Assembly (NCBI GenBank): GCA_903920145.1
Contig: CAIXKV010000178.1
Location: 1-64,000, forward strand
DNA from: an uncultured Rhodospirillales bacterium
GTDB lineage: Bacteria; Pseudomonadota; Alphaproteobacteria; Azospirillales; Azospirillaceae
Direction: 5' to 3'
DNA length: 64,000 nucleotides
Position 1 is the stretch's first letter. Every line of letters begins with the position of its first letter. Positions 1-64,000 of this stretch are shown here, one piece after another. Below the pieces are notes generated by a model. That model ran no database searches and had not been told where the DNA came from. It saw only the letters and a program-made list of their open reading frames with translations. The position numbers and the translations under genes were made by a program.

Positions 1-138
1 CCTTGATGGTGACTCATCAAGGCTGCCCTCAGACGCCGGGCGGGCGCATCCGCGCCCTTGGCTTCGCGCGCATGGGCGCGCGGGGCCGCCGTCGCGGCCC
101 GATACCGGCGATGTGTCAGTATCAGGGCTCGCCGGTAT
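1..138 (-). repeat. dispersed hairpin-rich intergenic element, copy A (cut by window start)
   Basis: This is the reverse-oriented copy of an element that recurs through the window. It ends with CTCGCCGGTAT at 128-138, the complement of the ATACCGGCGAG left end. The hairpin CCTTGATG/CATCAAGG lies at its start, followed by GC-rich stems (for example GGGCGC/GCGCCC and GCGCGC arms). The last few bases of its other end lie outside the window. It sits directly upstream of recJ and carries no gene of its own. Confidence 0.85.
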
Positions 139-209
139 GATTCAAGATTACAGAAGCACTGGTTTTCGCTAGTATCGACGACGATGTTCAATACTCGGAG
201 GCTCTAGCC

Positions 210-2003
210 CTGAACGCCGAAGCGCCCGCCCCCGCCGCCCGTTCTGCGGCCTTTCTGAATATCGAACGGTCAGTCACCGGACGGCGCTGGCTGGCGCGCC
301 CCGGCTGTGACCGCACGGCCCTGGCTCTAGCGCAAAGCCGGGCCTTGCCCGAATTGGTCGGACGGGCGATGGCGGCGCGCGGAATCACTCTGGAAACCGT
401 GGACGACTTCTTAACGCCGACCCTACGCGCCTTAATGCCGAATCCCAGCCTTTTGACCGACATGGACAAGGCCACCGCTCGCCTGGCCCGCGCGGTCTTG
501 ACAGGCGAACCCCTCGCGGTGTTCGGTGACTACGATGTGGACGGCGCCACTTCGGCATCGCTGCTGTTCCGGTATCTGTCGGCGGTCTCGCAACCGCCCC
601 GCCTGTACATCCCTGACCGGATCGCCGAAGGCTATGGCCCCAACACCCCGGCCCTATTGCGCCTGCATCAAGAGGGCGTGCGACTGGTGGTAACGGTGGA
701 TTGCGGCACCACGGCTCACCAGCCGCTGGCAGCAGCAGCAGCGGCAGGGCTTGACGTGATCGTGCTTGACCACCACGCCACCGAATCCGCATTGCCCCAG
801 GCCGTGGCTGTGGTCAACCCCAACCGGACCGATGATCGATCCGGCCAAGGGACTTTGTGCGCCGCTGGCGTCACCTTTCTAACCATCGTGGCCCTGAATC
901 GGGCGCTCCGCCAAGCCGATTGGTTCCGCGAACGCCCCGAGCCCGATTTGATGGCATGGCTGGATCTGGTCGCATTGGGAACCGTCTGCGACGTGGTGCC
1001 CCTGGTCGGCCTGAACCGAGCCCTGGTTACCCAGGGCTTGAAGGTCATGGCGCGGCGCGCCAATGTCGGGCTTCGGGCGCTGGGCGATGCCGCCGGCCTA
1101 AACACCCCTCCCGAAGCCTATCACGCCGGGTTTGTGCTGGGGCCACGAGTCAATGCCGGCGGTCGGGTCGGCACTTCTGATCTTGGCACCCGGCTGTTGA
1201 CCACAGAAAATGTCTCCGAAGCAGTCGGGCTGGCCCGCCGCCTGGATGAACTCAACGGCGAACGCCGCCAAATCGAAGCCACTGTTCTCGCGGCAGCCCT
1301 GGAGCAAATCGGCGACCAAGACCCCACCGAGATGGTGTTCGTGGCCGGCACGGGATGGCACCCTGGCGTCATCGGCATCGTCGCCGCCCGTCTGATGGAA
1401 CGCTACCGACGACCGGCCTGCGTGGTGGCCCTGGGGGATGACATCGGCAAGGGATCGGGCCGTTCGGTGCGCGGCATTGATCTGGGGGCGGCGGTGATCG
1501 CGGCCCGCCAAGCCGGTCTCCTGACCCATGGCGGCGGGCACCGGATGGCCGCCGGATTTTCGGTGATGCCCGACCGGATTGGCGATCTTCAAGCCTTCCT
1601 GCGGCAATGCGTCATCGACCAGTTGGGAGGGCGAGCGTTAGAGGCTAACCTGGAATTGGATGGCGCGGTGGCTGTCCAGGGTGCAACCCCGGCTTTGGCG
1701 GAAACCCTGGCCCGGCTCGGCCCCTTTGGCAGCGGCAATGCCGAGCCCCGCTTTGCCGTGGTCGACGCCCGCGTGGTCCGCGCCGATGTGGTTGGTTCGG
1801 CCCATGTCCGCTGTATCCTCACCGGCTCCGAAGGCGGTCGGCTTAAGGCCATCGCCTTTCGCTCGATCGATACCGACCTTGGCCAAATGCTCCTGAAGGC
1901 CGGAAGCCGCCCACTGCACTTGGCTGGCCCCCTGCGCCTGGATACCTGGAACGGTGGCGTGGCGGTGCAATTAGTGATTGAAGACGCCGCTTGGCCGCAC
2001 TAA
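210..2003 (+). CDS. recJ: single-stranded-DNA-specific 5'-3' exonuclease RecJ, probable CTG start
   Basis: RecJ degrades single-stranded DNA 5' to 3' in recombinational and mismatch repair in the cytoplasm. The DHH phosphoesterase signature is present: FGDYDVDG, then TVDCGT, and VLDHH. The DHHA1 part carries GGGHRMAAG near the C-terminus, and the OB-fold part ends the protein. Family-like N-terminal sequence (FLNIERSVTGRRW, then a run of DRTALALAQ type) is encoded in frame well before the first TTG at 345. The frame is open back to a stop at 138-140 without ATG, GTG or TTG. A GGAGG at 197-201 stands eight bases before CTG at 210, so I place the start there (597 aa, normal RecJ length). TTG at 345 would delete conserved sequence. 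The product is certain; the start is inferred. Confidence 0.9.
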   Translation: MNAEAPAPAARSAAFLNIERSVTGRRWLARPGCDRTALALAQSRALPELVGRAMAARGITLETVDDFLTPTLRALMPNPSLLTDMDKATARLARAVLTGEPLAVFGDYDVDGATSASLLFRYLSAVSQPPRLYIPDRIAEGYGPNTPALLRLHQEGVRLVVTVDCGTTAHQPLAAAAAAGLDVIVLDHHATESALPQAVAVVNPNRTDDRSGQGTLCAAGVTFLTIVALNRALRQADWFRERPEPDLMAWLDLVALGTVCDVVPLVGLNRALVTQGLKVMARRANVGLRALGDAAGLNTPPEAYHAGFVLGPRVNAGGRVGTSDLGTRLLTTENVSEAVGLARRLDELNGERRQIEATVLAAALEQIGDQDPTEMVFVAGTGWHPGVIGIVAARLMERYRRPACVVALGDDIGKGSGRSVRGIDLGAAVIAARQAGLLTHGGGHRMAAGFSVMPDRIGDLQAFLRQCVIDQLGGRALEANLELDGAVAVQGATPALAETLARLGPFGSGNAEPRFAVVDARVVRADVVGSAHVRCILTGSEGGRLKAIAFRSIDTDLGQMLLKAGSRPLHLAGPLRLDTWNGGVAVQLVIEDAAWPH

Positions 2004-2011
2004 ATCAAAAT

Positions 2012-2048
2012 ATCCCGCATTAGCAATTGCTAATTGTTAATGCGGGAT
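2012..2048. terminator. bidirectional terminator between convergent recJ and dctA
   Basis: A perfect 11-bp stem, ATCCCGCATTA paired with TAATGCGGGAT, encloses a 15-base loop that contains the smaller palindrome GCAATTGC. It lies nine bases after the recJ stop and 13 bases from the dctA stop. Flanking A/T-rich bases are present on the recJ side. It probably ends transcription from both genes. Confidence 0.75.
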
Positions 2049-2061
2049 AACGCCATTTCCC

Positions 2062-3381
2062 TTAAAGGCGAGCTAACGCTGGCGTTCCAAAGTGGCTTTG
2101 ATACTCGGCCACCGCCTGCTTCTCGTTAAACTCCCCTTCCATCTTGGCAACGACGACCGTTGCAACGCCATTGCCAATCAGGTTGGTCAGGGCGCGCGCC
2201 AACGACATGAATGCATCAACCCCCAACAGCAAGGCCAAGCCTTCCACCGGCAGCGCCCCGGTGGCCGACAGCGTGGCGGCCAACGTGACAAAGCCGCCGC
2301 CGGCCACCGCTGCGGCTCCCTTCGACGTTAACATCAGCACCGCCAGAATCGACAATTGTTGCCAGATCGACAGGTCAATATTGTAAGCCTGGGCAATGAA
2401 CAGCGCTGCCATCGATAGATAAATCGATGTCCCATCCAGATTAAATGTGTAACCCGTCGGAATCACCAACCCCACCACATGCTTGGAGCAACCGAACCGC
2501 TGCATCTTCTCGATCATGCGCGGCAGCACCGATTCCGAAGACGAGGTGCCAAGCACAATCAATAACTCATCTTTGATGTAACGCAGGAAGGTCAGAATAT
2601 TAAAGCCATTGGCCCAAGCGATGGTTCCTAACACTAGAATAATGAACAAAATCATGGTCAGGTAAACTGCGGCGACCAACTGGCCAAGAGAGATCAGGGA
2701 ACCAACACCAAATTTTCCGATGGTAAAAGACATGGCGCCCAGCGCCCCCAACGGGGCCAATCGAACGACGATCCCGATGATGCCAAAGAATACTGCCGAA
2801 ACTTTTTCTAAAAACAGCTCAACCGGCTTACCTTTTTCGCCCAACCCGGCTAAAGCGGCGCCAAATAGAACTGAAAAGAATAATATTTGCAGCAAATCAC
2901 CTTTCGCAAAAGCTGCAATAACGTTATCAGGTACGATATTCATGATGAAATCAATAGGAGTTTGCTCATGAGCGGCGGCAGTGTACTTGGCTACTTCACC
3001 GGCTTTACCAGCCGCACTATCAACATTAAAGCCCTGCCCCGGCTTTAGCACATTCACCACCAGCAGCCCGATTCCCAGGGCAAAGGAGGTGACGACCTCG
3101 AAATACAAAATCGCCTTGATACCAACCCGGCCAACCTTGCTCATATCGCCGATGGCGGAAATGCCGGTGACCACGGTCAGGAATATGATCGGTCCGACCA
3201 CCATCTTAATACACTTAATGAAAATAATTCCTAACGGTTTCAACTCCATGGCGAAATTCGGGTAGAAATGGCCCAGCAGCACACCAATCAGGATGGCCGT
3301 AATCACCTGGATGTAAAGGAGCTTATAGAACGGCTGCCGGGGAGCAGGCATCCGGGTGATCTCGTCTGTATCCACGATCAT
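2062..3381 (-). CDS. dctA: C4-dicarboxylate:cation symporter DctA
   Basis: This inner-membrane symporter of the DAACS (glutamate/dicarboxylate) family takes up succinate, malate and fumarate. The family hallmarks are visible: the serine-rich re-entrant loop [12 protein letters not shown] and the [12 protein letters not shown] motif, with about eight hydrophobic segments from [19 protein letters not shown] onward. I start at the ATG at 3381 (439 aa; [16 protein letters not shown]) because a GAGGA lies at good spacing before it. An ATG six bases earlier is too close to that site, and a longer reading frame back to 3570 would run through the promoter. It is divergent from dctB-dctD and has a sigma-54 promoter with DctD-like sites upstream, so induction by external dicarboxylates is expected. 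Confidence 0.95.
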
Positions 3382-3466
3382 GTGCATTTCCTCGAAAATA
3401 TCTTTTTGATCCGATGCCAAGGCGCCGCCATCCCGACGACCCCCTAGGGCTGGGGCGGAATGACAA

Positions 3467-3482
3467 GCAAAACTCGCGCCAA
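3467..3482 (-). promoter_or_regulatory. sigma-54 (-24/-12) promoter of dctA
   Basis: Read on the minus strand the sequence is TTGGCGCGAGTTTTGC, followed by TT. It matches the RpoN consensus TTGGCACG-N4-TTGC with GG and GC separated by exactly ten bases. The predicted transcription start is about 12 bases on, near 3455, giving a leader of some 75 bases before the dctA start. RpoN dependence of dctA through DctD is well established in rhizobia. Confidence 0.8.
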
Positions 3483-3521
3483 TCTCATCTCCCCGAATTG
3501 ATTGGACAAAAGACGTTCCAT

Positions 3522-3567
3522 GGGCGGAAATCCGCACAAACTGCCTTATTTCTTGTGCGATACTCCA
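3522..3567. promoter_or_regulatory. tandem DctD-type upstream activator sites
   Basis: A palindrome GCGGA-AA-TCCGC at 3524-3535 lies about 70-80 bases upstream of the predicted dctA start. It resembles the GTGCGGAA/TTCCGCAC type sequence bound by DctD in rhizobia. A weaker second dyad, TGTGCGATACTCCACA, lies about 25-30 bases further upstream. Two tandem sites at this distance from a sigma-54 promoter are the expected arrangement. The second site is less certain. Confidence 0.6.
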
Positions 3568-3599
3568 CACACAGACACGGACAGAAACGGGTCAAAATG

Positions 3600-3647
3600 A
3601 TACCGGCGAGCCGCTTTTAATGTGTCACCATTAAAGCTCGATGGTAT
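3600..3647. repeat. dispersed hairpin element, copy B (48-bp miniature form)
   Basis: The ends ATACCGGCGAGC and GCTCGATGGTAT match the two ends of the full-length elements and pair with each other except for GG/AT. Inside, TTTAATG and CATTAAA pair around the loop TGTCAC. In full-length copies the same position holds CCTTGATG/CATCAAGG around AGTCAC. Only the outer stem and this hairpin remain. It lies between the DctD sites and dctB. Confidence 0.75.
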
Positions 3648-3686
3648 GGATACCAACACCCGCCTTGCCGGGGGCCAAAACCCACC

Positions 3687-5555
3687 ATGAGCAGCAGCAA
3701 ATCCTGGCCTTCCGCCCCGCTCCCCCCTATGCCGCTTGCGGACGCAATCCCGACTTTGCGGCGCGCCTTACTGATCGCGCTGGCGATCGGACTGCCGGTG
3801 GTGGCGTTGGTTTCAGGACACTGGGCGGCCGTTTGGGCGCGAGCCGATTTGCTGGCCGCAAGCCAGGGAGCCCTTGAACTGTTCCGGGCTAATTTAGCCA
3901 GCGAAGTTGACAAGAATGAGGCAGTCCCGTTTCTGCTGGCCCGCGACCATGATGTGGTGGCCTTACTGGCGACTCCCGCCCTGACGACGGCTTCGGCCCT
4001 CACCGAACGTCTCAATCGGAAATTAGAGGATATTCAGAACGCTATACATGCCGCTGCTCTTTACGTCATGGATACGAAAGGATTGACCATCGCGGCCAGC
4101 AATTGGAACAGCGACGCCAGCTTCATCGGCCAAAATTTTAATTATCGCCCTTACTTTCATGCCGCCATGGCCGGAACGGTGGGCCGCTATTTTGCCCTGG
4201 GCACCACCTCTCATCAGCCCGGCTATTATATCGCTTATCCCGTGCGAGCGGAAAACCGCACAGTGGGCGCCGTGGTGATTAAAGTCGGGATGGAACGGAT
4301 CGAACAAAGCTGGAGCGCCGGCCCTGGACGGGTGGCCGTAACCGATGGTGATGGGGTGATTGTCATCACCAATATCGACCACTGGCGCTTTCACAGCCTA
4401 GCGCCCCTGCCCGCTTTGGATCGCGCCCGTATCGAGGCCAGCCATAAATACGACGACCTCGCCATCACGCCGCTTCCCATCACGATCCAAACTTTCGCAA
4501 CCGCCATGCCGTTCGGCCCAGCCCCTCCTCTGATGATCCTGTCTGACGCGGTGCCTGGCACCGATTTGACGTTGCATGTGCTATCGGACCCAACACCAAT
4601 TCGGACACGAGCCGTGGCGGCGGCCTTGATCGGCGGCCTTGCCGTGGTGATCGCCGTTCTGCTGGGATTTTTGGTGTTAGGCCGTTGGATTCGCGCTCAA
4701 GAGCGATTGGCCGAACAACAGCGGGCTCGGGAGGATGTGGAACGGCGGGTCCAGGAGCGCACGGCGGATCTAGCGGAAGCCTATGACCAACTCAGCCGGG
4801 AGATGCGCGAGCGAGAGCGCGCCGAGCACGTACTCCGAGCTGCGCAAATCGAGTTGGTGCAGGCCACTAAGCTGGCGGCCCTCGGCCAAATGTCGGCAGG
4901 GGTGGCCCATGAGATCAACCAGCCCCTCAGCGCCATTCGAGCCTTTGCCGAAAATGCCGTTACCTTGCTGGAACGGGGGCGCACCAGCACCGTTTACGAC
5001 AATCTAACCCAGATTGCCGAACTGACCCAGCGAATGGCCGGCATCACCCAGCATCTTAAAGGATTTGCCCGGAAAGCGGCTGGCACGTTGGGGCCGGTGT
5101 CCCTGCCCGAAACCATCAATAAGGCGTTGATGCTGGTGGCGCCGCAAATTCGTGCGGCGCAGATCGACGTGATCGGCGCACCCCATCACCCGCCGCCGGT
5201 TCTGGCCGAGGATGTCAGGCTGCAACAGGTGTTGGTCAATCTCTTCACCAATGCCATCGATGCCATGAAGGGCTGTCCGCACCCCTGCCTGACCCTGGAC
5301 ATCCATCACGAGCGTGAGCACGGCGAGGTCACGCTCCGGGTCCGCGACACCGGGCCAGGCATTGCCGCCGCCGACTTGCCTCATCTCTTTGTTCCGTTCT
5401 TCACCACCAAAGGCGCCACCGAAGGTCTGGGCCTGGGGCTGTCCATCACATCGGGCATCATTCAGGACTTTGGCGGCACCATTGCCGCCGCCAATCATGC
5501 CGATGGCGGCGCCGAATTCACCATCCGTCTTCGTGCCCTGGACTCCAACCCATGA
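3687..5555 (+). CDS. dctB: C4-dicarboxylate sensor histidine kinase DctB
   Basis: This membrane kinase senses periplasmic dicarboxylates and phosphorylates DctD. The 622-aa protein has a first membrane helix at about residues 28-48, a periplasmic double-Cache-like region to about 305 (with the NFNYRPYFHAAMAG segment typical of DctB), a second helix at about 310-333, and a helical linker. HisKA follows with GVAHEINQPLSAIR (His near 408), then HATPase motifs N (NLFTNAIDAMKG), G1 (DTGPGI) and G2 (GLGLGLSI). Its stop overlaps the dctD start by four bases (ATGA), so the two are translationally coupled. It is divergent from its presumed target dctA. Confidence 0.95.
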   Translation: MSSSKSWPSAPLPPMPLADAIPTLRRALLIALAIGLPVVALVSGHWAAVWARADLLAASQGALELFRANLASEVDKNEAVPFLLARDHDVVALLATPALTTASALTERLNRKLEDIQNAIHAAALYVMDTKGLTIAASNWNSDASFIGQNFNYRPYFHAAMAGTVGRYFALGTTSHQPGYYIAYPVRAENRTVGAVVIKVGMERIEQSWSAGPGRVAVTDGDGVIVITNIDHWRFHSLAPLPALDRARIEASHKYDDLAITPLPITIQTFATAMPFGPAPPLMILSDAVPGTDLTLHVLSDPTPIRTRAVAAALIGGLAVVIAVLLGFLVLGRWIRAQERLAEQQRAREDVERRVQERTADLAEAYDQLSREMRERERAEHVLRAAQIELVQATKLAALGQMSAGVAHEINQPLSAIRAFAENAVTLLERGRTSTVYDNLTQIAELTQRMAGITQHLKGFARKAAGTLGPVSLPETINKALMLVAPQIRAAQIDVIGAPHHPPPVLAEDVRLQQVLVNLFTNAIDAMKGCPHPCLTLDIHHEREHGEVTLRVRDTGPGIAAADLPHLFVPFFTTKGATEGLGLGLSITSGIIQDFGGTIAAANHADGGAEFTIRLRALDSNP

Positions 5556-6958
5556 CCGCTTCAGGACCATCTCCTCTGGAACCCTCTCCTCTGGAACCCT
5601 CTCCCGAAACCGGGCCGGTCCTGTTGATCGACGACGAAAAAGCGATCCGACTGGCCGGAACGCAAACCTTGGAACTGGCTGGTTTCGAGGTAGTCGCCCG
5701 TGCGTCCGCCGAAGACGGGTTGGCTCGCCTCGACGGTCCCGATTGGCCGGGCGTCGTAGTCAGTGACGTCCGCCTGCCCGGCATGGATGGCTTGGCGCTG
5801 CTCCGGCATTTGACGGCCATCGACCCCGACTTGCCGGTGGTGTTGATCACCGGCCATGGCGACGTCGCGATGGCGGTTCAGGCCATGAAAGAGGGCGCGT
5901 ACCACTTCATCGAAAAGCCATGGCCGGCGGATCATCTGGTCGAGGTGGTCCGCCGGGCTCTCGACAAGCGCCGTCTGGTCCTAGAGAATCGCCGTTTGCG
6001 GGCTCAGATTATCGGCGAAGCACGAGGCTTGGCGGCAATCATCGGACGATGCCCGGCCATGGAGCGGTTGCGCCAAACCATCGCCGCCGTAGCCGATACC
6101 GACGCTGATGTGCTGGTGCTGGGTGAAACCGGCTCTGGTAAGGAACTGGTGGCGCGGGCTCTGCACGATCATAGTCCCCGCCGTCGCCACCCTTTCGTCG
6201 CCCTCAATTGCGGCGCCCTGCCGGAAACCCTGGTGGAAAGCGAATTGTTTGGCCACGAAGCCGGCGCCTTTACCGGCGCTGCTCGCAAACGGGTGGGCCG
6301 CGTGGCCTTTGCCCATCATGGCACCCTGTTTTTGGACGAAATCGAAAGCATGCCCTTGACCCTTCAAGTCAAGATGCTGCGGGTTCTTCAGGAACGGGTG
6401 GTGGAACCCCTGGGTGGCAACCAGGCCGTGCCAGTGAATGTCCGGGTGATCGCTGCCACCAAAGTTGATCTGTCCGTAGCCTGCGCCAATGGCCGGTTCC
6501 GTCAGGATCTTTATTATCGCCTCAATGTGGTGCCATTGCGGATTCCGCCGTTGCGCGACCGGCTTGAAGACATCCCGCTCCTGTTCCAGCATTTCACACT
6601 TCAGGCCGGTCTGCGCCACCACCGCGACCCGCCTCTACCGTCTCCGGCTCTCAGCCGACGCCTACTCAGCCATCGCTGGCCGGGCAATGTCCGGGAGTTA
6701 CGGGCAGTGGCCGAACGCGTGGTGCTGGGGCTCGAAGATGGCTTGATCACCGAAGACAGCCCGCCACCCGCCGCCACCCTCGGCCACCGTTCCCTGGCCG
6801 AGCGGGTTGATCTCTTTGAAAAGAGCCAAATCGAAACCGAACTCGCGGCCCAACGCGGCAACATCAAAGCCACCCTTGAAGCCCTTGGCCTTCCCCGCAA
6901 AACCTTCTACGACAAAATGCGCCGCTACGGCCTCAGTCGGAACGATTACGTCGATTGA
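5552..6958 (+). CDS. dctD: sigma-54-dependent response regulator DctD
   Basis: DctD activates dctA transcription by RpoN polymerase. Order of domains: receiver (phospho-acceptor Asp near residue 72 in VVVSDVRLPGMDG, Lys in EKPWPADHL), AAA+ domain with Walker A GETGSGKE near 191, the sigma-54 contact loop GAFTGA, Walker B LFLDEIES, and a Fis-type helix-turn-helix at the C-terminus (GNIKATLEALGLPRKTFYDK). The first 20 residues contain an imperfect tandem repeat (PSPLEPSPLEPSPE) produced by a 15-bp DNA repeat at about 5576-5607, before the receiver begins. The ATG start overlaps dctB. Confidence 0.95.
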   Translation: MTASGPSPLEPSPLEPSPETGPVLLIDDEKAIRLAGTQTLELAGFEVVARASAEDGLARLDGPDWPGVVVSDVRLPGMDGLALLRHLTAIDPDLPVVLITGHGDVAMAVQAMKEGAYHFIEKPWPADHLVEVVRRALDKRRLVLENRRLRAQIIGEARGLAAIIGRCPAMERLRQTIAAVADTDADVLVLGETGSGKELVARALHDHSPRRRHPFVALNCGALPETLVESELFGHEAGAFTGAARKRVGRVAFAHHGTLFLDEIESMPLTLQVKMLRVLQERVVEPLGGNQAVPVNVRVIAATKVDLSVACANGRFRQDLYYRLNVVPLRIPPLRDRLEDIPLLFQHFTLQAGLRHHRDPPLPSPALSRRLLSHRWPGNVRELRAVAERVVLGLEDGLITEDSPPPAATLGHRSLAERVDLFEKSQIETELAAQRGNIKATLEALGLPRKTFYDKMRRYGLSRNDYVD

Positions 6959-7066
6959 AAAGGCGATGATTGTCAGCGGGGCCGGTGCTCAGTACACTAA
7001 GCAACCGCACTAAGGAGAAGCCTTGGGGGCGCGGGGGATGGCGGATTGTGAGGGGGTACGAGACCG

Positions 7067-9811
7067 ATGGCCGGTTCGTTGGTTGCCGTAGTGTCCTTCG
7101 CCTATCTGTTCGGATTGTTCGCCATTGCCTATTGGGCCGACCGTCGCGCGGACCTGGGCCGCAATATCATCGCCAATCCATCGGTCTATGCGTTGTCGCT
7201 GGCGGTCTATTGTTCGTCCTGGACTTTTTATGGCAGTGTTGGCCGGGCTGCCGAGACCGGAGTCGGATTCTTACCGATCTACCTTGGCCCGACTCTGATC
7301 ATGACCCTGGGCTTCGTGGTGATTGGCAAGATTTTGCGCATCGCCAAACGCCAGCGGACCACCTCGATCGCGGATTTCATCGCCACCCGCTATGGCAAAA
7401 GCCATCTGCTGGGCGGCCTTGTGACCGTGATCGCCGTGGTCGGGGTCACGCCTTATATTGCGCTTCAGCTCAAGGCCGTTTCGGTCAGTTTTGATGTGAT
7501 TTCGGGGGTTGATCCCACCGGCTTGGCCGAAAGGCTGCAACAACCGCCGCTCTTAGATAAGGCGTTCTACGTGGCCCTGATCATGGCCGCCTTCGCCATC
7601 ATTTTTGGTACCCGCCAGATCGACGCCGCCGAACATCATCCGGGTGTGGTCGCGGCGGTGGCGTTCGAGTCCGTGATCAAGCTGGTTTCGTTTCTCGCGG
7701 TGGGCCTGTTTGTTTGCTTCGGCCTTTATGACGGTTTTGGGCCGCTGTTCAGCCGAGCCATGGCCGATCCCACCATCGCCCATCTCTTTACCCATGGCTC
7801 GGCCCTGGGCGATGGAAGCTGGGTCACTTATGCCATTCTGGCGGCCCTCAGTTTTCTCTGCCTGCCCCGCCAGTTTCAAATCGTGGTGATCGAAAATGTC
7901 AGCGAGCGCCATCTGGGGCGCGCCATGTGGCTATTCCCGCTGTATCTGCTGGTGATCAATATCTTTGTGCTGCCCCTCACCGCCGCCGGTCTGGTCCAAT
8001 TCCCTGGCAACGCCGTCGCCCCCGATATGTTCGTGCTCGCCCTGCCCGCCTCCGCCGGTTGGCAGGGATTGGCGCTACTGGCCTATATTGGCGGATTGTC
8101 AGCAGCCACCGGGATGATCATTGTCGAATGCATCGCCCTCAGCACCATGGTCTGCAACGATTTGGTAACGCCGTTGTTGTTGCGCCTTCATGGGAACGCG
8201 TTGCGCGGCAGCACCGACCTCAGCCGGGTTTTGTTGCTGATCCGGCGCATGACCATCATCGGTGTCCTGCTGTTGGGATACGGCTATTACAGGTTTGCTG
8301 GCAACGCCTACAGCTTGGTTTCCATTGGCATGATCTCGTTCGCCGCTGTGGCTCAGTTCGCCCCGGCCCTTTTTGGTGGCCTTTTTTGGGCCGGCGGCAC
8401 CCGACGCGGCGCCGTCAGCGGCATGCTGGCCGGTATCGCGACCTGGGCCTACACCCTATTGCTGCCAACCGTCGCCCCGGCTGATTTCATGACTGCCGGC
8501 CCCTGGGGCCTGGAGATTCTTCGCCCTTACGCACTGTTCGGCCTGACCGACCTGGATCCGATCAGCCATTCGCTGTTTTGGAGCCTTCTGATCAATATCG
8601 GCCTCTACCTCGCCGTATCGCTCTTCGATCGCCCCTCTCTCAGCGAACGGGTCCAGGCCACGACGTTTGTCGAGGTTTTTCAGCAAACCGACCCGGCGGT
8701 GGTTCCGGGCCGTTGGCGGGGCAGCGCCACCGTGGAAGACCTGCAACGGCTGGTGGCCCGCTTTGTCGGACGCCAACGCGCCGAACAGGCTTTCAACCAA
8801 TATGGCGCCCGAAACAATGAGATTTCGTCCCCCCAGACCCAAGCCAGCGCCAGCTTGGTTCGGTTTGCCGAACGCCTGCTGGCGGGCGCCATCGGGGCCG
8901 CCTCGGCCCGAATCGCACTGGCTTCGGCTGTCAAAGAGGGCGAGTTCAGTATTCCCGAACTCATGCGGATGCTCGATGAAACCTCTCACGTCATCGAATA
9001 CAGCCGCCAACTCGAACAAAAATCCGCCGAGCTGGAGCGAACATCGGCGGCCCTGCGGGCTGCCAATGAACAATTACGAGAACTGGATCGGATGAAGGAT
9101 GACTTCCTCTCGACCGTCACTCATGAGTTACGGACTCCATTAACGTCGATCCGGGCTTTTTCCGAAATTCTGTATGATGACCCCGAATTGGCGATCGAGC
9201 AGCGGCAAGAATTTTTAGGGCTGATCATCAAAGAAAGTGAACGATTAACCCGCCTTATTAACCAAGTTTTGGACTTTGCAAAAATTGAATCCGGTCAAAT
9301 CAATTGGATCATCGAACCCATAGACCTAGGAGAGGTGATGGAGCAGGCGGTCGCTTCCACCAGTCAACTGTTCCGCGATAAAAATGTGGTCCTTAAAATG
9401 AGCATCGCCCCATCCGTGCCGACAGTGCGGGGCGATTATGATCGGTTAATGCAAGTTGCGGTTAACCTATTATCCAATGCCGTTAAATTTACGCCTAACG
9501 ATGGCCGCGTCGAAGTTTCCGTTCGTTCCGATGGCCATTTTGGTCGCGTTGATGTCCGGGATAATGGGCCTGGAATTGCACCGAAAGATACCCGCATTAT
9601 CTTTGATCGCTTTCGACAGGTTGGCAACACCATGACCAACAAGCCCCAGGGAACCGGCCTGGGTCTTGCCATCTGCCTCCGCATTGTCGAGCATCTTGGA
9701 GGCCGGATTTGGGTGGAAAGCCAATTGGGCGCTGGAGCCACTTTCAGCTTTACGATTCCCAGCTCTCCCGCCCCCGCAAGCAGCAACTCCGAAACCGCTA
9801 CGGTTGCCTGA
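7067..9811 (+). CDS. sodium/solute symporter-fused sensor histidine kinase (SSS-STAC-HK, CbrA-like)
   Basis: The 914-aa protein joins a transporter to a kinase. Residues 1-520 form about 13 hydrophobic helices of the SLC5/PutP type, beginning with MAGSLVAVVSFAYLFGL and containing the RRADLGRNIIANP and YGSVGRAAETG features of CbrA-like sensors. A STAC-like segment (VEDLQRLVARFVGRQRAEQAF) follows near 560-585. A coiled coil leads to HisKA (STVTHELRTPLTSIR, His near 685) and a complete HATPase ([27 protein letters not shown]). There is no PAS or receiver domain, and no adjacent response regulator except the chemosensory cheY 580 bases on. CbrA-type kinases sense nutrients; the ligand here is unknown. 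Confidence 0.85.
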   Translation: MAGSLVAVVSFAYLFGLFAIAYWADRRADLGRNIIANPSVYALSLAVYCSSWTFYGSVGRAAETGVGFLPIYLGPTLIMTLGFVVIGKILRIAKRQRTTSIADFIATRYGKSHLLGGLVTVIAVVGVTPYIALQLKAVSVSFDVISGVDPTGLAERLQQPPLLDKAFYVALIMAAFAIIFGTRQIDAAEHHPGVVAAVAFESVIKLVSFLAVGLFVCFGLYDGFGPLFSRAMADPTIAHLFTHGSALGDGSWVTYAILAALSFLCLPRQFQIVVIENVSERHLGRAMWLFPLYLLVINIFVLPLTAAGLVQFPGNAVAPDMFVLALPASAGWQGLALLAYIGGLSAATGMIIVECIALSTMVCNDLVTPLLLRLHGNALRGSTDLSRVLLLIRRMTIIGVLLLGYGYYRFAGNAYSLVSIGMISFAAVAQFAPALFGGLFWAGGTRRGAVSGMLAGIATWAYTLLLPTVAPADFMTAGPWGLEILRPYALFGLTDLDPISHSLFWSLLINIGLYLAVSLFDRPSLSERVQATTFVEVFQQTDPAVVPGRWRGSATVEDLQRLVARFVGRQRAEQAFNQYGARNNEISSPQTQASASLVRFAERLLAGAIGAASARIALASAVKEGEFSIPELMRMLDETSHVIEYSRQLEQKSAELERTSAALRAANEQLRELDRMKDDFLSTVTHELRTPLTSIRAFSEILYDDPELAIEQRQEFLGLIIKESERLTRLINQVLDFAKIESGQINWIIEPIDLGEVMEQAVASTSQLFRDKNVVLKMSIAPSVPTVRGDYDRLMQVAVNLLSNAVKFTPNDGRVEVSVRSDGHFGRVDVRDNGPGIAPKDTRIIFDRFRQVGNTMTNKPQGTGLGLAICLRIVEHLGGRIWVESQLGAGATFSFTIPSSPAPASSNSETATVA

Positions 9812-10079
9812 TCACCCCCCTGTCGACGGGAATTCGGTAACGACATTCACATTGATTGAACCAATTCAAGCGGGCATACTACAGCACCGGGACTGGACGA
9901 CTTACGGAATCGGCCCGAACAAAGTTTCGGTTTTCATAGAAGTGTCGCTCGCTTTGAGGTTGACGGTGCGCGGCAATGGTTACTTCGCACTATATTTGTT
10001 GCGAAGACTAAGCTGCGGAAAGCCCAACGGTGGCTGACACACGAAGACAGCGGACAGAACGCCGAAGGATAAGGAGAGC

Positions 10080-10394
10080 ATGGTGGCGCTAATCAAATGG
10101 AATGAGGAGGGCGGTCATGTCAAACTTGGACTGCCCTCCGATCTTGATTTGCCTATGGCACAACCGCTTGTTGACAGCTTACGCCACGCCTTCACCGTTG
10201 GCGATGTGATCGAGATTTTAGCTGATAGTGTTGAACGGGTCAGTACCGCGTGCATTCAGGCCCTATTGGTTGCATCCCGCACTGCCGCCGAGAGCCGGCA
10301 GACATTCGCGATCGTTGCTCCGTCGGTTCCTTTCGTCGAGGCCTGTTCTGACCTCGGCTTGGCCAGCTGGCTGAATCAATGGAGGCGGTCGTGA
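10080..10394 (+). CDS. STAS-domain protein at the head of the chemosensory operon
   Basis: This 104-aa protein has the STAS fold pattern: a LGLPSDLDLPMAQPLVDSL strand-helix, then DSVERVSTACIQALLVASRTA, where an anti-sigma-factor antagonist carries its phosphorylatable Ser/Thr. An AAGGAGAG site precedes the ATG. Its stop overlaps the GTG of cheY. Similar small STAS proteins open many alphaproteobacterial che operons. Its partner is unknown; the HATPase protein further down the same operon is a candidate. Confidence 0.8.
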   Translation: MVALIKWNEEGGHVKLGLPSDLDLPMAQPLVDSLRHAFTVGDVIEILADSVERVSTACIQALLVASRTAAESRQTFAIVAPSVPFVEACSDLGLASWLNQWRRS

Positions 10395-10756
10395 AAAAAA
10401 AGGTGCTGACCGTCGATGATTCGCGCACTATGCGCGAAATGGTTGCTTTCACCTTGAAAGGGGCCGGTTACGAGGTGGTCGAAGCCAATGATGGCCAACA
10501 CGCCTTGACTGTGTTGGGAAACGACAAAGTTGATCTGGTGATCGCCGACCTCAACATGCCGATCATGGATGGCCTAACCCTGATTCGCAAGCTTCGGGCG
10601 ACTCCCCAATATCGTACCACGCCCATCTTGATGCTGACCACCGAAGCCGACGATAAGAAAAAGGCCGAAGGGCGTGCTGCTGGCGCCACCGGCTGGATCG
10701 TTAAACCATTCGATCCCAGCAAGCTGATCTCGGTCGTACAAAAGGTTTGCGGCTGA
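10391..10756 (+). CDS. cheY: chemotaxis response regulator CheY
   Basis: A single receiver domain (121 aa). The acidic pair is in VLTVDDSRTMRE, the phospho-acceptor is in LVIADLNMPIMDG, and the conserved Thr (MLTTEAD) and Lys (IVKPFDPSKL) are present. GTG at 10391 is preferred over ATG at 10379 because GGAGG at 10381-10385 is placed correctly for it, and GTGA overlaps the stop of the STAS gene. The output, flagellar motor or the partner-switching module downstream, cannot be told from sequence. Confidence 0.93.
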   Translation: MKKKVLTVDDSRTMREMVAFTLKGAGYEVVEANDGQHALTVLGNDKVDLVIADLNMPIMDGLTLIRKLRATPQYRTTPILMLTTEADDKKKAEGRAAGATGWIVKPFDPSKLISVVQKVCG

Positions 10757-10816
10757 CCTGCCCTCCAGGACTACGCCGGCACGCCTGGACGCCGTCAGAA
10801 ACGGGAGGATGCTCTC

Positions 10817-13015
10817 TTGGAAGACCTGCAACAGTTCAAGCAGACCTATTTCGATGAAAGCGGCGAATTCTTGGCGGTGGCCGAGGCCGGGTTGTTGCGG
10901 CTTGCTCCGGGGAACGTCGATCTTGATGAAGTAAATGCAATCTTCCGGGCCGTCCACTCGATTAAAGGCGGTGGCGGCGCATTTGGTTTTTCTGAATTGG
11001 TCGCCTTCGCCCATGAATTTGAAACCGTCATGGATGGTGTACGCAGTTGCACCATCGCCGTCACCGACGCGTTGGTCAATACACTGATTCGGGCAAACGA
11101 CATTTTAGCGCAACTGCTAGCCCATGCCCGCGATGGGACTAAACCGGAACTAGGTTTTGCTGATCCTGTGGTTGTGGCCCTGCGGCACCATGCACAGACT
11201 GCCGCCGACGCCGTCCAGGAGTCCCCGGCCCCTTCGACGCCAGTGACAAACCTCCCCGAGACGGTTTCAAGAGTCGTAACGGTTCGCTTCCAGCCCAAAG
11301 CCGATCTGTTGATGACCGGCAACGATCCGACCTTCATGCTCCGGGCCTTGACTCATCTGGGCGCCGCCGAGATCGAATGCGACGTGGGAGGGCTACCAAC
11401 TCTGGCCCACCTTGAGCCAGAGCTGCTGTATCTCCAATGGCTGGTCACGCTAACCACCGACGCGAGCTTGGTCGATATTCAGGACGTCTTTGAGTTTGTC
11501 AGCGACGACAGCTTAGTCGAAATCACCGAGCACAGCGCCGACGGTGCGAGCCCGACCGCCAGCCCCTCTGAAACCGATGAGGCCGCAGGCGGCGCCGTCA
11601 CCCCCAACAGCCCTGGAGGGCTGGCCCCAGCGACACGCACCGAAGCCACGGTGGCCACAGTGGCGGGCGCCGCGTCACCCAGTCAGCTTGCCCTTTACGA
11701 GGCTTCCGCTCCGGCTCTTGCCGCTGGGGACAGCAAGGCCGCAGCAGGAAAATCCTCGACCGCCGGAGACGGCGCCCATTTGAATTTGGGTGGCCATACC
11801 ATCCGAGTCGACCTCGATAAAATTGACCGGCTGGTCAATATGGTCGGCGAGATGGTGATCACCCAGGCGATGGTTGCCGAGCATGTCCGCGATCTGCCGC
11901 CCGGCCAATTCCAAGAGTTGTTGGAGGGTCTGGAGCAACTGGCCCAACACACACGGGAATTGCGCGAAAGCGTCATGTCAATTCGGGCCCAACCCGTCAG
12001 CTCGGTCTTCTCGCGGATGCCCCGCTTGGTGCGCGAGTTAAGCAGTGAAACCGGAAAAGACGTGGTATTGATCACCGCCGGCGAAAACACCGAGGTGGAT
12101 AAGACCGTGGTCGAAAATCTGGTCGACCCGCTGACCCACATGATTCGCAACTCTATCGATCACGGATTGGAAAAACCCGACGACCGCGAGGCCGTCGGCA
12201 AGCCGCGAACCGGGACTGTCCATTTATCGGCTCAACATCGCTCGGGCCGGATCGTCATCGAAGTTGCCGATGATGGCCGGGGTATCGATCGACCCAAGGT
12301 CTTACAAACCGCAATCAAGCGTGGGTTGGTCCAGCCGGGGATCAATCTCAGTGATGAGGAAATCGATAATTTAATTTTTGTCCCCGGCTTTTCCACCGCT
12401 GATAAAATCTCCAATATCTCTGGTCGCGGCGTTGGCATGGATGTGGTCCGCCGCAATGTCAGCAATCTCGGTGGCCGCATCGGAGTCTATTCGGCTCCAG
12501 GTCAGGGCTCCCGCTTTGTGCTGTCTTTACCTCTGACCTTGGCCGTCCTGGACGGGATGGTGATTTCAGTCGGACTCGAACGCTTTGTGCTGCCCTTGAC
12601 CAACATCGTTGAAAGCTTACGGCCCAAGGCGACTGATCTTCATGGTCTGGTCAATCGGTGTGATGTCATGATGGCACGCGGTGAATATGTCCGATTGGTC
12701 TATCTGCACCAACTGTTCGGGATTCCCGATGCCATTGTCGACGCAACCAAGGGTTTGGTGGTTCTGGTCGAAACCGAAGATGGCGGGCGGTTGGGCTTGG
12801 TGGTGGATGAGGTGCTGGGCCAGCAGCAGGTGGTGATCAAAAGCCTCGAGTCTAATTATCGTCGCCTTGACGGCGTGGCAGCGGCGACCATCCTCGGTGA
12901 TGGTCGGGTTGCCCTGATTCTAGACGTGGCCGGTTTACAGGAAATGAGCCAACACGCCCGCTCTCCGGCATCACGGTCAGTTGCCGACGCCGCAATTCAA
13001 CTTCCAGCCCTGTGA
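10817..13015 (+). CDS. cheA: chemotaxis histidine kinase CheA
   Basis: The 732-aa kinase starts with an Hpt domain (His47 in IFRAVHSIKGGGGAFGF). An Ala/Pro-rich linker at about 240-315 follows a DUF-like alpha/beta segment that may be the P2 region. Then come a dimerisation helix pair (LDKIDRLVNMVGEMVITQAM), the HATPase domain (HMIRNSIDHGLE, DDGRGID, ISGRGVGMDVVRRN) and a CheW-like domain at the end. The start is TTG at 10817, eight bases after GGGAGG. All catalytic motifs look intact. It should phosphorylate CheY, CheB and possibly the two response-regulator phosphatases in the operon. Confidence 0.93.
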   Translation: MEDLQQFKQTYFDESGEFLAVAEAGLLRLAPGNVDLDEVNAIFRAVHSIKGGGGAFGFSELVAFAHEFETVMDGVRSCTIAVTDALVNTLIRANDILAQLLAHARDGTKPELGFADPVVVALRHHAQTAADAVQESPAPSTPVTNLPETVSRVVTVRFQPKADLLMTGNDPTFMLRALTHLGAAEIECDVGGLPTLAHLEPELLYLQWLVTLTTDASLVDIQDVFEFVSDDSLVEITEHSADGASPTASPSETDEAAGGAVTPNSPGGLAPATRTEATVATVAGAASPSQLALYEASAPALAAGDSKAAAGKSSTAGDGAHLNLGGHTIRVDLDKIDRLVNMVGEMVITQAMVAEHVRDLPPGQFQELLEGLEQLAQHTRELRESVMSIRAQPVSSVFSRMPRLVRELSSETGKDVVLITAGENTEVDKTVVENLVDPLTHMIRNSIDHGLEKPDDREAVGKPRTGTVHLSAQHRSGRIVIEVADDGRGIDRPKVLQTAIKRGLVQPGINLSDEEIDNLIFVPGFSTADKISNISGRGVGMDVVRRNVSNLGGRIGVYSAPGQGSRFVLSLPLTLAVLDGMVISVGLERFVLPLTNIVESLRPKATDLHGLVNRCDVMMARGEYVRLVYLHQLFGIPDAIVDATKGLVVLVETEDGGRLGLVVDEVLGQQQVVIKSLESNYRRLDGVAAATILGDGRVALILDVAGLQEMSQHARSPASRSVADAAIQLPAL

Positions 13016-13025
13016 GGCCATCCCG

Positions 13026-13562
13026 ATGAGCAAACCCTCTTCTCTCGCCACCATTGGCAGTGTTCGCGGCGATGTTGTGGCTGCCGCCAACACCAATGAA
13101 GAACAATACGTCACCTTTACCGTTGGTAACGAGGAGTATGGCGTCAATATCCTCTCGGTTCGTGAGATCAGAGGGTGGACCCCGGAAAGCCGCCTGCCCA
13201 ATCTGCCCGATTATGTGCGGGGTGTGATCAATCTGCGCGGTATCATTATTCCGATCTTTGATCTGCGCGCCCGTTTTGGCGGTGGAACCACCGAAGTCAC
13301 CAAGCGCCATGTGGTGGTGGTGGTTCAGGTCGGGGAGCGCACACGCGGAATTCTTGTGGATGCGATTTCGGATATTCTGGCCATCTCTCGGGACCAAATC
13401 AAATCCCCTCCGACCATGGAAACCGGCATGGTCGACTCTCAATATCTGAGCGGTCTTTTCACCGCCGAAAATCGCATGGTTACACTTCTGGATGTGGCTC
13501 GCCTTTTCGCGGTAGAAACCGGCGATGATGAACACTCCAACCAGCGCGCCCTTGTCAACTGA
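13026..13562 (+). CDS. cheW: chemotaxis coupling protein CheW
   Basis: CheW links receptors to CheA. The 178-aa protein has the typical core: QYVTFTVGNEEYGVNILSVREI, LPDYVRGVINLRGIIIPIFDLR and VDAISDILAI. The ATG at 13026 is chosen because it lies just after the cheA stop with a GAGG nearby; earlier in-frame codons would overlap cheA. There is a short non-conserved tail after LFAVETGDD. Confidence 0.93.
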   Translation: MSKPSSLATIGSVRGDVVAAANTNEEQYVTFTVGNEEYGVNILSVREIRGWTPESRLPNLPDYVRGVINLRGIIIPIFDLRARFGGGTTEVTKRHVVVVVQVGERTRGILVDAISDILAISRDQIKSPPTMETGMVDSQYLSGLFTAENRMVTLLDVARLFAVETGDDEHSNQRALVN

Positions 13563-13701
13563 CCCATCGTTTCAAGGCCTGATTATCGCATACACAACCC
13601 AAGAGGTTAATAAGATCGGTCGGCGGTGCCGAGTGAAAGGGTTGTCTTCTTGTGCTGAGTTTCATACTTTCAACACCACCACGTCAACTCATAGCCGGGT
13701 C

Positions 13702-14616
13702 ATGGTTCAGTATTCACCATTCGTCGCCAAAGACCCAAACGGCCCCTCGCCTCGGGCAGTGCCCTCGCCGGAGCGGCGCGAATTTCATTTCGATCGCGGT
13801 CACTTTGATTTTATCGCGGCACTCCTTTATCGTCTGGCTGGCATCCATCTGGCGCCGCACAAAGTTGAGATGGTCTATTCGCGGTTAGCCCGGCGTCTGC
13901 GAGAGTTGGGCCTTAAGGATTTTGACGCCTATTGCGCTCATCTGGACAGCGAAAGCGGCGAACAGGAAATCGGTTTTCTGGTCAATGCACTCACCACCAA
14001 TCTGACCAGCTTCTTTCGCGAACGACACCATTTTGATCACTTAGGCAGTGTGGTGTTGCCGGCAGTCCGCGAGGCCCAGGCGAACGCCGTGCGGCCTCGC
14101 TTGCGGATATGGTCGGCGGGCTGTTCATCTGGCCCCGAGCCTTACACCATGGCCATGATTCTGTGCGATCGGATTCCCGATTTGCGGCGATGGGACGTCC
14201 GTATCCTAGCCACCGATATCGACACACACATGGTCACGACGGCCAGAAACGGCCTGTACTCGGTTGAATCGCTTAAGACCATCCCGCCGGCCCTACGAGA
14301 CCGATTCACCCGGCGCGTTGTCTCCGGGGACGGAGATGTCATGATTTCCATGAGCGAGGAACTGCGGCGCCTCATTACCTTCAAGCCCCTAAATTTGCTT
14401 GAGTCCTGGCCAATGCGAGGACCATTTGACGCCATTTTCTGTCGCAATGTTCTGATTTATTTTGATCGACCGGGCCGCACGGCGGTGATTGAAAATTTCG
14501 CCGAACTTCTTTCGCCTGACGGCTTTCTTTACCTTGGACATTCCGAAAGCCTATATGGCGTTTCCAGCGGCTTCCTTCAGGTCGGCCCGACCATCTACCA
14601 GAGAACAACACGATGA
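13702..14616 (+). CDS. cheR: chemotaxis protein methyltransferase CheR
   Basis: CheR methylates receptor glutamates using S-adenosylmethionine. Visible features: the N-terminal helical domain (FIAALLYRLAGIHLAPHKVEMVYSR, cut here into its parts), LTTNLTSFFRERHHF, the SAM-binding WSAGCSSGPEPYT, ILATDID, and DAIFCRNVLIYFD. ATG at 13702 gives 304 aa, the usual length. The same frame is open back to 13525, which would overlap cheW and add about 59 residues without CheR character. Its stop overlaps cheD by four bases. Confidence 0.9.
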   Translation: MVQYSPFVAKDPNGPSPRAVPSPERREFHFDRGHFDFIAALLYRLAGIHLAPHKVEMVYSRLARRLRELGLKDFDAYCAHLDSESGEQEIGFLVNALTTNLTSFFRERHHFDHLGSVVLPAVREAQANAVRPRLRIWSAGCSSGPEPYTMAMILCDRIPDLRRWDVRILATDIDTHMVTTARNGLYSVESLKTIPPALRDRFTRRVVSGDGDVMISMSEELRRLITFKPLNLLESWPMRGPFDAIFCRNVLIYFDRPGRTAVIENFAELLSPDGFLYLGHSESLYGVSSGFLQVGPTIYQRTTR

Positions 14617-15239
14617 GCGAGCTTCCTCCCAGGCGCCCTAATGATCAACGTAACGCTGGGACTTATTATCACCCGCATTTCGACGCCCATATTGTCAAAG
14701 TCATGCTCGGCCAACATAAAGTCAGTGGCCGGGTCGACGAAATGCTGGTGACAACGCTTGGCAGTTGTGTTGCTGCCTGTATCCGCGATCCGGTCGCTGT
14801 GATTGGTGGCATGAACCATTTCTTGCTCCCCGAGGTGCCTGACGGCACCAGCGATAACGACAACGCCGCCGCCCGGTATGGCAGCGTGGCGATGGAATTG
14901 CTGATCAATCATATCCTGGCCCAAGGTGGCCGCCGGAATCGACTGGAGGTCAAGGTGTTCGGCGGCGCCAAAGTGATCGACACCAGCCTTGATATCGGCG
15001 CCAAGAATGCCGAGTTCGTGCTGTCTTATCTACGGCGCGAGGGGTTGAACTTGGTCGGACAGGATCTGGGGGGCGCGTCAGCACGTCGCATCCATTATTT
15101 TCCCACCACAGGCCGAGTGTTACGCCGTACTCTGCGGCCCGAAGTCCTTTCGGAGACCGTTCGTCAGGAGCTCAACTTCCTGTCCACGCTCCGTCACAAA
15201 CCGATCGAGGGCGACGTCGAGTTGTTTGGAGACGATTGA
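14613..15239 (+). CDS. cheD: chemoreceptor glutamine deamidase CheD
   Basis: CheD deamidates receptor glutamines. The catalytic Cys is in VTTLGSCVAACIRD and the catalytic His in IGGMNHFLLPE, with the Thr region IGAKNAEFVLSYLRREGL following. The ATG at 14613 overlaps the cheR stop. The protein ends GDVELFGDD; the same GDVELF string closes the soluble receptor two genes on (see findings). Confidence 0.92.
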   Translation: MSELPPRRPNDQRNAGTYYHPHFDAHIVKVMLGQHKVSGRVDEMLVTTLGSCVAACIRDPVAVIGGMNHFLLPEVPDGTSDNDNAAARYGSVAMELLINHILAQGGRRNRLEVKVFGGAKVIDTSLDIGAKNAEFVLSYLRREGLNLVGQDLGGASARRIHYFPTTGRVLRRTLRPEVLSETVRQELNFLSTLRHKPIEGDVELFGDD

Positions 15240-15240
15240 C

Positions 15241-16302
15241 ATGGCCAAGCTCGTCCGGGTGGTTATCGTGGACGACAGCAATCTGATGCGACGATTGCTG
15301 ACGGCGGCATTGTCGCGCGATCATGATATTGAAATTGTAGGGTCAGCCTGCGACCCTTACGAAGCCCGGCAGGTCATCAAGGATACCAATCCTGATGTCA
15401 TCACCTTGGATATTGAAATGCCCAGGATGGATGGTCTGTCGTTTTTGGAAAAAATCATGACGTTGCGGCCAACCCCGGTCGTGATGGTCTCCAGCCTGAC
15501 CCAAGCGGGTTCCGACGCGACCATCCGGGCGCTGGAACTCGGCGCGGTTGATTATGTCGGCAAGCCGGCGGGGTCCGAAGGGTTCGGGTTTCAAGACGTC
15601 GTGGACGAGCTGATTGATAAAATCAAAATGGCCGCATCGGCCCGAGTCACGCCGCTGCGTCGGGTTCAGACGCCGCCACCTCCCTTGTTGTCTCCTCGCC
15701 ATATGGATAGCTGGTCGTTCATCGCCATCGGAGCATCAACTGGAGGGGTAGAGCGAATCCGCGATATCCTTCAGGTCATGCCCCCCGATTGCCCCCCCAT
15801 CGTGATCACCCAGCATATGGGCCCGAGCTATCTGGCCAGTTTCGCCGACCGCTTGGATCGGATCAGTCCGCCGACAGTGACGTTGGCGACTCACGGTGCC
15901 CGATTGCAGCGGGGTACAGTCTATATCGCTCCTGGTGATCGCCATCTGGCGGTGGCACGGGAAGCATCGGGGTATGTTTGCCAGATTCAAGACGCCCCCC
16001 TCGTCAGTGGTCACAGGCCGTCAGTGGATGTCCTCTTCCACTCGGTCGCCAAAGTGGCCGGCCCCAAAGCCGTTGGCGCGATTCTCAGCGGCATGGGACG
16101 CGACGGCGCCGCTGGGTTGACCGCCATGCGGGCCGCTGGTGCTCACACCGTCGGCGAGCAAGAGTCGAGTTGCGTTGTTTACGGAATGCCCCGCATGGCG
16201 AAAGAAGCCGGCGGCGTTGTGCTTGAATTACCTTTGGCGCATATTGCGCCCGAGCTGTTGCGGGCGATCGACGCGATCGGCGACCGGCCACGGATGAATT
16301 AG
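15241..16302 (+). CDS. cheB: chemotaxis response regulator/protein-glutamate methylesterase CheB
   Basis: CheB removes receptor methyl groups when phosphorylated. The receiver ([14 protein letters not shown]; Asp in [18 protein letters not shown]) is followed by the methylesterase domain with catalytic Ser in [11 protein letters not shown], His in [17 protein letters not shown], and Asp in [12 protein letters not shown]. The ATG at 15241 is used; a TTG at 15226 in frame would overlap cheD and add five residues. The catalytic triad is complete. Confidence 0.93.
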
Positions 16303-16315
16303 GAGGCGGTTGGTC

Positions 16316-17476
16316 ATGGTCTTCGCTTGGTCGCGGAAGAAAGCTGAAGCTGTTGGCCAAGGCAGCGTTGTGACGTCTGTACGGCTTGAGCCCGAGGCGC
16401 CGTCTGCGGTCGACCCATCGGATTTCGACTATACCCTGTTAGGGCAATGGATTGGCTTCGCCGACCTTCAGCGCCACACCATGGAGGTATTGCGAGGGGA
16501 GATCGAGCGGACTTCGGAGTTGGTTGAAGATTCCACCCTCGATCTCAGTCGCCGTTTCCGTGAGCTGGCCGAAACGGCTCGCGAACAGACACATCGGGTC
16601 GACGAGATTGTGGCTATGGCCCGCTTTGTCGAAATCGATGGTGCCAAGGTGCCGCTCGATGAGTTGGTCACCAATATGCAAGAGATCATCGGTGAGATGA
16701 TCGCCAACATCGTCAATCTGTCGATGAAGGCCATGAGCATGGTTTACCTTTTGGATGATGTTCAAAAGGACGTGACCGAGCTGGAAAAGAGCATTTCGGA
16801 TATCGATGGGATCAACCGCCAAACCAATTTCCTGGCACTGAACGCGACCATCGAGGCGAGTCGGGCGGGCGAGGCTGGCCGGACCTTCGCGGTGGTGGCC
16901 AACGAAGTTCGGAACCTGTCGAAAACCACGAGTGCGCTCGCCCAACGAATGCGCGATAAGATCACAGCGGTGGTCAACGGGGTTCGGCAGGGCCATGATA
17001 TTTTGCGAACAATCGCCAACACCGACATGTCACCGCAAATGTTGGCCAAGGAACGGGTCGACAAGACCATGGATAGCTTGGTCGACCAAACCAATCACTT
17101 CAAGGATGTTTTGGAAGGAACAGCCGCTTCATCGGGAGAATTGTCTACGGTGATTGGGCGTATGGTCACTGGAATGCAGTTCCAGGATTTGACCAAGCAA
17201 CGGTTGGAACATGTCGCCGATAGTATGACGGTCATGAGCGGCGGCCTTGAGGATCTGGTGTCCCGAACTCGGGCGGTGATTCCCGCTCACGTCGAAATTC
17301 CTTTTCCTCAAGAATGGATCGACCAGCTTCTTGGCCGTTACACGCTGACCGAAATGCGCCAACGATTTGTACGACGGTTGCTTCTGGAAGGAACGGCTCT
17401 CGATGAACATGGCATTCTTGACCTGAGCAACGAACCGACACAGAGTAGCAGCGGCGGAGATGTCGAGCTGTTCTGA
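16316..17476 (+). CDS. soluble methyl-accepting chemotaxis-type receptor
   Basis: This cytoplasmic receptor has no membrane segment. The N-terminal 60 residues show nothing recognised. Helical coiled-coil sequence follows, with the receptor tip [25 protein letters not shown] (quoted here in pieces: [23 protein letters not shown]) near residues 180-205. The C-terminal third ([22 protein letters not shown]) resembles the helical region seen in CheZ-like and other soluble signalling proteins. It ends with GDVELF. The start is the ATG at 16316 after AGGAGG at 16302-16307; a GTG-like start two codons earlier is possible. It most likely provides the input to the CheA of this operon. Confidence 0.85.
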
Positions 17477-17533
17477 TCACATGAGGCGGTTGGGCCTCTA
17501 GGCAAGATTTCAGATCGAAGGATAACAAGACAG

Positions 17534-17839
17534 ATGGACTATGCCATCGATATCAAGGAACAAGAGGCTCTTGTTCGCATGTCGGGCCGTCTGACGTTTA
17601 ATGATCACGCCAAATTGCGCGCCTTGATCAAAGAAATGTCACAGAATGCGGTCAAACGTCAAATTCTTGACCTCGCCAGCCTTGAGTTTGTGGATTCGGC
17701 TGGGATCGGCATGCTTCTGATTGCCCGCGAAGAACTGTCGAATTTGGACAAACAGTTCATCCTGCGCAAAGCCGGCGGCCAAGTGAAAAGGGTGCTCACG
17801 GTCGCCCAGCTCGGCAAGCTCATCACGATCGAAGAATAG
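17534..17839 (+). CDS. STAS-domain anti-sigma factor antagonist (SpoIIAA/RsbV type)
   Basis: A 101-aa STAS protein. It contains LASLEFVDSAGIGMLLIAREEL, in which the Ser of DSAG is the residue phosphorylated in SpoIIAA/RsbV proteins. It lies 57 bases after the receptor gene and ten bases before the HATPase gene. In partner switching the unphosphorylated antagonist binds the kinase and frees its target. The two SpoIIE-type phosphatases downstream are the natural activators. Confidence 0.9.
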   Translation: MDYAIDIKEQEALVRMSGRLTFNDHAKLRALIKEMSQNAVKRQILDLASLEFVDSAGIGMLLIAREELSNLDKQFILRKAGGQVKRVLTVAQLGKLITIEE

Positions 17840-17848
17840 GCGCAAACC

Positions 17849-18583
17849 GTGGCGCCCCCTCCCGCCGTCGCCCTACACAGTCTGGGTTTCCCAGCCGAAC
17901 GGCTGGCGGACCTTGCGGCTGCCGCACATTTGCCTTTATGGCGCTCTGAAACAGACGGCATCAATGGCCGTGCGGACCCGTTGTCCTCACGAGTCCTGGT
18001 TCTTTTAGGTCATGCCTGGGAAGATCAGCTGGCCGGTACCTGGACTCACCCGTACACCGCCTGGATTGAAGTGGCTGCGCTGGCCGATCACTCGATCCTT
18101 GAGCTGATCCAGCGCGCTGTTGAAACCAGCCTGTATATCTCCTTCACCACCATCACGGCCAATCGCCGGGATCTGGCTGGAGAGTTGCTCTCGGTGATCG
18201 GTCAGCGCCGCACTTTATCTCATGACAGCCGAGATAACATGGAACTAGCGCTCCATGAGGCCCTGAGCAACGCCGTTCTCCACGGGAATCTTCAACTGGA
18301 AAGCCTGTCCGGCCTCAGTGTTGAAGCCCTTGAGCGCTTTTCCAATGATTTGACAGGTCGGATCACCGACCCGGATTTTGCCAATCGCCGCATTGACGTG
18401 ATCTGTAATTTGGATGTCGACGCTGTAATCATCGACGTCGTGGATCAAGGCAAAGGCTTCTTCCTGAAACCGAAGACCGAACCCTTGGCCAGCGGGCGTG
18501 GTTTTGATTTAATCGGCGTCAGTTGCCAGTCATTTCAATTGCTTGACGGCGGTCGACGATTGAGCATGAGGTTTCCGGTATGA
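17849..18583 (+). CDS. HATPase_c_2 serine kinase (anti-sigma-factor-like) with extra N-terminal domain
   Basis: The 244-aa protein ends in an RsbW/SpoIIAB-like ATPase domain (about residues 130-244): N-box NMELALHEALSNAVLHGN and G1 box DVVDQGKGF. The first 130 residues form a region I do not recognise, with strand/helix pattern and WTHPYTAWIEVAAL. The start is GTG at 17849, just after the STAS stop. It overlaps the next gene by four bases (ATGA). No sigma factor gene is nearby, so its regulated target is unknown. Confidence 0.8.
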   Translation: MAPPPAVALHSLGFPAERLADLAAAAHLPLWRSETDGINGRADPLSSRVLVLLGHAWEDQLAGTWTHPYTAWIEVAALADHSILELIQRAVETSLYISFTTITANRRDLAGELLSVIGQRRTLSHDSRDNMELALHEALSNAVLHGNLQLESLSGLSVEALERFSNDLTGRITDPDFANRRIDVICNLDVDAVIIDVVDQGKGFFLKPKTEPLASGRGFDLIGVSCQSFQLLDGGRRLSMRFPV

Positions 18584-19812
18584 CCCCAGAGCTGCCATCG
18601 GCGCCAGTCGGAGGGGTGGCAAGAGGACGGCCATCGGTTACCGACAGCCCGATTTTGGTGGTTGATGATATTGCGTGGAACCGGGCCTTAATCGGCACGC
18701 TGTTAGAGGAAGCCGGGTACACCCGAATCCGTTATGCGGTCGATGGCCTGGACGCCCTGAATAAGATTGGCGAGGAAACACCGGATCTGGTCATCCTCGA
18801 CATCATGATGCCTCATCTTGACGGGTTCGAGGTGTGTCGGCGGCTGCGGGCCAACCACGCCTACGCCGACTTGCCGGTACTGGTCCAAACAGCCCTTTCG
18901 GGTGTCGAGGATCGCAACCGAGCTTTTGATGCCGGCACCACCGATCTGGTGATGAAGCCGCTGGACCGCACCGAATTGCTGGCGCGAGTCAACATCCACT
19001 TGGAAAACCGGGCCTTAATTCGCGGCCTTCAAGCCTACCGAGATCGGCTTGAAGGTGAATTGGCGATGGCCCGCAGCATCTTCGACCATCTATTGCCCGC
19101 CGAATCCGCCTTGGCCGCGTTGGAAAAAAGCAGCGGCCTCCGCATCCGCTCTCACATGGCTCGGGCCTCGGAATTGGGCGGGGATGTTTGGGGCACGGTT
19201 CAGTTGGGTAAAGGCCGATTTGGGATTTATCTGCTCGATACGGCGGGCCGGGGGGTCTCGGCAGCCCTGAATGTCTGCCGGCTCCATACGTTGGTTCAGG
19301 AGTTGGTGGGGTTTGGCCACTCCCCGGCCCGGTTTCTCCAAGAGCTGAACCGTCGCGCCGACGACTTGCTGGTCGGAGGTGAATATGCGGCGATGATTTA
19401 CGGCGTGGTCTCTCCGGCAACGGATCGCTTTACCTACGCCTGCGCTGCCGCCGGACCGCCGCTGTTGCTCCTGCCTGGTGCCGATGCGACCTTTTGCGAT
19501 ACCACAGGCTTGCCGCTGGGCGTTACAGCCGACGCCAAATACGAACAGCACACCCTACCCTTCCCTCCCGGTGCGGCGGTGATGCTTCACAGCAACGCTA
19601 TTCTTGATGCTCTTGACGATCGGGCTGCGTCCGGTACCCGTCAGAGCCTTGCTGAACTGGTGGCCGGACCATGGCTGACCCATGGTCAACAGAACGCTTT
19701 CCCCGCCATTGTCGAGAAGTTGGGCGCGGTGGTTGACAACCCTCCCAAGGACGACCACACCCTGGTTTGGCTAGCCCGCCCCGGCCCGCCTGCCCCGGAT
19801 GGTACGGGGTAA
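18580..19812 (+). CDS. response regulator with SpoIIE/RsbU-type PP2C phosphatase domain (first copy)
   Basis: Residues 25-140 are a receiver (VVDDIAWNR, Asp in VILDIMMPHLDG, Lys in VMKPLDRTE). A helical linker leads to a SpoIIE-type phosphatase at about 190-405 with GGDVWG and a final PKDDHT. Where the family and the next gene have DxSGHG, this copy has DTAGRG. It should dephosphorylate the STAS antagonist when its receiver is phosphorylated, possibly by CheA. It starts inside the stop of the kinase gene. Confidence 0.88.
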   Translation: MTPELPSAPVGGVARGRPSVTDSPILVVDDIAWNRALIGTLLEEAGYTRIRYAVDGLDALNKIGEETPDLVILDIMMPHLDGFEVCRRLRANHAYADLPVLVQTALSGVEDRNRAFDAGTTDLVMKPLDRTELLARVNIHLENRALIRGLQAYRDRLEGELAMARSIFDHLLPAESALAALEKSSGLRIRSHMARASELGGDVWGTVQLGKGRFGIYLLDTAGRGVSAALNVCRLHTLVQELVGFGHSPARFLQELNRRADDLLVGGEYAAMIYGVVSPATDRFTYACAAAGPPLLLLPGADATFCDTTGLPLGVTADAKYEQHTLPFPPGAAVMLHSNAILDALDDRAASGTRQSLAELVAGPWLTHGQQNAFPAIVEKLGAVVDNPPKDDHTLVWLARPGPPAPDGTG

Positions 19813-19865
19813 AGCTCCTCCTGCACTGAAGGCCAGGGGATTCCAGAGACGAGGCAACGGGTGTG

Positions 19866-21053
19866 ATGGGCAGTGACCGGTTGGATGCCAAAGATCAATT
19901 CGCCGACCTACGGGACGCGCGGGTCATGGTGGTGGATGACAACCGTGTCAACCGCCATCTGTTGGTTGCGCTTTTGGAGCGAGGCGGCATCACTCGAGTC
20001 GATCTCGCCGAAGACGGCGAGCAAGCCTTGGCCAAAGTCGGTGTGTTCAAGCCGGATTTGATTCTCCTAGACCTGATGATGCCCCACCTGGACGGCTTTG
20101 AGGTTTGCCGTCGGCTGCGCGCGGATCCCGCTTATGTCGACCTGCCAGTTCTGGTCCAAAGCAGCCTCAACCGATCAGAAGACCGCGCCCGCGCCTTTGC
20201 CGCCGGAGCCACCGACTATGTCAGCAAGCCGATCAACGCCATAGAACTGCTATCGCGAGTCCGCATCCATTTGCAAAACCGCATGCTGTTGAACAGCCTG
20301 CAACTTTACCGCCAACGCACCGCCGCCGAATTAACTTTGGCCTGCAAGATGCAGGAGCGGTTGATGCCCCAGCGGCCTCATCTGGACCGAATTCGCCAAC
20401 GGCTCGGTCTCAGTCTTGCTGCCCATTTTGCGCCATCGTCGGAACTGGGGGGCGACTTCTGGGGTCTGTGCTGTGACAGCCGTGACCAACTGGTGCTGTG
20501 GCTGGTGGACTTTTCCGGACACGGCATCGGTGCAGCCCTCAATACCTTTCGGCTTCACGCCATCCTGAACCAGTTTGATTTTTCCGCCTTTGATCCAGCT
20601 ACGTTTCTGGGCATCGTCAACCGGCGCCTTTGCCCACTGCTTCCCAGCGGCCAATACGCGACGATGCTGGCTGGCGTTATTGACCGAGACCATGATCAAT
20701 TTTTATATGCCTCGGCAGGCGCCACCAGACCCATGACATGGGCGGTGGATGCCACCGAGCCAACCTTTGGAGACAACACCGGCTTGCCGCTCGGCCTGAC
20801 AGCGTCTGCTGATTACGAAAATCGCACCTTGCCTCTGCCAGCGGGCGGAAAGTTGTTTCTTTACAGCGATGCTGCGGTTGAACTGCCGGTCGGAAATGGC
20901 ATTCTTGACGAAATTGGCCTGGAAGCCCTGGTGATTCAGCATATGGCCGAACCCGATGGTCAAACGCTGTTGCTGCGTCTGTTGACGGCCCTGACGGCTC
21001 TAGGGAATTTTGACGACGATCTCACCGCCTTGGTGGTGACCCGCGAACGCTGA
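19866..21053 (+). CDS. response regulator with SpoIIE/RsbU-type PP2C phosphatase domain (second copy)
   Basis: A paralogue of the preceding gene. The receiver is at about 18-135 (VVDDNRVNRHLL, LILLDLMMPHLDG, VSKPINAIEL). The phosphatase domain carries GGDFWG, VDFSGHGIGAALN and the closing NFDDDLTAL, so all metal-binding acidic residues are in place. GTG at 19863 and ATG at 19866 are both possible; I use ATG. Two phosphatases with separate receivers suggest two inputs to one partner-switching module. Confidence 0.88.
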   Translation: MGSDRLDAKDQFADLRDARVMVVDDNRVNRHLLVALLERGGITRVDLAEDGEQALAKVGVFKPDLILLDLMMPHLDGFEVCRRLRADPAYVDLPVLVQSSLNRSEDRARAFAAGATDYVSKPINAIELLSRVRIHLQNRMLLNSLQLYRQRTAAELTLACKMQERLMPQRPHLDRIRQRLGLSLAAHFAPSSELGGDFWGLCCDSRDQLVLWLVDFSGHGIGAALNTFRLHAILNQFDFSAFDPATFLGIVNRRLCPLLPSGQYATMLAGVIDRDHDQFLYASAGATRPMTWAVDATEPTFGDNTGLPLGLTASADYENRTLPLPAGGKLFLYSDAAVELPVGNGILDEIGLEALVIQHMAEPDGQTLLLRLLTALTALGNFDDDLTALVVTRER

Positions 21054-21226
21054 ACAGATTTTGCCCTCACCGGCAAGGTGGCACGGCCCTCTTGACCTCG
21101 GGACGTTATCGGGATCCCAAAACATCAAAGATTCATAGGACCGACTGGTCCTTTGCGAGTGGGGGCAGCGCCCACGAAAGCGGCCTATCCAAGCCGCTCG
21201 TTGGAACGCCCTGCCGGAGAGACTGA

Positions 21227-22702
21227 ATGACATCCCTTCCATTGTCCCAAATGTCGACGGTGACAGCAGCGCTGGTGCTGGCTACCGGCCTTGGCGCATG
21301 CAGCGTTGGCGAAGACTATCAACGACCCGAAACAGCAGCACCCGCGACCTGGGCCACGGCACCCGACCAAGCAGCGGCTTGGCCGACCTCCGATTGGTGG
21401 CGGCAATTCGGCTCGGCCACTCTGACCGCTTTGATAGAGCAAGCCAAACGCAACAATTTCGATCTGGCCGCCGCCATCGCACGGGTTCGCCAAGCCGACG
21501 CCCAAGCCCGAATCGCTGGGGCTCCCCTGGTCCCCAGCCTAGACGTCGGAGCCGGCACATCGCAACAACATGGAACAGGCACCTCCTCGTCGGGGTCAGG
21601 GAAGTCCGCTTCAACCACCACCGCCTACAGCACTGAACTGACGGCCAGTTACGAATTGGATTTTTGGGGGAAAAACGCAGCGGCGCTGGCCTCTGCCGAA
21701 GCCACAGCCCAAGCCAGCCGATTCGACCGCGAAACCGTGGCGCTGACAATCCAAGCCAGCGTTGCCAATGCCGTTTTTGACCTGTTGGGCACCCAGGACC
21801 GACTTCGGGTGGCTCGGAGCAATGTCAAGAACGCAGAGGACGTGCTGGCCGCCATTCAGGATCGCCTGCATTTCGGCACTGCGACCAGTCTGGACTTGGC
21901 GCAACAAGAAAGCGTGACCGCCGGCCTGCGGGCGACCGTACCGCCCTTAGAGCAACAAATTCGCCAGGATATCAATACACTCGCCTTGCTGGTTGGGCAG
22001 CTTCCCGAAAAGCTAACCATTCAAGGCGAGGGGCTGGCCTCAATCACGGTTCCTCGGGTCGCTCCTGGCCTGCCTTCGGACCTGCTGGCCCGACGCCCCG
22101 ACGTCCAAAACGCCGAAGCACAATTGATTGCCGCCAACGCCGACATGACCACGGCCAAAGCGGCCCTGTTTCCCGACGTTAAACTCACTGCTGAAGTGGG
22201 ATTTGAAAGTTTGGCTCTGACCGCCCTGTTGCACGGAAGTAATCTTTTATACTCCATGGCTGCCAGCGCAACTCAACCAATTTTCCACGGCGATGCCCTG
22301 CGCGGAGGAATCGAACTCAAGCAGGGACGCTACGATGAATTGGTGCAAAATTATCGCAAAGCCGTTCTTTCAGCCTTCACCGATACCGAAAATGCCCTGA
22401 TCACAACTCGGAAAACGGCAGAGGAAGAAGAGGCCCAGAAACAGGTGGTGGCCACCGCCCAAAAAGCGTTTGAAATCTCCAAGGCCCAATTCAACGCCGG
22501 TTTGGTGGATATCACAACCCTACTGAACACACAAAAGACGCTCTTTTCAGCGGAAGATGCCTTGGTCCAGGCCAAACTTGGCCATATCCAAGCCGTGGTC
22601 GGTTTGTTCAAATCCCTAGGTGGCGGTTGGTCGGTCCCGCCGGAGAACAGGCCGCACCCTACTCTCCGGCGCACCGCCGATGCTACGCCGCACGAACCTT
22701 AA
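21227..22702 (+). CDS. NodT-family outer-membrane efflux lipoprotein
   Basis: This TolC-like outer-membrane factor (491 aa) has a lipoprotein signal with lipobox LGAC near residue 25, then the typical start [11 protein letters not shown]. Two repeated alpha-helical halves follow, with [18 protein letters not shown] and [15 protein letters not shown] as family motifs. No RND pump or membrane-fusion protein gene is adjacent, so it is an orphan outer-membrane channel. Its end overlaps the end of the opposite-strand receptor gene by 20 bases. Confidence 0.9.
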
Positions 22703-24695
22703 CAACGAAGCCCTCGACGGCATGACCGAGGCTCTCGGATTGTTGCAAAAGCCCCTCTGACGCCGCCAATACTTTGGAAGCCAAAGCTCCGGTTTGGCCG
22801 GCGGCCTGTGTCACACCGGAAATATTGCTCGTGACTTGTTGGGTTCCGTGCGCAGCCTGCTGAACATTGCGAGCAATTTCTCGGGTTGCGGCGGCTTGCT
22901 CTTCCACCGCCGCTGCAATACCGGCAACGATTTCGTTGATCCGCAGAATCGTGCCACCAATCCCTTTGATGGCGTCAGCAGCGCCGCCAGCAGCCCCCTG
23001 CATTTGGGCAATCTGAGACGAGATTTCCTCCGTGGCCTTGGCGGTCTGATTGGCTAGGCTCTTGACCTCCGAGGCCACCACGGCAAAGCCTTTACCGGCC
23101 TCGCCGGCCCGTGCGGCTTCGATGGTCGCATTCAGCGCCAACAGATTGGTCTGGCTGGCAATGTTATTGATGAGCTGCACCACTTCACCGATTTTTTGGG
23201 CCGCATCAACCAATCCCGCAACGGCGCCATTGGTCCGCTGGGCCTCTTCCACCGCGCCGCTGGCGATTTTTGAGGACTGAGCAACCTGATGACCAATCTC
23301 CCCAATAGAGCTGAACAACTGCTCGGCTGCGGAGGCCACCACCTGCACATTACTCGAAGCCTGTTCGGCTGCGGCAGCCGCTGCCAAGGATTGACGATTA
23401 GTTTGCTCTGAAATGTCTGACAAGCTCCGGGCATCACCCCGCATATGGCTTGAAGCTGATGAAACACCTCTAACAACAGTACGAACACTGCTTTCAAAGC
23501 CATCGGCCAGTCGCGTCATAACCTCCCGTTTTTCTTGCTCAGACCGCCGATCGTGAGCCTCACGTTCCTGCTTCAAGCGCTCCATCTCCAAAGCATTATC
23601 TTTGAATACTTGAACCGCTTGAGCCATCGCCCCCACTTCGTCGCGATGATCCTGGGCAGGAATGTCAACCGCAAGGTCGCCGTGAGACAGCTTTTCCATG
23701 GCCAGGGTCATGGCCCGAATTGGGCGAGCAATAGCCCGAGCCACCAGCAAAGCCGAGAACAACCCCAGCAAGGTTGCGATCACCACAACCGCAAGAGAGT
23801 GAGAGACTGCATTATCGATAATCGCGATAGTCGCCGGCTCCAACTTTTGTTGTTTCTTTTCTAATCTTTCTCGTAAACTATTAGAGTTTTTAGTCACAGA
23901 TGGACCAATTTTCTTTAATTGATCCTCTATAATGGCGTCTCTTACGGTCATTTTAGCCGTCAAATTGGCCAAAATGTCGCCATATTGCTTCAAATTTACC
24001 AATAATGACTGCGCCTGAAGCTTTCGTTGATCATGAGTTATGGCAACCACCATGCTCTCAGCCGTTGCCGTGGCCGATTTTATGGCGTTTGTTGCTTGGT
24101 TGGCGTCATCGATTTTGTGCCGAAGAAGATACTTCATCAATTCAACACGGCCCAACGCCATATCACGCAACGATAATCCAGCCAACCACGCGGCGTCTCC
24201 ATCGCCGTCATTGTGGGCGCTTTCCATGAGCGCCCCCAGCGCCTTTTCCATGGGCGGCCCCAGATCCGCCAAGTTCTTGGTCAGTTTGGTGGTTTCAGCC
24301 TGTAGATCAATAACTTTTACAAAATAATCTCGATAGCTTTGAATATCCCGTATAATGCTATCAATGTCCGCCTCGTCCTGCGAGGATGAAAAAAGCGACC
24401 GCGTGGTTGCAGCGCCCGCTAAAATCGCATCCAAGTGAGAGAGAGTCTGATCGGAACTGCCTTCACCATTTTTAAGAATAAAATCTTTAGCGTAAATCCT
24501 GGCCTCACTTAAAGTCAATTGCACAGTAAAGAGTTGATTATTTTGCGCCATTAATTGGCGATAATCATATAATCCCTCTTTTGTCGCCATAAGCCCTAAC
24601 AAAGCGATAACACCGATCGCGATCGATAATAAAATTAACAAGCTATTACTGGCTGTAATTTTAGTCCCGATCTTGACATCATTGATAAAAGTCAT
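22683..24695 (-). CDS. methyl-accepting chemotaxis protein (membrane receptor)
   Basis: A 670-aa receptor. One membrane helix lies near the N-terminus ([19 protein letters not shown]) and a second near residue 305 ([20 protein letters not shown]). Between them is a long helical periplasmic domain. HAMP ([21 protein letters not shown]), a coiled coil, and the signalling tip with [19 protein letters not shown] follow. The ATG at 24695 is used because GGGGGCGG precedes it; an upstream in-frame start adds 13 unlikely residues. The ligand is unknown. It is transcribed toward nodT and overlaps it tail to tail. Confidence 0.92.
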
Positions 24696-25190
24696 AACCG
24701 CCCCCGCTTCATTCGCGATATTACAGCACCACACCTTGACCCGGCTTCACCCATAGCCGTTCAAAGACCAAACGAACTCACCCACGCCCTACGGTCTCGC
24801 GCACAGGGGCGCGACAAACCGCTTTTGCGATCAGACACCAACGATTCCGCCAACTTAACGGACTCGCCGATAGGACTCGGGTATGTCTTCAGAGGGCTAT
24901 GCTGGGAAGAATCAGCTCATCTTTCCACTAAAACGGCAACGGCTTCCCATCTGGATGCGTCTGCAACGATGCATAACTTTATCATCACATGACGAAAAAT
25001 CAAGACTGATTTTATGCATTTCTGCCCTCAAGGGTAACTTAGTTTGAAATCAAATCTATAATAATTCCTAGATATAAAAGATAACTTTCCCTTCTTTTGA
25101 GAGGCTGGGTGAAAAAACAATTAACGATCCTTAACATTAGAAATAAAACTTTCAACTCTTTTACGGCCAATTTTGAGGCCAATTATTAAT
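24696..25190. other. intergenic stretch without recognisable genes
   Basis: About 500 bases between the receptor gene and the repeat pair. It becomes noticeably AT-rich after about 24960. I see no open frame with protein character, no strong hairpin and no clear promoter. It presumably holds the promoter of the receptor gene, transcribed leftward. Confidence 0.5.
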
Positions 25191-25217
25191 GTCGTCGAGC
25201 CTTAACGTTAACCTATC

Positions 25218-25340
25218 GAAGGCCCCTCAAACGCCGGGCGGGAGACATGACCGTACCTTGGGCTTCGCGCACATGAGCGCACGGGACCGCAGTCACAGTT
25301 CGAAGACCGGCCTTGTGTCATTGTCATGGCTCGTAGACAT
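25218..25340 (-). repeat. dispersed hairpin element, copy C1 (degenerate, reverse)
   Basis: Starting at the CCCCTCAAACGCCGGGCGGG part, this stretch follows copy A base for base with many changes: ACGCCGGGCGGG, then CTTGGGCTTCGCGCACATG, GACCGGC.., TGTGTCATTGTCATGGCTCG. It has lost the CCTTGATG hairpin and much of the stem pairing. It faces copy C2 at once, forming an inverted pair. Confidence 0.65.
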
Positions 25341-25344
25341 AATA

Positions 25345-25489
25345 CCAACGGCCCTAGACAATGATCGGTGCCATTGGTCTCGGCGGCGACCGCCGCTGCG
25401 CGCCCATGCGCGCGAAGCCAAGGGCGCGGATGCGCCCGCCCGGCGTCTGAGGGCAGCCTTGATGAGTCATCATCAAGGCCCGATGGTAT
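25345..25489 (+). repeat. dispersed hairpin element, copy C2 (forward)
   Basis: The right two thirds match the family closely: CGCGCGAAGCCAAGGGCGC, GATGCGCCCGCCCGGCGTC, then the hairpin CCTTGATG-AGTCAT-CATCAAGG and the end GCCCGATGGTAT. The left end is degenerate. The CGCGCGC/GCGCGCG-type stem seen in copy A is kept here as GCGCGCCCATGCGCGC. Confidence 0.8.
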
Positions 25490-25690
25490 CAGTCCCCTTT
25501 CCTGTCGCTCAAAAGCAATGTTTATCCCAATATAAAACTCGATAATCTTAATCTGCACAAAATCCACACAAAATACCTTGTTTTTTGCTCATCTTGCTTG
25601 AGCCCCCTGCACGCAAAGCCGTTATCATCGGGCATGAAGCAACACAACGACAATCTGTTGTGATCAATCACCAATCCGGAGACAAAAGCG

Positions 25691-27226
25691 ATGAAGACGG
25701 CATTCGTTACAGTATTGAATAAATTAAACTTCATCTGTCGGATTCCCTCTCGATTCCATTATCTCTGTATTTTTATATGTATTATCGTAGCAGATTTTTT
25801 GTTTTGGGATCAAACCGTTGGAATATCCTTGGCTATCTTCCTGGAAGGATTAGCGATTGTGGCGTGGATCGGCAATCCGGTTCGATGCCGACCTGACAAC
25901 GGCATTCTGGCCGTTACTGTTCTGGCGCTTGGACTTCTCCCCTTGATTGAAACTGTGAACATGCTCTCCATTCTGTTCGGCTGTTTTGGAACAGCCCTGT
26001 TCGCGCAAAGTCTTGTTTTACGTCAGGCTCCTCCTTGGATAACCCGGCTGCGGCAAGCGGCCGCCCTCCTCGTCAGCGGCCCTGCCCGGTTGAGGAGAGA
26101 CTGTGCCCACCTGTATCGATCCGTCGGACGACAGAACTGGGACGTGCCCGTGCGCAGGTTTCTGATCAATTGGTGCATGCCCATCTGTGGCCTTGCCGTA
26201 TTCCTGGCCCTTTTCTCCTCGGCGAACCCATTGATTGAAAATGGACTGAACCATATTGATTTCAGTCTCGGCGGCGTTCTGGCTCTGGCCTCTCCCTCAC
26301 GCATTTTGTTTTGGGGCTGCGTTCTAGCCGCCGTCCGTCCCCTGATCCCGACGCTTCCTCCCCGCCGCCGCCCAATCCGACCCGTCCTAAAACCCACCAC
26401 AATCCATCCACGTGGCTCTTTCGGAGACGCTGCGCTGCTACGGTCACTCATTCTCTTCAATGCGGTGTTCGCGTTACAAACCGGGCTCGACCTGACCTAT
26501 CTGTGGGGTGAAGTTACCTTACCCGATGGCATGACCTACGCCGCTTACGCCCACCGAGGCGCCTACCCACTGGTCATCACGGCCCTGCTTGCGGCGGCTT
26601 TCGTCTTAGCGACCTTGCGCCCTAACGGGCCGGCAGAGCGTTCCCGCCTTATTCGGCTGCTCGTGCTGGCTTGGATCGGGCAAAATATTCTATTGGTGAT
26701 CTCATCAATTCGACGAGTTGATCTTTATATTGTAAGCTACTCACTCAGTGAGTTACGGTTTTATGCTTTGATCTGGATGATGCTGGTGGCCATCGGCCTC
26801 GCTCTGATTATCATCAAAATCGTACTGAATAAGCCTACCCACTGGCTCATTACAGCCAATGTTGGCAGCATTATTCTCACTTTTTATATTTTATGCTTTG
26901 TCGATTCTCAAAAAGTGATTGCAACTTATAATGTCGCCCATTGCTCCGAAATCGGCAAAAACACCCCCCATCTCGATGAGGAGTACCTCGTCTCTCTCGG
27001 TCCTAGCGCTATTCCAGCTATCGACAACGCCCTCAATTATTTTCCGCCGGACACAGTACAGGATCTCGTGGTTGACCGAGCCCGGTTGGTAACAAAACTC
27101 CACTGGAACTCTGATAACTGGCGGGCCTGGACCTTTCGGGCATGGCGTCTGAAGCGTTACATTAAGCTCCACCAAACGACCAATGGCAGAGTTCCTGGTG
27201 ATGGTTTATCGCATTCTCGTGGTTGA
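25691..27226 (+). CDS. DUF4173/DUF4153-family multi-pass membrane protein
   Basis: A 511-aa integral membrane protein with about ten hydrophobic segments. The family-typical string LTYLWGEVTLPDGMTYAAYAH (given here as LTYLWGEVTLPDG and MTYAAYAHRGAYPL) is near residue 275. The C-terminal 100 residues are soluble (SEIGKNTPHLDEEYL...). Function of the family is not established. It overlaps the reading frame of the next gene: the response-regulator start at 27201 lies 26 bases inside it. This points to one operon with the CreB/CreC-like pair, an association that recurs in proteobacteria to my knowledge. Confidence 0.8.
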   Translation: MKTAFVTVLNKLNFICRIPSRFHYLCIFICIIVADFLFWDQTVGISLAIFLEGLAIVAWIGNPVRCRPDNGILAVTVLALGLLPLIETVNMLSILFGCFGTALFAQSLVLRQAPPWITRLRQAAALLVSGPARLRRDCAHLYRSVGRQNWDVPVRRFLINWCMPICGLAVFLALFSSANPLIENGLNHIDFSLGGVLALASPSRILFWGCVLAAVRPLIPTLPPRRRPIRPVLKPTTIHPRGSFGDAALLRSLILFNAVFALQTGLDLTYLWGEVTLPDGMTYAAYAHRGAYPLVITALLAAAFVLATLRPNGPAERSRLIRLLVLAWIGQNILLVISSIRRVDLYIVSYSLSELRFYALIWMMLVAIGLALIIIKIVLNKPTHWLITANVGSIILTFYILCFVDSQKVIATYNVAHCSEIGKNTPHLDEEYLVSLGPSAIPAIDNALNYFPPDTVQDLVVDRARLVTKLHWNSDNWRAWTFRAWRLKRYIKLHQTTNGRVPGDGLSHSRG

Positions 27227-27905
27227 CGACGACCCTAACATCCGTGCCGTCATCTGCTTTGCGCTGGAAAAGGCGGGCCTGTCGGTCATTGTCGCACGGG
27301 ATGGCGACGAAGCCTTACGCTGTTTCCAGCGCCCTCCCTCTTGCGACCTGATTGTTCTCGACATCGGCATGCCCGAAATGGATGGACTCGATGTTTGCCG
27401 ACAAGTGCGCAAATCATCGGACGTACCGATCCTGTTTCTATCTGCCCGCGACGACGAGATCGACCGAGTGCTCGGCCTTGAAATCGGCGGCGATGATTAC
27501 GTCACCAAGCCGTTCAGCGCGCGGGAACTCGTGGCCCGGATCAACGTGATCCTCAAGCGCACCCGCGTTGCTCCTACGGCAACGCTCAAGACAAGCCGAC
27601 AGCATCACGGCGCCCCGACCATCGATCCTGTCGCCCATCGCGTCACCATTTCCGAGACGAATGTGGCCTTGACCGCACTCGAATTCACCATCCTTTCGGT
27701 TCTCCTGGCACGACCGGGACAAGTCTTCAGCCGCGAACGCATTTTGGATACGGTCTATGGCGGTACCATCCATGTCTCGGATCGTACCGTTGACAGCCAC
27801 GTCCGCAATATCAGGGCCAAACTGGCAATCGCTGGCTGCACTGACGCCATCGAGACGGTCCATGGCGTCGGCTTCCGTCTTGGTCCGTGCGAGACGGCGC
27901 GATGA
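27201..27905 (+). CDS. OmpR/CreB-type response regulator
   Basis: A 234-aa regulator. The receiver carries RILVVDDDPNIR, the Asp in LIVLDIGMPEMDG and Lys in YVTKPFSARELVARI. A winged-helix DNA-binding domain follows with LTALEFTILSVLLARPGQVFSRE (in parts: LTALEFTIL, GQVFSRERIL) and SDRTVDSHVRNIRAKL. I start at ATG 27201 (MVYRILVVDD); an ATG 18 bases earlier adds MAEFLV and is also possible. It overlaps the DUF4173 gene and shares ATGA with the kinase gene. Confidence 0.92.
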   Translation: MVYRILVVDDDPNIRAVICFALEKAGLSVIVARDGDEALRCFQRPPSCDLIVLDIGMPEMDGLDVCRQVRKSSDVPILFLSARDDEIDRVLGLEIGGDDYVTKPFSARELVARINVILKRTRVAPTATLKTSRQHHGAPTIDPVAHRVTISETNVALTALEFTILSVLLARPGQVFSRERILDTVYGGTIHVSDRTVDSHVRNIRAKLAIAGCTDAIETVHGVGFRLGPCETAR

Positions 27906-29593
27906 CCGCCGATCCCACCGCCCCCCCCCTCCGGGTCACTGGGAAGTGGCGGCCAAGCCTCGGCCTCGTGATGGTCGCGGTCCTGACGACGGTGTTATCA
28001 TTGCCGCTACTCGGACTGCTGTTCCTTCACATCTACGAAACCCATCTGGTACGTCAGACCGAAGCCGAACTGATCGGCCAAAGTGCCATGTTCGCCGCTG
28101 TCGTCCGTCGTGAAATCGAAACGAACCAACCATCGGACCTCCCGCTTGGGGCTTTCGTACCAGAACGACCACCCCGCAAGGAGGCCCTTGAGAATTCCGA
28201 CGAGGACACAGGGCCCTATCGGCCCGTGCTGCCGAGCCTTGACCTTGCGATGGATGATGTTCGACCCACTCGACCCGAGGCGCGCGCACCAATAGCGCCA
28301 AGTCCAGATGCTTTCAGAGCCCTGGGTACACGACTAACGCCCGATCTGATCGAAACGCAACGGGTAACACTGGCTGGCTTTCGCTTGCTGGATTTTGCTG
28401 GCGTGGTGATCGGTGGCCGTGGCGAAATTGGACAATCGCTTGCTCATGTCGAAGAAATTGCCGTTGCGCTGACCGGACGCCCCTGCTCGGTCTTGCGCCT
28501 GCGAGTCTCCCCTCATGCCCCCCCGCTGCTCCGATCGATCAGCCGGGGCACTGGCGTAAGGGTGTTCGTGGCCATGCCGGTGATCGTGCGAAGCCATGTT
28601 GCCGCCGTTGTCTATGCCTCGCGCACACCCCTCTCGGTTTTCAAGGATCTATATCAGGACCGTTGGAAGATCGCCTTGGCCGGCATATCCGTCATCCTGT
28701 TGACGGCGTTGATCGGCCTCCTGTTCCATCGCGCCATTACCGACCCGGTCCAAACACTGATCGCCCGCATCCGAGCCATCGAAGCAGGAGATCACACTGC
28801 GATCCGACCCTTGAATCACCACGGCACAGCGGAATTCGCCGTGTTGGCCCAAGGGCTCCTCACTATGGCGACAACTCTGACCCGGCGCTCTGATTTCCTC
28901 TCCAGTTTTGTCGCCCATGTTTCCCACGAACTGAAATCGCCTTTGACCGCAATCCGTGGAGCCGCCGAGCTGCTTCGTGACGATGTCGGGGTGCCATCCG
29001 GCGCGATGAGTGACAATGAACGCCGCCATTTCCTTGATAACATCCTCGCCGACACCAACCGCCTCGCCGCCTTGGTCCAGCGCCTCCGCGAGCTGGCTCG
29101 CGCCGAAACCTCTCCGACCATCGGCCTCACCCAACCCACTGTCATGCTCGACGACCTCCGGATTGCCTTTCCAGCTCTCACCTTCGAAGGCTGCGGCGAC
29201 CTGGAGACTCCCCTGGGGCTATCGCGGGACAATGCACGGATCATCCTTGGCCATCTTGCCGATAATGCCGCGCATCATGGTGCTCAACATCTCACCATTA
29301 AGGTTCTACGCGGTGCCGACACCGTCCAAGTGACGATATCCGACGATGGCAACGGCATTTCCCCCAATAACCGCGCTCGCGTCTTCGATGCTTTCTTCAC
29401 CACCCGGCGCGAAAGCGGCGGAACCGGCATGGGACTGGCCATCGTCCGCGCCCTGCTAACCGTCCATGGCGGATGGATCGAACTCATGCCGTCGAACAGG
29501 ATCACGTCACCGAGCCCCGACCCGGCCCCGGTTCGCGGCACCACCTTTCGCCTGACTCTCCCAACAGTCCATGAAGGCGGCACCATGGCATGA
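27902..29593 (+). CDS. CreC-like sensor histidine kinase
   Basis: A 563-aa membrane kinase. The first helix is at about residues 20-45, a periplasmic region of about 200 residues follows, and a second helix (IALAGISVILLTALIGLLF) is near 260. HAMP-like sequence precedes HisKA (AHVSHELKSPLTAIRG) and a complete HATPase (ADNAAHHGAQ, DDGNGI, GTGMGLAI). It is the partner of the preceding regulator by position and overlap. The signal is unknown; the DUF4173 protein in the same operon may be its target or its sensor partner. Confidence 0.9.
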   Translation: MTADPTAPPLRVTGKWRPSLGLVMVAVLTTVLSLPLLGLLFLHIYETHLVRQTEAELIGQSAMFAAVVRREIETNQPSDLPLGAFVPERPPRKEALENSDEDTGPYRPVLPSLDLAMDDVRPTRPEARAPIAPSPDAFRALGTRLTPDLIETQRVTLAGFRLLDFAGVVIGGRGEIGQSLAHVEEIAVALTGRPCSVLRLRVSPHAPPLLRSISRGTGVRVFVAMPVIVRSHVAAVVYASRTPLSVFKDLYQDRWKIALAGISVILLTALIGLLFHRAITDPVQTLIARIRAIEAGDHTAIRPLNHHGTAEFAVLAQGLLTMATTLTRRSDFLSSFVAHVSHELKSPLTAIRGAAELLRDDVGVPSGAMSDNERRHFLDNILADTNRLAALVQRLRELARAETSPTIGLTQPTVMLDDLRIAFPALTFEGCGDLETPLGLSRDNARIILGHLADNAAHHGAQHLTIKVLRGADTVQVTISDDGNGISPNNRARVFDAFFTTRRESGGTGMGLAIVRALLTVHGGWIELMPSNRITSPSPDPAPVRGTTFRLTLPTVHEGGTMA

Positions 29594-29612
29594 CGGGTGA
29601 CGGCTGATGATT

Positions 29613-29630
29613 TTCGGGTGTATACCCGAA
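29613..29630. promoter_or_regulatory. perfect 7-bp hairpin between the kinase gene and trpC
   Basis: TTCGGGT and ACCCGAA pair around GTAT. It lies 20 bases after the kinase stop and 31 bases before the trpC ATG. It may be a weak terminator, an operator, or part of a trpC leader. No Trp-rich leader peptide is visible, so classical attenuation is unsupported. Confidence 0.4.
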
Positions 29631-29661
29631 GATCGATCGCTCCTGGTTCCAGGAAACCGCC

Positions 29662-30492
29662 ATGGCCGACGCTGTCCCTGACGTGCTTGCTCGCATTTGC
29701 GCCGACAAACATGTCCATATCGCCGAGCGCAAAAGCGCCGTATCCTTTTCCGAACTCGACCGCCAGGCTCGACTCGCCGGTCCAGTGCGGCGGTTTGCGG
29801 CTGCGCTTAAACAGGCCATCACCCTTGAAGGCTATGGCCTGATCGCCGAGATCAAACGGGCAAGCCCCAGCAAAGGGGTGATCCGCGCCGATTTCGATCC
29901 GCCGATTCTGGCCCGCGCCTATCAAACCGGAGGGGCCGCTTGCCTTTCGGTCCTGACCGACAAGCCCTATTTCCACGGTGACGATCCGTTCGTTCATGCC
30001 GCCCGTGACGCTTGTGGGCTGCCGGTTCTGCGTAAAGATTTCATGTTGGATCCTTACCAGATTGCCGAATCCCGCGCATTGGGCGCCGACTGCGTGCTGT
30101 TGATCATGGCGGCTCTTGGGGACGCCCAAGCCGCAGAACTGGCAGCCGCCGCCCATGATTATGGCATGTCGGTGTTGGTGGAAGTCCATAACCGCCGGGA
30201 ACTTGACCGGGCCGGCACCCTTCCTTCAGAGATGATCGGGATCAACAATCGCAATCTGAAGACCATGACGGTCGACCTTCAGACCTCGATCAACTTGGCG
30301 CCTCATATTCCCGAGGGCCGCTTGGCCATCGCCGAAAGCGGCATCATCGATGCTCACGACTTGGCCCGTCTGGCTGCCGTGGGGATCCGGGGTTTTCTGG
30401 TCGGCGAATCCCTGATGCGTCATGCCGACGTGGCGGCGGCGACTCGAGCTTTGCTGGCCCGTCCAGCCTCTCCGGTTGGGCCAGAGCACTAG
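29662..30492 (+). CDS. trpC: indole-3-glycerol-phosphate synthase TrpC
   Basis: This (beta/alpha)8-barrel enzyme converts CdRP to indole-3-glycerol phosphate in tryptophan synthesis. Family motifs are present: LIAEIKRASPSKGVI, SVLTDKPYFHG, VLRKDFMLDPYQI, EVHNRRELDRA, IGINNRNLKTM, AESGI and FLVGESLMR. At 276 aa it is full length and ends APEH-like. The usual upstream trpG/trpD and downstream moaC partners are absent here; the gene is preceded by the CreC-like kinase gene and followed by moeA. Confidence 0.95.
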   Translation: MADAVPDVLARICADKHVHIAERKSAVSFSELDRQARLAGPVRRFAAALKQAITLEGYGLIAEIKRASPSKGVIRADFDPPILARAYQTGGAACLSVLTDKPYFHGDDPFVHAARDACGLPVLRKDFMLDPYQIAESRALGADCVLLIMAALGDAQAAELAAAAHDYGMSVLVEVHNRRELDRAGTLPSEMIGINNRNLKTMTVDLQTSINLAPHIPEGRLAIAESGIIDAHDLARLAAVGIRGFLVGESLMRHADVAAATRALLARPASPVGPEH

Positions 30493-30556
30493 CGCCGAAA
30501 GCCCCCTTTTGCCGCCCCTTTCAATGCCGACCGACCCGAGTCAAGAGGCCTCCCGC

Positions 30557-31777
30557 ATGATTTCCGTAACCGATGCCCTCGCCCGTATCATCGCTGCCTT
30601 CGCCCCGCTGCCGGCTGAAACCGTAGGCGTCGCCGACTGCCTGGGCCGGGTTCTGGCCGAACCCCTGGTAGCCCGCACCACCCAACCGCCCAATAACGTC
30701 GCGGCCATGGATGGTTACGCCGTGCGTGCCGATGATTTCCAACGGCGCCTGCCGGTTCGGTTACGCGTCATTGGTGAAATCGCCGCCGGTCAAGGCTTCC
30801 GGGGTTCGGTCCATCCGGGAGAGGCGGTGCGCATTTCCACCGGAGCCACCATGCCCGGCGGAACCAATGCTGTGGCAATGGAAGAGATCGCCCAACTGGA
30901 CGCCGACGGCTACGTCACTGTGGCCGAAGTGGTCCCGGCCGCCCGCCATGTCCGCCCGGCGGGTCTTGATTTCACGGCGGGACAAATTTGCGTTCCCGCC
31001 GGCAAAACCCTCACCGCTCGCGACATCGGCCTGATCGCCGCTATGAATGTTCCGTGGTTGCGGGTTCGGCGGCGGCCACGGGTAGCGATCCTGGCCACTG
31101 GCGACGAGGTGGTGCTCCCTGGCGAGCCGTTGGGCCCCCACCAGATTGTCAGCTCCAATACCCTGGCTTTGATGGCCCTCGTGACCGCTTCGGGGGGTGT
31201 GCCGATCCATCTGGGAGTGGCCCAGGACAATGCCGAGTCGTTGCTGGCCTGTGCTGCCGCCGCCGAAGGCGCTGATTTGCTGGTCACCACCGGCGGCGCG
31301 TCCATTGGCGATCACGATTTGGTTCGTCGAGTGCTTGGCCGTCAGGGATCAACAATCGATTTCTGGCGGGTAGCCATGCGCCCTGGTCGCCCCCTGTTGT
31401 TCGGGCGAGTGGGATCGGTCCCCCTGATCGGCCTGCCCGGAAACCCGGTCTCGAGTCTCATTACCGCGCTGCTGTTCGTTCGCCCCGCCTTGCGCGTGCT
31501 GCTGGCGCAACCCCCAGAAGACCCAATGGCTCCCACGGCTCGCCTGGGTCTGCCGCTGCCCGCCAATGACGAACGACAGGCCTATTTGCGAGCCAGTCTG
31601 GGGTGGGATGCCGAAGGTGAACTGACCGCTACGCCCTTCGCCCAACAGGACAGTGCCATTCTCAGCACTCTGGCTGCCGCAGACTGCTTGATCATCCGCC
31701 CCCCCGGCGCCACCCCGGCAGTAACCGGCGACCGGGTAGAGATTCTGCGGCTGGATGGTGGCTGCCTGAGCACCTGA
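30557..31777 (+). CDS. moeA: molybdopterin molybdenumtransferase MoeA
   Basis: MoeA inserts molybdate into adenylylated molybdopterin. Motifs: NNVAAMDGYAVRADD, ISTGATMPGGTNAV, the MoCF domain with ATGDEVVLPGEPLGPHQI and LVTTGGASIGDHD, and the LPGNPVSSL signature. The ATG at 30557 is used, with AGAGG eight bases before it; an in-frame ATG 33 bases upstream lacks a site. Length 406 aa is typical. Adjacent to trpC and lexA, as commonly found in alphaproteobacteria. Confidence 0.95.
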   Translation: MISVTDALARIIAAFAPLPAETVGVADCLGRVLAEPLVARTTQPPNNVAAMDGYAVRADDFQRRLPVRLRVIGEIAAGQGFRGSVHPGEAVRISTGATMPGGTNAVAMEEIAQLDADGYVTVAEVVPAARHVRPAGLDFTAGQICVPAGKTLTARDIGLIAAMNVPWLRVRRRPRVAILATGDEVVLPGEPLGPHQIVSSNTLALMALVTASGGVPIHLGVAQDNAESLLACAAAAEGADLLVTTGGASIGDHDLVRRVLGRQGSTIDFWRVAMRPGRPLLFGRVGSVPLIGLPGNPVSSLITALLFVRPALRVLLAQPPEDPMAPTARLGLPLPANDERQAYLRASLGWDAEGELTATPFAQQDSAILSTLAAADCLIIRPPGATPAVTGDRVEILRLDGGCLST

Positions 31778-31809
31778 TTCCGCCAACCTTTAGGGAGAAC
31801 GGCAAGGAC

Positions 31810-31928
31810 TGCCGGTCCTCGGGCCGCGATTGCGGCTCCGCGCCCCTGCGCGCGAAGCCAAGGGCGCGGATGCGCCCGCCCGGCGTCTGAGGGCAGCCTT
31901 GATGAGTCACCATCAAGGCCCGATGATA
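31810..31928 (+). repeat. dispersed hairpin element, copy D
   Basis: It begins within the left stem (GCCGGTCCTCGGGCCGCGA), keeps GGGCCGC-GATT-GCGGCTC where other copies have GGGCCGC-GACG-GCGGCCC (the C-to-T change leaves a G.U pair), then GGGCGC/GCGCCC and CCTTGATG/CATCAAGG, and ends GCCCGATGATAT. The extreme left end is missing. It separates moeA from the lexA promoter. Confidence 0.8.
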
Positions 31929-31965
31929 TTCCCCCCCTTTTCACAGCCGACTGGATCCAAACCGC

Positions 31966-31994
31966 TTGACGTCGGGCATGAACCAAACTAGAAC
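31966..31994 (+). promoter_or_regulatory. lexA promoter with alphaproteobacterial SOS box
   Basis: GAACCAAACTAGAAC at 31980-31994 is a perfect GAAC-N7-GAAC direct repeat, the known LexA target of alphaproteobacteria. It overlaps a likely promoter: TTGACG at 31966-31971 and TAGAAC at 31989-31994, 17 bases apart. LexA would cover the -10 region and repress its own gene. The lexA ATG is 70 bases downstream. Confidence 0.85.
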
Positions 31995-32063
31995 GCCGGC
32001 ACTGGTTTTGCTTTTGTTCGTTCTGATGTGCCGGGGATTCGCATTGATCAAAAGGGGTCCGAG

Positions 32064-32804
32064 ATGCTGACACGGAAGCAGCAAGAGCTATTGGTTTTTA
32101 TTCATGAGCGGCTCCAGCAAGGTGGCGTTTCGCCGTCCTTTGACGAGATGAAAGAGGCATTGGGCCTGAAATCAAAGTCGGGGATTCACCGTCTGATCAC
32201 TGGACTGGAAGAACGGGGTTTCATTCGGCGCCTTCCCCATCGGGCACGGGCCTTGGACGTCGTGCGGATGCCGGATGGGATCGTTGGACTTGCGGATAGC
32301 ACGACTGAAGCCCCCAAAGGCCCTTCAACCCCCTCCTCTCGTTTTCATCCCAACGTCATCAAGGGCGGCCTGACCGGCATTCAATCTGGACGCACTGCCA
32401 CCAAAGCCGACACGAGAATCGAAACCGTCGCCTTGCCGCTTTATGGCCGGATCGCCGCCGGAACCCCGATCGAGGCGTTGCGCGACCACAGCATCACCAC
32501 GGCCATCCCGGCCTCGCTACTGAGCGAAGGCGAACACTACGCCTTGGAGGTTGCCGGCGACTCGATGGTAGAGGCGGGTATTCTAGACGGCGACACGGTA
32601 ATCATCCGGCGATGCGATAGTGCCGAAAACGGCAGCATCATTGTTGCGTTGATCGATGATGTCGAAGTAACGCTCAAGCGTTTGCGTCAGAAGGGACAGA
32701 CCATCGCCCTGGAACCTGCCAATGCTGCCTGTGAAACCCGCATTTTCAGGGCTGATCGGATTCGCATTCAAGGAAAATTAGTCGGCCTTTTGCGCCGATA
32801 TTAG
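32064..32804 (+). CDS. lexA: SOS repressor LexA
   Basis: LexA represses DNA-damage genes and cleaves itself with RecA-ssDNA. The N-terminal winged helix is visible ([37 protein letters not shown]). A long alphaproteobacterial-type linker follows at about 75-120. The cleavage site Ala-Gly is in [13 protein letters not shown], the catalytic Ser in [11 protein letters not shown] and the Lys in [10 protein letters not shown]. The ATG at 32064 gives 246 aa; an in-frame ATG at 32028 would add 12 residues in an unlikely position. Its own SOS box lies upstream. Confidence 0.95.
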
Positions 32805-32834
32805 ACTATGCCTATTTTTATCGGGCTGTTTTGA

Positions 32835-32925
32835 TCGGGCCCGCCCATGGACGCGAAGCCGAAGGCGTGGGCGGGCCCGCCCCAGCGCCTGAGGGGCAGC
32901 ATTGATGTGTCGATATCAAGGTGTC
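32835..32925 (+). repeat. dispersed hairpin element, copy E (degenerate)
   Basis: GGCCCGCCCATGGACGCGAAGCC, GCCTGAGGGGCAGC and ATTGATG...ATCAAGG correspond to parts of the full element. The left end is gone. A strong alternative pairing, CCCGCCCA with TGGGCGGG, now dominates. It lies just after lexA. Confidence 0.6.
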
Positions 32926-33151
32926 GTTGACTTTCCAAATTGCTTCTTGATAGGATTGACAGTGTGGATAAGTCTTTGTCGTGACCGTATGGGGTAAGGA
33001 TCAAATTTTATTAAAAGATTTAATGAGTCGGGACTGTCCGGCGCTTGCCAATGCGCTGAAGAGGAAATCTTCAAAAGATACACTTAATTAGAGCATTTTA
33101 CTGGACGTATTCCGTCAGAAAATGTGCATTCCGGTGACTCGGGGTGCTGCC
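32926..33151. other. intergenic region before the PilZ gene
   Basis: About 225 bases, moderately AT-rich. It contains a TTGACA at about 32956 but no -10 box at a normal distance that I trust. No open frame of protein character is seen. Confidence 0.4.
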
Positions 33152-33952
33152 ATGAATACAGACGAACGGCACAAGGTGCAGGATACCCTCCTTCGCTCTG
33201 CGGAAGCGGTGGTGCGGCAGATGCGGGTGCAAGCGGACGACGGTCAACTCGACGGCCTCAGTCGCTGCGCCGACAAGATCCAAGAGCTGGTTAAAATCAA
33301 AGAGTTTCCGAACCAGCGGGCTCAAGAAGTGCAGCGATCTGTCAAATTTATTTTGCGCGACGCTTATTCCCGTCGCGTTGGAGATTTATTGACAGAACTC
33401 ATTCATCGATTACGCACTGGCGATCCCGAAGCCAAAAAAGATCTGATGGGAAAAGTCCGAGATAATATTTCTCTAGCCCTTCAGTTTGGCGCTGACGAGG
33501 AGTTTCGCAATAGCGTCGATCGGCATTTGCAAGTGATCGAGCTCACTTCGACCGAAGGAATTGATAAGCAAGCCAAAGCCGAAGCTCTACGCCGCACCGA
33601 ATTGCACGAAACCACCAGTCGGGCGCCGGGCGGCAAAGAAAGACGCCGCGCTATCCGTTACATCGACCCGGCCTTGACCGTTGAGCTGGAAGGGCAAATT
33701 TATACAACTCTCAACTGGTCGACCCGTGGATTGTTATTAGAACAGTGCACCCTTCCATTACGACTTGGCACCGACGTCCGTTTGACATTATCCTGTGAAG
33801 ATTTGCCGGGAGGTGGCCGAACTTGGGCTAAAGTGGTTCGACGCATTCGCGATCGCGGCGAGTTGGCTCTGGAGTTTCCAGATATTTCCACTGTGGTCTT
33901 GGGCTTAATGCACGAGATGAAGCTGGCGGGGATTCGCCCGGAGCCGAGTTAA
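33152..33952 (+). CDS. PilZ-domain protein
   Basis: A 266-aa soluble protein. Residues 1-150 are helical with no recognised domain. A PilZ domain begins near 165 with the c-di-GMP-binding pattern RRRAIRY, followed by NWSTRGLLLE, which fits the (D/N)xSxxG motif. It probably binds cyclic di-GMP. The neighbouring GGDEF-EAL gene could supply or remove that signal, and flagellar genes lie downstream. I start at ATG 33152; ATG at 33122 is in frame but has no better site. Confidence 0.8.
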   Translation: MNTDERHKVQDTLLRSAEAVVRQMRVQADDGQLDGLSRCADKIQELVKIKEFPNQRAQEVQRSVKFILRDAYSRRVGDLLTELIHRLRTGDPEAKKDLMGKVRDNISLALQFGADEEFRNSVDRHLQVIELTSTEGIDKQAKAEALRRTELHETTSRAPGGKERRRAIRYIDPALTVELEGQIYTTLNWSTRGLLLEQCTLPLRLGTDVRLTLSCEDLPGGGRTWAKVVRRIRDRGELALEFPDISTVVLGLMHEMKLAGIRPEPS

Positions 33953-33982
33953 ACCCGACCGACATCACTTCCGCCGGCATCC

Positions 33983-34022
33983 AACGCCTAAATAAGCGGC
34001 CTGTGGCGCTGGTTTAGGCGTT
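33983..34022. terminator. hairpin after the PilZ gene
   Basis: AACGCCTAAA pairs perfectly with TTTAGGCGTT (10 bp), with a further AGCG/CGCT pairing in the 20-base loop. It begins 30 bases after the PilZ stop. No long T run follows, so it is a possible rather than a clear terminator. Confidence 0.5.
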
Positions 34023-34172
34023 GCTTTGGCCTATTTCGGCTGCGAGCAGCCGACATGCTCTTTGTGGCGCATTTATTGCGTACAATCGGGCGACGTCTAG
34101 GGTATTTTATGGGCAGGGCCAAAGACAGTCAGCCTGTGCCCAGGAAGCAGGAATAAGCCATGGTTCGAAGTG

Positions 34173-36308
34173 ATGAGGGGTGACGACGTGCCGAAAACCC
34201 CACCCGACGCAACCGAAACTGAGGTCTTCCCCGTTTCGGATGATGACGGTCGTTACCGCAGCATCTTTGAAAATGCCGTCGAGGGTATTTACCAAACCAC
34301 GGTGCATGGCGGTTATCTGCGCGTCAATCCGGCTTTGGCGCGTATGTATGGCTATGACAGTCCGGATCGCTTGATTGCCGGCCTTACCAACATCGCAACA
34401 CAACTTTACGTCGATCCGCAACGACGAGACGATTTTGCCGACGCCATGGCCCGCGATGGCGTCGTGAAGGATTTTGAAGCTCAAATTTATCGGCGCGATG
34501 GCAGCACCATATGGATTGAAGAAAACGCCCGATGCGTGCAGGATAGCACTGGATGTATCCTATATTACGAAGGCATGGTAACCGATATCTCGGCCCGCAA
34601 GGCCTCTGAAGAACAAATTCGATTATTGGCAACAGTTTTCGAGAGTGTATCTGATGGTATTTTGGTCATTGATCGAGAACTCATAGTCTGTGCTGCCAAT
34701 CCAGCCTTCACGAACATTACGGGTTTGCTGAGTAGCGACTTGATTGGCCAAGCCCCACGTCTTTCCGTTGCGGGATTTGAAGAGCGAGGCTTGATCGAGC
34801 GTATCTGCGGATTGGCGGATGAAACCGGCCATTGGCGCGGTGAGTTGGGTTGTGTCCGCCCTGATTATCAGCCCTTCGCGGCTTGGGTTTCGGTGACCAC
34901 CGTGCGCGATCCCGACGGCAAAACCGAATTTTTTGTGCTAGCCTGCTCTGATATCACAGATCGCAAGCGGCAAGAAGACCGGATTCGTTATCAAGCTAAT
35001 TTTGATGCCCTGACCAATCTTCCCAATCGCCGCTTTCTGCATGAGCAATTGGATCAGGCAATTCGTTTAGCGATACCCGAAAAAAAACGATTAGCCGTAG
35101 CCTTTCTTGACCTTGATCGTTTTAAGCAAATTAATGATTCTCTTGGTCACCGCGCTGGAGATGCTCTTTTAAAGCAAGTAGCACGACGTCTCCGCAGTGC
35201 CAGCAGAGCCACAGATATTGTTGGACGATATGGTGGTGACGAGTTTGTCATGATTTTTCCAAATATCAATAATAATTTTTCTGGTTCTTTCCTTGCAGAA
35301 AAATTGCTTTACTCATTTAGCGATCCCTTTCAACTCCCAGAACGTGAGCTTTTTTGCGCACCCAGTATTGGCATTGCCTTTTATCCCGATGATGCCGATA
35401 CTGCCGACGGTTTGATTCGCTGTGCCGATCTGGCCATGTACCACACGAAACGCTCGGGTCCACGCCGCTACACATTATTCTCAGAAGAAATGATGCAACA
35501 GTCATCCCGGCGACTGGATATCGAACATGACTTGCGTCACGCTATCCAGCGTGATGAATTTGTAATGCATTACCAGTCAAAGTTTGATTTTGAAACCGGG
35601 CGTGTGGTCGGTGCTGAAGGGTTGGTACGATGGAACCATCCTTCTGGAGCCTTGATTTCGCCCGGTGAATTCATTCCGATTGCCGAAGAAACAGGTCTCA
35701 TCGCCCAGATTGGAGAGTTGACCCTGCGCAAGGTCTGCGAGCAGGCCCAGGCATGGCGCAAAGCCGGGCTGCCCCTCGAAGGGATTGCGGTTAACTTGTC
35801 ACCGCGCGAATTTCATGACTCACGCATTGTTCAATTGGTTCGAACCGTCCTGGATGAAACAGGATTGCCTCCTGATTTCCTGGAATTAGAGTTAACCGAA
35901 GGAGCGATGATTGTTGATATTGATCATGCTGTCGATACCTTACGAAGATTAAAATCAATAGGAGTCAGATTGGCCATCGATGACTTTGGCACGGGCTACT
36001 CATCTCTTGCCTACCTTAAGCGATTTCCGATAGATACATTGAAGATCGATCGATCCTTTGTTCATGAAGTCGCCAGCAATGCCACCGATACCGCAATTAT
36101 TGATACCATCATTGGCTTGGCATCCAGTCTTGGCTTCTCTGTCGTGGCTGAAGGCGTCGAAACCATCGAACAGGCGTTGGTACTGAGAGAACACAATTGC
36201 CGTTATGCCCAAGGTTACCTCATCTGCCGTCCTCTGCCTGCGGCAACCTTCGCCGAAAGCATTCAAGACGCCGCCCGCCATCCCCGGCAGGTGTTACCAG
36301 AGCGATGA
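34173..36308 (+). CDS. PAS-PAS-GGDEF-EAL cyclic-di-GMP enzyme
   Basis: A 711-aa cytoplasmic protein without membrane helices. Two PAS domains (YRSIFENAVEGIYQTT; LATVFESVSDGILVID) precede a GGDEF domain with intact RYGGDEFVM and the typical DALTNLPNRRFL. The EAL domain reads AEGLVRWNHP where EAL is usual, so the motif is EGL with the catalytic Glu kept. It keeps LELTEGAMI, DDFGTGYSSL, KIDRSFV and AEGVET. Both activities are possible. A GTG codon directly before the chosen ATG is an alternative start. Confidence 0.92.
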   Translation: MRGDDVPKTPPDATETEVFPVSDDDGRYRSIFENAVEGIYQTTVHGGYLRVNPALARMYGYDSPDRLIAGLTNIATQLYVDPQRRDDFADAMARDGVVKDFEAQIYRRDGSTIWIEENARCVQDSTGCILYYEGMVTDISARKASEEQIRLLATVFESVSDGILVIDRELIVCAANPAFTNITGLLSSDLIGQAPRLSVAGFEERGLIERICGLADETGHWRGELGCVRPDYQPFAAWVSVTTVRDPDGKTEFFVLACSDITDRKRQEDRIRYQANFDALTNLPNRRFLHEQLDQAIRLAIPEKKRLAVAFLDLDRFKQINDSLGHRAGDALLKQVARRLRSASRATDIVGRYGGDEFVMIFPNINNNFSGSFLAEKLLYSFSDPFQLPERELFCAPSIGIAFYPDDADTADGLIRCADLAMYHTKRSGPRRYTLFSEEMMQQSSRRLDIEHDLRHAIQRDEFVMHYQSKFDFETGRVVGAEGLVRWNHPSGALISPGEFIPIAEETGLIAQIGELTLRKVCEQAQAWRKAGLPLEGIAVNLSPREFHDSRIVQLVRTVLDETGLPPDFLELELTEGAMIVDIDHAVDTLRRLKSIGVRLAIDDFGTGYSSLAYLKRFPIDTLKIDRSFVHEVASNATDTAIIDTIIGLASSLGFSVVAEGVETIEQALVLREHNCRYAQGYLICRPLPAATFAESIQDAARHPRQVLPER

Positions 36309-36340
36309 TCGCAGATTAATGAAACAAAAAAGGCATTATT

Positions 36341-36751
36341 ATGAATAAATCTATGAAATATGCTCAATTTGGCATGACTCTATTTTTTGATAGAAGCCCA
36401 CTAAAATGCCGCCTATCGATTCAATATATTGGCTTCATTCTAGTTATGATATCAGCTACGAGCGGCTGTGTCGCCCCTGTTTCCAATCCACCCTCATCGG
36501 GATATTATAATAGTTATTATACGGGATATTATGGTGGAACAACTGTTATATCACAACCTATGATGGCAAATCCAACTTTAGCAAGCCCAGCCATAATCTC
36601 TTCTGTGATTGCCGTTCCCGTCATGGCCGCACCCATGACCGCCGTTCCCACCGTCATCAATCCCATTTCAACACCCTCTGTTCCCGTCCCCATGGCGCCG
36701 TCTCCTCGACCTCCGGCCCCCCCAACGACGACGCCGTGCTGCCGTCACTAA
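36341..36751 (+). CDS. small proline-rich putative lipoprotein
   Basis: A 136-aa protein not recognised from any family. A basic stretch (PLKCRLSIQYIGFILVMI) leads to a lipobox-like ATSGC at about residues 40-44. The mature part starts with a Tyr-rich segment (YYNSYYTGYYGG), then Val/Pro-rich sequence rich in Pro-x-Pro. The base composition is lower in G+C at the start than neighbouring genes. A shorter start at the later ATG near 36373 is possible. Exported location is inferred. Confidence 0.55.
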   Translation: MNKSMKYAQFGMTLFFDRSPLKCRLSIQYIGFILVMISATSGCVAPVSNPPSSGYYNSYYTGYYGGTTVISQPMMANPTLASPAIISSVIAVPVMAAPMTAVPTVINPISTPSVPVPMAPSPRPPAPPTTTPCCRH

Positions 36752-36814
36752 TACATGCGCTTCTCTTTCTGACGATACGACACAGCCCGAGACTCAAGAA
36801 TGATGAACCCTCTG

Positions 36815-36981
36815 ATACCGGCGAGCCCTGATACTGACACATCGCCGGTCCTCAGGCCGCGACGGCGGCCCCGCGTCCTCGTGGACGCGAAGCCCCCGTG
36901 TGTGGACTCTCGGGGGCGCGGATGCGCCCGCCCGGCGTCTGAGGGCAGCCTTGATGAGTCACCATCAAGGCCCGATGGTAT
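36815..36981 (+). repeat. dispersed hairpin element, copy F (complete, about 167 bp)
   Basis: The most complete copy. In order: ends ATACC/GGTAT that can pair; stem ACCGGCGA/TCGCCGGT; GGCCGC-GACG-GCGGCC; CGCGTCC-TCGT-GGACGCG; GCCCCCG/CGGGGGC, competing with GGGCGC-GGAT-GCGCCC; and CCTTGATG-AGTCAC-CATCAAGG. It ends one base into the ATG of the LysM gene that follows. Confidence 0.85.
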
Positions 36982-37435
36982 GACCTTCGTTCCTTTCTGG
37001 ATCCTCATGGGCCTTGTCATCGTTTTCGGCTCTCGAATGGCCGACGCCCAGTCCTCGGCCTACCCTCAGGGCGTTACGGTCACAAGCCTTCAGCCTCCGT
37101 CTGTGATGATTACGCCCATTGCATCGGGATGGAGCCCGAGTTTTGCCACGGTCCCTCTGGCCCCCGTTCCTGGACTCGGAGCAAGCACGGCGAGGGCCCA
37201 GCCGGATCGCCTAACCGCTCTTGATCCCCTTCTTGGCCCCGTAGCCACCATCGAGCCGATTGCGCCCCTCTCGGCAAAGGGGCTCTATACACTCAAGACC
37301 AGGGCTCGCCTAGCAGCCGTCGCCCAACGAACCCGAACGTCCCTCAGTGATCTCGTGGCCCTGAATCCCAAAATAAGCCCAAATGATTTCCTGCCCGCCG
37401 GGACTCGGGTTCTACTGCCCAAAAGCGGCCCGTGA
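36980..37435 (+). CDS. exported LysM-like protein
   Basis: A 151-aa protein. A signal peptide is clear at the start (MTFVPFWILMGLVIVFG, cleavage after ...MADAQ). The last 50 residues look like a LysM fold: LYTLKTRARLAAVAQRTRTS, LVALNPKIS and LPAGTRVLLP, suggesting peptidoglycan binding. I start at the ATG at 36980, because the signal peptide begins there. The frame stays open upstream through copy F, giving a low-complexity Arg/Pro-rich extension that is just the translated repeat. The repeat therefore supplies the whole leader of this gene. Confidence 0.65.
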   Translation: MTFVPFWILMGLVIVFGSRMADAQSSAYPQGVTVTSLQPPSVMITPIASGWSPSFATVPLAPVPGLGASTARAQPDRLTALDPLLGPVATIEPIAPLSAKGLYTLKTRARLAAVAQRTRTSLSDLVALNPKISPNDFLPAGTRVLLPKSGP

Positions 37436-37659
37436 TAGAGTGCAGCAAGAGGGTTTGATACCGGAGCCTCTTGATTGGCGTCGTCGCCCCTCTGTCATCG
37501 CCTGCGTCTTCGCCGAAAATTTCCCTACGGCATATTTTGCCGAGTGGCTGTCGCCCTAAGAGCCAGCCCGCCCCCATCTGCCGGGGCCAATAGACCTCAA
37601 AAAGACCCGGCCTCAAACCAGCCCACTGATTTTAATAGGTTTTTTCAAAAAGCCCTCAG

Positions 37660-37675
37660 TTGGCACGGCACCTGC
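37660..37675 (+). promoter_or_regulatory. sigma-54 promoter of flgF operon
   Basis: TTGGCACGGCACCTGC followed by AA matches the RpoN consensus, with GG and GC ten bases apart. The predicted start is near 37687, about 55 bases before the flgF ATG. Middle and late flagellar operons of many alphaproteobacteria are RpoN-dependent. Confidence 0.8.
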
Positions 37676-37742
37676 AATAGCTTTCTTGTCCGCCGCACCA
37701 CCGGGTGCTTCCTAAACGGTTGAGAGCGAACGAGGTCATACA

Positions 37743-38474
37743 ATGGAAAACCCAGTCTACATCTCGCTCTCCCGCATGGTCGCCCTACAACGGCAAATGG
37801 ATGTGGTGGCTAACAATGTTGCTAACGCTACATCGACTGGATTTAAACGCGAACACGTCATGTTTTCGGAATATCTCCAACGTCCGAGCATGGGAGAACG
37901 GGTTTCAATGGTTCGAGATCGTGCAACAACACGCGATATGAGCCCTGGACCCATGTCAGCAACAAGTAATCCTCTTGATCTTGCGATCCGTGGCAAAGGG
38001 TATTTTGTGGTTGATACGCTCAATGGTCCTCACTATACCCGCGCTGGTCGCTTTCAATTGGACCCCAAAGGCCAGATTGTTGACAACAATGGTTTGCCGG
38101 TCTTGGGAACCGACATGAAGCCAATCACCTTACAAAACGGAGCCAATGAGGTTCGCATTCAAGGTGATGGTTCCGTTTTCACCAATCTGGATCCCAAAAC
38201 TCCGGTTGGCAAAATCAATGTCGTGACCTTTGATAAAGAACAACAGATGAGTGAAGTCGGCAGCGGCCTCTTTTTAACTGATGAAAAACCTCAGCCAGCG
38301 CCTAAAGATACCAGATTAGCCCAAGGCGTTATTGAAGAATCAAATGTTCAACCCGTCGTCGAAATGACTAATATGATGAATGTTCTTCGTCAATATCAGG
38401 GAATTGAAAAAATTATTGACTCAGAGCATAAAAGCCAACAGAATATGATCCAGAAACTCGGTCGGCAAGCTTAA
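37743..38474 (+). CDS. flgF: flagellar proximal rod protein FlgF
   Basis: A component of the flagellar rod, exported by the flagellar apparatus without a cleaved signal. The N-terminal rod signature is NVANATSTGFKREHVMF, and GKGYFVVDT..YTRAGRFQLD belongs to the central domain. The C-terminal heptad helix (MTNMMNVLRQYQGIEKII) is typical. Length 243 aa. Transcribed with flgG from the sigma-54 promoter just upstream. Confidence 0.94.
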   Translation: MENPVYISLSRMVALQRQMDVVANNVANATSTGFKREHVMFSEYLQRPSMGERVSMVRDRATTRDMSPGPMSATSNPLDLAIRGKGYFVVDTLNGPHYTRAGRFQLDPKGQIVDNNGLPVLGTDMKPITLQNGANEVRIQGDGSVFTNLDPKTPVGKINVVTFDKEQQMSEVGSGLFLTDEKPQPAPKDTRLAQGVIEESNVQPVVEMTNMMNVLRQYQGIEKIIDSEHKSQQNMIQKLGRQA

Positions 38475-38500
38475 GCCCTAAACAATAGGAGAACTATACT

Positions 38501-39286
38501 ATGCGCAGTCTCGCCATTGGGGCCACCGGCATGCAGGCCCAACAGCTCAACGTCGAAGTCATCTCCAACAATATCGCCAACAGTGCCACCAACGGGTTCA
38601 AGGCGCAGCGCGCGGAGTTCCAGGATCTGCTTTATCAGAACATGCGGCGGATTGGTTCGACCTCTTCGGACGCGGGCACCATCGTACCGTCTGGGGTGCA
38701 GATCGGCGCCGGGGTGCGGACCGCATCGGTTTACCGGATCATGTCGCAGGGCAATCTGACCGTCACCGAGAACCAGCTTGATATCGCGGTCAACGGCAAC
38801 GGCTTCTTTCAAATTCAGTTGCCGACCGGCGAAACCGCCTACACCCGCGATGGTTCGTTCTCGCTGAATCCCCAAGGCCAGATTGTCACCAGCAATGGCT
38901 ACCTGTTGAACCCCGCCATCACTGTCCCGCCGAACTCTCAGAGCATCACGGTCAGCGCCACGGGTCAGGTCCAGGCAAAAATTGCCGGGACCGTTACGCC
39001 CGCGACCGTCGGTCAGGTCACGCTAGCGGCCTTCCCCAACGACGCCGGCCTTGAAGCAACCGGCGACAATTTGTTCCTAGAAACCCCGGCTTCGGGCACG
39101 GCGGTCACGGGCAACCCCGGCGTCCAGGGCTTTGGCTCAATCGTTCAGGGTTCACTGGAAACCTCTAACGTCAACGTGGTCCAGGAAATCACCAACCTGA
39201 TCACGGCTCAACGGGCCTACGAAATGAACTCCAAAGTCATCAAGACCACCGATGAGATGATGCAGACCGTCGGCCAGATGCAGTAA
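38501..39286 (+). CDS. flgG: flagellar distal rod protein FlgG
   Basis: The 261-aa distal rod subunit. It starts MRSLAIGATGMQAQQLNVEV and has NNIANSATNGFKAQRAEFQDL, NGNGFFQI, YTRDGSFSLN and the C-terminal TNLITAQRAYEMNSKVI, all characteristic of FlgG. AGGAGA precedes the ATG. Codon use is more GC-rich than that of flgF beside it. Confidence 0.95.
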   Translation: MRSLAIGATGMQAQQLNVEVISNNIANSATNGFKAQRAEFQDLLYQNMRRIGSTSSDAGTIVPSGVQIGAGVRTASVYRIMSQGNLTVTENQLDIAVNGNGFFQIQLPTGETAYTRDGSFSLNPQGQIVTSNGYLLNPAITVPPNSQSITVSATGQVQAKIAGTVTPATVGQVTLAAFPNDAGLEATGDNLFLETPASGTAVTGNPGVQGFGSIVQGSLETSNVNVVQEITNLITAQRAYEMNSKVIKTTDEMMQTVGQMQ

Positions 39287-39345
39287 TCACTGCGCAATAT
39301 GGGTAAGCAAGACCAAGGCTAGACGTACAGGAAAAGGTGAACGCC

Positions 39346-40287
39346 ATGAAACCGATCATCACTTTAGGCTTTGGTGCCGCCCTGTCCTTTATGACGTTCA
39401 CCGCCGATGCCGCCCAATTGCGCCCCGCCGTCACCGTAACCGACGATCAAATCCGGCTTGGAGATTTATTCGATGGTCTGACCGACCAAGCCGACCGTCA
39501 AGTCGCTCCGGCTCCGGCTCCTGGTCGTCAAATGGTCTATGATAGCGATTTCCTGCAACGCTTGGCCCAGTCCTATCATGTGGATTGGCAACCAGCCTCG
39601 ACGGACGCCAAGGTTTCCGTTACTCGAGCCAGCCGCAGCGTCGGCATTGACGACTTGCGCGGCGCGGTGGTGGAAGCCCTCAGTCATCGGGCTGTCGGTG
39701 GGCGGCTTCAGGTTGAGTTTGAAAATCCCGCCCTGCGAGTGGTGGTGGCGACCAACCAACCGTCAACGGTCTCGGTCGAGAATTTATACTATAATCAGAT
39801 TTTGAATCACTTCAGTGCTGAAGTGGTTTTGGGGGCTGGCGGCTCGGCTCCTCAACGGGTTACGGTCTCCGGGCGCGCAACTCTGATGGTTGATATGCCG
39901 GTGCTGACCCGCCGGGTCAATCCCGGTGAAGTGATTACCCATGCTGATATTGGCTGGGTCGAGATCAGCGCCAATCAATTGGTCGGAAATATTGCTTCGA
40001 GCGAGACCGATCTGGTCAACAGAACTCCGCGCCGCAGCCTTCAGGTCAATGCCCCGATTTTTCTTTATGATGTTATCCCCCTAAAGCTCGTTCTTAAGGG
40101 TGAAATGGTCACGATGGTCCTGCAAACCCAGAATATGTACTTGTCTACCCAAGGAAAAGCCGTTCAAGACGGTGCCAAAGGCGAGGTTATCCGGGTCCAG
40201 AACCTTGAAAGCAACCGCATCGTTGAAGCCACCGTTATCGGTACGAACCAAGTCGCCGTGCACGTCCCCGGCGCCGTGATGAATTGA
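39346..40287 (+). CDS. flgA: flagellar P-ring assembly chaperone FlgA
   Basis: A 313-aa periplasmic protein needed to build the P ring. The N-terminus is a signal peptide (LGFGAALSFMTFTADA). The SAF-like domain near the end reads RRVNPGEVITHADIGWVEI and VIPLKLVLKGEMVTMVL, with the C-terminal GEVIRVQNLESNRIVEA. The ATG at 39346 is preferred over GTG at 39337 because the AGGAAAAGG site ends at 39337. It follows flgG by 59 bases. Confidence 0.92.
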   Translation: MKPIITLGFGAALSFMTFTADAAQLRPAVTVTDDQIRLGDLFDGLTDQADRQVAPAPAPGRQMVYDSDFLQRLAQSYHVDWQPASTDAKVSVTRASRSVGIDDLRGAVVEALSHRAVGGRLQVEFENPALRVVVATNQPSTVSVENLYYNQILNHFSAEVVLGAGGSAPQRVTVSGRATLMVDMPVLTRRVNPGEVITHADIGWVEISANQLVGNIASSETDLVNRTPRRSLQVNAPIFLYDVIPLKLVLKGEMVTMVLQTQNMYLSTQGKAVQDGAKGEVIRVQNLESNRIVEATVIGTNQVAVHVPGAVMN

Positions 40288-40297
40288 GGAGCATCCT

Positions 40298-41080
40298 ATG
40301 AGCACCACCACGTCCTCCCACCGGATCGCCAAACTCATCACCATCGGCGCCCTGGTTCTGGCCCTGCCCGCCTGCAACACCCTCGACCGGCTGTCCAGCA
40401 TCGGCGACGGCCCCTCGCTTGCCGCAATCAAAGACCCCCAGGCACAGCCCGGTTACAAGCCGGTTAGCATGCCAATGCCAGCTCCGCAGCCCTCCCAGCG
40501 CAACCCGAACTCTTTGTGGCGGAATGGGGCGCGGGCCTTCTTCAAGGACCAACGCGCTTCCCAGGTGGGCGACCTGCTGACCGTCACCGTTGCGATCTCG
40601 GACAGCGCGTCGGTTAACAGCACCCTTGCCCAGAATCAGGGCACGTCATCCAGCCCGAATGGTGAAACCATCGGCCTCCCCAATCTGGCCAACTATATGG
40701 GCGCCGCCGGTTACGCTGCCGCCTTTGGCAGTGCCGCCGCCAGCACCTTGGCCAGCACCGCCAGCAGCAGCCAAGTCAACAATGGCGGCACGATTGCCCG
40801 GAAAGAGGCCATCAATTTAACCCTGGCTGCGGTGGTGATCCAAACTCTGCCTAACGGTAATCTGGTGATCGAGGGCAAACAACAGGTCAAGGTCAATGCC
40901 GAGATGCGTGAATTGACGATCACGGGTATCGTCCGGCCTGAAGATATCGACTCCTCCAACCAGATCAGCTACCAGAGAATCGCCGAAGCCCGCATCTCCT
41001 ACGGCGGTCAGGGCACGGTCAGCGATGTGCAGGCTCCCCGGTATGGTCAACAGTTGATGGATATCCTGCTGCCCTTCTGA
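40298..41080 (+). CDS. flgH: flagellar L-ring lipoprotein FlgH
   Basis: The outer-membrane L-ring subunit. The signal peptide ends with lipobox LPAC near residue 27. Family sequence: SLWRNGARAFFKDQRASQVGDLLTV (in parts: SLWRNGARAFF, VGDLLTVTV), LVIEGKQQVKVN, ELTITGIVRPEDI and ISYGGQGTV. Length 260 aa. Ten bases after flgA. A strong terminator follows, so flgI and flgJ, the usual next genes, are not in this operon. Confidence 0.94.
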   Translation: MSTTTSSHRIAKLITIGALVLALPACNTLDRLSSIGDGPSLAAIKDPQAQPGYKPVSMPMPAPQPSQRNPNSLWRNGARAFFKDQRASQVGDLLTVTVAISDSASVNSTLAQNQGTSSSPNGETIGLPNLANYMGAAGYAAAFGSAAASTLASTASSSQVNNGGTIARKEAINLTLAAVVIQTLPNGNLVIEGKQQVKVNAEMRELTITGIVRPEDIDSSNQISYQRIAEARISYGGQGTVSDVQAPRYGQQLMDILLPF

Positions 41081-41100
41081 TCCTGACCTCGATCTTTCCA

Positions 41101-41140
41101 GCGGCGCTGAACCTGATAAGGGATCAGCGCCGCATTTTTT
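41101..41140 (+). terminator. rho-independent terminator after flgH
   Basis: GCGGCGCTGA and TCAGCGCCGC form a perfect 10-bp stem (41101-41110 and 41124-41133), followed by ATTTTTTAT. It also lies right at the stop of the convergent tetR gene. Confidence 0.9.
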
Positions 41141-41699
41141 ATGGCAATGCGACCCGCTGGTTGGCCCGCTTCATGGCTCTTAGGAAGGGTTCGGATTGCC
41201 CGAGGGCGCGAGCGACCACGATGGCGCCTTGAATATCGACAACCGTTTGCTCGGCCATCAGCATGGCGGCATCGGCGGGCATCCCGGCTTTGATGAAGGC
41301 ATCGGCCAGCGCCTTGATCCACCGCTGGAAAAAGCCCTCGATGGCGGTTCCAAACTGATCGCGGGTGGGGCCAAGTCCGATCAGAGCCGGCAGACAGACC
41401 TTGCGCCCCTGGGCAAAATAAACCTCCAGCGCATGACACATTGCCGCCACCCCGTCGACTGCGGTCGCGGCTTCTCGCAAAGGAGAAAACACCATCGCTT
41501 CAAAAAGCCGCTCGACATGCTCAAGCACAGCTTCGGCTATTTCGGTTTTTCCTCGAGGGAAGTGATGATACAGGCTGCCTTTTTGCAGCCCCACGGCCCG
41601 CATCAAATCGACAACACTGGCCCCTTCAACGCCATCCCGGCGGAAGACCTCCAATAGACAATCCATCATCTCTTCACGACAAAGGGTTGTTCGCATCAT
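41139..41699 (-). CDS. TetR-family transcriptional regulator
   Basis: A 186-aa repressor. The helix-turn-helix region is MDCLLEVFRRDGVEGASVVDL..GLQKGSLYHHF. The rest is a ligand-binding domain close to the YcdC/TetR_C type (YFAQGRKVCLPALIGLG). ATG at 41699 overlaps the stop of the HPP gene upstream (ATGA); an ATG three bases later is equivalent. It almost certainly controls its own operon through the palindrome at 42206-42239. Confidence 0.88.
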   Translation of the reverse strand: MMRTTLCREEMMDCLLEVFRRDGVEGASVVDLMRAVGLQKGSLYHHFPRGKTEIAEAVLEHVERLFEAMVFSPLREAATAVDGVAAMCHALEVYFAQGRKVCLPALIGLGPTRDQFGTAIEGFFQRWIKALADAFIKAGMPADAAMLMAEQTVVDIQGAIVVARALGQSEPFLRAMKRANQRVALP

Positions 41700-42199
41700 C
41701 CCCCCTTCGCTTGCACGGACAATGGGTACGCGATACGCGGAGGAAGAGAGTGCAACAACATGGCGCACGCCACCAAGACCACACTACAGGTCAGAACGGG
41801 GAAGAACAGAAAACTCCAATCAGGGCGCGTCAGTAAAATAATAACTGGATAGGCCGCGCCAGGTGGATGGGTCACGCGTAAAAACTGCATGACGACCAGA
41901 GCCACGCCCACGGCCAACCCCAGCGACCACCATTCGGTCGGTGCCACGGCAGCGATGGCCAAGCCAATCGCAGTGGATACCGCGTATCCCCCAATCACAT
42001 TGGCCGGTTGAGAAAACGGAGCCTGCGGAGCCGAAAACAACAAAACGCACGTGGCCCCCATGGGCACCATGAGCCACGTCAATCCGCTCTGCCAGCCAAT
42101 CAAAGCGACAACCGCAAACCCGATCAGACCGCACATCCCGGCCTTAAGCACCTCAAGCGTTGACCCAGCGGGTTGGTGACGATGGATAAACCTTTTCAT
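41696..42199 (-). CDS. HPP-family inner-membrane protein
   Basis: A 167-aa protein with about four membrane helices. It contains the THPPGAAYPVI string that gives the HPP family its name. Family members have been linked to nitrite transport in cyanobacteria/chloroplasts, but no role can be assigned here. First gene of a two-gene operon with tetR. Confidence 0.8.
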   Translation of the reverse strand: MKRFIHRHQPAGSTLEVLKAGMCGLIGFAVVALIGWQSGLTWLMVPMGATCVLLFSAPQAPFSQPANVIGGYAVSTAIGLAIAAVAPTEWWSLGLAVGVALVVMQFLRVTHPPGAAYPVIILLTRPDWSFLFFPVLTCSVVLVACAMLLHSLPPRIAYPLSVQAKGG

Positions 42200-42205
42200 A
42201 TCGCC

Positions 42206-42239
42206 CTCTTAATGTACCGACCGTTCGGTACATTAAGAG
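42206..42239. promoter_or_regulatory. TetR operator: 15-bp inverted repeat
   Basis: CTCTTAATGTACCGA and TCGGTACATTAAGAG are perfect inverted repeats around CCGT. The core TACCGACCGTTCGGTA is typical of AcrR/TetR sites. It lies six bases upstream of the HPP ATG and includes the ribosome-binding AGAGG edge, so binding would block initiation of the HPP-tetR transcript. Autoregulation is inferred. Confidence 0.85.
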
Positions 42240-42342
42240 ACGGCCAACCCCCCGTCAAGAGGCAGAACACAGAGCCTCCTAAAAACCCCAACGCCTAGGG
42301 GCACGGACATCCCGCCCGCGCCCCGAGGACAGCCGACCCCCA

Positions 42343-43491
42343 TCAATCCTTCAGGTCCGCCCACAGCTCCCGCACTTTAGCGAAAAAGCCTTCAGACTCA
42401 GGGTGAGTTCCCTCTTTGCTGCCGGCCTTGTCAAACTCACGCAACAATTCCTGTTGACGCTTGTTCAGATTGACCGGCGTCTCGACCACCGCTTGGATGA
42501 ACATATCGCCCCGGGCCGGGCTTCGCAGAACCGACATGCCCCGCGACTTCAGGCGGAACTGATGCCCCGTCTGGGTGCCAGGCGGAACCGTGACTTTCGC
42601 CCGACCGCCGTCGATGGTCGGCACCTCGATGGTGCCGCCGAGGGCAGCGGTGGTCATGGGAATCGGAACCCGGCAGTGGATATTGGCGGCCTCGCGCTGA
42701 AAGAAACGATGGGGCGCGATGGCCAGGAAAATATAAAGGTCTCCGGCCGGTGCCCCCCGCAGACCGGCCTCCCCTTCTTGAGTCAGACGAATCCGAGTGC
42801 CGTCCTCGACGCCCGCCGGGATGCTCACCTGAAGGGTCTTTTCCCGGCGAACCCGTCCGGCCCCTCCGCACGCCTTACATGGATCCTTGATCACCCGCCC
42901 TGCGCCGTGACAACTCGGGCACGTCCGCTCGATCGTGAAGAACCCTTGTTGCGCCCGGATCTTGCCGTGACCGCTACAGGTGGTGCAAGAAACCGGCGCT
43001 TGCCCGCCCTCAGAGCCTCCGCCCTTGCAGCTTTCGCAAACAACAGAGGTCGGCACGCGCACCGTGGTCTGACAGCCCTTAAAGGCGTCTTCCAACGATA
43101 CTTCCAAATTATAGCGCAAATCGGCGCCACGGCTACCGTTGCCTCGTCTATTCCCACCGACAAACTCGCCAAACATCTCGTCAAAGATGTCGGCGAAACC
43201 ACCGCCAGCACCAAAATTGAAATCAAAGCCGCCAGCTCCAGCCCGACCGCCCGTTCCGCCGCCATTTTCAAACGCAGCATGGCCAAAGCGATCGTAAGCA
43301 GCCCGCTTCTGCTCGTCCCTCAGGACGTCATAAGCCTCGTTGATCTCCTTAAATTTGTGCTCTGCGTCTTTATCTCCAGGATTACGATCTGGATGAAACT
43401 GCATAGCCAAACGGCGATAAGCCTTCTTCAGCTCATCTGCACTGGCCGTCTTGGCGCAACCGAGCAACTCATAATAATCTTGTTTGGCCAT
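42343..43491 (-). CDS. dnaJ: chaperone DnaJ
   Basis: The 382-aa Hsp40 co-chaperone. J domain with HPD ([11 protein letters not shown]), Gly/Phe region ([21 protein letters not shown] in outline), four CxxCxGxG zinc motifs ([32 protein letters not shown]), then the C-terminal substrate domain. ATG at 43491 ([11 protein letters not shown]) is chosen over an in-frame codon 12 bases earlier. Downstream of dnaK in the same direction. Confidence 0.96.
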
Positions 43492-43564
43492 GGGCCGACG
43501 CACGCCTCACCTGTGAGGGATTCCCGATAATGGGTCCACGGACGGGGTGCCACCCCCAGAAGGA

Positions 43565-43587
43565 TCCAGGGGGCAAAGCCCCCTGGA
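43565..43587. terminator. 10-bp hairpin between dnaK and dnaJ
   Basis: TCCAGGGGGC and GCCCCCTGGA pair perfectly around AAA. There is no T run on either side. It may attenuate or process the dnaK-dnaJ message so that DnaK is made in excess, which is inference. Confidence 0.6.
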
Positions 43588-43599
43588 GTCGGCCAACAC

Positions 43600-45525
43600 T
43601 CACCCGTGCTTGCCCTTATTGTGCCCCGGATCGACTTCCGAGAACTCGGCATCAACCACGCCCGGCCCTTCCGCAGGCCCACCGGCGGGTTCGCCACCGG
43701 CACCATCGGCACTGCCGCCAGCCCCGGCCTTGTACATGGCCTCACCCAACTTCATAGAGACCTGCGCCAGCGCCTCGGTCTTGGACTTAATCGCCCCGAT
43801 ATCGCCACCATCCAGCACGCCGCGCAGATCGGCAATGGCCTTCTCCGCCGCCGCCTTGTCGGCTGCCGGTACCTTGTCTCCGGCCTCTCGAATCGTCCGC
43901 TCGGTGGTATGAACCAACGCGTCGGCCTGATTGCGGGCATCGACCAACTCACGGCGCTTACGATCCTCGGCGGCGTGGGCTTCCGCGTCCTTCACCATCT
44001 TTTGGATATCGGCATCGGTCAAACCACCCGAAGCCTGAATGCGGATCTGCTGCTCCTTGCTGGTAGCCTTATCCTTGGCCGTAACATTGACGATGCCGTT
44101 GGCGTCAATGTCGAAAGTGACTTCAACCTGGGGCACACCACGGGGCGCGGCCGGAATGCCAACCAAATCGAACTGGCCAAGCATCTTGTTATCGGCGGCC
44201 ATTTCGCGTTCACCCTGGAACACCCGAATGGTGACGGCGTTCTGATTGTCTTCGGCGGTCGAGAAGGTCTGGCTTTTCTTGGTGGGAATGGTGGTGTTGC
44301 GATCGATGAGGCGCGTGAATACCCCGCCCAGGGTCTCGATGCCCAGGGACAGCGGCGTCACGTCCAGCAACAACACATCCTTGACATCGCCCTTCAGCAC
44401 GCCGCCCTGAATCGCGGCACCAACCGCCACCACTTCATCAGGATTGACGCCCCGGTGCGGCTCCCGCCCGAAGAACTGCTTCACGGTCTCGATGATCTTC
44501 GGCATCCGGGTCATACCACCGACCAGGATCACTTCGTCGATTTCCGAAGCCTTCAGGCCGGCATCACGCAACGCGGCCCGGCAGGGCTCGACCGTGCGAC
44601 GAACCAGATCGTCCACCAGGGCTTCCAGCTTGGCGCGGGTCAGCTTGATGTTGAGATGCTTGGGGCCGGTCTGATCGGCCGTGATGAACGGCAGATTGAC
44701 TTCAGTCTGAGTGGCCGAGCTGAGTTCGATCTTGGCCTTTTCCGCCGCTTCCTTAAGGCGCTGCAAGGCCAGCCGGTCCTTGCGTAGATCAATGCCCTGC
44801 TCTTTGTGGAACTCATCGGCTAGGTAATCGATAATTTTGGCGTCGAAATCTTCACCGCCAAGGAAAGTGTCGCCGTTGGTCGACTTGACCTCGAATACGC
44901 CGTCGCCGATTTCCAGCACTGACACGTCGAAGGTACCGCCACCCAGGTCATAAACCGCAACCGTGCCGCTGCCCTTCTTTTCCATACCGTAGGCTAAAGC
45001 CGCAGCCGTCGGCTCGTTGATGATCCGCAGAACTTCAAGACCGGCGATCTTGCCGGCGTCCTTGGTCGCCTGGCGTTGGCTGTCGTTGAAATAGGCCGGA
45101 ACCGTAATAACGGCCTGGGTCACTTTTTCCCCGAGATAATTCTCGGCAGTCTCCTTCATCTTTTGCAGGATAAAGGCGCTGACTTGGCTAGGGCTGTATC
45201 GCTTGCCGTGGGCTTCGACCCAGGCGTCGCCGTTATCGCCCGAGACGATCTTGTAAGGAACCAGCCCCTTGTCTTTTTGGGTCATCGGATCGTCATAGCG
45301 CCGACCAATCAGGCGCTTGATCGCGAACAAGGTGTTTTCGGGATTGGTTACGGCCTGACGCTTGGCAGGCTGCCCCACCAGCCGCTCCCCCCCCTGGGTG
45401 AAAGCGACCATCGACGGCGTGGTCCGCGCGCCTTCGGCGTTTTCAATGACCTTGGCCTGAGAGCCTTCCATGACAGCAACGCAGCTATTGGTCGTACCAA
45501 GATCAATACCAATGACTTTACTCAT
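43600..45525 (-). CDS. dnaK: molecular chaperone DnaK (Hsp70)
   Basis: Full-length 641-aa Hsp70. Starts [21 protein letters not shown]; has the [10 protein letters not shown] phosphate loop, [35 protein letters not shown] linker to the substrate domain, and the C-terminal lid with a Gly/Ala-rich tail ending in [16 protein letters not shown]-like acidic sequence. grpE is not in the window. A good AGAGG precedes the ATG. Confidence 0.98.
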
Positions 45526-45638
45526 GTCCTACCTCTTCATGTTCGGCGAACCCTCGGCGGCCCGGTGGCCGGCACCGCCACGGATTCCCATGTCGATCCC
45601 TGGGAGCGGCGAGAGAGTCTGAATCCTGTTCGAGGGCA

Positions 45639-45667
45639 CATATAAGCAGCTAATCCACCGGCTGCAA
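45639..45667 (-). promoter_or_regulatory. possible dnaK promoter
   Basis: On the minus strand TTGCAG and TATATG are separated by 17 bases, about 115 bases upstream of the dnaK ATG. The -35 half could suit RpoH (CTTGNN-like needs a C; here GTTGCAG), but the -10 is more like a vegetative box. No second candidate is better. Confidence 0.35.
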
Positions 45668-45993
45668 CTCCACAGCACCGACAAATTGCCATAAAGCTAT
45701 CAAATCGCCCATGAAGACCTGCACGGGGTCGAGGTAAGCCCATACCGGCCATGATCATTTCCGCCAGCTATCGCACCGATATTTCAGCCTGTTACCCAGA
45801 TTGGTTCATCAATCGGCTGGCTGCCGGCTGGTGTTGCGTGGCCAATCCCTACGGTGGACCGCCGGGACGCGTTGACCTGATACCGGAGGCCGTGGATGCC
45901 TTCGTGTTTTGGACCCGCAATCTCGAGCCGTTCACTGCCGCTTTGGAAGCCGTGACGGCGCTCGGCCTTCCGTTCTCCCAGACTTGCTCAAAC

Positions 45994-46322
45994 CTACGCA
46001 TAGGCCGCTTTGAGGCTGGATTCCTGCTTCACCGAGGCTGGTTTCGTGACCGGCGCGAGCTGGTCGCCAGAGCTTGCCTCTCCACAGACTGACACCATCA
46101 GGCCTTGATGGTGACTCATCAAGGCTGCCCTCAGACGCCGGGCGGGCGCATCCGCGCCCCCGAGAGTCCACAACCCGGGGGCTTCGCGTCCACGAGGACG
46201 CGGGGCCGCCGTCGCGGCCCGAGGACCGGCGATGTGTCAGTATCAGGGACGGCCAATTTCACGAGGCTCTTCGCTGCGTTCACGTCTCGATCGTGAGTGC
46301 AGCCACAGGCCGGACACGTCCA
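45994..46322 (-). pseudogene. tnpB: tnpB (IS200/IS605-family OrfB) 3' remnant, split by repeat copy G
   Basis: Minus-strand 46251-46322 encodes the zinc-ribbon end of TnpB: WTCPACGCTHDRDVNAAKSL. After the 158-bp repeat the TnpB tail resumes at about 46092 as SVCGEASSGDQLAPVTK and PASVKQESSLKAAYA, ending at TAG 45994-45996. The SACGE...VKQE pattern is the usual TnpB C-terminus. The 5' nine tenths of tnpB are absent. The remnant lies inside the DUF1848 gene. Confidence 0.8.
46093..46250 (-). repeat. dispersed hairpin element, copy G, inserted in tnpB remnant
   Basis: Reverse-oriented copy with the CCTTGATG/CATCAAGG hairpin, GCGC and CGCGTCC/GGACGCG stems, and GACCGGCGATGTGTCAGTATCAGGG at its other end. 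The last 11 bases of the usual left end (ATACCGGCGAG) are not recognisable. Its position inside tnpB marks it as an insertion. Confidence 0.8.
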
Positions 46323-46446
46323 GTACGACACCGGCCTTCACGGCTGCACCTACTGCTATGCCGTCTCTGGCCGTCTAGCCGTCGAGCATCGCCGGCTTCG
46401 CCACGACTCCAACAGCGGCTTTTTGCGAACCCCGAACCGAACCCCT

Positions 46447-46728
46447 TCAGCATAGCAAGCGAGAAGCCCGGAGGGCGTTATAAAGCATCAGCCCAAGCAC
46501 GCTATCAATAGCAAACGTTAAATAACTCGATATCGCTAAAGTGCCTCCATGGATTACAAATTCCCAAAGAATAAATATCGTTACCCACAACGCCATGGCA
46601 CAAACAAACAGGCATAAATACACAATGACCTTATTATTTGATAATTGATCCTGGTTGTTAGACAGGAATACCTCTACTTTTGTTTCGTTATTGCGATCAA
46701 GTGGCGGAGCGTTAAACCGACTGGGCAT
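46447..46728 (-). CDS. small two-helix membrane protein, unknown function
   Basis: A 93-aa protein with two hydrophobic segments (VIVYLCLFVCAMALWVTIFI and a second ending in the SVLGLMLYNAL region). An excellent site, AGGGAGGAAAGG, precedes ATG 46728; an earlier in-frame codon at 46749 would lie before that site. The N-terminal 30 residues are polar. Not recognised. Its 3' end overlaps the DUF1848 remnant by nine bases. Confidence 0.55.
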   Translation of the reverse strand: MPSRFNAPPLDRNNETKVEVFLSNNQDQLSNNKVIVYLCLFVCAMALWVTIFILWEFVIHGGTLAISSYLTFAIDSVLGLMLYNALRASRLLC

Positions 46729-47017
46729 CCTTTCCTCCCTTGGTACCATCCGCGCTTTAGCAAAGGATTACTAAATCAGTGATCATATTGTCAAGGGTTC
46801 GAATCGGGCGACTCGAAAAAATCTGAGTCTCAACCTCTGCTGCTCAAGCCGGCGACGGACTGTCGCACGTTTTCTCCTTGCTCCCCCGGAAGAACTCGGC
46901 GATTTTGGGGCGAAGCTGGCGAACCTGGACTTCCGTAAGGCTTTGGTGACCGTGCTGATGCCTTTTGGAAGGCTCAGGGGCCTCCCTTCCGAATCTTTCT
47001 TAGGAGGACGAAGCCTC

Positions 47018-47215
47018 GTGTCCGATACTGACAAGACTGTTGCGGCGTTACTGGCTGCGGCCTTGATCGACAAGCATGTTGTCGACGACGGGGCGACTCT
47101 GACCGAAAAGGCCGATCGTGCCGTTGAAGTTTACTTGGCCTGCTTCCAGGCCATTCGGGCTGCCGGGGCCCCGTCGCCCCCGCCCGACTCCCGCTTAAAC
47201 CCAAAGACGTCCTGA
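47018..47215 (+). CDS. short hypothetical protein
   Basis: A 65-aa soluble protein starting at GTG 47018, with AGGAGG about 11 bases upstream. It is mostly helical (TDKTVAALLAAALIDKHVV, EKADRAVEVYLACFQAI) and ends Pro-rich. The frame is open upstream to 46943. No family recognised. Followed 17 bases later by the next small gene, so the two may be co-transcribed. Confidence 0.5.
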   Translation: MSDTDKTVAALLAAALIDKHVVDDGATLTEKADRAVEVYLACFQAIRAAGAPSPPPDSRLNPKTS

Positions 47216-47232
47216 AGACCACGGCGCCCACG

Positions 47233-47448
47233 ATGCCCAGCCTTTTTGCCATGGGCTTCGGGGGCTTGTGCCTCATTCTGGCGCTCACCCATCACGGTTC
47301 GGCGGCCCTGGTGGTGGGAGGGCTGCTGTTGGCCTTGCTGGTGCTTGCCCCCTTCATTGACACCCTGATCTCACCCGACCGCATCGCGCGACGACCACCG
47401 CCGAAAAGACCGCCGCCGAGAAGACCGCCACCGAAAAGACGGTCATAG
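47233..47448 (+). CDS. small membrane protein with Pro/Lys/Arg repeat tail
   Basis: A 71-aa protein with two hydrophobic segments (LFAMGFGGLCLILAL; ALVVGGLLLALLVLAPFI) and a tail of tandem PPPKR/PPPRR units encoded by near-identical repeats at about 47394-47440. The basic Pro-rich tail would face the cytoplasm by the positive-inside rule. Not recognised. Confidence 0.5.
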   Translation: MPSLFAMGFGGLCLILALTHHGSAALVVGGLLLALLVLAPFIDTLISPDRIARRPPPKRPPPRRPPPKRRS

Positions 47449-47454
47449 GGGGGT

Positions 47455-47529
47455 GCGAAGCCAAGGGTACGACTCCGCCCGCCCGACATCCAGGCAACCT
47501 TGATCAATCACCATCAAAGCTTGATGATA
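47455..47529 (+). repeat. dispersed hairpin element, copy H (degenerate right half)
   Basis: GCGAAGCCAAGGGTACGA, CCGCCCGACATCCAGGCAACC, then CCTTGATCAATCACCATCAAAG and the end GCTTGATGATAT. The left half is missing. It lies between convergent genes and overlaps neither. Confidence 0.6.
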
Positions 47530-47991
47530 TCAATGGGCCGGCGTCGGAAGAATTTTGGACAAAGGTTCCGCCGGAATCGCATCAACAATTTTGCCAAACA
47601 GCTTTTCGCTGTTGCGGGCCAACCACGCCACCCCCGGCGTCATGGCACTGCCAGTCAAACATCCCGCCATGCTTGCCGCAGCCAGCACCGGCACCGCAAC
47701 GGTGGTGGTGGTGGCGGCACCAGGACCGCCAGTGACGACAATCGCGGCACCGCTGAAAACAATAATCGCTGCCGTAATTGCGCCAGCCCCCACGAGGCAC
47801 CCCAAACTCTGCAATTCCTGACTGCTGATTTGAAGATTTGTGGCCTTTGGCAAGCCGATGATTGACCAAAGCCATCCTGAATCCTGACTGCTGGACTCTT
47901 CGCCCGCGAACGCCGGACTCGAACAGGCCACCCCGAACAGGATCATCAGGACCACTAAACCCGAGCGACCGTTAAAACCTGTCGTCACCAT
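47530..47991 (-). CDS. exported hypothetical membrane protein
   Basis: A 153-aa protein. A signal peptide (LVVLMILFGVACSSPAFA) is followed by a short polar stretch, then two Ala/Val/Thr-rich hydrophobic segments (CLVGAGAITAAIIVFSGAAI; TTTTVAVPVLAAASMAGCL) and a C-terminal amphipathic end. GGGAG precedes ATG 47991. Not recognised. Confidence 0.55.
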   Translation of the reverse strand: MVTTGFNGRSGLVVLMILFGVACSSPAFAGEESSSQDSGWLWSIIGLPKATNLQISSQELQSLGCLVGAGAITAAIIVFSGAAIVVTGGPGAATTTTVAVPVLAAASMAGCLTGSAMTPGVAWLARNSEKLFGKIVDAIPAEPLSKILPTPAH

Positions 47992-48136
47992 TGCTCCCAC
48001 TCCCAATATCTCGAGACTGATTCTTGACTAGGGGCAAAACGCCGCACCCAGGGGATTTACTCCGGCACGGGCTCTTCTGACAACCCGCCGAGGGTAGCGG
48101 CCTGGGCTGCGTTATACGCGACCCAAGAAACGTCCC

Positions 48137-50179
48137 TTACCGCCTGGGATCTCTTTCCCGAGCGGCCAGAATGCGGTCATAGTTCGTCAGGCAAGCCGCC
48201 ACCCGCCCGTAAACACTCGCGGCAGGATAACGGTCTTGAGCATCGGGCGCCCCCACATCCAGGCCGGTAAATAACCCCACGGCGTCCTCAACCCGGCTCA
48301 CCGTCCACAAGTGGAACACTCCATCCCTAACGGCGGCAGCGACATCATCCCGCAAAACGACATTGATGAGGTTTGCTGCGGGAAAAACCACCCCCTGGGT
48401 TCCCGATAAGCCGCCTTGCTCCAGACAGGCCCGGAAAAACCCTTCAATCTTGTGGCTCACACCACTCACCGACTGAACGTCTCCCTGCTGATTGATCGAG
48501 CCGGTGACCGCCAAATCTTGACGCAGTGGCACACCAGACAGGTCCGAGAGTAGAACCAACGACTCTGCTAATGATGCCGAGTCCCCCTCGATTCCACCAT
48601 AATTCTGTTCAAAAGTGATCGATCCCGAAAAAGAAATCGGCGCAACACGCGCAAAACAGCCGGCCAGATAGCCCTGTAAACCAAGGGCTCCTTTGTGTTG
48701 GATGGGACCGCCCAAATTCACATCCCGCTCAATATTGATCACCCCCAGCGAACCAATCCAGGTTCGAGCGGTCACCCGGCATGGAGTGCCATATTGATGG
48801 TCGATTTTATTAAACACAATAAGGGCATTGACTTGACCCACAGCCATCCCTTGGGTGGATACCATCACCAAGCCGTCGGCGATTGTCCGGTGCGAACGAT
48901 CCTCCACCTGGCTCACCCGTCGTCGTTGCTCCGCCAGCGCCGCCGCCACATCGACACGGCGAATCCGCCCGCCGCTGGCCGCACGACGCCCCGCCAACGC
49001 CGCCTCCCCGATCAGATCTTCCAACTGCTCTAAGCGCGAGGACAATTTCCGCCGATCTTCAGCCCAACGGGCCGCAGTCCCTAACAAAAGCTGAATGGCC
49101 TCCTGGTCACAAACCGCACCATGGCGTTCGGCAAAGCGTCGGATTAACCCTACATAAGCTGCCACATTTTCGGCGGTGGCGCCCAAGTCGTCGCAAATAT
49201 CCGCCTTGACCTTAAAATACACCCGAGACTCGGGATCGTTGAGGAACCATCCATAGTACCAACGCGGCGCCCCAACGATCACCACCTTTGCGCTGAACGG
49301 AATGGAATAAGGCCGAGGCGCGCCGGCAATCGGCACAGCAGCCACCCGGTGCGGTTCTTCTATGCGAAGTTTTCCATCCCGTAGCGCGCCCTTCAAGGCT
49401 TCCCACACCACAGCATCCTTAGCCAAGGCTTCGGCCCGCAAAACCAAAATCCCGCCATTGGCCCGATGGAGAGCCCCCGCGCGAATCAGGGTAAAATCCG
49501 TCACTAAGCCATTGGCAGTGGGCATATATTCTATGCTTCCGAACAAATTTGAATAGCTTGGCGAAGGCTCAACCACCACTTTTGAGGCGGTTTCGTCGCC
49601 ATGATCCACCAATAGATTGACCGCATAGCGCCGCTCGGGAGCGTTCAAGCCTTCGGCAGCGGCGACAAAGGTTCCGGCGTGACGATCCACATCCTGCCGC
49701 ATTTCGGCAAACCAGGGCGCCAGACCATCAATATCGGCAAATTCAGCGATCACCGCGTCGACCTGCGCAAGCGCCGCTTTAGTGGTCGCCGAAGCCAACT
49801 TGACCGCCAGCGCCGCCATCCGGTCCCGCAACCGGGCCCCAACCCCAGCCGGCAAGCGGAAAGGCTGCGGCCTGTGGCTTTTTTTGAAGTTGTTGAGATA
49901 GACCCAATCGTCTTGGGCCGGCAGATGTTGGGCGAATCCTGCTAACAGCTCTCTGGAGGCCTTCATCCGACCGCTGCGGTCTTCGCCAATCACAAAGGCG
50001 TTAAACCCGTTTTCGGTCATTTCCAAGCCGAACCGTAACGCCTCCCGTGCCCGTTTGTGGCTGGAAAGGGCGAAGAATCCGCTATCGTCCGCGCGGTCGG
50101 CGGAGTAAAGCGGGTAGCCGATTTGGGCGGCATCAAGTTTGTGCAGAGCCATCCCCCAACATTCGGGGCCAACGCTCAT
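48137..50179 (-). CDS. Lon-like ATP-dependent protease (AAA_32/LonB-type)
   Basis: A 680-aa protein of the AAA_32 Lon-related group. The C-terminal protease domain has catalytic Ser in GIEGDSASLAE and Lys in SGVSHKIEGFF. The middle part contains NGGILVLRAEAL and GALRDGKLRIEE typical of the group. The Walker-A-like loop near residue 67 reads GEDRSGRMKAS, which departs from GxxGxGKS, so ATP use is uncertain. The ATG at 50179 is used; ATG 27 bases later follows GGGGG and is possible. Confidence 0.88.
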   Translation of the reverse strand: MSVGPECWGMALHKLDAAQIGYPLYSADRADDSGFFALSSHKRAREALRFGLEMTENGFNAFVIGEDRSGRMKASRELLAGFAQHLPAQDDWVYLNNFKKSHRPQPFRLPAGVGARLRDRMAALAVKLASATTKAALAQVDAVIAEFADIDGLAPWFAEMRQDVDRHAGTFVAAAEGLNAPERRYAVNLLVDHGDETASKVVVEPSPSYSNLFGSIEYMPTANGLVTDFTLIRAGALHRANGGILVLRAEALAKDAVVWEALKGALRDGKLRIEEPHRVAAVPIAGAPRPYSIPFSAKVVIVGAPRWYYGWFLNDPESRVYFKVKADICDDLGATAENVAAYVGLIRRFAERHGAVCDQEAIQLLLGTAARWAEDRRKLSSRLEQLEDLIGEAALAGRRAASGGRIRRVDVAAALAEQRRRVSQVEDRSHRTIADGLVMVSTQGMAVGQVNALIVFNKIDHQYGTPCRVTARTWIGSLGVINIERDVNLGGPIQHKGALGLQGYLAGCFARVAPISFSGSITFEQNYGGIEGDSASLAESLVLLSDLSGVPLRQDLAVTGSINQQGDVQSVSGVSHKIEGFFRACLEQGGLSGTQGVVFPAANLINVVLRDDVAAAVRDGVFHLWTVSRVEDAVGLFTGLDVGAPDAQDRYPAASVYGRVAACLTNYDRILAARERDPRR

Positions 50180-50292
50180 CCGTCAAGGGCAAGGTTGACG
50201 CAGCGCGCTGATCCCTGATTTTTCTCTAGTTTTTCTGTTGACCGCCTGGAACCCAAAGGCATACTGCCCCCAACTCAAAGGGGCGGGCTGTG

Positions 50293-50405
50293 ACATCGGC
50301 GGGCCGTGGCCGTCACATGCGGTCCCTACCCGCAGCGCCAAGGGCGCTGATGCGGCCCCACCCAGTGTCTGAGGCAGCCTTGATGGCAACGTCAAGGCTT
50401 GGAAT
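50293..50405 (+). repeat. dispersed hairpin element, copy I (degenerate)
   Basis: ATCGGCGGGCCGTGGCCGTC, GCGCCAAGGGCGCTGATGCGGCC, GTGTCTGAGGCAGCC and CCTTGATGGCAACGTCAAGG follow the element order, with a changed terminal hairpin (CCTTGA/TCAAGG). The right end is lost. It forms the leader of crcB. Confidence 0.65.
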
Positions 50406-50418
50406 GAAAGGCGGAGGG

Positions 50419-50802
50419 ATGACCTATCTGCTGGTGGCGCTGGGCAGCGCGCTTGGTGGGACGCTCCGATATTGGCTGTCGGGCCTGATCGGGAACTGGT
50501 TCGGGCAAAGCTTCCCCTGGGGAACCCTGATCGTCAATGTCAGCGGCTCCTTTGTGATCGGCTTTTTTGCCACCTTGACCGCCGCAGATGGTCGACTGTT
50601 CGTTCCCAGCGAATGGCGGCAGTTCTTCATGGCCGGAATTTGTGGCGGCTACACCACCTTCTCCTCCTTCAGTTACCAAACCTTGACCCTGGCCCAGGAT
50701 GGCGAGTGGCTGTTTGCGAGTATGAATGTTATGCTGTCGGTTGCGTTATGCTTGCTGGGCGTGTGGCTGGGTGCCATGGGGGCAATGCTTCTGAACAAGT
50801 GA
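50419..50802 (+). CDS. crcB: fluoride channel CrcB/Fluc
   Basis: A 127-aa dual-topology fluoride channel with four helices. Family motifs: LGSALGGTLRYWLSG, PWGTLIVNVSGSFVIGFF and GICGGYTTFSSFSYQT. The ATG at 50419 follows GGCGGAGGG; upstream in-frame sequence is translated repeat. No fluoride riboswitch was recognised in the leader. Confidence 0.94.
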   Translation: MTYLLVALGSALGGTLRYWLSGLIGNWFGQSFPWGTLIVNVSGSFVIGFFATLTAADGRLFVPSEWRQFFMAGICGGYTTFSSFSYQTLTLAQDGEWLFASMNVMLSVALCLLGVWLGAMGAMLLNK

Positions 50803-50850
50803 CGCCCGCACCACGGCCCTTTCAGCGCACCGCAAAAGGGAGACCCCACG

Positions 50851-51192
50851 ATGCAATTGCCAAGAGAGGCCGTTCTGCTCCGCATCTTCATTGCCGAACA
50901 GGATAAATACCAACACCACCCTCTTTACGAAGCGATCGTCTTTAAGGCGCGCGAAATGCACATGGCTGGAGCCACCGTCCTACGGGGACCGCTGGGTTTT
51001 GGTCGTTCGAGCCGGGTCCATACCGCCAAGGTTCTCCGACTCTCCGAAGATTTGCCGATCGTTGTCGAGATTGTCGACAGCCAAGAGCAAATCGACATGT
51101 TTTTGCCGGTTCTTGATACAATGATCGGAGGAGGCTTGATAACACTAGAAAAAGTCCGGGTTCTGCAATACGGCACCGACCGGGTTTCGTGA
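50851..51192 (+). CDS. DUF190 family protein
   Basis: A 113-aa protein of the PII-like DUF190 family: LLRIFIAEQDKYQHHPLYEAIV, ARGATVLRGPLGFG-like (here AGATVLRGPLGFGRSS) and LPIVVEIVDSQEQIDMFLP. These genes are often found next to crcB, and here follow it by 48 bases, so a role in fluoride resistance is likely. The biochemical function is unknown. Confidence 0.9.
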   Translation: MQLPREAVLLRIFIAEQDKYQHHPLYEAIVFKAREMHMAGATVLRGPLGFGRSSRVHTAKVLRLSEDLPIVVEIVDSQEQIDMFLPVLDTMIGGGLITLEKVRVLQYGTDRVS

Positions 51193-51222
51193 TCGAGTTT
51201 TGTGAGTGTGGCCACCGCGTGT

Positions 51223-54200
51223 TCAGGTGGTAGGCTCCGCCGTCGCGCGATCCTCCCCCGCCTCAGGGCCATCTCCCGACTCAAGCCAAGCCTCGATGGC
51301 ATCCCAATCGAAGCGATTGACCAAGTGCCGGAGCGTTGCCGCCAATGCGTCCAGATCCTGAGGAAGCTGATCAATCAGCGAGGCCATTTCCACATCGTTC
51401 GAGCGAAACACTGCCTCACGCATCGCGTTCAAAAGATCGGGCCGAATATGGCCAAGCGCGCCGCGCTGCAACAGCACGGAGGCACCGCCTTCCCCTGCCC
51501 CATTCCTAGTCGTCTCTTCATAGTCGTATTTCAGACCCAAGTGATCGGCGATGACCTCCATCAGGTCTTCGACCAACGCTGGCTTTCGCACGAAATCATC
51601 GGCGCCGGTCGCCATCACGGCTTCCCGATCCTCGTCAAAGGCGCTGGCACTCAGGGCCACGATTTTGACCCGGTGCCCATCTGGCTGCTCGCGGATGCGA
51701 CGAGTCGCCTCGTGACCATCCATGGCCGGCATCACAATATCCATCAGGATCAGATGCGGATCCCATTCTCGCCATTGGGCCAAGGCTTCCAGACCATTGA
51801 CCGCCTGACGTAAGGAAAAGTGAAAAGGCTCCAACAGCCGGGACAGGAACAGGCGGTTCTCGGCTTGGTCGTCTACAATCAAAATGCGAATTTCGCCCTG
51901 CCCAGGCTGCAACCCAACGATCCGCCGACCGCCGGTCGATTGATGCAACGGCTCCGGGAGGCCCGTCACAAAGGGAACTTCTAGCCGGAACAAACTGCCC
52001 TTGCCCGGAACGCTTTTGACCGTGATATCGCCCCCCATCAGGCGAGCCAGGCGCCGGCTGATCGCCAATCCCAGGCCGGTACCACCTTTTTCAATCCCTT
52101 GCGTAGCCTGTTGAAAAGCATCAAACAAATGCCCGACTTCATGAACCGCGATCCCTGGCCCGGTATCTTCAACCTCAATCACCAAGCCATAACCATACCC
52201 ATCAATATCATTATTAGACCGCGCCCGCAGCACAACTCCGCCCGCATCTGTGAACTTAACCGCGTTTCCCAGCAGATTAATAAGGATTTGCCGTATTTTA
52301 CCTTCATCAAGGACGATATACTCAGGCAAATCAGCCGCCTTAGCCACCTCCCAATGCAATCCTTTGGCATCAGTTGGCACCCGGAACATCTGGTGCAAAT
52401 CACTCAGCAAGCCATGCAAGCTGAAGACCTGTGGCATAATAGTGCTACGACCAGCCTCAATCTTTGACATTTCAAGAACGTCATTGATCAGATTCAGCAA
52501 ATTACGCCCGCTGCGCAGGATAATTTCTAAATTTTCACGATCCCGAACTGCAAGACTCGCACTCCTCTGCATAATTTGGGCAAACCCCAAAATCGCATTC
52601 ATCGGCGTGCGAATTTCATGAGACATATTGGCTAGGAAGGTGCTTTTAGCATGGCTTGCGGCCTCGGCTTTCTCCTTTGCCAGCGCAAGCTGTTGATTTG
52701 AGTCCGTCAGCGCCGCTGTACGCTCGGCCACCAATGCTTCTAGATGATCGCGATAACGGGATATTTCCTGTTCCGCACGCCGTCGCTCGGTTATATCGTA
52801 AAGAACTGAACGACTCATAACAAAAGCGCCGTTGTCGTCTCGAACCGCCGTCGCACTCAATAAAATTGGCAGTCGAGATCCATCTTTACGGATCATTTCA
52901 TATTCAATTTCATGAACAGAACCATGAGCTTTCAGTTGAGCAAAGGTCTCATAAAATTTCTTATGTGATTCTTGGGGTAATAAGTCAATAAATTGAAGCT
53001 TACTGACCACATCCTCTCGCGCATACCCCAACCACAATAACTCTGTTTCATTAATTTGAGCATAAACACCATAAGAATCAAGCGAGTGATATCCGCAAGG
53101 CGCATGATCATAAAGGTCTTGAATTTCTGCCGCCGATTTCGCCAGCGCCTCCTGATTTTTCAGGCGCTCCAACAGGTTCCGTGTCTCGGCAAGCCTCTCT
53201 TTTTCGGCTTGTAAAGCATCGGCTTTGATCAATGCCTCTTTAAAAACTTGCATGGCCTGGGCCATGGCGCCAACTTCATCACGCCGGTCCAGTGCCGGAA
53301 CATCAATAGCGCGATTTCCTTCGGCCAATCGCTGCATGGCCCCGGTCATTGCGGTCACGGGGCGAATAATCCAGCGGGCAAAAACCATTCCGCCCGTTCC
53401 CAACAGCAATACCACCAGAACACCCAGAACGATCATATCGTTCCGCATGGCCTGAACCGGGGCGAGAACTTCATCAACTGCCGCTTCAGCCAAGACCAAC
53501 CACCGAAGGCCATGAAAATTAAGGGACTCATTGGCAATCAATACGCCACGACCCAAGCCGTTCACGGTCTCCAATAGCTCCCTTGGCGCCTCCACTTGGG
53601 AAGCCGCCGCCATAATCGCCGACGTATATCCCCAATAAGGCCGCAAAACCGCCGCTTCTGGAGAAAAACGCGGCGTGCTGCGTAATAACCCGTCGCTCCC
53701 GACCAGATAGGTGTCCTCGGTCGCTCCCATCCCTTCGCCTGACCGCATGATGGCTTCCAGCCCATCCGGTTTGAGCCGAAAGACCAAGATCGCCAACAAC
53801 ATCCGACTTCCATCTGGAAGCGGTTGAACCACCGGACTCGCAAAAAAGGCCGAAGGGGCTGTACTATCAGGGGCATAAGGTGCGAAATCGACAACCGCCA
53901 CCGATTCCGGCGTATTTTCTTTCCGCATCTTGTCCAACGCTGCCACCAACGGGCCACTAGCCAGCGGCAAACCAAAATCAACGCCCTTGGCAACGGTATA
54001 AATTACCGTATTATCGGATGAAACCAATTGAACATCGGCCAAACCGCGACGCTTGACCAGATCCGACATCCACCCTTGCAATCGAGCATGAGCTGTATCA
54101 TAAAGAGTACCAGTATTAAGGATAATATAATCTCTTCGATCAGACTCCGGCAAAGGATTATCGTCAATATAGCGCCGTCGAAGAGCCGCCCCAGCATTTC

Positions 54201-54489
54201 CTGAACGTTCTTTCTCAATCCGCCAACCGATCGTCAGAGCGACCACGGAATCCTTTACCGAGCGACTGTTCGCCGTCAGAACCACATCGCTAGCCAAACC
54301 CTCTAGATAAGTCCGTACCGTCGCTTTCCGAGCGTCCGCTAACGCCACTAATTTATTTTCGGCGGCATCCCTCAGGCGCTTGCTTGCCGCCACATAAACC
54401 GATGACCCCAACAACAGCGCCGTCAACACTGCCGAAGCCACCAACGCCAGTGGTATTTTGTGACGAAGCAGCACTCCCCGCAAACCCAA
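51223..54489 (-). CDS. membrane hybrid sensor histidine kinase (Cache-HAMP-PAS-HisKA-HATPase-REC)
   Basis: A 1088-aa kinase. First helix at about 14-34, periplasmic Cache-like domain to about 345, second helix ([20 protein letters not shown]) near 350-370, then HAMP ([21 protein letters not shown]). A PAS domain ([12 protein letters not shown]...) is near 465-575. HisKA carries [16 protein letters not shown]; HATPase has [19 protein letters not shown] and GTGLGLAI; the receiver has [11 protein letters not shown] and [14 protein letters not shown] helical C-terminal tail of about 100 residues has no Hpt-type His motif that I can see. Signal unknown. Confidence 0.92.
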
Positions 54490-54658
54490 TCCTCCCCCCT
54501 AGAAATACGCAACAAAAACCATACGAAATCGACTACCACGCGAAATACGAAGGAGAGGATATCATCAAATTTCCAGCACAGCAACGCTCGTCAAGACATT
54601 AGAAGTAGCAAAATCCTGACACTTTGCAGAGTCGCATAAATTTCGAACATCTGAACGG

Positions 54659-55144
54659 TTACTTGCTCTCGCTGTGACTAGAATCGAAGTGGACACCCCA
54701 TGGCCCCATAGCCGTAACCTCTATGATCGCGCCGTCATCGCCGGTGGCTGAAAATTGCTTAACATTCGGAGGCAACATGTAAAAGCCCCCAACAGGAAGA
54801 GCCTGAAGCTTCGCCTCGTCAAAGACGTCTCCCGTTGCAGTCATCCAAACACCCGAAACAACAGTAACATACTCCCTTCCAGGGTGAGAATGAGGCGAAA
54901 TCTTCAGATGTGGCGGCCATTTTGCCCGAAAAACAAACAATCCAGGCTGATTAGGATCTCCCCACACCACCGCCGTCTGAACTCCTGGCGGCAATTTTGG
55001 ATTATCATTCCACACCAAATCGGACGGCAGAATCTGAACGGCGGAACTCATATCGGCATCAGCCCCGGCATGCGCCATCGTCGCTAACAATCCAACGACA
55101 CAAACCGCGAATACCGCCACCACGCGATAGCAATAAGTTACCAT
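54659..55144 (-). CDS. exported cupin-domain protein (copy 1)
   Basis: A 161-aa protein with a signal peptide (AVFAVCVVGLLATMAHA). The mature part is a single cupin: FVFRAKWPPHLKISPHSHPGREYVTVVSG, quoted in outline, where PHSHPGREY gives the His-x-His...Glu metal ligands. Then GGFYMLPPNVKQFSAT and a final GPWGVHF. Paralogue of the next gene upstream (55513-55992). ATG at 55144 is used. Confidence 0.8.
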   Translation of the reverse strand: MVTYCYRVVAVFAVCVVGLLATMAHAGADADMSSAVQILPSDLVWNDNPKLPPGVQTAVVWGDPNQPGLFVFRAKWPPHLKISPHSHPGREYVTVVSGVWMTATGDVFDEAKLQALPVGGFYMLPPNVKQFSATGDDGAIIEVTAMGPWGVHFDSSHSESK

Positions 55145-55512
55145 CAATGCCTCCCCTTTTTAGACCGCCGCAGAATGATTCTGTGCATTGCATACAAAGT
55201 AAGGTAGCAAACCATCATGCATGCGTCAATATGCATTTCATCGATACGATGTAAAAAACACATCGATACTTATAATTAATATTGATTTTTAAAAAAATAC
55301 AGCTAACAGATGTCAACTGAACACTTCATGCCAATCGTGATCTTCCAAACCACAATCGCTATACGTTAATGTTCACACAACCAAGACGGCATCCAGTGCC
55401 GAGTGAACAAATCCACACCCTTCCGGCTTCGCGACCAGGACAACAAGCCGCCAGCATTGCTGTTTAAATACCGGCAATCCGTCGCATCATGGCTCGCCGG
55501 TATCCTTCAAGA
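55145..55512. other. intergenic region between the two cupin genes
   Basis: About 370 bases with an AT-rich centre (about 55250-55330). A short string GGCTCGCCGGTAT at 55492-55504 equals the reverse left end of the dispersed element, but no other part of it is convincing. The promoter of cupin copy 1 must lie here. No gene seen. Confidence 0.45.
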
Positions 55513-55992
55513 CTATTTATCGGTATTTTGAGTAGCCTTGAAATTTACACCCCATGGCCCCATACCAATCACCTCGATGATCGTCTCCTCATCACCTGTC
55601 ATCGAGTACTGGCTAACGTGAGCCGGCAAATGATAGAATCCACCCGTTGGCAAGGCTTGGAGCTTAGAGTCATCAAAAACCGTGCCCGATGCCGTCAACC
55701 ACGTCCCTTTAATGATCGTGACATACTCATCGTTGGGATGAGTGCGGGGAGTTCCCCTTGTGTGAGCTGGCCATTTTGCACGGAAAACAAACAATTCAGC
55801 TTTAGTCGGATCTCCGTAAACCACTGCGGTTTCAACACCTGGAGGCAGATTGGGATTCGGCTTCCAAACCAGATCCTTCGGATCAATCTGGGTCGCTGCC
55901 TGATCTGTTCCATCCGCATAGGCAACGGACACCGACAACCCAAGGACACAGGCAACACCAGCCACCATCATCCGATAGAGACAATTTCTCAT
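55513..55992 (-). CDS. exported cupin-domain protein (copy 2, first metal His replaced)
   Basis: A 159-aa paralogue of copy 1 with a signal peptide (MVAGVACVLGLSVSVAYA). The same order of motifs occurs: PGVETAVVYGDPTKAELFVF, AKWPAHTRGTPRTHPNDEY, GGFYHLPAHVSQ and GPWGVNF. Where copy 1 has PHSHP this one has PRTHP, so one metal-binding His is lost although PAHT nearby supplies another. The ATG at 55992 is preferred over 56004, which sits inside the ribosome-binding AAGGA. Confidence 0.8.
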   Translation of the reverse strand: MRNCLYRMMVAGVACVLGLSVSVAYADGTDQAATQIDPKDLVWKPNPNLPPGVETAVVYGDPTKAELFVFRAKWPAHTRGTPRTHPNDEYVTIIKGTWLTASGTVFDDSKLQALPTGGFYHLPAHVSQYSMTGDEETIIEVIGMGPWGVNFKATQNTDK

Positions 55993-56222
55993 GAATATTG
56001 CCATCCTTCATGTTCTGGAGATATACAAACGACGCTGCCAACTTTAGGCAAGCCCCACTTACACCGTCAACAGCCTATTGACGTCAATCTCCAGTTTTCG
56101 AAGAAATTTACTCGACATATCCTTATATGCTATATTCTATTACGATTAATGAATCAGCCTTTCTCTTGTTTTAACGAAACCACAGCCATCCTATGTTTAA
56201 AAAATCAATATACCAAGAAAAT

Positions 56223-56259
56223 CTCTGGGGCTGTGCCCATCCAAAACACAGCCCCAGAG
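56223..56259 (-). terminator. terminator of the first solute-binding protein gene
   Basis: CTCTGGGGCTGTG and CACAGCCCCAGAG form a perfect 13-bp stem around an 11-base loop, followed on the minus strand by ATTTTCTTGG. It lies 17 bases beyond the stop. Confidence 0.85.
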
Positions 56260-56275
56260 GGTATTCACGCAACGT

Positions 56276-57478
56276 TTATTTTTTCACCAGTGGGCATTCG
56301 CTTGCTGACAATGGGCGGAAGGCTTCATCTCCGGGAACAACCTTGACAACTTTGTAAAAATCCCACGGAGCTGTGGATTCTGCTGGAGTTTTAACCTGGA
56401 ACAAATACATGTCCCGAATGACGCGGCCATCCTCACGAAGCTTGCCATTTTTGGTCATAAAATCATCAACCGGAAGTTCGCGCATTTTGGCCATAACGGC
56501 TCCGGTTTCATCACTCCCCGCAGCTTTCACCGCCTTCAAATAATGGGTAACCGCGCCCGCAACCCCGGCTTGATACATATTGGGCATAAGATTCCGCTTG
56601 GCAAAAAAGCGGTGAGAAAATGCCCTGGTCTGGTCGTTCAAGTCCCAATAAAAGGCTTCAGTTAGCTGAATACCTTGGGTTACAGGCAACCCAAGGGTTT
56701 TAACGTCATTAATAACCATCAGCAAAATAGCTAACTTCTGGCCTGATTGTGTGATGCCGAAATCAGACGCTTGACTAATGGCATTGGTAGAATCAGAACC
56801 AGACGAAGCAACAGCAAGCACTTCTGCATTAGATTGCTGCGCTTGCATTAATACTGGTGAAAAATCAGGATTATTGGCAGGGAATCGAACGCTCCCGACA
56901 ATTTCACCGCCATTTTCTTTAATAACTGAGGAAGTTTCTTTCTCTAATGTTGTTCCAAAGGCATAATCAGCGGTCATAAAAAACCACTTCTTACCGCCCC
57001 CATTGACAATCGCTTTCCCTGTTACATGGGCCAACGCATACGTGTCGTAAGTAAAATGAACACTAACTGGCGTGCAGGCTTTTCCGGTCAGATCAGAAGC
57101 CGCAGACGATGAGAACATCACTATTTTATTTTTCGCCTGTGCCACTTTTTGAACAGCCAAGGCGACTGCGGTATTGGGGACATCGACAATCATGTCAACA
57201 CCCTCATCGTACCACTTAGAGGCGATAGCTGCGCCGACATCTGGCTTATTTTGATGATCGGCAGAAACAATTTCAATCGGGATGCCATTGATGGCACCGC
57301 CGAAATCTTCGGCTGCAAGTTCTGCTGCAACAATCGAGCCCTGTCCGGTATTTTCTGTATGCTCGCCTGCAAGATCCGTCAGAACACCAATTTTAATTGG
57401 TTTTCCGCTCATTTGGGCATATGCCCCTGGACTCGCTAGGCACAGAGATACCACAACTGCTAATCCGAACCGCTTCAT
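56276..57478 (-). CDS. ABC-type branched-chain/amide solute-binding protein (copy 1)
   Basis: A 400-aa periplasmic binding protein of the LivK-like type I fold. Signal peptide (LAVVVSLCLASPGAYA), then KPIKIGVLTDLAGEHTENTGQG, VDMIVDVPNTAVALAVQKVA, CTPVSVHFTYDTYALAHVTG and FFMTADYAFG. Very similar throughout to the next gene upstream. No permease or ATPase genes are adjacent in the window, so its transporter lies elsewhere or it serves a sensor. Confidence 0.9.
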   Translation of the reverse strand: MKRFGLAVVVSLCLASPGAYAQMSGKPIKIGVLTDLAGEHTENTGQGSIVAAELAAEDFGGAINGIPIEIVSADHQNKPDVGAAIASKWYDEGVDMIVDVPNTAVALAVQKVAQAKNKIVMFSSSAASDLTGKACTPVSVHFTYDTYALAHVTGKAIVNGGGKKWFFMTADYAFGTTLEKETSSVIKENGGEIVGSVRFPANNPDFSPVLMQAQQSNAEVLAVASSGSDSTNAISQASDFGITQSGQKLAILLMVINDVKTLGLPVTQGIQLTEAFYWDLNDQTRAFSHRFFAKRNLMPNMYQAGVAGAVTHYLKAVKAAGSDETGAVMAKMRELPVDDFMTKNGKLREDGRVIRDMYLFQVKTPAESTAPWDFYKVVKVVPGDEAFRPLSASECPLVKK

Positions 57479-57777
57479 CGGTGCCTCCGCTACAGCGCTG
57501 CCTATTCTTCGTTCGGCTTTCCGGATCGTGACGGTAAGGTTGTTTACTGCTTGTCTCCTGCCGAACTAATCGATCCGCAAAACCGCTGACATGATCACTT
57601 CGGTTTAGCATAGTTTTCCTTTATCTCGAACCAAAATTCACCAAACGCACAAAACTGCTATCTCCATTTTTTGAAAAATGGGAGCCAAGCGTTGTGAATC
57701 AAAGGCTAAGGTGAATGAGGTATGACTCGATAGACCGCTGGCTTTTAGCGCAACATCACCATAATTACTAAAAACCA
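57479..57777. other. intergenic region between the two binding-protein genes
   Basis: Some 300 bases with no open frame of protein character. It should carry the promoter of the downstream copy. I see no clear operator. Confidence 0.4.
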
Positions 57778-57814
57778 CTCAGAAATAGGTAGCCCCTGAC
57801 TACCTATTTCTGAG
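57778..57814 (-). terminator. terminator of the second solute-binding protein gene
   Basis: CTCAGAAATAGGTAG and CTACCTATTTCTGAG form a perfect 15-bp stem around CCCCTGA. On the minus strand TGGTTTTTAG follows. It starts 16 bases after the stop. Confidence 0.88.
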
Positions 57815-57829
57815 CCTGGAGGTTTGACT

Positions 57830-59038
57830 TTACTTTTTCACGAGAGAACAGTCGCTATCGGCGAGAGGACGAAAAGCCTGCTCACCGGGTACTGTTTTTA
57901 CCAATTGATAATAATCCCATGGCCCCTTGGACTCTGTGGGAGTCTTGACCTGAAATAGGTACATGTCACGAACAACTCGCCCATCTTCACGAAGCTTCCC
58001 ATTCTTTGTCATGAAATCATTGATCGGAAGTTCGCGCATTTTGGCCATTACAGCTTCCGTTTGATCGGTTCCTGCGGCCTTAAGTGCCTTCAGATAATGT
58101 GTAACAGCGCCGGCGACACCGGCTTGGTACATATTTGGCATAACACCGCGCTTGGCAAAAAACCTTTTCGAGAAAGCGCGGGTTTCATCATTAAGATCCC
58201 AGTAAAAAGCATTTGTCAGCATAATGCCTTGCGTTACAGGAAGACCAAGGCCATTCACGTCATCAATTGCTAGCAGCAAAACGGCTAATTTTCGACCGGA
58301 TTGTAAAATACCAAAATCAGCCGCTTGACTGATAGCATTCTTGGTATCGATCCCCGCCGAGGCAACGGCTAGGACATCAGCGTTGGATTGTTGAGCCTGC
58401 ATCATCACCGAAGAAAAGTCGACGTTATTGGCTGGGAAGTGGACACTCCCTACAATATCGCCGCCATTGGCCTTGACTACGGCCTGGGTTTCTTGCTCCA
58501 GGGCCGCCCCAAAAGAGTAGTCAGCGGTCATAAAGTACCAGGATTTGCCACCGCCTTTAACGATTGCATTTCCGGTCACATGGGCCAAGGCATACGTATC
58601 ATATGTGAAGTGAACACTGACCGGCGTGCAGGCTTTTCCGGTGAGAACGGAACCCGCTGGCGCGGAGAACATAACGATATGGTTCTTTTCCTGAGCGACT
58701 TTCTGAACCGCTAGCGCAACGGCCGTGTTGGGGACATCTACGATCATATCGACACCCTCGTCATACCAATGACGAGCAATGTCGGCGCCAACCTCCGGTT
58801 TGTTCTGGTGGTCCGCCGAAATGATCTCGATGGGAGATCCATTGACGGTTCCGCCGAAATCCTCAACAGCAAGCTGGGCGGCTATAATCGAGCCTTGCCC
58901 GGTATTTTCCGTAAGCATGCCGCCAAGATCTGTCAAAACACCAATTTTAATCGGCTTTCCGCTCGCTTGAGCATAGGCATTTGGAATTGCAAAACAACTC
59001 AATGCGAGAGTTATTGCTACTAAACCGATATGCTTCAT
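57830..59038 (-). CDS. ABC-type branched-chain/amide solute-binding protein (copy 2)
   Basis: A 402-aa paralogue of the neighbouring gene with the same signal-peptide layout (MKHIGLVAITLALSCFAIPN), KPIKIGVLTDLGGMLTENTG, VPNTAVALAVQKVAQEKN and FMTADYSFGAALEQ. The two differ mainly in short loops (for example AASDLTG versus PAGSVLTG), suggesting a recent duplication with some ligand change. The ATG at 59038 is used; an in-frame codon at 59053 lies before the ribosome site. Confidence 0.9.
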   Translation of the reverse strand: MKHIGLVAITLALSCFAIPNAYAQASGKPIKIGVLTDLGGMLTENTGQGSIIAAQLAVEDFGGTVNGSPIEIISADHQNKPEVGADIARHWYDEGVDMIVDVPNTAVALAVQKVAQEKNHIVMFSAPAGSVLTGKACTPVSVHFTYDTYALAHVTGNAIVKGGGKSWYFMTADYSFGAALEQETQAVVKANGGDIVGSVHFPANNVDFSSVMMQAQQSNADVLAVASAGIDTKNAISQAADFGILQSGRKLAVLLLAIDDVNGLGLPVTQGIMLTNAFYWDLNDETRAFSKRFFAKRGVMPNMYQAGVAGAVTHYLKALKAAGTDQTEAVMAKMRELPINDFMTKNGKLREDGRVVRDMYLFQVKTPTESKGPWDYYQLVKTVPGEQAFRPLADSDCSLVKK

Positions 59039-60027
59039 TGCTATCTCCCCCAAGACTTGATCACAAATTCCTACCTTCCCGGATACACCGAAACAGTAGG
59101 TGATATCTAATTAGCATGCTTTTCATCTACTCAAAAACACATTTTAGAATTAGAACCCGCTTATAGCGGGTAATAATATGAAAAAAAATCGTATTTATGC
59201 ATTAAAAATCATAATATGAGCTAACATTACGTTTTTTAATTGAAAAGAATTTAGGTCACCGCCGCTTAAAATTACCAAAATACCGCTTAATAATGAGCAA
59301 TTTTGTATCAATTTTATCTATTTATAATTGCGATATAATTATAAAATTTTATAAATTTGCTTTCTATTAACTAAATATGCCGACATGATAAAATAATAGT
59401 TTGATATATAATAGTAATTATCGACCAAAATTACAATCCATTGATTACAATCAATATCATTAATGTTCATATTATTATTATTTTAGCCCCTAAAAAATAG
59501 TTAGATAGAAAATTATTGTGATAATTGCGGAAATTTTAATGAAAGTATTTATCAACATAAACCCATATTCACTTTTCTCAGTCTCTGTATTACGCTAAAA
59601 ACGCCGCGACATAAGAGCCCACAGCCTCGAGAACAGCGAATTCATACACTAGTATGTAGATAAAACTTTATTCGAATTTGGGATAAAATGTTGTTGCGCT
59701 TCTTCGGGCTCCATGATAATTCACTCAGCAACGCAGTAATGATTGGTCTGAAGAAAGGCTACTCGACGGCACCGACATCACGATTGCCGTGCTCAGTGCG
59801 CACAGAATCCGGCTTATGCCCGGCTTATGGTGGTTACCTCGCGATAATGAGGTTTCTTGTTCTATGGCGTACTTGTAGTGCATGAGCATGATATCTTTTT
59901 GTTTCGGGCAGTACCTTAGCTCGGTGCCGGGAATCCATGCGAGATCGCGACGGTCAGCCACTCCTTGTGTATGGGACATGGTTGACATCGTTTCCATTAT
60001 GCAACCCACATGTAAGGAGTAAGGAAG
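59039..60027. other. long AT-rich intergenic region
   Basis: Nearly 1 kb between divergent transcription units. From about 59100 to 59560 the sequence is only about a quarter G+C, far below its surroundings. It contains many TATAAT-like strings and the palindrome ATTGATT-AC-AATCAAT at 59440-59455. From 59690 to 60000 the composition is mixed and short open frames there show no protein character. It probably holds promoters for both directions and may be recently acquired DNA. Confidence 0.6.
59440..59455. promoter_or_regulatory. 16-bp palindrome in the AT-rich region
   Basis: ATTGATT and AATCAAT are perfect inverted repeats around AC. A regulator site is possible, but in such AT-rich DNA chance is a real alternative. 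Confidence 0.3.
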
Positions 60028-60960
60028 ATGGCGGCAGCACATAAGGTTATCAATATCGATGTCACTTTACGGGATGGTGGCTATCGTAATGGCTTTAAGT
60101 TTGACGAACAGTATGCCAAAGCCCACGTTCGAAGCATGGAACAATGCGGCGTTGAATACGCTGAAATTGGCTATCGTAATGGGTCATTTAAGCCGATCAA
60201 CGGTATTGGCTTAACTGGTATGACACCTGATTCTTATATTACTGAAATTCGTTCGGCTGTAACGTCAAACTGTATCTGCGTTATGGCTCATCCCAAGAAC
60301 ATTTTGGGTGAAGAAATTGTTCGTATGCACAAGCTTGGCGTAGATATGCTGCGCTTTTGCTGGGATGCCAACCGCGTTGAACTGACGGGTGATTATGTCC
60401 GTCTGGCCAAGTCCTTGGGCATGACGGTGTGCGTCAACCTGACTCGAGTCAGCCATCAGCCGACCAAACTGCTTTTGGCAAATGCCGAACGTGTTCGGGA
60501 TTTTGGCGCCGACGTGCTATACCTCGCCGACTCCAACGGTAGCCTGACGCCGACCCGCGTGTGGGAAATGGTCAATTTGGTACGCGGTTATGCCGATATG
60601 CCGATTGGCTTCCATGCCCATGACAATCTTGGTCTGGCGATGGCAAACAGCATCGCCGCGATCAAAGCGGGGGCAACCTATATCGATGGCTCTTTACGTG
60701 GTATGGGCAAGGGAGCCGGCAACTTGAAGCTGGAGCTATGGCTGGCCTTCCTGCGCTGTGGTCACGGCGTCGCCGATTATGACCATGCCTCGATGCTGGA
60801 TCAGGTTGAAGTGCTGGAAAAGGCTGATGGCTGCTCCCATCCGATCCAGCCTTTGGATGATCTGGTGCTGGGCTTATTCGACCTCACCGTCGAAGACAAA
60901 GACCGCATCATCGCCAACGCCGAATCGATTGGGCAAGTTTTCACCAACGCGGCGGCCTAA
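60028..60960 (+). CDS. DRE-TIM (HMG-CoA lyase/4-hydroxy-2-oxovalerate aldolase-like) enzyme
   Basis: A 310-aa TIM-barrel enzyme. The catalytic start reads INIDVTLRDGGYRNGFKF, where TLRDG matches the family Arg-Asp. The metal site appears as GFHAHDNLGLAMANS, and GMGKGAGNLKLE follows. It resembles the aldolase domain of DmpG/MhpE but lacks the C-terminal communication domain, and it has no HMG-CoA lyase Cys signature (GCPYA type). A good GGAG/GGAAG site precedes the ATG. First gene of a four-gene operon. The substrate is unknown; C-C bond cleavage or formation on a 2-oxo acid is the likely chemistry. Confidence 0.8.
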   Translation: MAAAHKVINIDVTLRDGGYRNGFKFDEQYAKAHVRSMEQCGVEYAEIGYRNGSFKPINGIGLTGMTPDSYITEIRSAVTSNCICVMAHPKNILGEEIVRMHKLGVDMLRFCWDANRVELTGDYVRLAKSLGMTVCVNLTRVSHQPTKLLLANAERVRDFGADVLYLADSNGSLTPTRVWEMVNLVRGYADMPIGFHAHDNLGLAMANSIAAIKAGATYIDGSLRGMGKGAGNLKLELWLAFLRCGHGVADYDHASMLDQVEVLEKADGCSHPIQPLDDLVLGLFDLTVEDKDRIIANAESIGQVFTNAAA

Positions 60961-61011
60961 TTTTTCCTCAACTCCGGTCGGGTGGTTGATCACCCGACCG
61001 GCTGAAGGCCA

Positions 61012-62481
61012 GTGACGATCATGAACAAAAAGATTCTGGTTCTTCCCGGTGATGGGATCGGGCAAGAAGTGTGCGCGGCGGCGATGCCGGTGTTCGATCA
61101 GTTGAACCTGCCGTTGACCTTTGAATATGGTGAGATCGGTTGGGAGTGCTGGCGGCGCGGTGGCGATCCGGTTCCTGAAGCAACGTGGCGCCAGATCGAA
61201 GCCAGTGACGCGGTTCTGCTCGGTGCGATCACCAGCAAGGGCAAGAACCAGGCCGAGGCCGAACTGGCTCCCGAACTTCAGGGCAAAGGGCGGATTTACG
61301 TCTCTCCGGTCATTCAGTTGCGCAAACGACTTGACGCTTACGTCAATGTTCGTCCCACCGAGCGAATGGTTGGCGGTGGCCGTCCCTTTAGAATGGTGGT
61401 GTTACGAGAAAACACTGAAGGATTGTATGTCGGTTTGGACCGACGCGGCATTCCCGAAAACCTGCGGGCCATGCTGAACAATCCGAACCTCGAGAAAAGC
61501 GGCCCCGATCAGGCGACATTCTCAGTTCGTCTTTTGACTCAATTTGGCATGAGCCGATTGTTCGCTTACGCCTTTGCCTACGCTCGGGCCCAGGGCCTTG
61601 ACCGCGTGACCCTGGCCGACAAGCCCAACGTCTTGCGCGAAAGCGGGCAATTTTCCGCCGATTTGTTCCACGCCGCCGCTGCCGGCTATCCCGAGATCAC
61701 CGCGAACATCGAGAATGTCGATGCTGTCGCCCTACGGATGGTGACACGACCGGAAACCTACGGCGTAATCGTAGCCGAAAATATGTTCGGCGATATTCTG
61801 TCCGATCTGGCTGCCGGTGTCATGGGCGGGCTTGGCATCGCACCCAGTGCTAACATTGGAAATGGCATCCCTTATTACGAGCCGGTTCATGGCAGCCACT
61901 TGCGCGTTGCCGGAATGGGGGTGGCCAATCCATCGGCAATGTTCCTGACCATCGCCTTGATGCTTGAAAATCTTGGATTTGCCAGCGCCGCTGGTGCCGT
62001 CCGGGATGCGGTACGGACCACCATCGTCCGGGGTCAAACCGTGACCTATGATCTGGGCGGCGATGCTTCGACCCAGGCAATGGCTGATGCCATTCTGGCG
62101 GAAATCAAGACTCCGGAGCCGTTCCGCCGGGCCAGCGTCTTAAGTGTCGGTGACGACCTGCTTGATGGACGATCAGGAGACGCCGTGACTCCGGCCATTG
62201 GGCGCGCTCTCACCGAAAAAGGGTACGCGGTCGGCCTGCATCTGACCTGCGGCGCCCAAAAAGCGGCCATCGGCAATGCCTTGGTGACGTGCCTTGGCCA
62301 GTCGGACCTGATCGCCCTTCATGGTGACAATAACAAGGCCCTGCTCCGCGCGGCTGTGGCTTCGGCTCTTGGGGTGTCCGCCGATTTCCCCGGTTCCCAC
62401 CTGAGCTGGCGCGGAAAGACCATTTGCCTGTTACCCCGGATGGCCGAAGCGGCTGTCACCGCGTTGGAGGAAATCCTGTGA
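61012..62481 (+). CDS. isocitrate/isopropylmalate-type dehydrogenase fused to a CinA/MoaB-like domain
   Basis: A 489-aa fusion. Residues 1-360 are a decarboxylating dehydrogenase: VLPGDGIGQEV, LRENTEGLYVG, ADKPNVLRESGQF (catalytic Lys), ENMFGDILSDLAAG (metal Asp) and EPVHGSH. Residues about 370-489 read SVLSVGDDLLDGRSGDAVTP, AIGRALTEKGYAVG and end in LPRMAEAAVTALEEIL. The first part strongly resembles the start of CinA/MoaB domains, though the GGTG loop is replaced by LHGDNNK. GTG 61012 has a well-placed AAGG; ATG 61021 is the alternative. It overlaps the next gene by four bases. Confidence 0.8.
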   Translation: MTIMNKKILVLPGDGIGQEVCAAAMPVFDQLNLPLTFEYGEIGWECWRRGGDPVPEATWRQIEASDAVLLGAITSKGKNQAEAELAPELQGKGRIYVSPVIQLRKRLDAYVNVRPTERMVGGGRPFRMVVLRENTEGLYVGLDRRGIPENLRAMLNNPNLEKSGPDQATFSVRLLTQFGMSRLFAYAFAYARAQGLDRVTLADKPNVLRESGQFSADLFHAAAAGYPEITANIENVDAVALRMVTRPETYGVIVAENMFGDILSDLAAGVMGGLGIAPSANIGNGIPYYEPVHGSHLRVAGMGVANPSAMFLTIALMLENLGFASAAGAVRDAVRTTIVRGQTVTYDLGGDASTQAMADAILAEIKTPEPFRRASVLSVGDDLLDGRSGDAVTPAIGRALTEKGYAVGLHLTCGAQKAAIGNALVTCLGQSDLIALHGDNNKALLRAAVASALGVSADFPGSHLSWRGKTICLLPRMAEAAVTALEEIL

Positions 62482-63161
62482 GCCTCTCCGAATCCGAAAT
62501 CAACAGCCTGCGCGAACGCTTTGCTCGCCTCGACACTCCCGCCGTCAGCGATGCTCTGGACAGCCTCGGCATTCCCGGCGTTCTGGCTGGCATTCAAGCC
62601 CGTGTTCCGGGCGTGGTGACGGCTGGCCCGGCATTCACCGTTCAATACCGGCCTTTTGAACGGGTTGGCGGTGAATTTCACGGTGCTGGCAATTACATCG
62701 ATCAAGTCCCGGCGGGCAGCGTCATTCTGATCGACAACGAAGGCAGCACCACCTGCACCAATTGGGGGGGGCTGCTGACCGTCATGGCCCAACTTAAGGG
62801 CATCGCGGGTACCGTGATTCACGGCTCGGCGCGAGATCTGGCCGAAGTCCGTCATCTCAATTACGCCTTGTTCACCCGCGCCATCACCATGGTTTCGGCC
62901 AAGAACCGTGCCAAGGTCACCGGCCTTCAGGTTCCGGTCACCATTGATGGCGTCCAGGTTCTACCGGGAGATTGGATCGTGGCCGACGACAACGGCGCGC
63001 TGGTGATTCCGGCAGACAAGGTTCCAGAGGTGTTGGAACGGGCAGAGGCCATTGACCGCACCGAGTCGCAGATTCGAGAGGCGATCCAGGGGGGCACGCC
63101 CCTGGTCGAGGCTCGTAAGCAGTTTGGTTATGCCGAGCCGTGGAAAACCAGGAGCGCCTGA
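62478..63161 (+). CDS. RraA/HMG-aldolase-family protein
   Basis: A 227-aa protein of the RraA-like family, which includes 4-hydroxy-4-methyl-2-oxoglutarate aldolases and oxaloacetate decarboxylases. It shows LDTPAVSDALDSLGIPGVL, GTVIHGSARDLAEV (Arg-Asp of the active site) and GDWIVADDNGALVIP. The start is GTG 62478, which overlaps the dehydrogenase stop (GTGA); sequence upstream in frame is the dehydrogenase read in another phase. It overlaps the next ATG by one base. Confidence 0.85.
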   Translation: MSLSESEINSLRERFARLDTPAVSDALDSLGIPGVLAGIQARVPGVVTAGPAFTVQYRPFERVGGEFHGAGNYIDQVPAGSVILIDNEGSTTCTNWGGLLTVMAQLKGIAGTVIHGSARDLAEVRHLNYALFTRAITMVSAKNRAKVTGLQVPVTIDGVQVLPGDWIVADDNGALVIPADKVPEVLERAEAIDRTESQIREAIQGGTPLVEARKQFGYAEPWKTRSA

Positions 63162-64000
63162 TGGCTGAGGATTTCGCCAACCACTGGCGCTCTCGCCTCA
63201 CTTTTCTAGACGTCCACTACCACGTCCGGCCCGATACCTACCAACGCCGCTATGGCGTGATCGAGGCCGGCCAACGGTATCGTGATCTTGGCGGCGGCGT
63301 GGTCTTGAAAAACCACTTGGGCAACAGTGTTGCCGCCGCCGAGGCCGCTCGCGAGTTGGATCTGCCGGTCTTTGGCTCTGTGGTGTTGAACGCCATTGCT
63401 GGCGGGCCCATTCGGCGGGTGGCGGTACAGGCTTTAGCCCAAGTCCAGGCGCCCCACAGCGGGCGCTTGTTGGTCCATCTGCCAACCCACACCCACACCA
63501 CCCACGTCAGCACGCTGAATCGGGCCCTGAGCAGCACTTACGCAGGGGCGGAAGGTCTGGAACCCAGTCGGTTATGTGATGAAGAAGGCCACTTGACCGC
63601 CGAAGTCCTGGACCTTATCCATTGGGCTAAAGATCATCCCGTGGTGTTGAGTACCGGCCATGCCGATCGGGATACGGTCCATCGGCTGATCGACGCCGCG
63701 AAGGGTTGCGGGTTGCCTCGCTTGATGCTCAACCAGCCGGCCAGCCCGATGACAGGTCTGAATGCGGCAGACCTCAAGGCGTTGGCTGGCGAGTCCTGGC
63801 TTTTCATCGAACAAACGGCCCTGACATACCTGCTCGGCTACCAGCCGTGGGCTGATTTGGTAACAGTCCTTAAAGAAGTCCCCAATGTTATCTACAGTTC
63901 AGACTTAGGGCAGACCAGTCAAATTGACCTTATGGAGTGGCGGAATGCCACTCAATCATGGTTCCGTGCATCCGAACTGAGTGAACAGCGGATTCGAGAG
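63161..64000 (+). CDS. DUF6282-type metal-dependent hydrolase (cut by window end)
   Basis: At least 280 residues, open to the window end. It starts MAEDFANHWRSRLTF and then has LDVHYHVRPDTYQRRYG, a DxHxH metal motif of the amidohydrolase type, followed by VVLKNHLGN, SVVLNAIAGG, HLPTHTHTTHVSTL and STGHADRDTV. These suit the DUF6282 TIM-barrel group, whose role is not known to me. The ATG shares one base with the RraA stop (TGATG), so translation is coupled. Confidence 0.75.
   Translation, partial: MAEDFANHWRSRLTFLDVHYHVRPDTYQRRYGVIEAGQRYRDLGGGVVLKNHLGNSVAAAEAARELDLPVFGSVVLNAIAGGPIRRVAVQALAQVQAPHSGRLLVHLPTHTHTTHVSTLNRALSSTYAGAEGLEPSRLCDEEGHLTAEVLDLIHWAKDHPVVLSTGHADRDTVHRLIDAAKGCGLPRLMLNQPASPMTGLNAADLKALAGESWLFIEQTALTYLLGYQPWADLVTVLKEVPNVIYSSDLGQTSQIDLMEWRNATQSWFRASELSEQRIRE

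Follow-up and report, generated by a model that had tools for sequence, protein, structure and literature searches.

Evidence for a partner-switching module in an F7-type chemosensory operon of Azospirillaceae, with a predicted receiver-pseudophosphatase

Stage 1 F7 chemosensory clusters of gamma- and betaproteobacteria display the order STAS-cheY-cheA-cheW-(cheW)-aer2-like-cheR-cheD-cheB-mcpA-like-STAS-serine phosphatase (Ortega et al., 2020, PMC7184735). What stage 1 and stage 2 F7 systems do was described there as unclear. The CheA of the che4 operon of Azospirillum brasilense is also of the type called F7 (PMC6759762). Che4 steers reversals and the polar flagellum (PMC8100600), and in cells that lack cheA4 the rpoN and nifA promoters are inactive, an effect exerted through "unidentified regulator(s)" (PMC8561660). 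The closest worked example of a switch linked to an F7 system is CrsR-CrsA, encoded in the F7 operon che1 of Shewanella oneidensis (PMC9855816). As in HsbR-HsbA of Pseudomonas aeruginosa, its parts are a receiver, a PP2C phosphatase, a switch kinase and a STAS antagonist.

The window analysed here, a 64,000-nucleotide stretch of a contig from an uncultured Rhodospirillales bacterium of the family Azospirillaceae, carries an operon of 12 genes in which chemosensory genes run into genes of a partner switch (Table 1), a kinase/antagonist/phosphatase set whose usual targets are sigma factors. All 12 genes of the sequence-only reading are borne out, at the coordinates given there, on the forward strand and with Pfam matches above cut-off.

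Table 1. Genes of the chemosensory and partner-switching operon, with the evidence for each assignment
Gene	Product	Coordinates	Strand	Evidence
STASa	CheS-like STAS-domain protein; opens the conserved block	10080..10394	+	Pfam STAS_2
cheY	Single receiver	10379..10756	+	Pfam Response_reg, E 7.5e-29
cheA	F7-type; Hpt (P1), dimerisation, HATPase and CheW-like domains	10817..13015	+	Pfam
cheW	CheW	13026..13562	+	Pfam CheW, E 6.9e-39
cheR	CheR; start uncertain	13525..14616	+	Pfam CheR, CheR_N
cheD	CheD with C-terminal GDVELF motif	14613..15239	+	Pfam CheD; tail conserved
cheB	Receiver and methylesterase	15241..16302	+	Pfam
McpA-like receptor	Soluble receptor, C-terminus GDVELF	16310..17476	+	Pfam MCPsignal; kept in relatives
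STASb	Partner-switch antagonist, phosphoacceptor Ser55 (VDSAGIG)	17534..17839	+	Pfam STAS; NCBIfam ant_ant_sig above cut-off
HATPase switch kinase	N-terminal alpha/beta domain and RsbW/SpoIIAB-like kinase domain	17849..18583	+	Pfam HATPase_c_2, alignment, AF2, Foldseek
RS1	Receiver and predicted pseudophosphatase	18580..19812	+	SpoIIE Asp746 equivalent is Asn340
RS2	Receiver and intact SpoIIE-type phosphatase	19863..21053	+	Catalytic residues

The two halves follow each other without a break, as had been proposed: the 57-base gap between receptor and STASb genes contains no terminator-like site on the forward strand, and the spacing is tight in relatives, with median gaps of 56.5 bases (receptor/STAS), 9 (STAS/HATPase), -1 (HATPase/RS1) and -4 (RS1/RS2). 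Of the several ATGA overlaps described earlier, overlaps are present, but true four-base ATGA junctions are only two, cheR/cheD (14613) and HATPase/RS1 (18580). The STAS/cheY junction is a 16-base overlap, and RS1 and RS2 are separated by 50 bases. The cheW/cheR overlap is 38 bases if cheR starts at 13525; the true start may lie further downstream, as the CheR_N match does not begin before residue 93. The DVELF tail was considered as a genome-wide docking motif and rejected, since directly before a stop codon it is present in the genome only on the soluble receptor of this operon.

The operon is the alphaproteobacterial form of the published stage 1 F7 layout, whose outline was thus already known (PMC7184735). 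That layout was recovered in three gammaproteobacterial loci, in one of which the second receptor has no match. The order is shared save for the second cheW, the operon having only one, and for the Aer2-like receptor gene between cheW and cheR, which is lacking in the genus of the window only. A further difference concerns the stage 1 serine phosphatase, which is split here: the kinase has its own gene, and two genes encode receiver-SpoIIE proteins, one of them predicted to be catalytically dead. The A. brasilense che4 operon has the same gene order as the window. The A. brasilense-type locus carries between cheW and cheR a HAMP-PAS-HAMP receptor, absent from the genus of the window, that fits the description of Tlp4a (PMC6759762). 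Text searches of four A. brasilense papers (PMC8561660, PMC8100600, PMC6759762, PMC6406031) turned up nothing on the 3′-terminal switch genes of che4.

Some 40 loci of Azospirillum, Skermanella and Rhodospirillales share the order, and this recurrence excludes a chance arrangement. CheA of the operon is 61-85% identical to CheA of the syntenic family loci and 70-76% identical, over the aligned part only, to CheA of the Azospirillum loci that match che4. In the family of the window the switch is present in 35 of 35 genomes with an F7 cheA vs 1 of 24 without, a count among related genomes whose events are not independent. One F7-bearing genome, G028, is the sole sampled member of its genus with the block, in a divergent form. 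One F7 cluster, that of G093, has no adjoining switch. Two genomes, G009 and G098, keep STASb-HATPase-RS1-RS2 without an F7 cheA, and a scan of the neighbouring genes detected no histidine kinase beside the switch in either. No plasmid-borne copies were found.

The presence of a partner-switching module wired into the chemosensory operon is supported by its parts: a GHKL kinase with ATP-binding motifs, a STAS antagonist with its serine, and a SpoIIE phosphatase, RS2, with the metal-binding Asp. The phosphoacceptor Ser of STASb is invariant in 58 of 58 aligned rows. In the HATPase protein the N and G boxes are intact by alignment, and E137, N141, D199, G201, G203, G216 and G218 are invariant in 22 sequences. 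Its AF2 model (pLDDT 86.9) has RsbW, SpoIIAB and LvrC as Foldseek matches, and the fold is predicted to be like that of RsbW/SpoIIAB. The N-terminal domain, for which the best Foldseek match is LvrC (a receiver plus an anti-sigma domain), is left unnamed; a decayed receiver was ruled out by a negative profile comparison with receivers.

CrsR and HsbR unite receiver, phosphatase and kinase in one fused protein, whereas here the HATPase, RS1 and RS2 are separate genes. Fusions do occur in other F7 clusters, as HATPase-REC-PPM in an alphaproteobacterial cluster and as REC-PPM-HATPase in gammaproteobacterial ones; these fusions in both orders, as read from the sequences, are new here. HATPase-REC-SpoIIE fusions were not detected outside the alphaproteobacteria at E 1e-40 among 398 sampled genomes of the phylum.

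RS1 and RS2 had been taken as two equivalent receiver-SpoIIE phosphatases, which does not hold, since only RS2 keeps the catalytic site. With residue roles in the SpoIIE site taken from published work (PMC3517971), all 44 complete RS2 rows have intact catalytic residues; in the RS1 group 42 of 43 rows lack the metal-binding Asp, with Asn340 of RS1 at the position of SpoIIE Asp746, and no relative that has this switch retains it. All five phosphorylation residues of the RS1 receiver are kept (43/43). RS1 is thus a predicted pseudophosphatase with an intact receiver, an assignment that is new here. The PPM fold is retained, and the nearest PDB entry is RssB of Escherichia coli, likewise a receiver joined to a PP2C-fold domain without an active site and the nearest protein with solved structures (PMC7226468). 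Unlike RssB, RS1 is sister to an active protein of its own operon and displays no sign of a protease-adaptor role. CrsR has no such pseudophosphatase partner. RS1 and RS2 form sister clades and, by their sequences, are products of one duplication.

Loss of the RS1 site predates the spread of the lineages that bear it, which is one reason why simple decay of a functionless RS1 toward loss is improbable. Decay would fit the faster drift of the phosphatase domain (PPM-domain identity 0.479 for RS1 vs 0.634 for RS2) and the state of that domain in G028, where Pfam fails to recognise it. However, no syntenic locus with the two-gene switch has lost the gene, and the RS1 receiver, with the phosphorylation residues noted above, is about as conserved as that of RS2 (0.728 vs 0.751). 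A steadily kept receiver-pseudophosphatase would be a new part, one that separates the receipt of phosphate from its removal, and the contrast with RS2 predicts different jobs for the two receivers.

The whole is best explained, at a probability of roughly 0.6, by a two-output F7 operon of the Azospirillum che4 type, in which phosphorylated CheA would act on CheY, to steer the flagellum, and on the RS1 and RS2 receivers. Phosphorylated RS2 would remove the phosphate from Ser55 of STASb, and the HATPase protein would restore it; when free of STASb, the HATPase protein would hold a client that is probably a sigma factor or some other regulator. RS1 would probably tune the switch through its receiver: it may pair with RS2 via the long linker helix, occupy STASb while leaving its phosphate in place, or serve as a phosphate sink.

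CheA is the most probable phosphodonor, and we infer this phosphotransfer because no other histidine kinase belongs to the conserved block, the P1 of CheA is an Hpt domain (the His is in VHSIKGG) and there is a precedent in the Hpt protein HptB, which drives the homologue HsbR (PMC6482189). A rather unlikely alternative is that another kinase serves both receivers, such as the transporter-like sensor kinase at 7067-9811 or one elsewhere in the genome, the switch being merely co-expressed with the che genes. In G009 and G098 another donor must serve, as they have neither F7 cheA nor, among the neighbouring genes scanned, an adjoining histidine kinase, and this weakens any claim of CheA as the only donor. 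Moreover, the genome has another switch of this type, on contig C187, next to a PAS kinase and an Hpt-bearing hybrid kinase, so ordinary kinases are able to drive such a chassis. The A. brasilense group, too, has the 7067-9811 sensor kinase upstream, but this kinase is missing from most loci with the same operon, so that it is ruled out as a universal donor. The conserved block holds no further kinase, and in alpha- and gammaproteobacteria alike the fusions and the gene order link the switch with F7 operons, which argues against a donor other than CheA.

The sequence-only reading had the switch act on a target rather than, or besides, the flagellar motor. "Besides" is favoured and "rather than" is unlikely, because CheA4 and CheY4 of the matching A. 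brasilense che4 operon steer the polar flagellum (PMC8100600). No sigma-70-family or sigma-54 gene was detected on the contig, in agreement with the earlier statement that none is encoded here, and no client gene linked to the switch was found. The sigma factors found in the genome are RpoD, RpoN, three of sigma-32 type and three ECF-like; RpoS, SigB/F and FliA were not recognised among them. No protein of the genome reaches the RpoS cut-off, the top scorer being RpoD (293 vs 379 bits), whereas the target of CrsR-CrsA is RpoS.

Feedback of the switch on the chemosensory array or motor (CheA, the receptor or a motor protein, for instance), instead of an output to transcription, is unlikely. The lack of a linked sigma-factor gene is consistent with such feedback, as are the role of Che4 as a motility system in A. 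brasilense (PMC8100600) and the fact that STAS targets can be other than sigma factors, HsbA binding the cyclase HsbD (PMC6482189). Against it are the predicted RsbW/SpoIIAB-like kinase, the binding of sigma S by CrsR, the sole worked F7-linked example (PMC6482189, PMC9855816), and the large transcriptional effects of CheA4 loss (PMC8561660).

The switch genes, placed 3′ in this che4 operon type, are a concrete candidate for the step that links CheA4 to the rpoN and nifA promoters, and Azospirillum is an organism amenable to laboratory work; they would offer a testable path by which a chemotaxis kinase could reach gene expression. A tentative and rather doubtful extension is that the paired receivers act on one switch, RS2 active and RS1 opposing or gating it in a phosphorylation-dependent way, so that the array drives a threshold-like switch in gene expression that is the missing CheA4-rpoN/nifA link.

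STASa is probably CheS-like and outside the switch, a reading that is new here, given its position and its occurrence directly before cheY-cheA in che clusters without a switch, including Rhizobiales-type clusters. CheS of Sinorhizobium meliloti is likewise a small STAS protein encoded just before cheY-cheA; it binds CheA and speeds the loss of CheY1-P, and STASa may be a similar partner of CheA. A role for both STAS proteins as antagonists was rejected, since STASa occurs in these switch-less clusters and its phosphoacceptor column is variable, with A, G or V in 11 of 32 rows.

The operon holds 12 genes, all on the plus strand: STASa (the first STAS protein), cheY, cheA, cheW, cheR, cheD, cheB and a gene for a soluble receptor, followed by a switch of STASb (the second STAS protein), a HATPase kinase and two receiver-SpoIIE proteins, RS1 and RS2. 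The chemosensory and switch halves are separated by 57 bases, and no plus-strand terminator-like site was found in this gap. The gene set, the ATGA overlaps and the terminator-less gap confirm the sequence-only reading of a chemosensory operon that runs without a break into a partner-switching module, except that the 4-base overlaps, described as several, are found at two junctions. Upstream lies a large histidine kinase whose N-terminal half resembles a transporter, and before it a dicarboxylate symporter, a dCache histidine kinase and a sigma-54 activator that resemble a dctA-dctB-dctD locus.

Positions of features in the window and on two other contigs of its genome (G000)
Feature	Contig	Position	Strand
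dctA-dctB-dctD-like genes	window	2062-6958	
Large histidine kinase	window	7067-9811	
Operon, STASa to RS2	window	10080-21053	+
ATGA overlap, first	window	14613	+
ATGA overlap, second	window	18580	+
C-terminal motif, cheD tail	window	15210-15227	+
C-terminal motif, receptor end	window	17459-17476	+
Divergent sigma-32-type factor	C151	10829-11035	
Second switch (locus L050)	C187	198-2553	

Relatives were compared by 20 kb neighbourhoods. The same gene order, which the earlier reading had proposed to look for, recurs within the window's genus and in further genera of its family, and a second collection gives the same picture for Azospirillum, Skermanella and further Azospirillaceae and Rhodospirillales genomes. 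The conserved block is bounded by STASa on the left and RS2 on the right. Genes outside it vary, among them the transporter-like sensor kinase, which only the window's genus and the A. brasilense group keep upstream. In most relatives cheW and cheR are separated by a gene for a large receptor, which is missing from the window's genus. In the family sample of 59 genomes, the window's own included, 35 encode a CheA of this type, scoring 690 bits or more; the switch accompanies it in 35/35 and occurs in one of the 24 others (G009), counts that represent non-independent events. CheA and switch share a contig in 32 of the 35, whereas G002, G004 and G020 have them on different contigs. The system is real and conserved. 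In genome G028 the entire block is present in divergent form, although the other sampled members of that genus do not have it. The G020 operon is split around the large receptor gene on contigs C1 and C2 (L128, L129), by rearrangement or assembly error.

The switch components display the expected motifs with one exception. The kinase has invariant N and G boxes in 22 sequences, and in its predicted structure (pLDDT 86.9) the kinase domain matches RsbW and SpoIIAB; the STASb phosphoacceptor Ser is kept in 58/58 rows. Of the two proteins initially read as phosphatases, RS2 keeps every phosphatase residue in 44/44 complete rows, whereas RS1 is predicted to be catalytically dead. The window's RS1 has Asn340 in the place of SpoIIE Asp746, which serves as a Mn-site ligand (PMC3517971). 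The Asp is lost in 42/43 RS1-group rows, the exception (L112) having no F7-class chemosensory cluster, and in 41/41 rows of same-switch relatives, L112 and the window left out; these are about 37 distinct loci, as L038/L077, L041/L075, L047/L089 and L049/L097 entered twice from two collections. Further catalytic positions are lost in many rows, and in G028 only the receiver of RS1 is recognised by Pfam. All five receiver residues are intact in RS1 (43/43). Receiver identity among orthologues is alike (RS1 0.728, RS2 0.751), but phosphatase-domain identity is 0.479 for RS1 versus 0.634 for RS2. The RS1 model (pLDDT 87.5) keeps the PPM fold plus a 42-residue linker helix; nearest to it is RssB, which in E. 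coli is known as a receiver-PP2C protein without an active site (PMC7226468). RS1 forms the sister group of RS2 in the tree (95/95; RS2 clade 91/94), which argues that one duplication preceded the spread of the two-gene form.

Ortega et al. (PMC7184735), whose gene-order analysis covers gamma- and betaproteobacteria, describe 'stage 1' F7 clusters of nearly the same order, closing with genes for a STAS protein and a serine phosphatase, and call their function unclear. This layout was recovered in three gamma-type loci outside the window's class (L152-L154), which end in a REC-PPM-HATPase fusion where the window has separate genes. Other alphaproteobacteria have separate STASb, REC-PPM and HATPase genes, in that order (L143, L160), or one HATPase-REC-PPM protein (L122). 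Because the fusion occurs in either order, there is good evidence for joint action of the three domains.

A signal would pass from receptor to CheA, thence to the receivers of RS1 and RS2, and through STASb and the HATPase kinase to a client. Presence, order, catalytic states and history of these parts are read from sequence; from them we infer the phosphotransfer that the earlier reading proposed, the direction of effect, a client and a role for RS1. CheA has an Hpt domain as its P1, and the homologous HsbR is driven by an Hpt protein, HptB (PMC6482189). In the window's genome a second STAS-HATPase-receiver-SpoIIE switch is divergently oriented to the genes of a PAS histidine kinase and an Hpt-containing hybrid kinase, an arrangement suggesting that one chassis is coupled to different phosphodonors. 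A. brasilense-type loci carry a second-switch copy immediately past RS2, facing the other way. What speaks most strongly against CheA as the sole donor is that G009 and G098 retain STASb-HATPase-RS1-RS2 but have no F7 cheA.

Sigma factors of the window's genome comprise RpoD, RpoN, three sigma-32-type and three ECF-like; within the sigma-70 family, no gene was recognised as RpoS, SigB/F or FliA. The third sigma-32-type factor is divergent and reaches none of the NCBIfam sigma-32 cut-offs; it would be a first client candidate, with no link to the switch found.

The A. brasilense counterpart of the block matches che4, which PMC6759762 classes as F7 and to which it assigns Tlp4a, a receptor whose PAS domain is flanked by HAMP domains; the A. 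brasilense-type locus L036 encodes a receptor of this architecture at that place, unlike the window's genus. Output had been proposed 'rather than, or besides' the motor. 'Besides' is favoured: the motor probably remains an output, because CheA4 and CheY4 both govern swimming reversals and chemotaxis depends on them (PMC8100600). The window's genome has fliM. According to PMC8561660, cheA4 loss abolishes rpoN and nifA promoter activity via unidentified regulators. The passages of running text searched in the A. brasilense papers contain no mention of the switch genes, and a literature search on the chemosensory-switch combination returned nothing relevant, which does not prove that nobody noticed it. 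Two things lift the system above routine: a putative receiver-pseudophosphatase that is consistently retained, and a fit to a question still open in a bacterium that has been studied in depth.

STASa was considered as a second antagonist and rejected. Its phosphoacceptor column is not kept (T or S in 21/32, A/G/V in 11/32; STASb, Ser in 16/16), and it directly precedes cheY-cheA also in switch-less Rhizobiales-type clusters (STAS-cheY-cheA-cheW-cheR-cheB-cheY-cheD; L144, L145, L150). It shares its gene position with Sinorhizobium meliloti CheS, which binds CheA (PMC12654446, PMC4214558). On these grounds STASa is taken as a putative CheA partner, homology resting on position and a weak profile match.

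In the operon, CheD and the McpA-like receptor have the same C-terminal motif, G[DE][IV][DE]LF, which suggests that both bind one partner. Alpha- and gammaproteobacterial F7 clusters conserve this tail (L143, L152-L154, L160), and in several of them an Aer2-like receptor ends in WxEF.

Follow-up and report, generated by a model that had tools for sequence, protein, structure and literature searches.

The locus at 45751–46455 of the 64,000-nucleotide stretch of DNA analysed here (the window), from an uncultured Rhodospirillales bacterium, raises the question of how parts of an ordinary gene, a transposon gene and a short repeat came to lie within one another, in which order they arrived, and what moved the repeat. 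The nested structure is real: one copy of the repeat, copy G, lies within a tnpB remnant, which lies within a DUF1848 gene. Copy G is a non-autonomous DNA transposon of the short MITE type, and its location inside tnpB is certain. Every layer is of an already known kind. The three layers are not a chance arrangement, because copy G matches other copies in the genome, the inverted-repeat ends are counted in large number against none in a control, and the two halves of tnpB co-align. Very probably, a MITE that duplicates a TNA target entered the tnpB of an IS200/IS605-type element, this element lies in DUF1848, and deletions followed (Table 1).

Table 1. Positions in the window of the layers of the nested locus and of the reference MITE copy.
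Feature	Position	Strand	Basis
DUF1848 pseudogene, 5' part (MIISASYRTD...AVTALGL)	45751..45969	+	PF08902; 80% nucleotide identity to congener L076
tnpB tail (SVCGEASSGD..SVKQESS) and IS200/IS605-type right end	45970..46092	-	86% (100/116) to the multi-copy IS
TNA target triplet adjoining the MITE	46090..46092	.	TGA on +, TCA on -; also in uninterrupted tnpB CACGGTGTCAGCC
Copy G, MITE without its first 10 bases	46093..46248	-	151/155 aligned positions identical to intact copy 36816-36980
tnpB zinc-ribbon segment (WTCPACGCTHDRDVNAAKSLVKLAV)	46249..46322	-	tblastn to L049 TnpB from residue 377; PF07282, 33.6 bits
DUF1848 pseudogene, 3' part (YDTGLHGCTYCYAV...)	46323..46455	+	blastn to L070, L072 and L076 from 46323-46324
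Reference full-length MITE copy of the window, 165 bp	36816..36980	+	TGA on either side

A profile search with PF08902 matched the outer layer at 45754–45975 (profile positions 1–75 of 262, E 7.5e-20), and the same search found no full-length DUF1848 domain in the host genome; because only profile positions 1–75 are present, the DUF1848 gene of the window is a pseudogene. Ten of the 19 other genomes examined have the domain at full length, all four congeners (4/4) among them. Alignment with the ORFs of eight of these ten relatives (L069 and L071 were left out) extends the similarity to the congeners to 45975, so that about 6 bases are ambiguous relative to the transposon boundary at 45970, and resumes in the 3' part from about 46323. 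Approximately 543 bp of DUF1848 are missing, between nucleotides 225 and 769 of L072 and L076.

The preliminary description had placed plus-strand DUF1848 ends around the 3' end of a minus-strand tnpB, and this arrangement is seen in the sequence with corrected coordinates. The right end of the IS lies at 45970, with the bases CCGTTCTCCCAGACTTGC. The end ..TTTGAGCAAGTCTGG(A/G)AGAACGG is common to 11 other genomic copies, with flanks diverging beyond it, and at 11 of the 14 loci examined it was read as the same ..AAGAACGG followed by differing flanks. The common end therefore sets the IS boundary at 45970, inside the protein previously read as the DUF1848 5' part ending in 'PFSQT'; that part in fact ends at 45969, and the bases from 45970 belong to the transposon. 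Together with the full-length DUF1848 genes of relatives, the shared right end upholds the earlier view that tnpB DNA was inserted into DUF1848. The window lacks the left end of the IS and nearly all of tnpB, and with that left end gone the insertion can be read from one side only.

What is left of tnpB includes a PF07282 zinc-ribbon domain scoring above the cut-off. The intact TnpB of L049, a 437-aa open frame, aligns (tblastn) as two minus-strand pieces, the first starting at residue 377 before the repeat and the second comprising residues 405–429 behind it; a weak extension of the first segment into the MITE was not counted as tnpB. Both halves thus align in the same orientation to one intact protein, in agreement with the proposal that copy G splits the remnant. 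The IS tail matches 24 places in the genome, and the zinc-ribbon DNA is found at seven, five of them uninterrupted (C125, C133, C17, C245, C199) and two bearing a MITE (the window and C68, with the MITEs oppositely oriented). Since the site is unbroken in five of the seven tnpB copies, copy G was inserted there and does not belong to tnpB by nature, as the claim that the element inserts into DNA had held. Tail copies at contig ends, which start at CCGTGAG or later, carry uninterrupted sequence in all nine cases read (9/9), and among these and the zinc-ribbon copies no intact tnpB gene naturally bearing the element was found. At C68 (L050/L118) the MITE is preceded by GCCG|TGA, the triplet of which also occurs in uninterrupted copies, and its far side is not tnpB. 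Besides the window, members of this MITE family interrupt two more tnpB remnants, at L050/L118 (C68) and at L053 (C150).

The MITE has terminal inverted repeats of ~23 bp (TACCggCGaGCCcTGATacTGAC / TACCatCGgGCCtTGATggTGAC). BLAST comparison of copy G with the genome gave ~40 near-full-length matches, mostly of 91–97% identity (40 of 819 candidates scored), and an alignment of 30 genomic copies with their flanks and 3 window copies revealed sharp element ends. The element is nearly palindromic and minus-strand copies were aligned in reverse register; the ends were re-read with orientation taken into account. Ends of the form TACCnnCGrGCCyTGATnnTGAC occur at 823 sites in 4.26 Mb (414 + 409), with none for the reversed control, and those preceded by TNA number 387 + 387 in the host genome versus 8, 1, 2 and 0 in four congeners. 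The genome is estimated to hold roughly 390 copies, the number being approximate because many of the copies interrupt the assembly. Paired ends, accepted at spacings of up to 260 bp, span 62–228 bp, most commonly 165 and 147 bp; at these lengths the MITE stays below the 500 bp expected of such elements and is too short to contain a transposase gene. A MITE copy folds strongly (z -4.5), with hairpins at the ends.

Other copies in the window, at 25200–25490, 31822–31930 and 1–138, are shorter, partly degenerate and without the central ~18 bp module; two shorter copies lie side by side near 25.3 kb. MITE ends are also contained in two IMG/VR contigs filed as viral (L123 and L124), and L124 has a complete copy near 4428–4575 with TGA on both sides. 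A 300-bp direct repeat in the window (56275–56574 and 57829–58128, 74% identity) does not match the MITE. A 1.5-kb stretch on C14, bounded by inverted ends, was rejected as an element: two separate MITEs frame a gene there, judged by eye to be ion-channel-like.

TNA is present on both sides in 35 of the 38 end-paired MITE copies in the sequence examined. The middle base is equal on the two sides in 20 of these 35 and differs in 15; shuffling gives a mean of 10.8 equal pairs, and 20 were reached in 6 of 10,000 shuffles. At L084 a MITE is inserted in the end of another MITE, where GGCGATGTG-TCA-[MITE]-TCA-GTATCAGGG corresponds to GGCGATGTGTCAGTATCAGGG in other copies. This nested pair (positions 1870–2080, on C14) is exact, with TCA duplicated, and constitutes a natural empty-site experiment. 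These comparisons show a family that, as judged from its sequences, inserts into TNA and duplicates these 3 bp. A 2-bp TA duplication was considered and rejected, since the target of the L050 MITE, GCCGTGAGTTCC, contains no TA.

The right junction of copy G retains GGTG|TCA, the same as in uninterrupted tnpB. The left junction reads GGCCGT|CCCTGATACTGAC, and at this point (46248/46249) the first 10 bases of the MITE are absent along with the neighbouring tnpB bases, GAGTTCCACGGTG(TCA). With one MITE end and one tnpB junction deleted, the duplication made by copy G itself is unreadable, and either one 26-bp deletion (for a TCA target) or two small deletions (for a TGA target) would fit the left junction equally well. 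The MITE entered tnpB between KLAV and SVCGE, and a deletion after insertion would have taken its left tip and up to 16 bp of tnpB. A separate deletion would have taken the IS left end, most of tnpB and the missing ~543 bp of DUF1848, and a single event running from inside tnpB into DUF1848 could remove all three; the number of deletions is what we infer from these junctions. With so much of DUF1848 and tnpB gone, the locus is best read as insertion plus deletions and not as two clean insertions. The locus provides a clean example of the stacked decay of selfish DNA within one genome.

The order of events is suggested to be IS first and MITE second. Copy G has diverged from the intact copy at 36816–36980 at 4 of 155 aligned positions and the tnpB tail from the multi-copy IS at 16 of 116, and a later arrival of the MITE fits these values. 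The time order given in the preliminary description is supported to the extent that copy G seems to be of more recent date than the tnpB around it, but it is not proven. We regard it as unlikely, though worth weighing, that the MITE first inserted into an IS at another locus and that this IS then brought it into DUF1848. Such a route is consistent with a multi-copy IS whose tail is present at 24 genomic places, and with tnpB copies that do acquire MITEs (C68, and L053 in another tnpB). However, the insertion of copy G is not repeated among the seven zinc-ribbon copies, the MITE found close to the most similar tail copy (C91, 81/85 positions) does not occupy the corresponding place, and the apparent youth of copy G relative to the tnpB that hosts it also argues against this route.

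As to what moved the MITE, an IS200/IS605 (HUH, Y1) transposase acting in trans had been proposed. The hairpins at the MITE ends resemble IS200/IS605 ends and an IS of this type is present in the genome, but HUH elements of this kind are not known to have terminal inverted repeats or to make a target duplication. The MITE ends in inverted repeats and is flanked by TNA at either end, the middle base of which recurs more often than by chance, and the exact empty site of one copy has TCA duplicated. These properties contradict the proposal, which we consider very improbable, and copy G does not fit the description of an IS200/IS605-mobilised element, with neither inverted repeats nor a target duplication and with a single fixed flank. 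Instead, the TNA duplication points to a DDE transposase, which would have moved the MITE in trans; it may belong to IS1031 within the IS5 family, a group for which 3-bp TNA target duplications are known. No autonomous element with MITE ends was found among the PF01609, PF13340, PF13359 and PF13586 matches in the genome: none of the five PF01609 matches is bracketed by a pair of MITE ends, PF13340 and PF13359 have no matches, and the one weak PF13586 match overlaps one of the five. The wider interest of the locus lies in the source of the transposase for ~390 closely similar copies.

The assembly frequently breaks in MITEs, and many contigs start inside one, so that a chimera joined at the MITE might be suspected; the halves of both tnpB and DUF1848 keep a consistent orientation and order across it, and we give a chimera little credence. 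The idea that the element is a natural tnpB 3' region, an omega/reRNA scaffold persisting as solo copies, can practically be dismissed, since despite its position where tnpB-derived guide RNAs lie and the strong folding of one copy (z -4.5), uninterrupted tnpB paralogues have a short KLAVSSTVSACGE link and rule out an omega-RNA region, copies at other places end in inverted repeats and adjoin TNA with no surrounding tnpB, and there is no Rfam match at the gathering threshold. At an E-value threshold, Rfam returned only a snoRNA match with a score far under its gathering score. The window repeat is a mobile DNA element with a TNA target, neither a tnpB RNA scaffold nor an IS200/IS605 passenger.

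Some part of the MITE query is matched in 19 of 59 genomes, the host's own included. A 32-nt core (GGGCGCGGATGCGCCCGCCCGGCGTCTGAGGG) recurs at up to 100% identity in several other genera, in which the arms differ (L031–L048), and some of those copies show ATACC..GGTATNA-like ends (e.g. L034, L038 and L044). We suggest, with considerable doubt, that the copies could be part of a broader superfamily of modular mobile repeats in Alphaproteobacteria, with arms varying by genus around a constant 32-nt core. If so, the core would be predicted to be kept for a function, be it the binding of a transposase or host factor or a role as RNA, and a yet unnamed transposase would move the superfamily, with a burst to ~390 copies in the host species.

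Among known systems, the window tnpB resembles IS200/IS605-type tnpB elements (IS1341-like) in its TnpB zinc ribbon, typical tail, common right end and multi-copy occurrence, but is a MITE-broken remnant without a left end. The 3-bp TNA target duplication is common to the MITE and the IS5 family (IS1031 group), but no transposase with MITE ends was detected in the genome among the families searched. A literature search yielded no description of the present family, and four stretches of element sequence matched no paper searched. A review of prokaryotic MITEs (PMC10969869) describes the general features found here, among them copies within genes and numbers reaching hundreds in a genome, with 711 ERIC copies reported in Photorhabdus luminescens. 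Relative to the bacterial MITEs treated there (ERIC, Correia/NEMIS, RUP, Nezha, Chunjie and QMITE), the present MITE is set apart by its 3-bp TNA target, its own end sequences, a GC-rich core and the lack of a partner IS among our findings. It is like them in being short, in its inverted-repeat ends and target duplication, in its strong hairpins, and in reaching up to hundreds of copies that are mostly intergenic and in some cases intragenic (PMC10969869). Within the compass of these sources, the present MITE family is new, with the general features of known bacterial MITEs.
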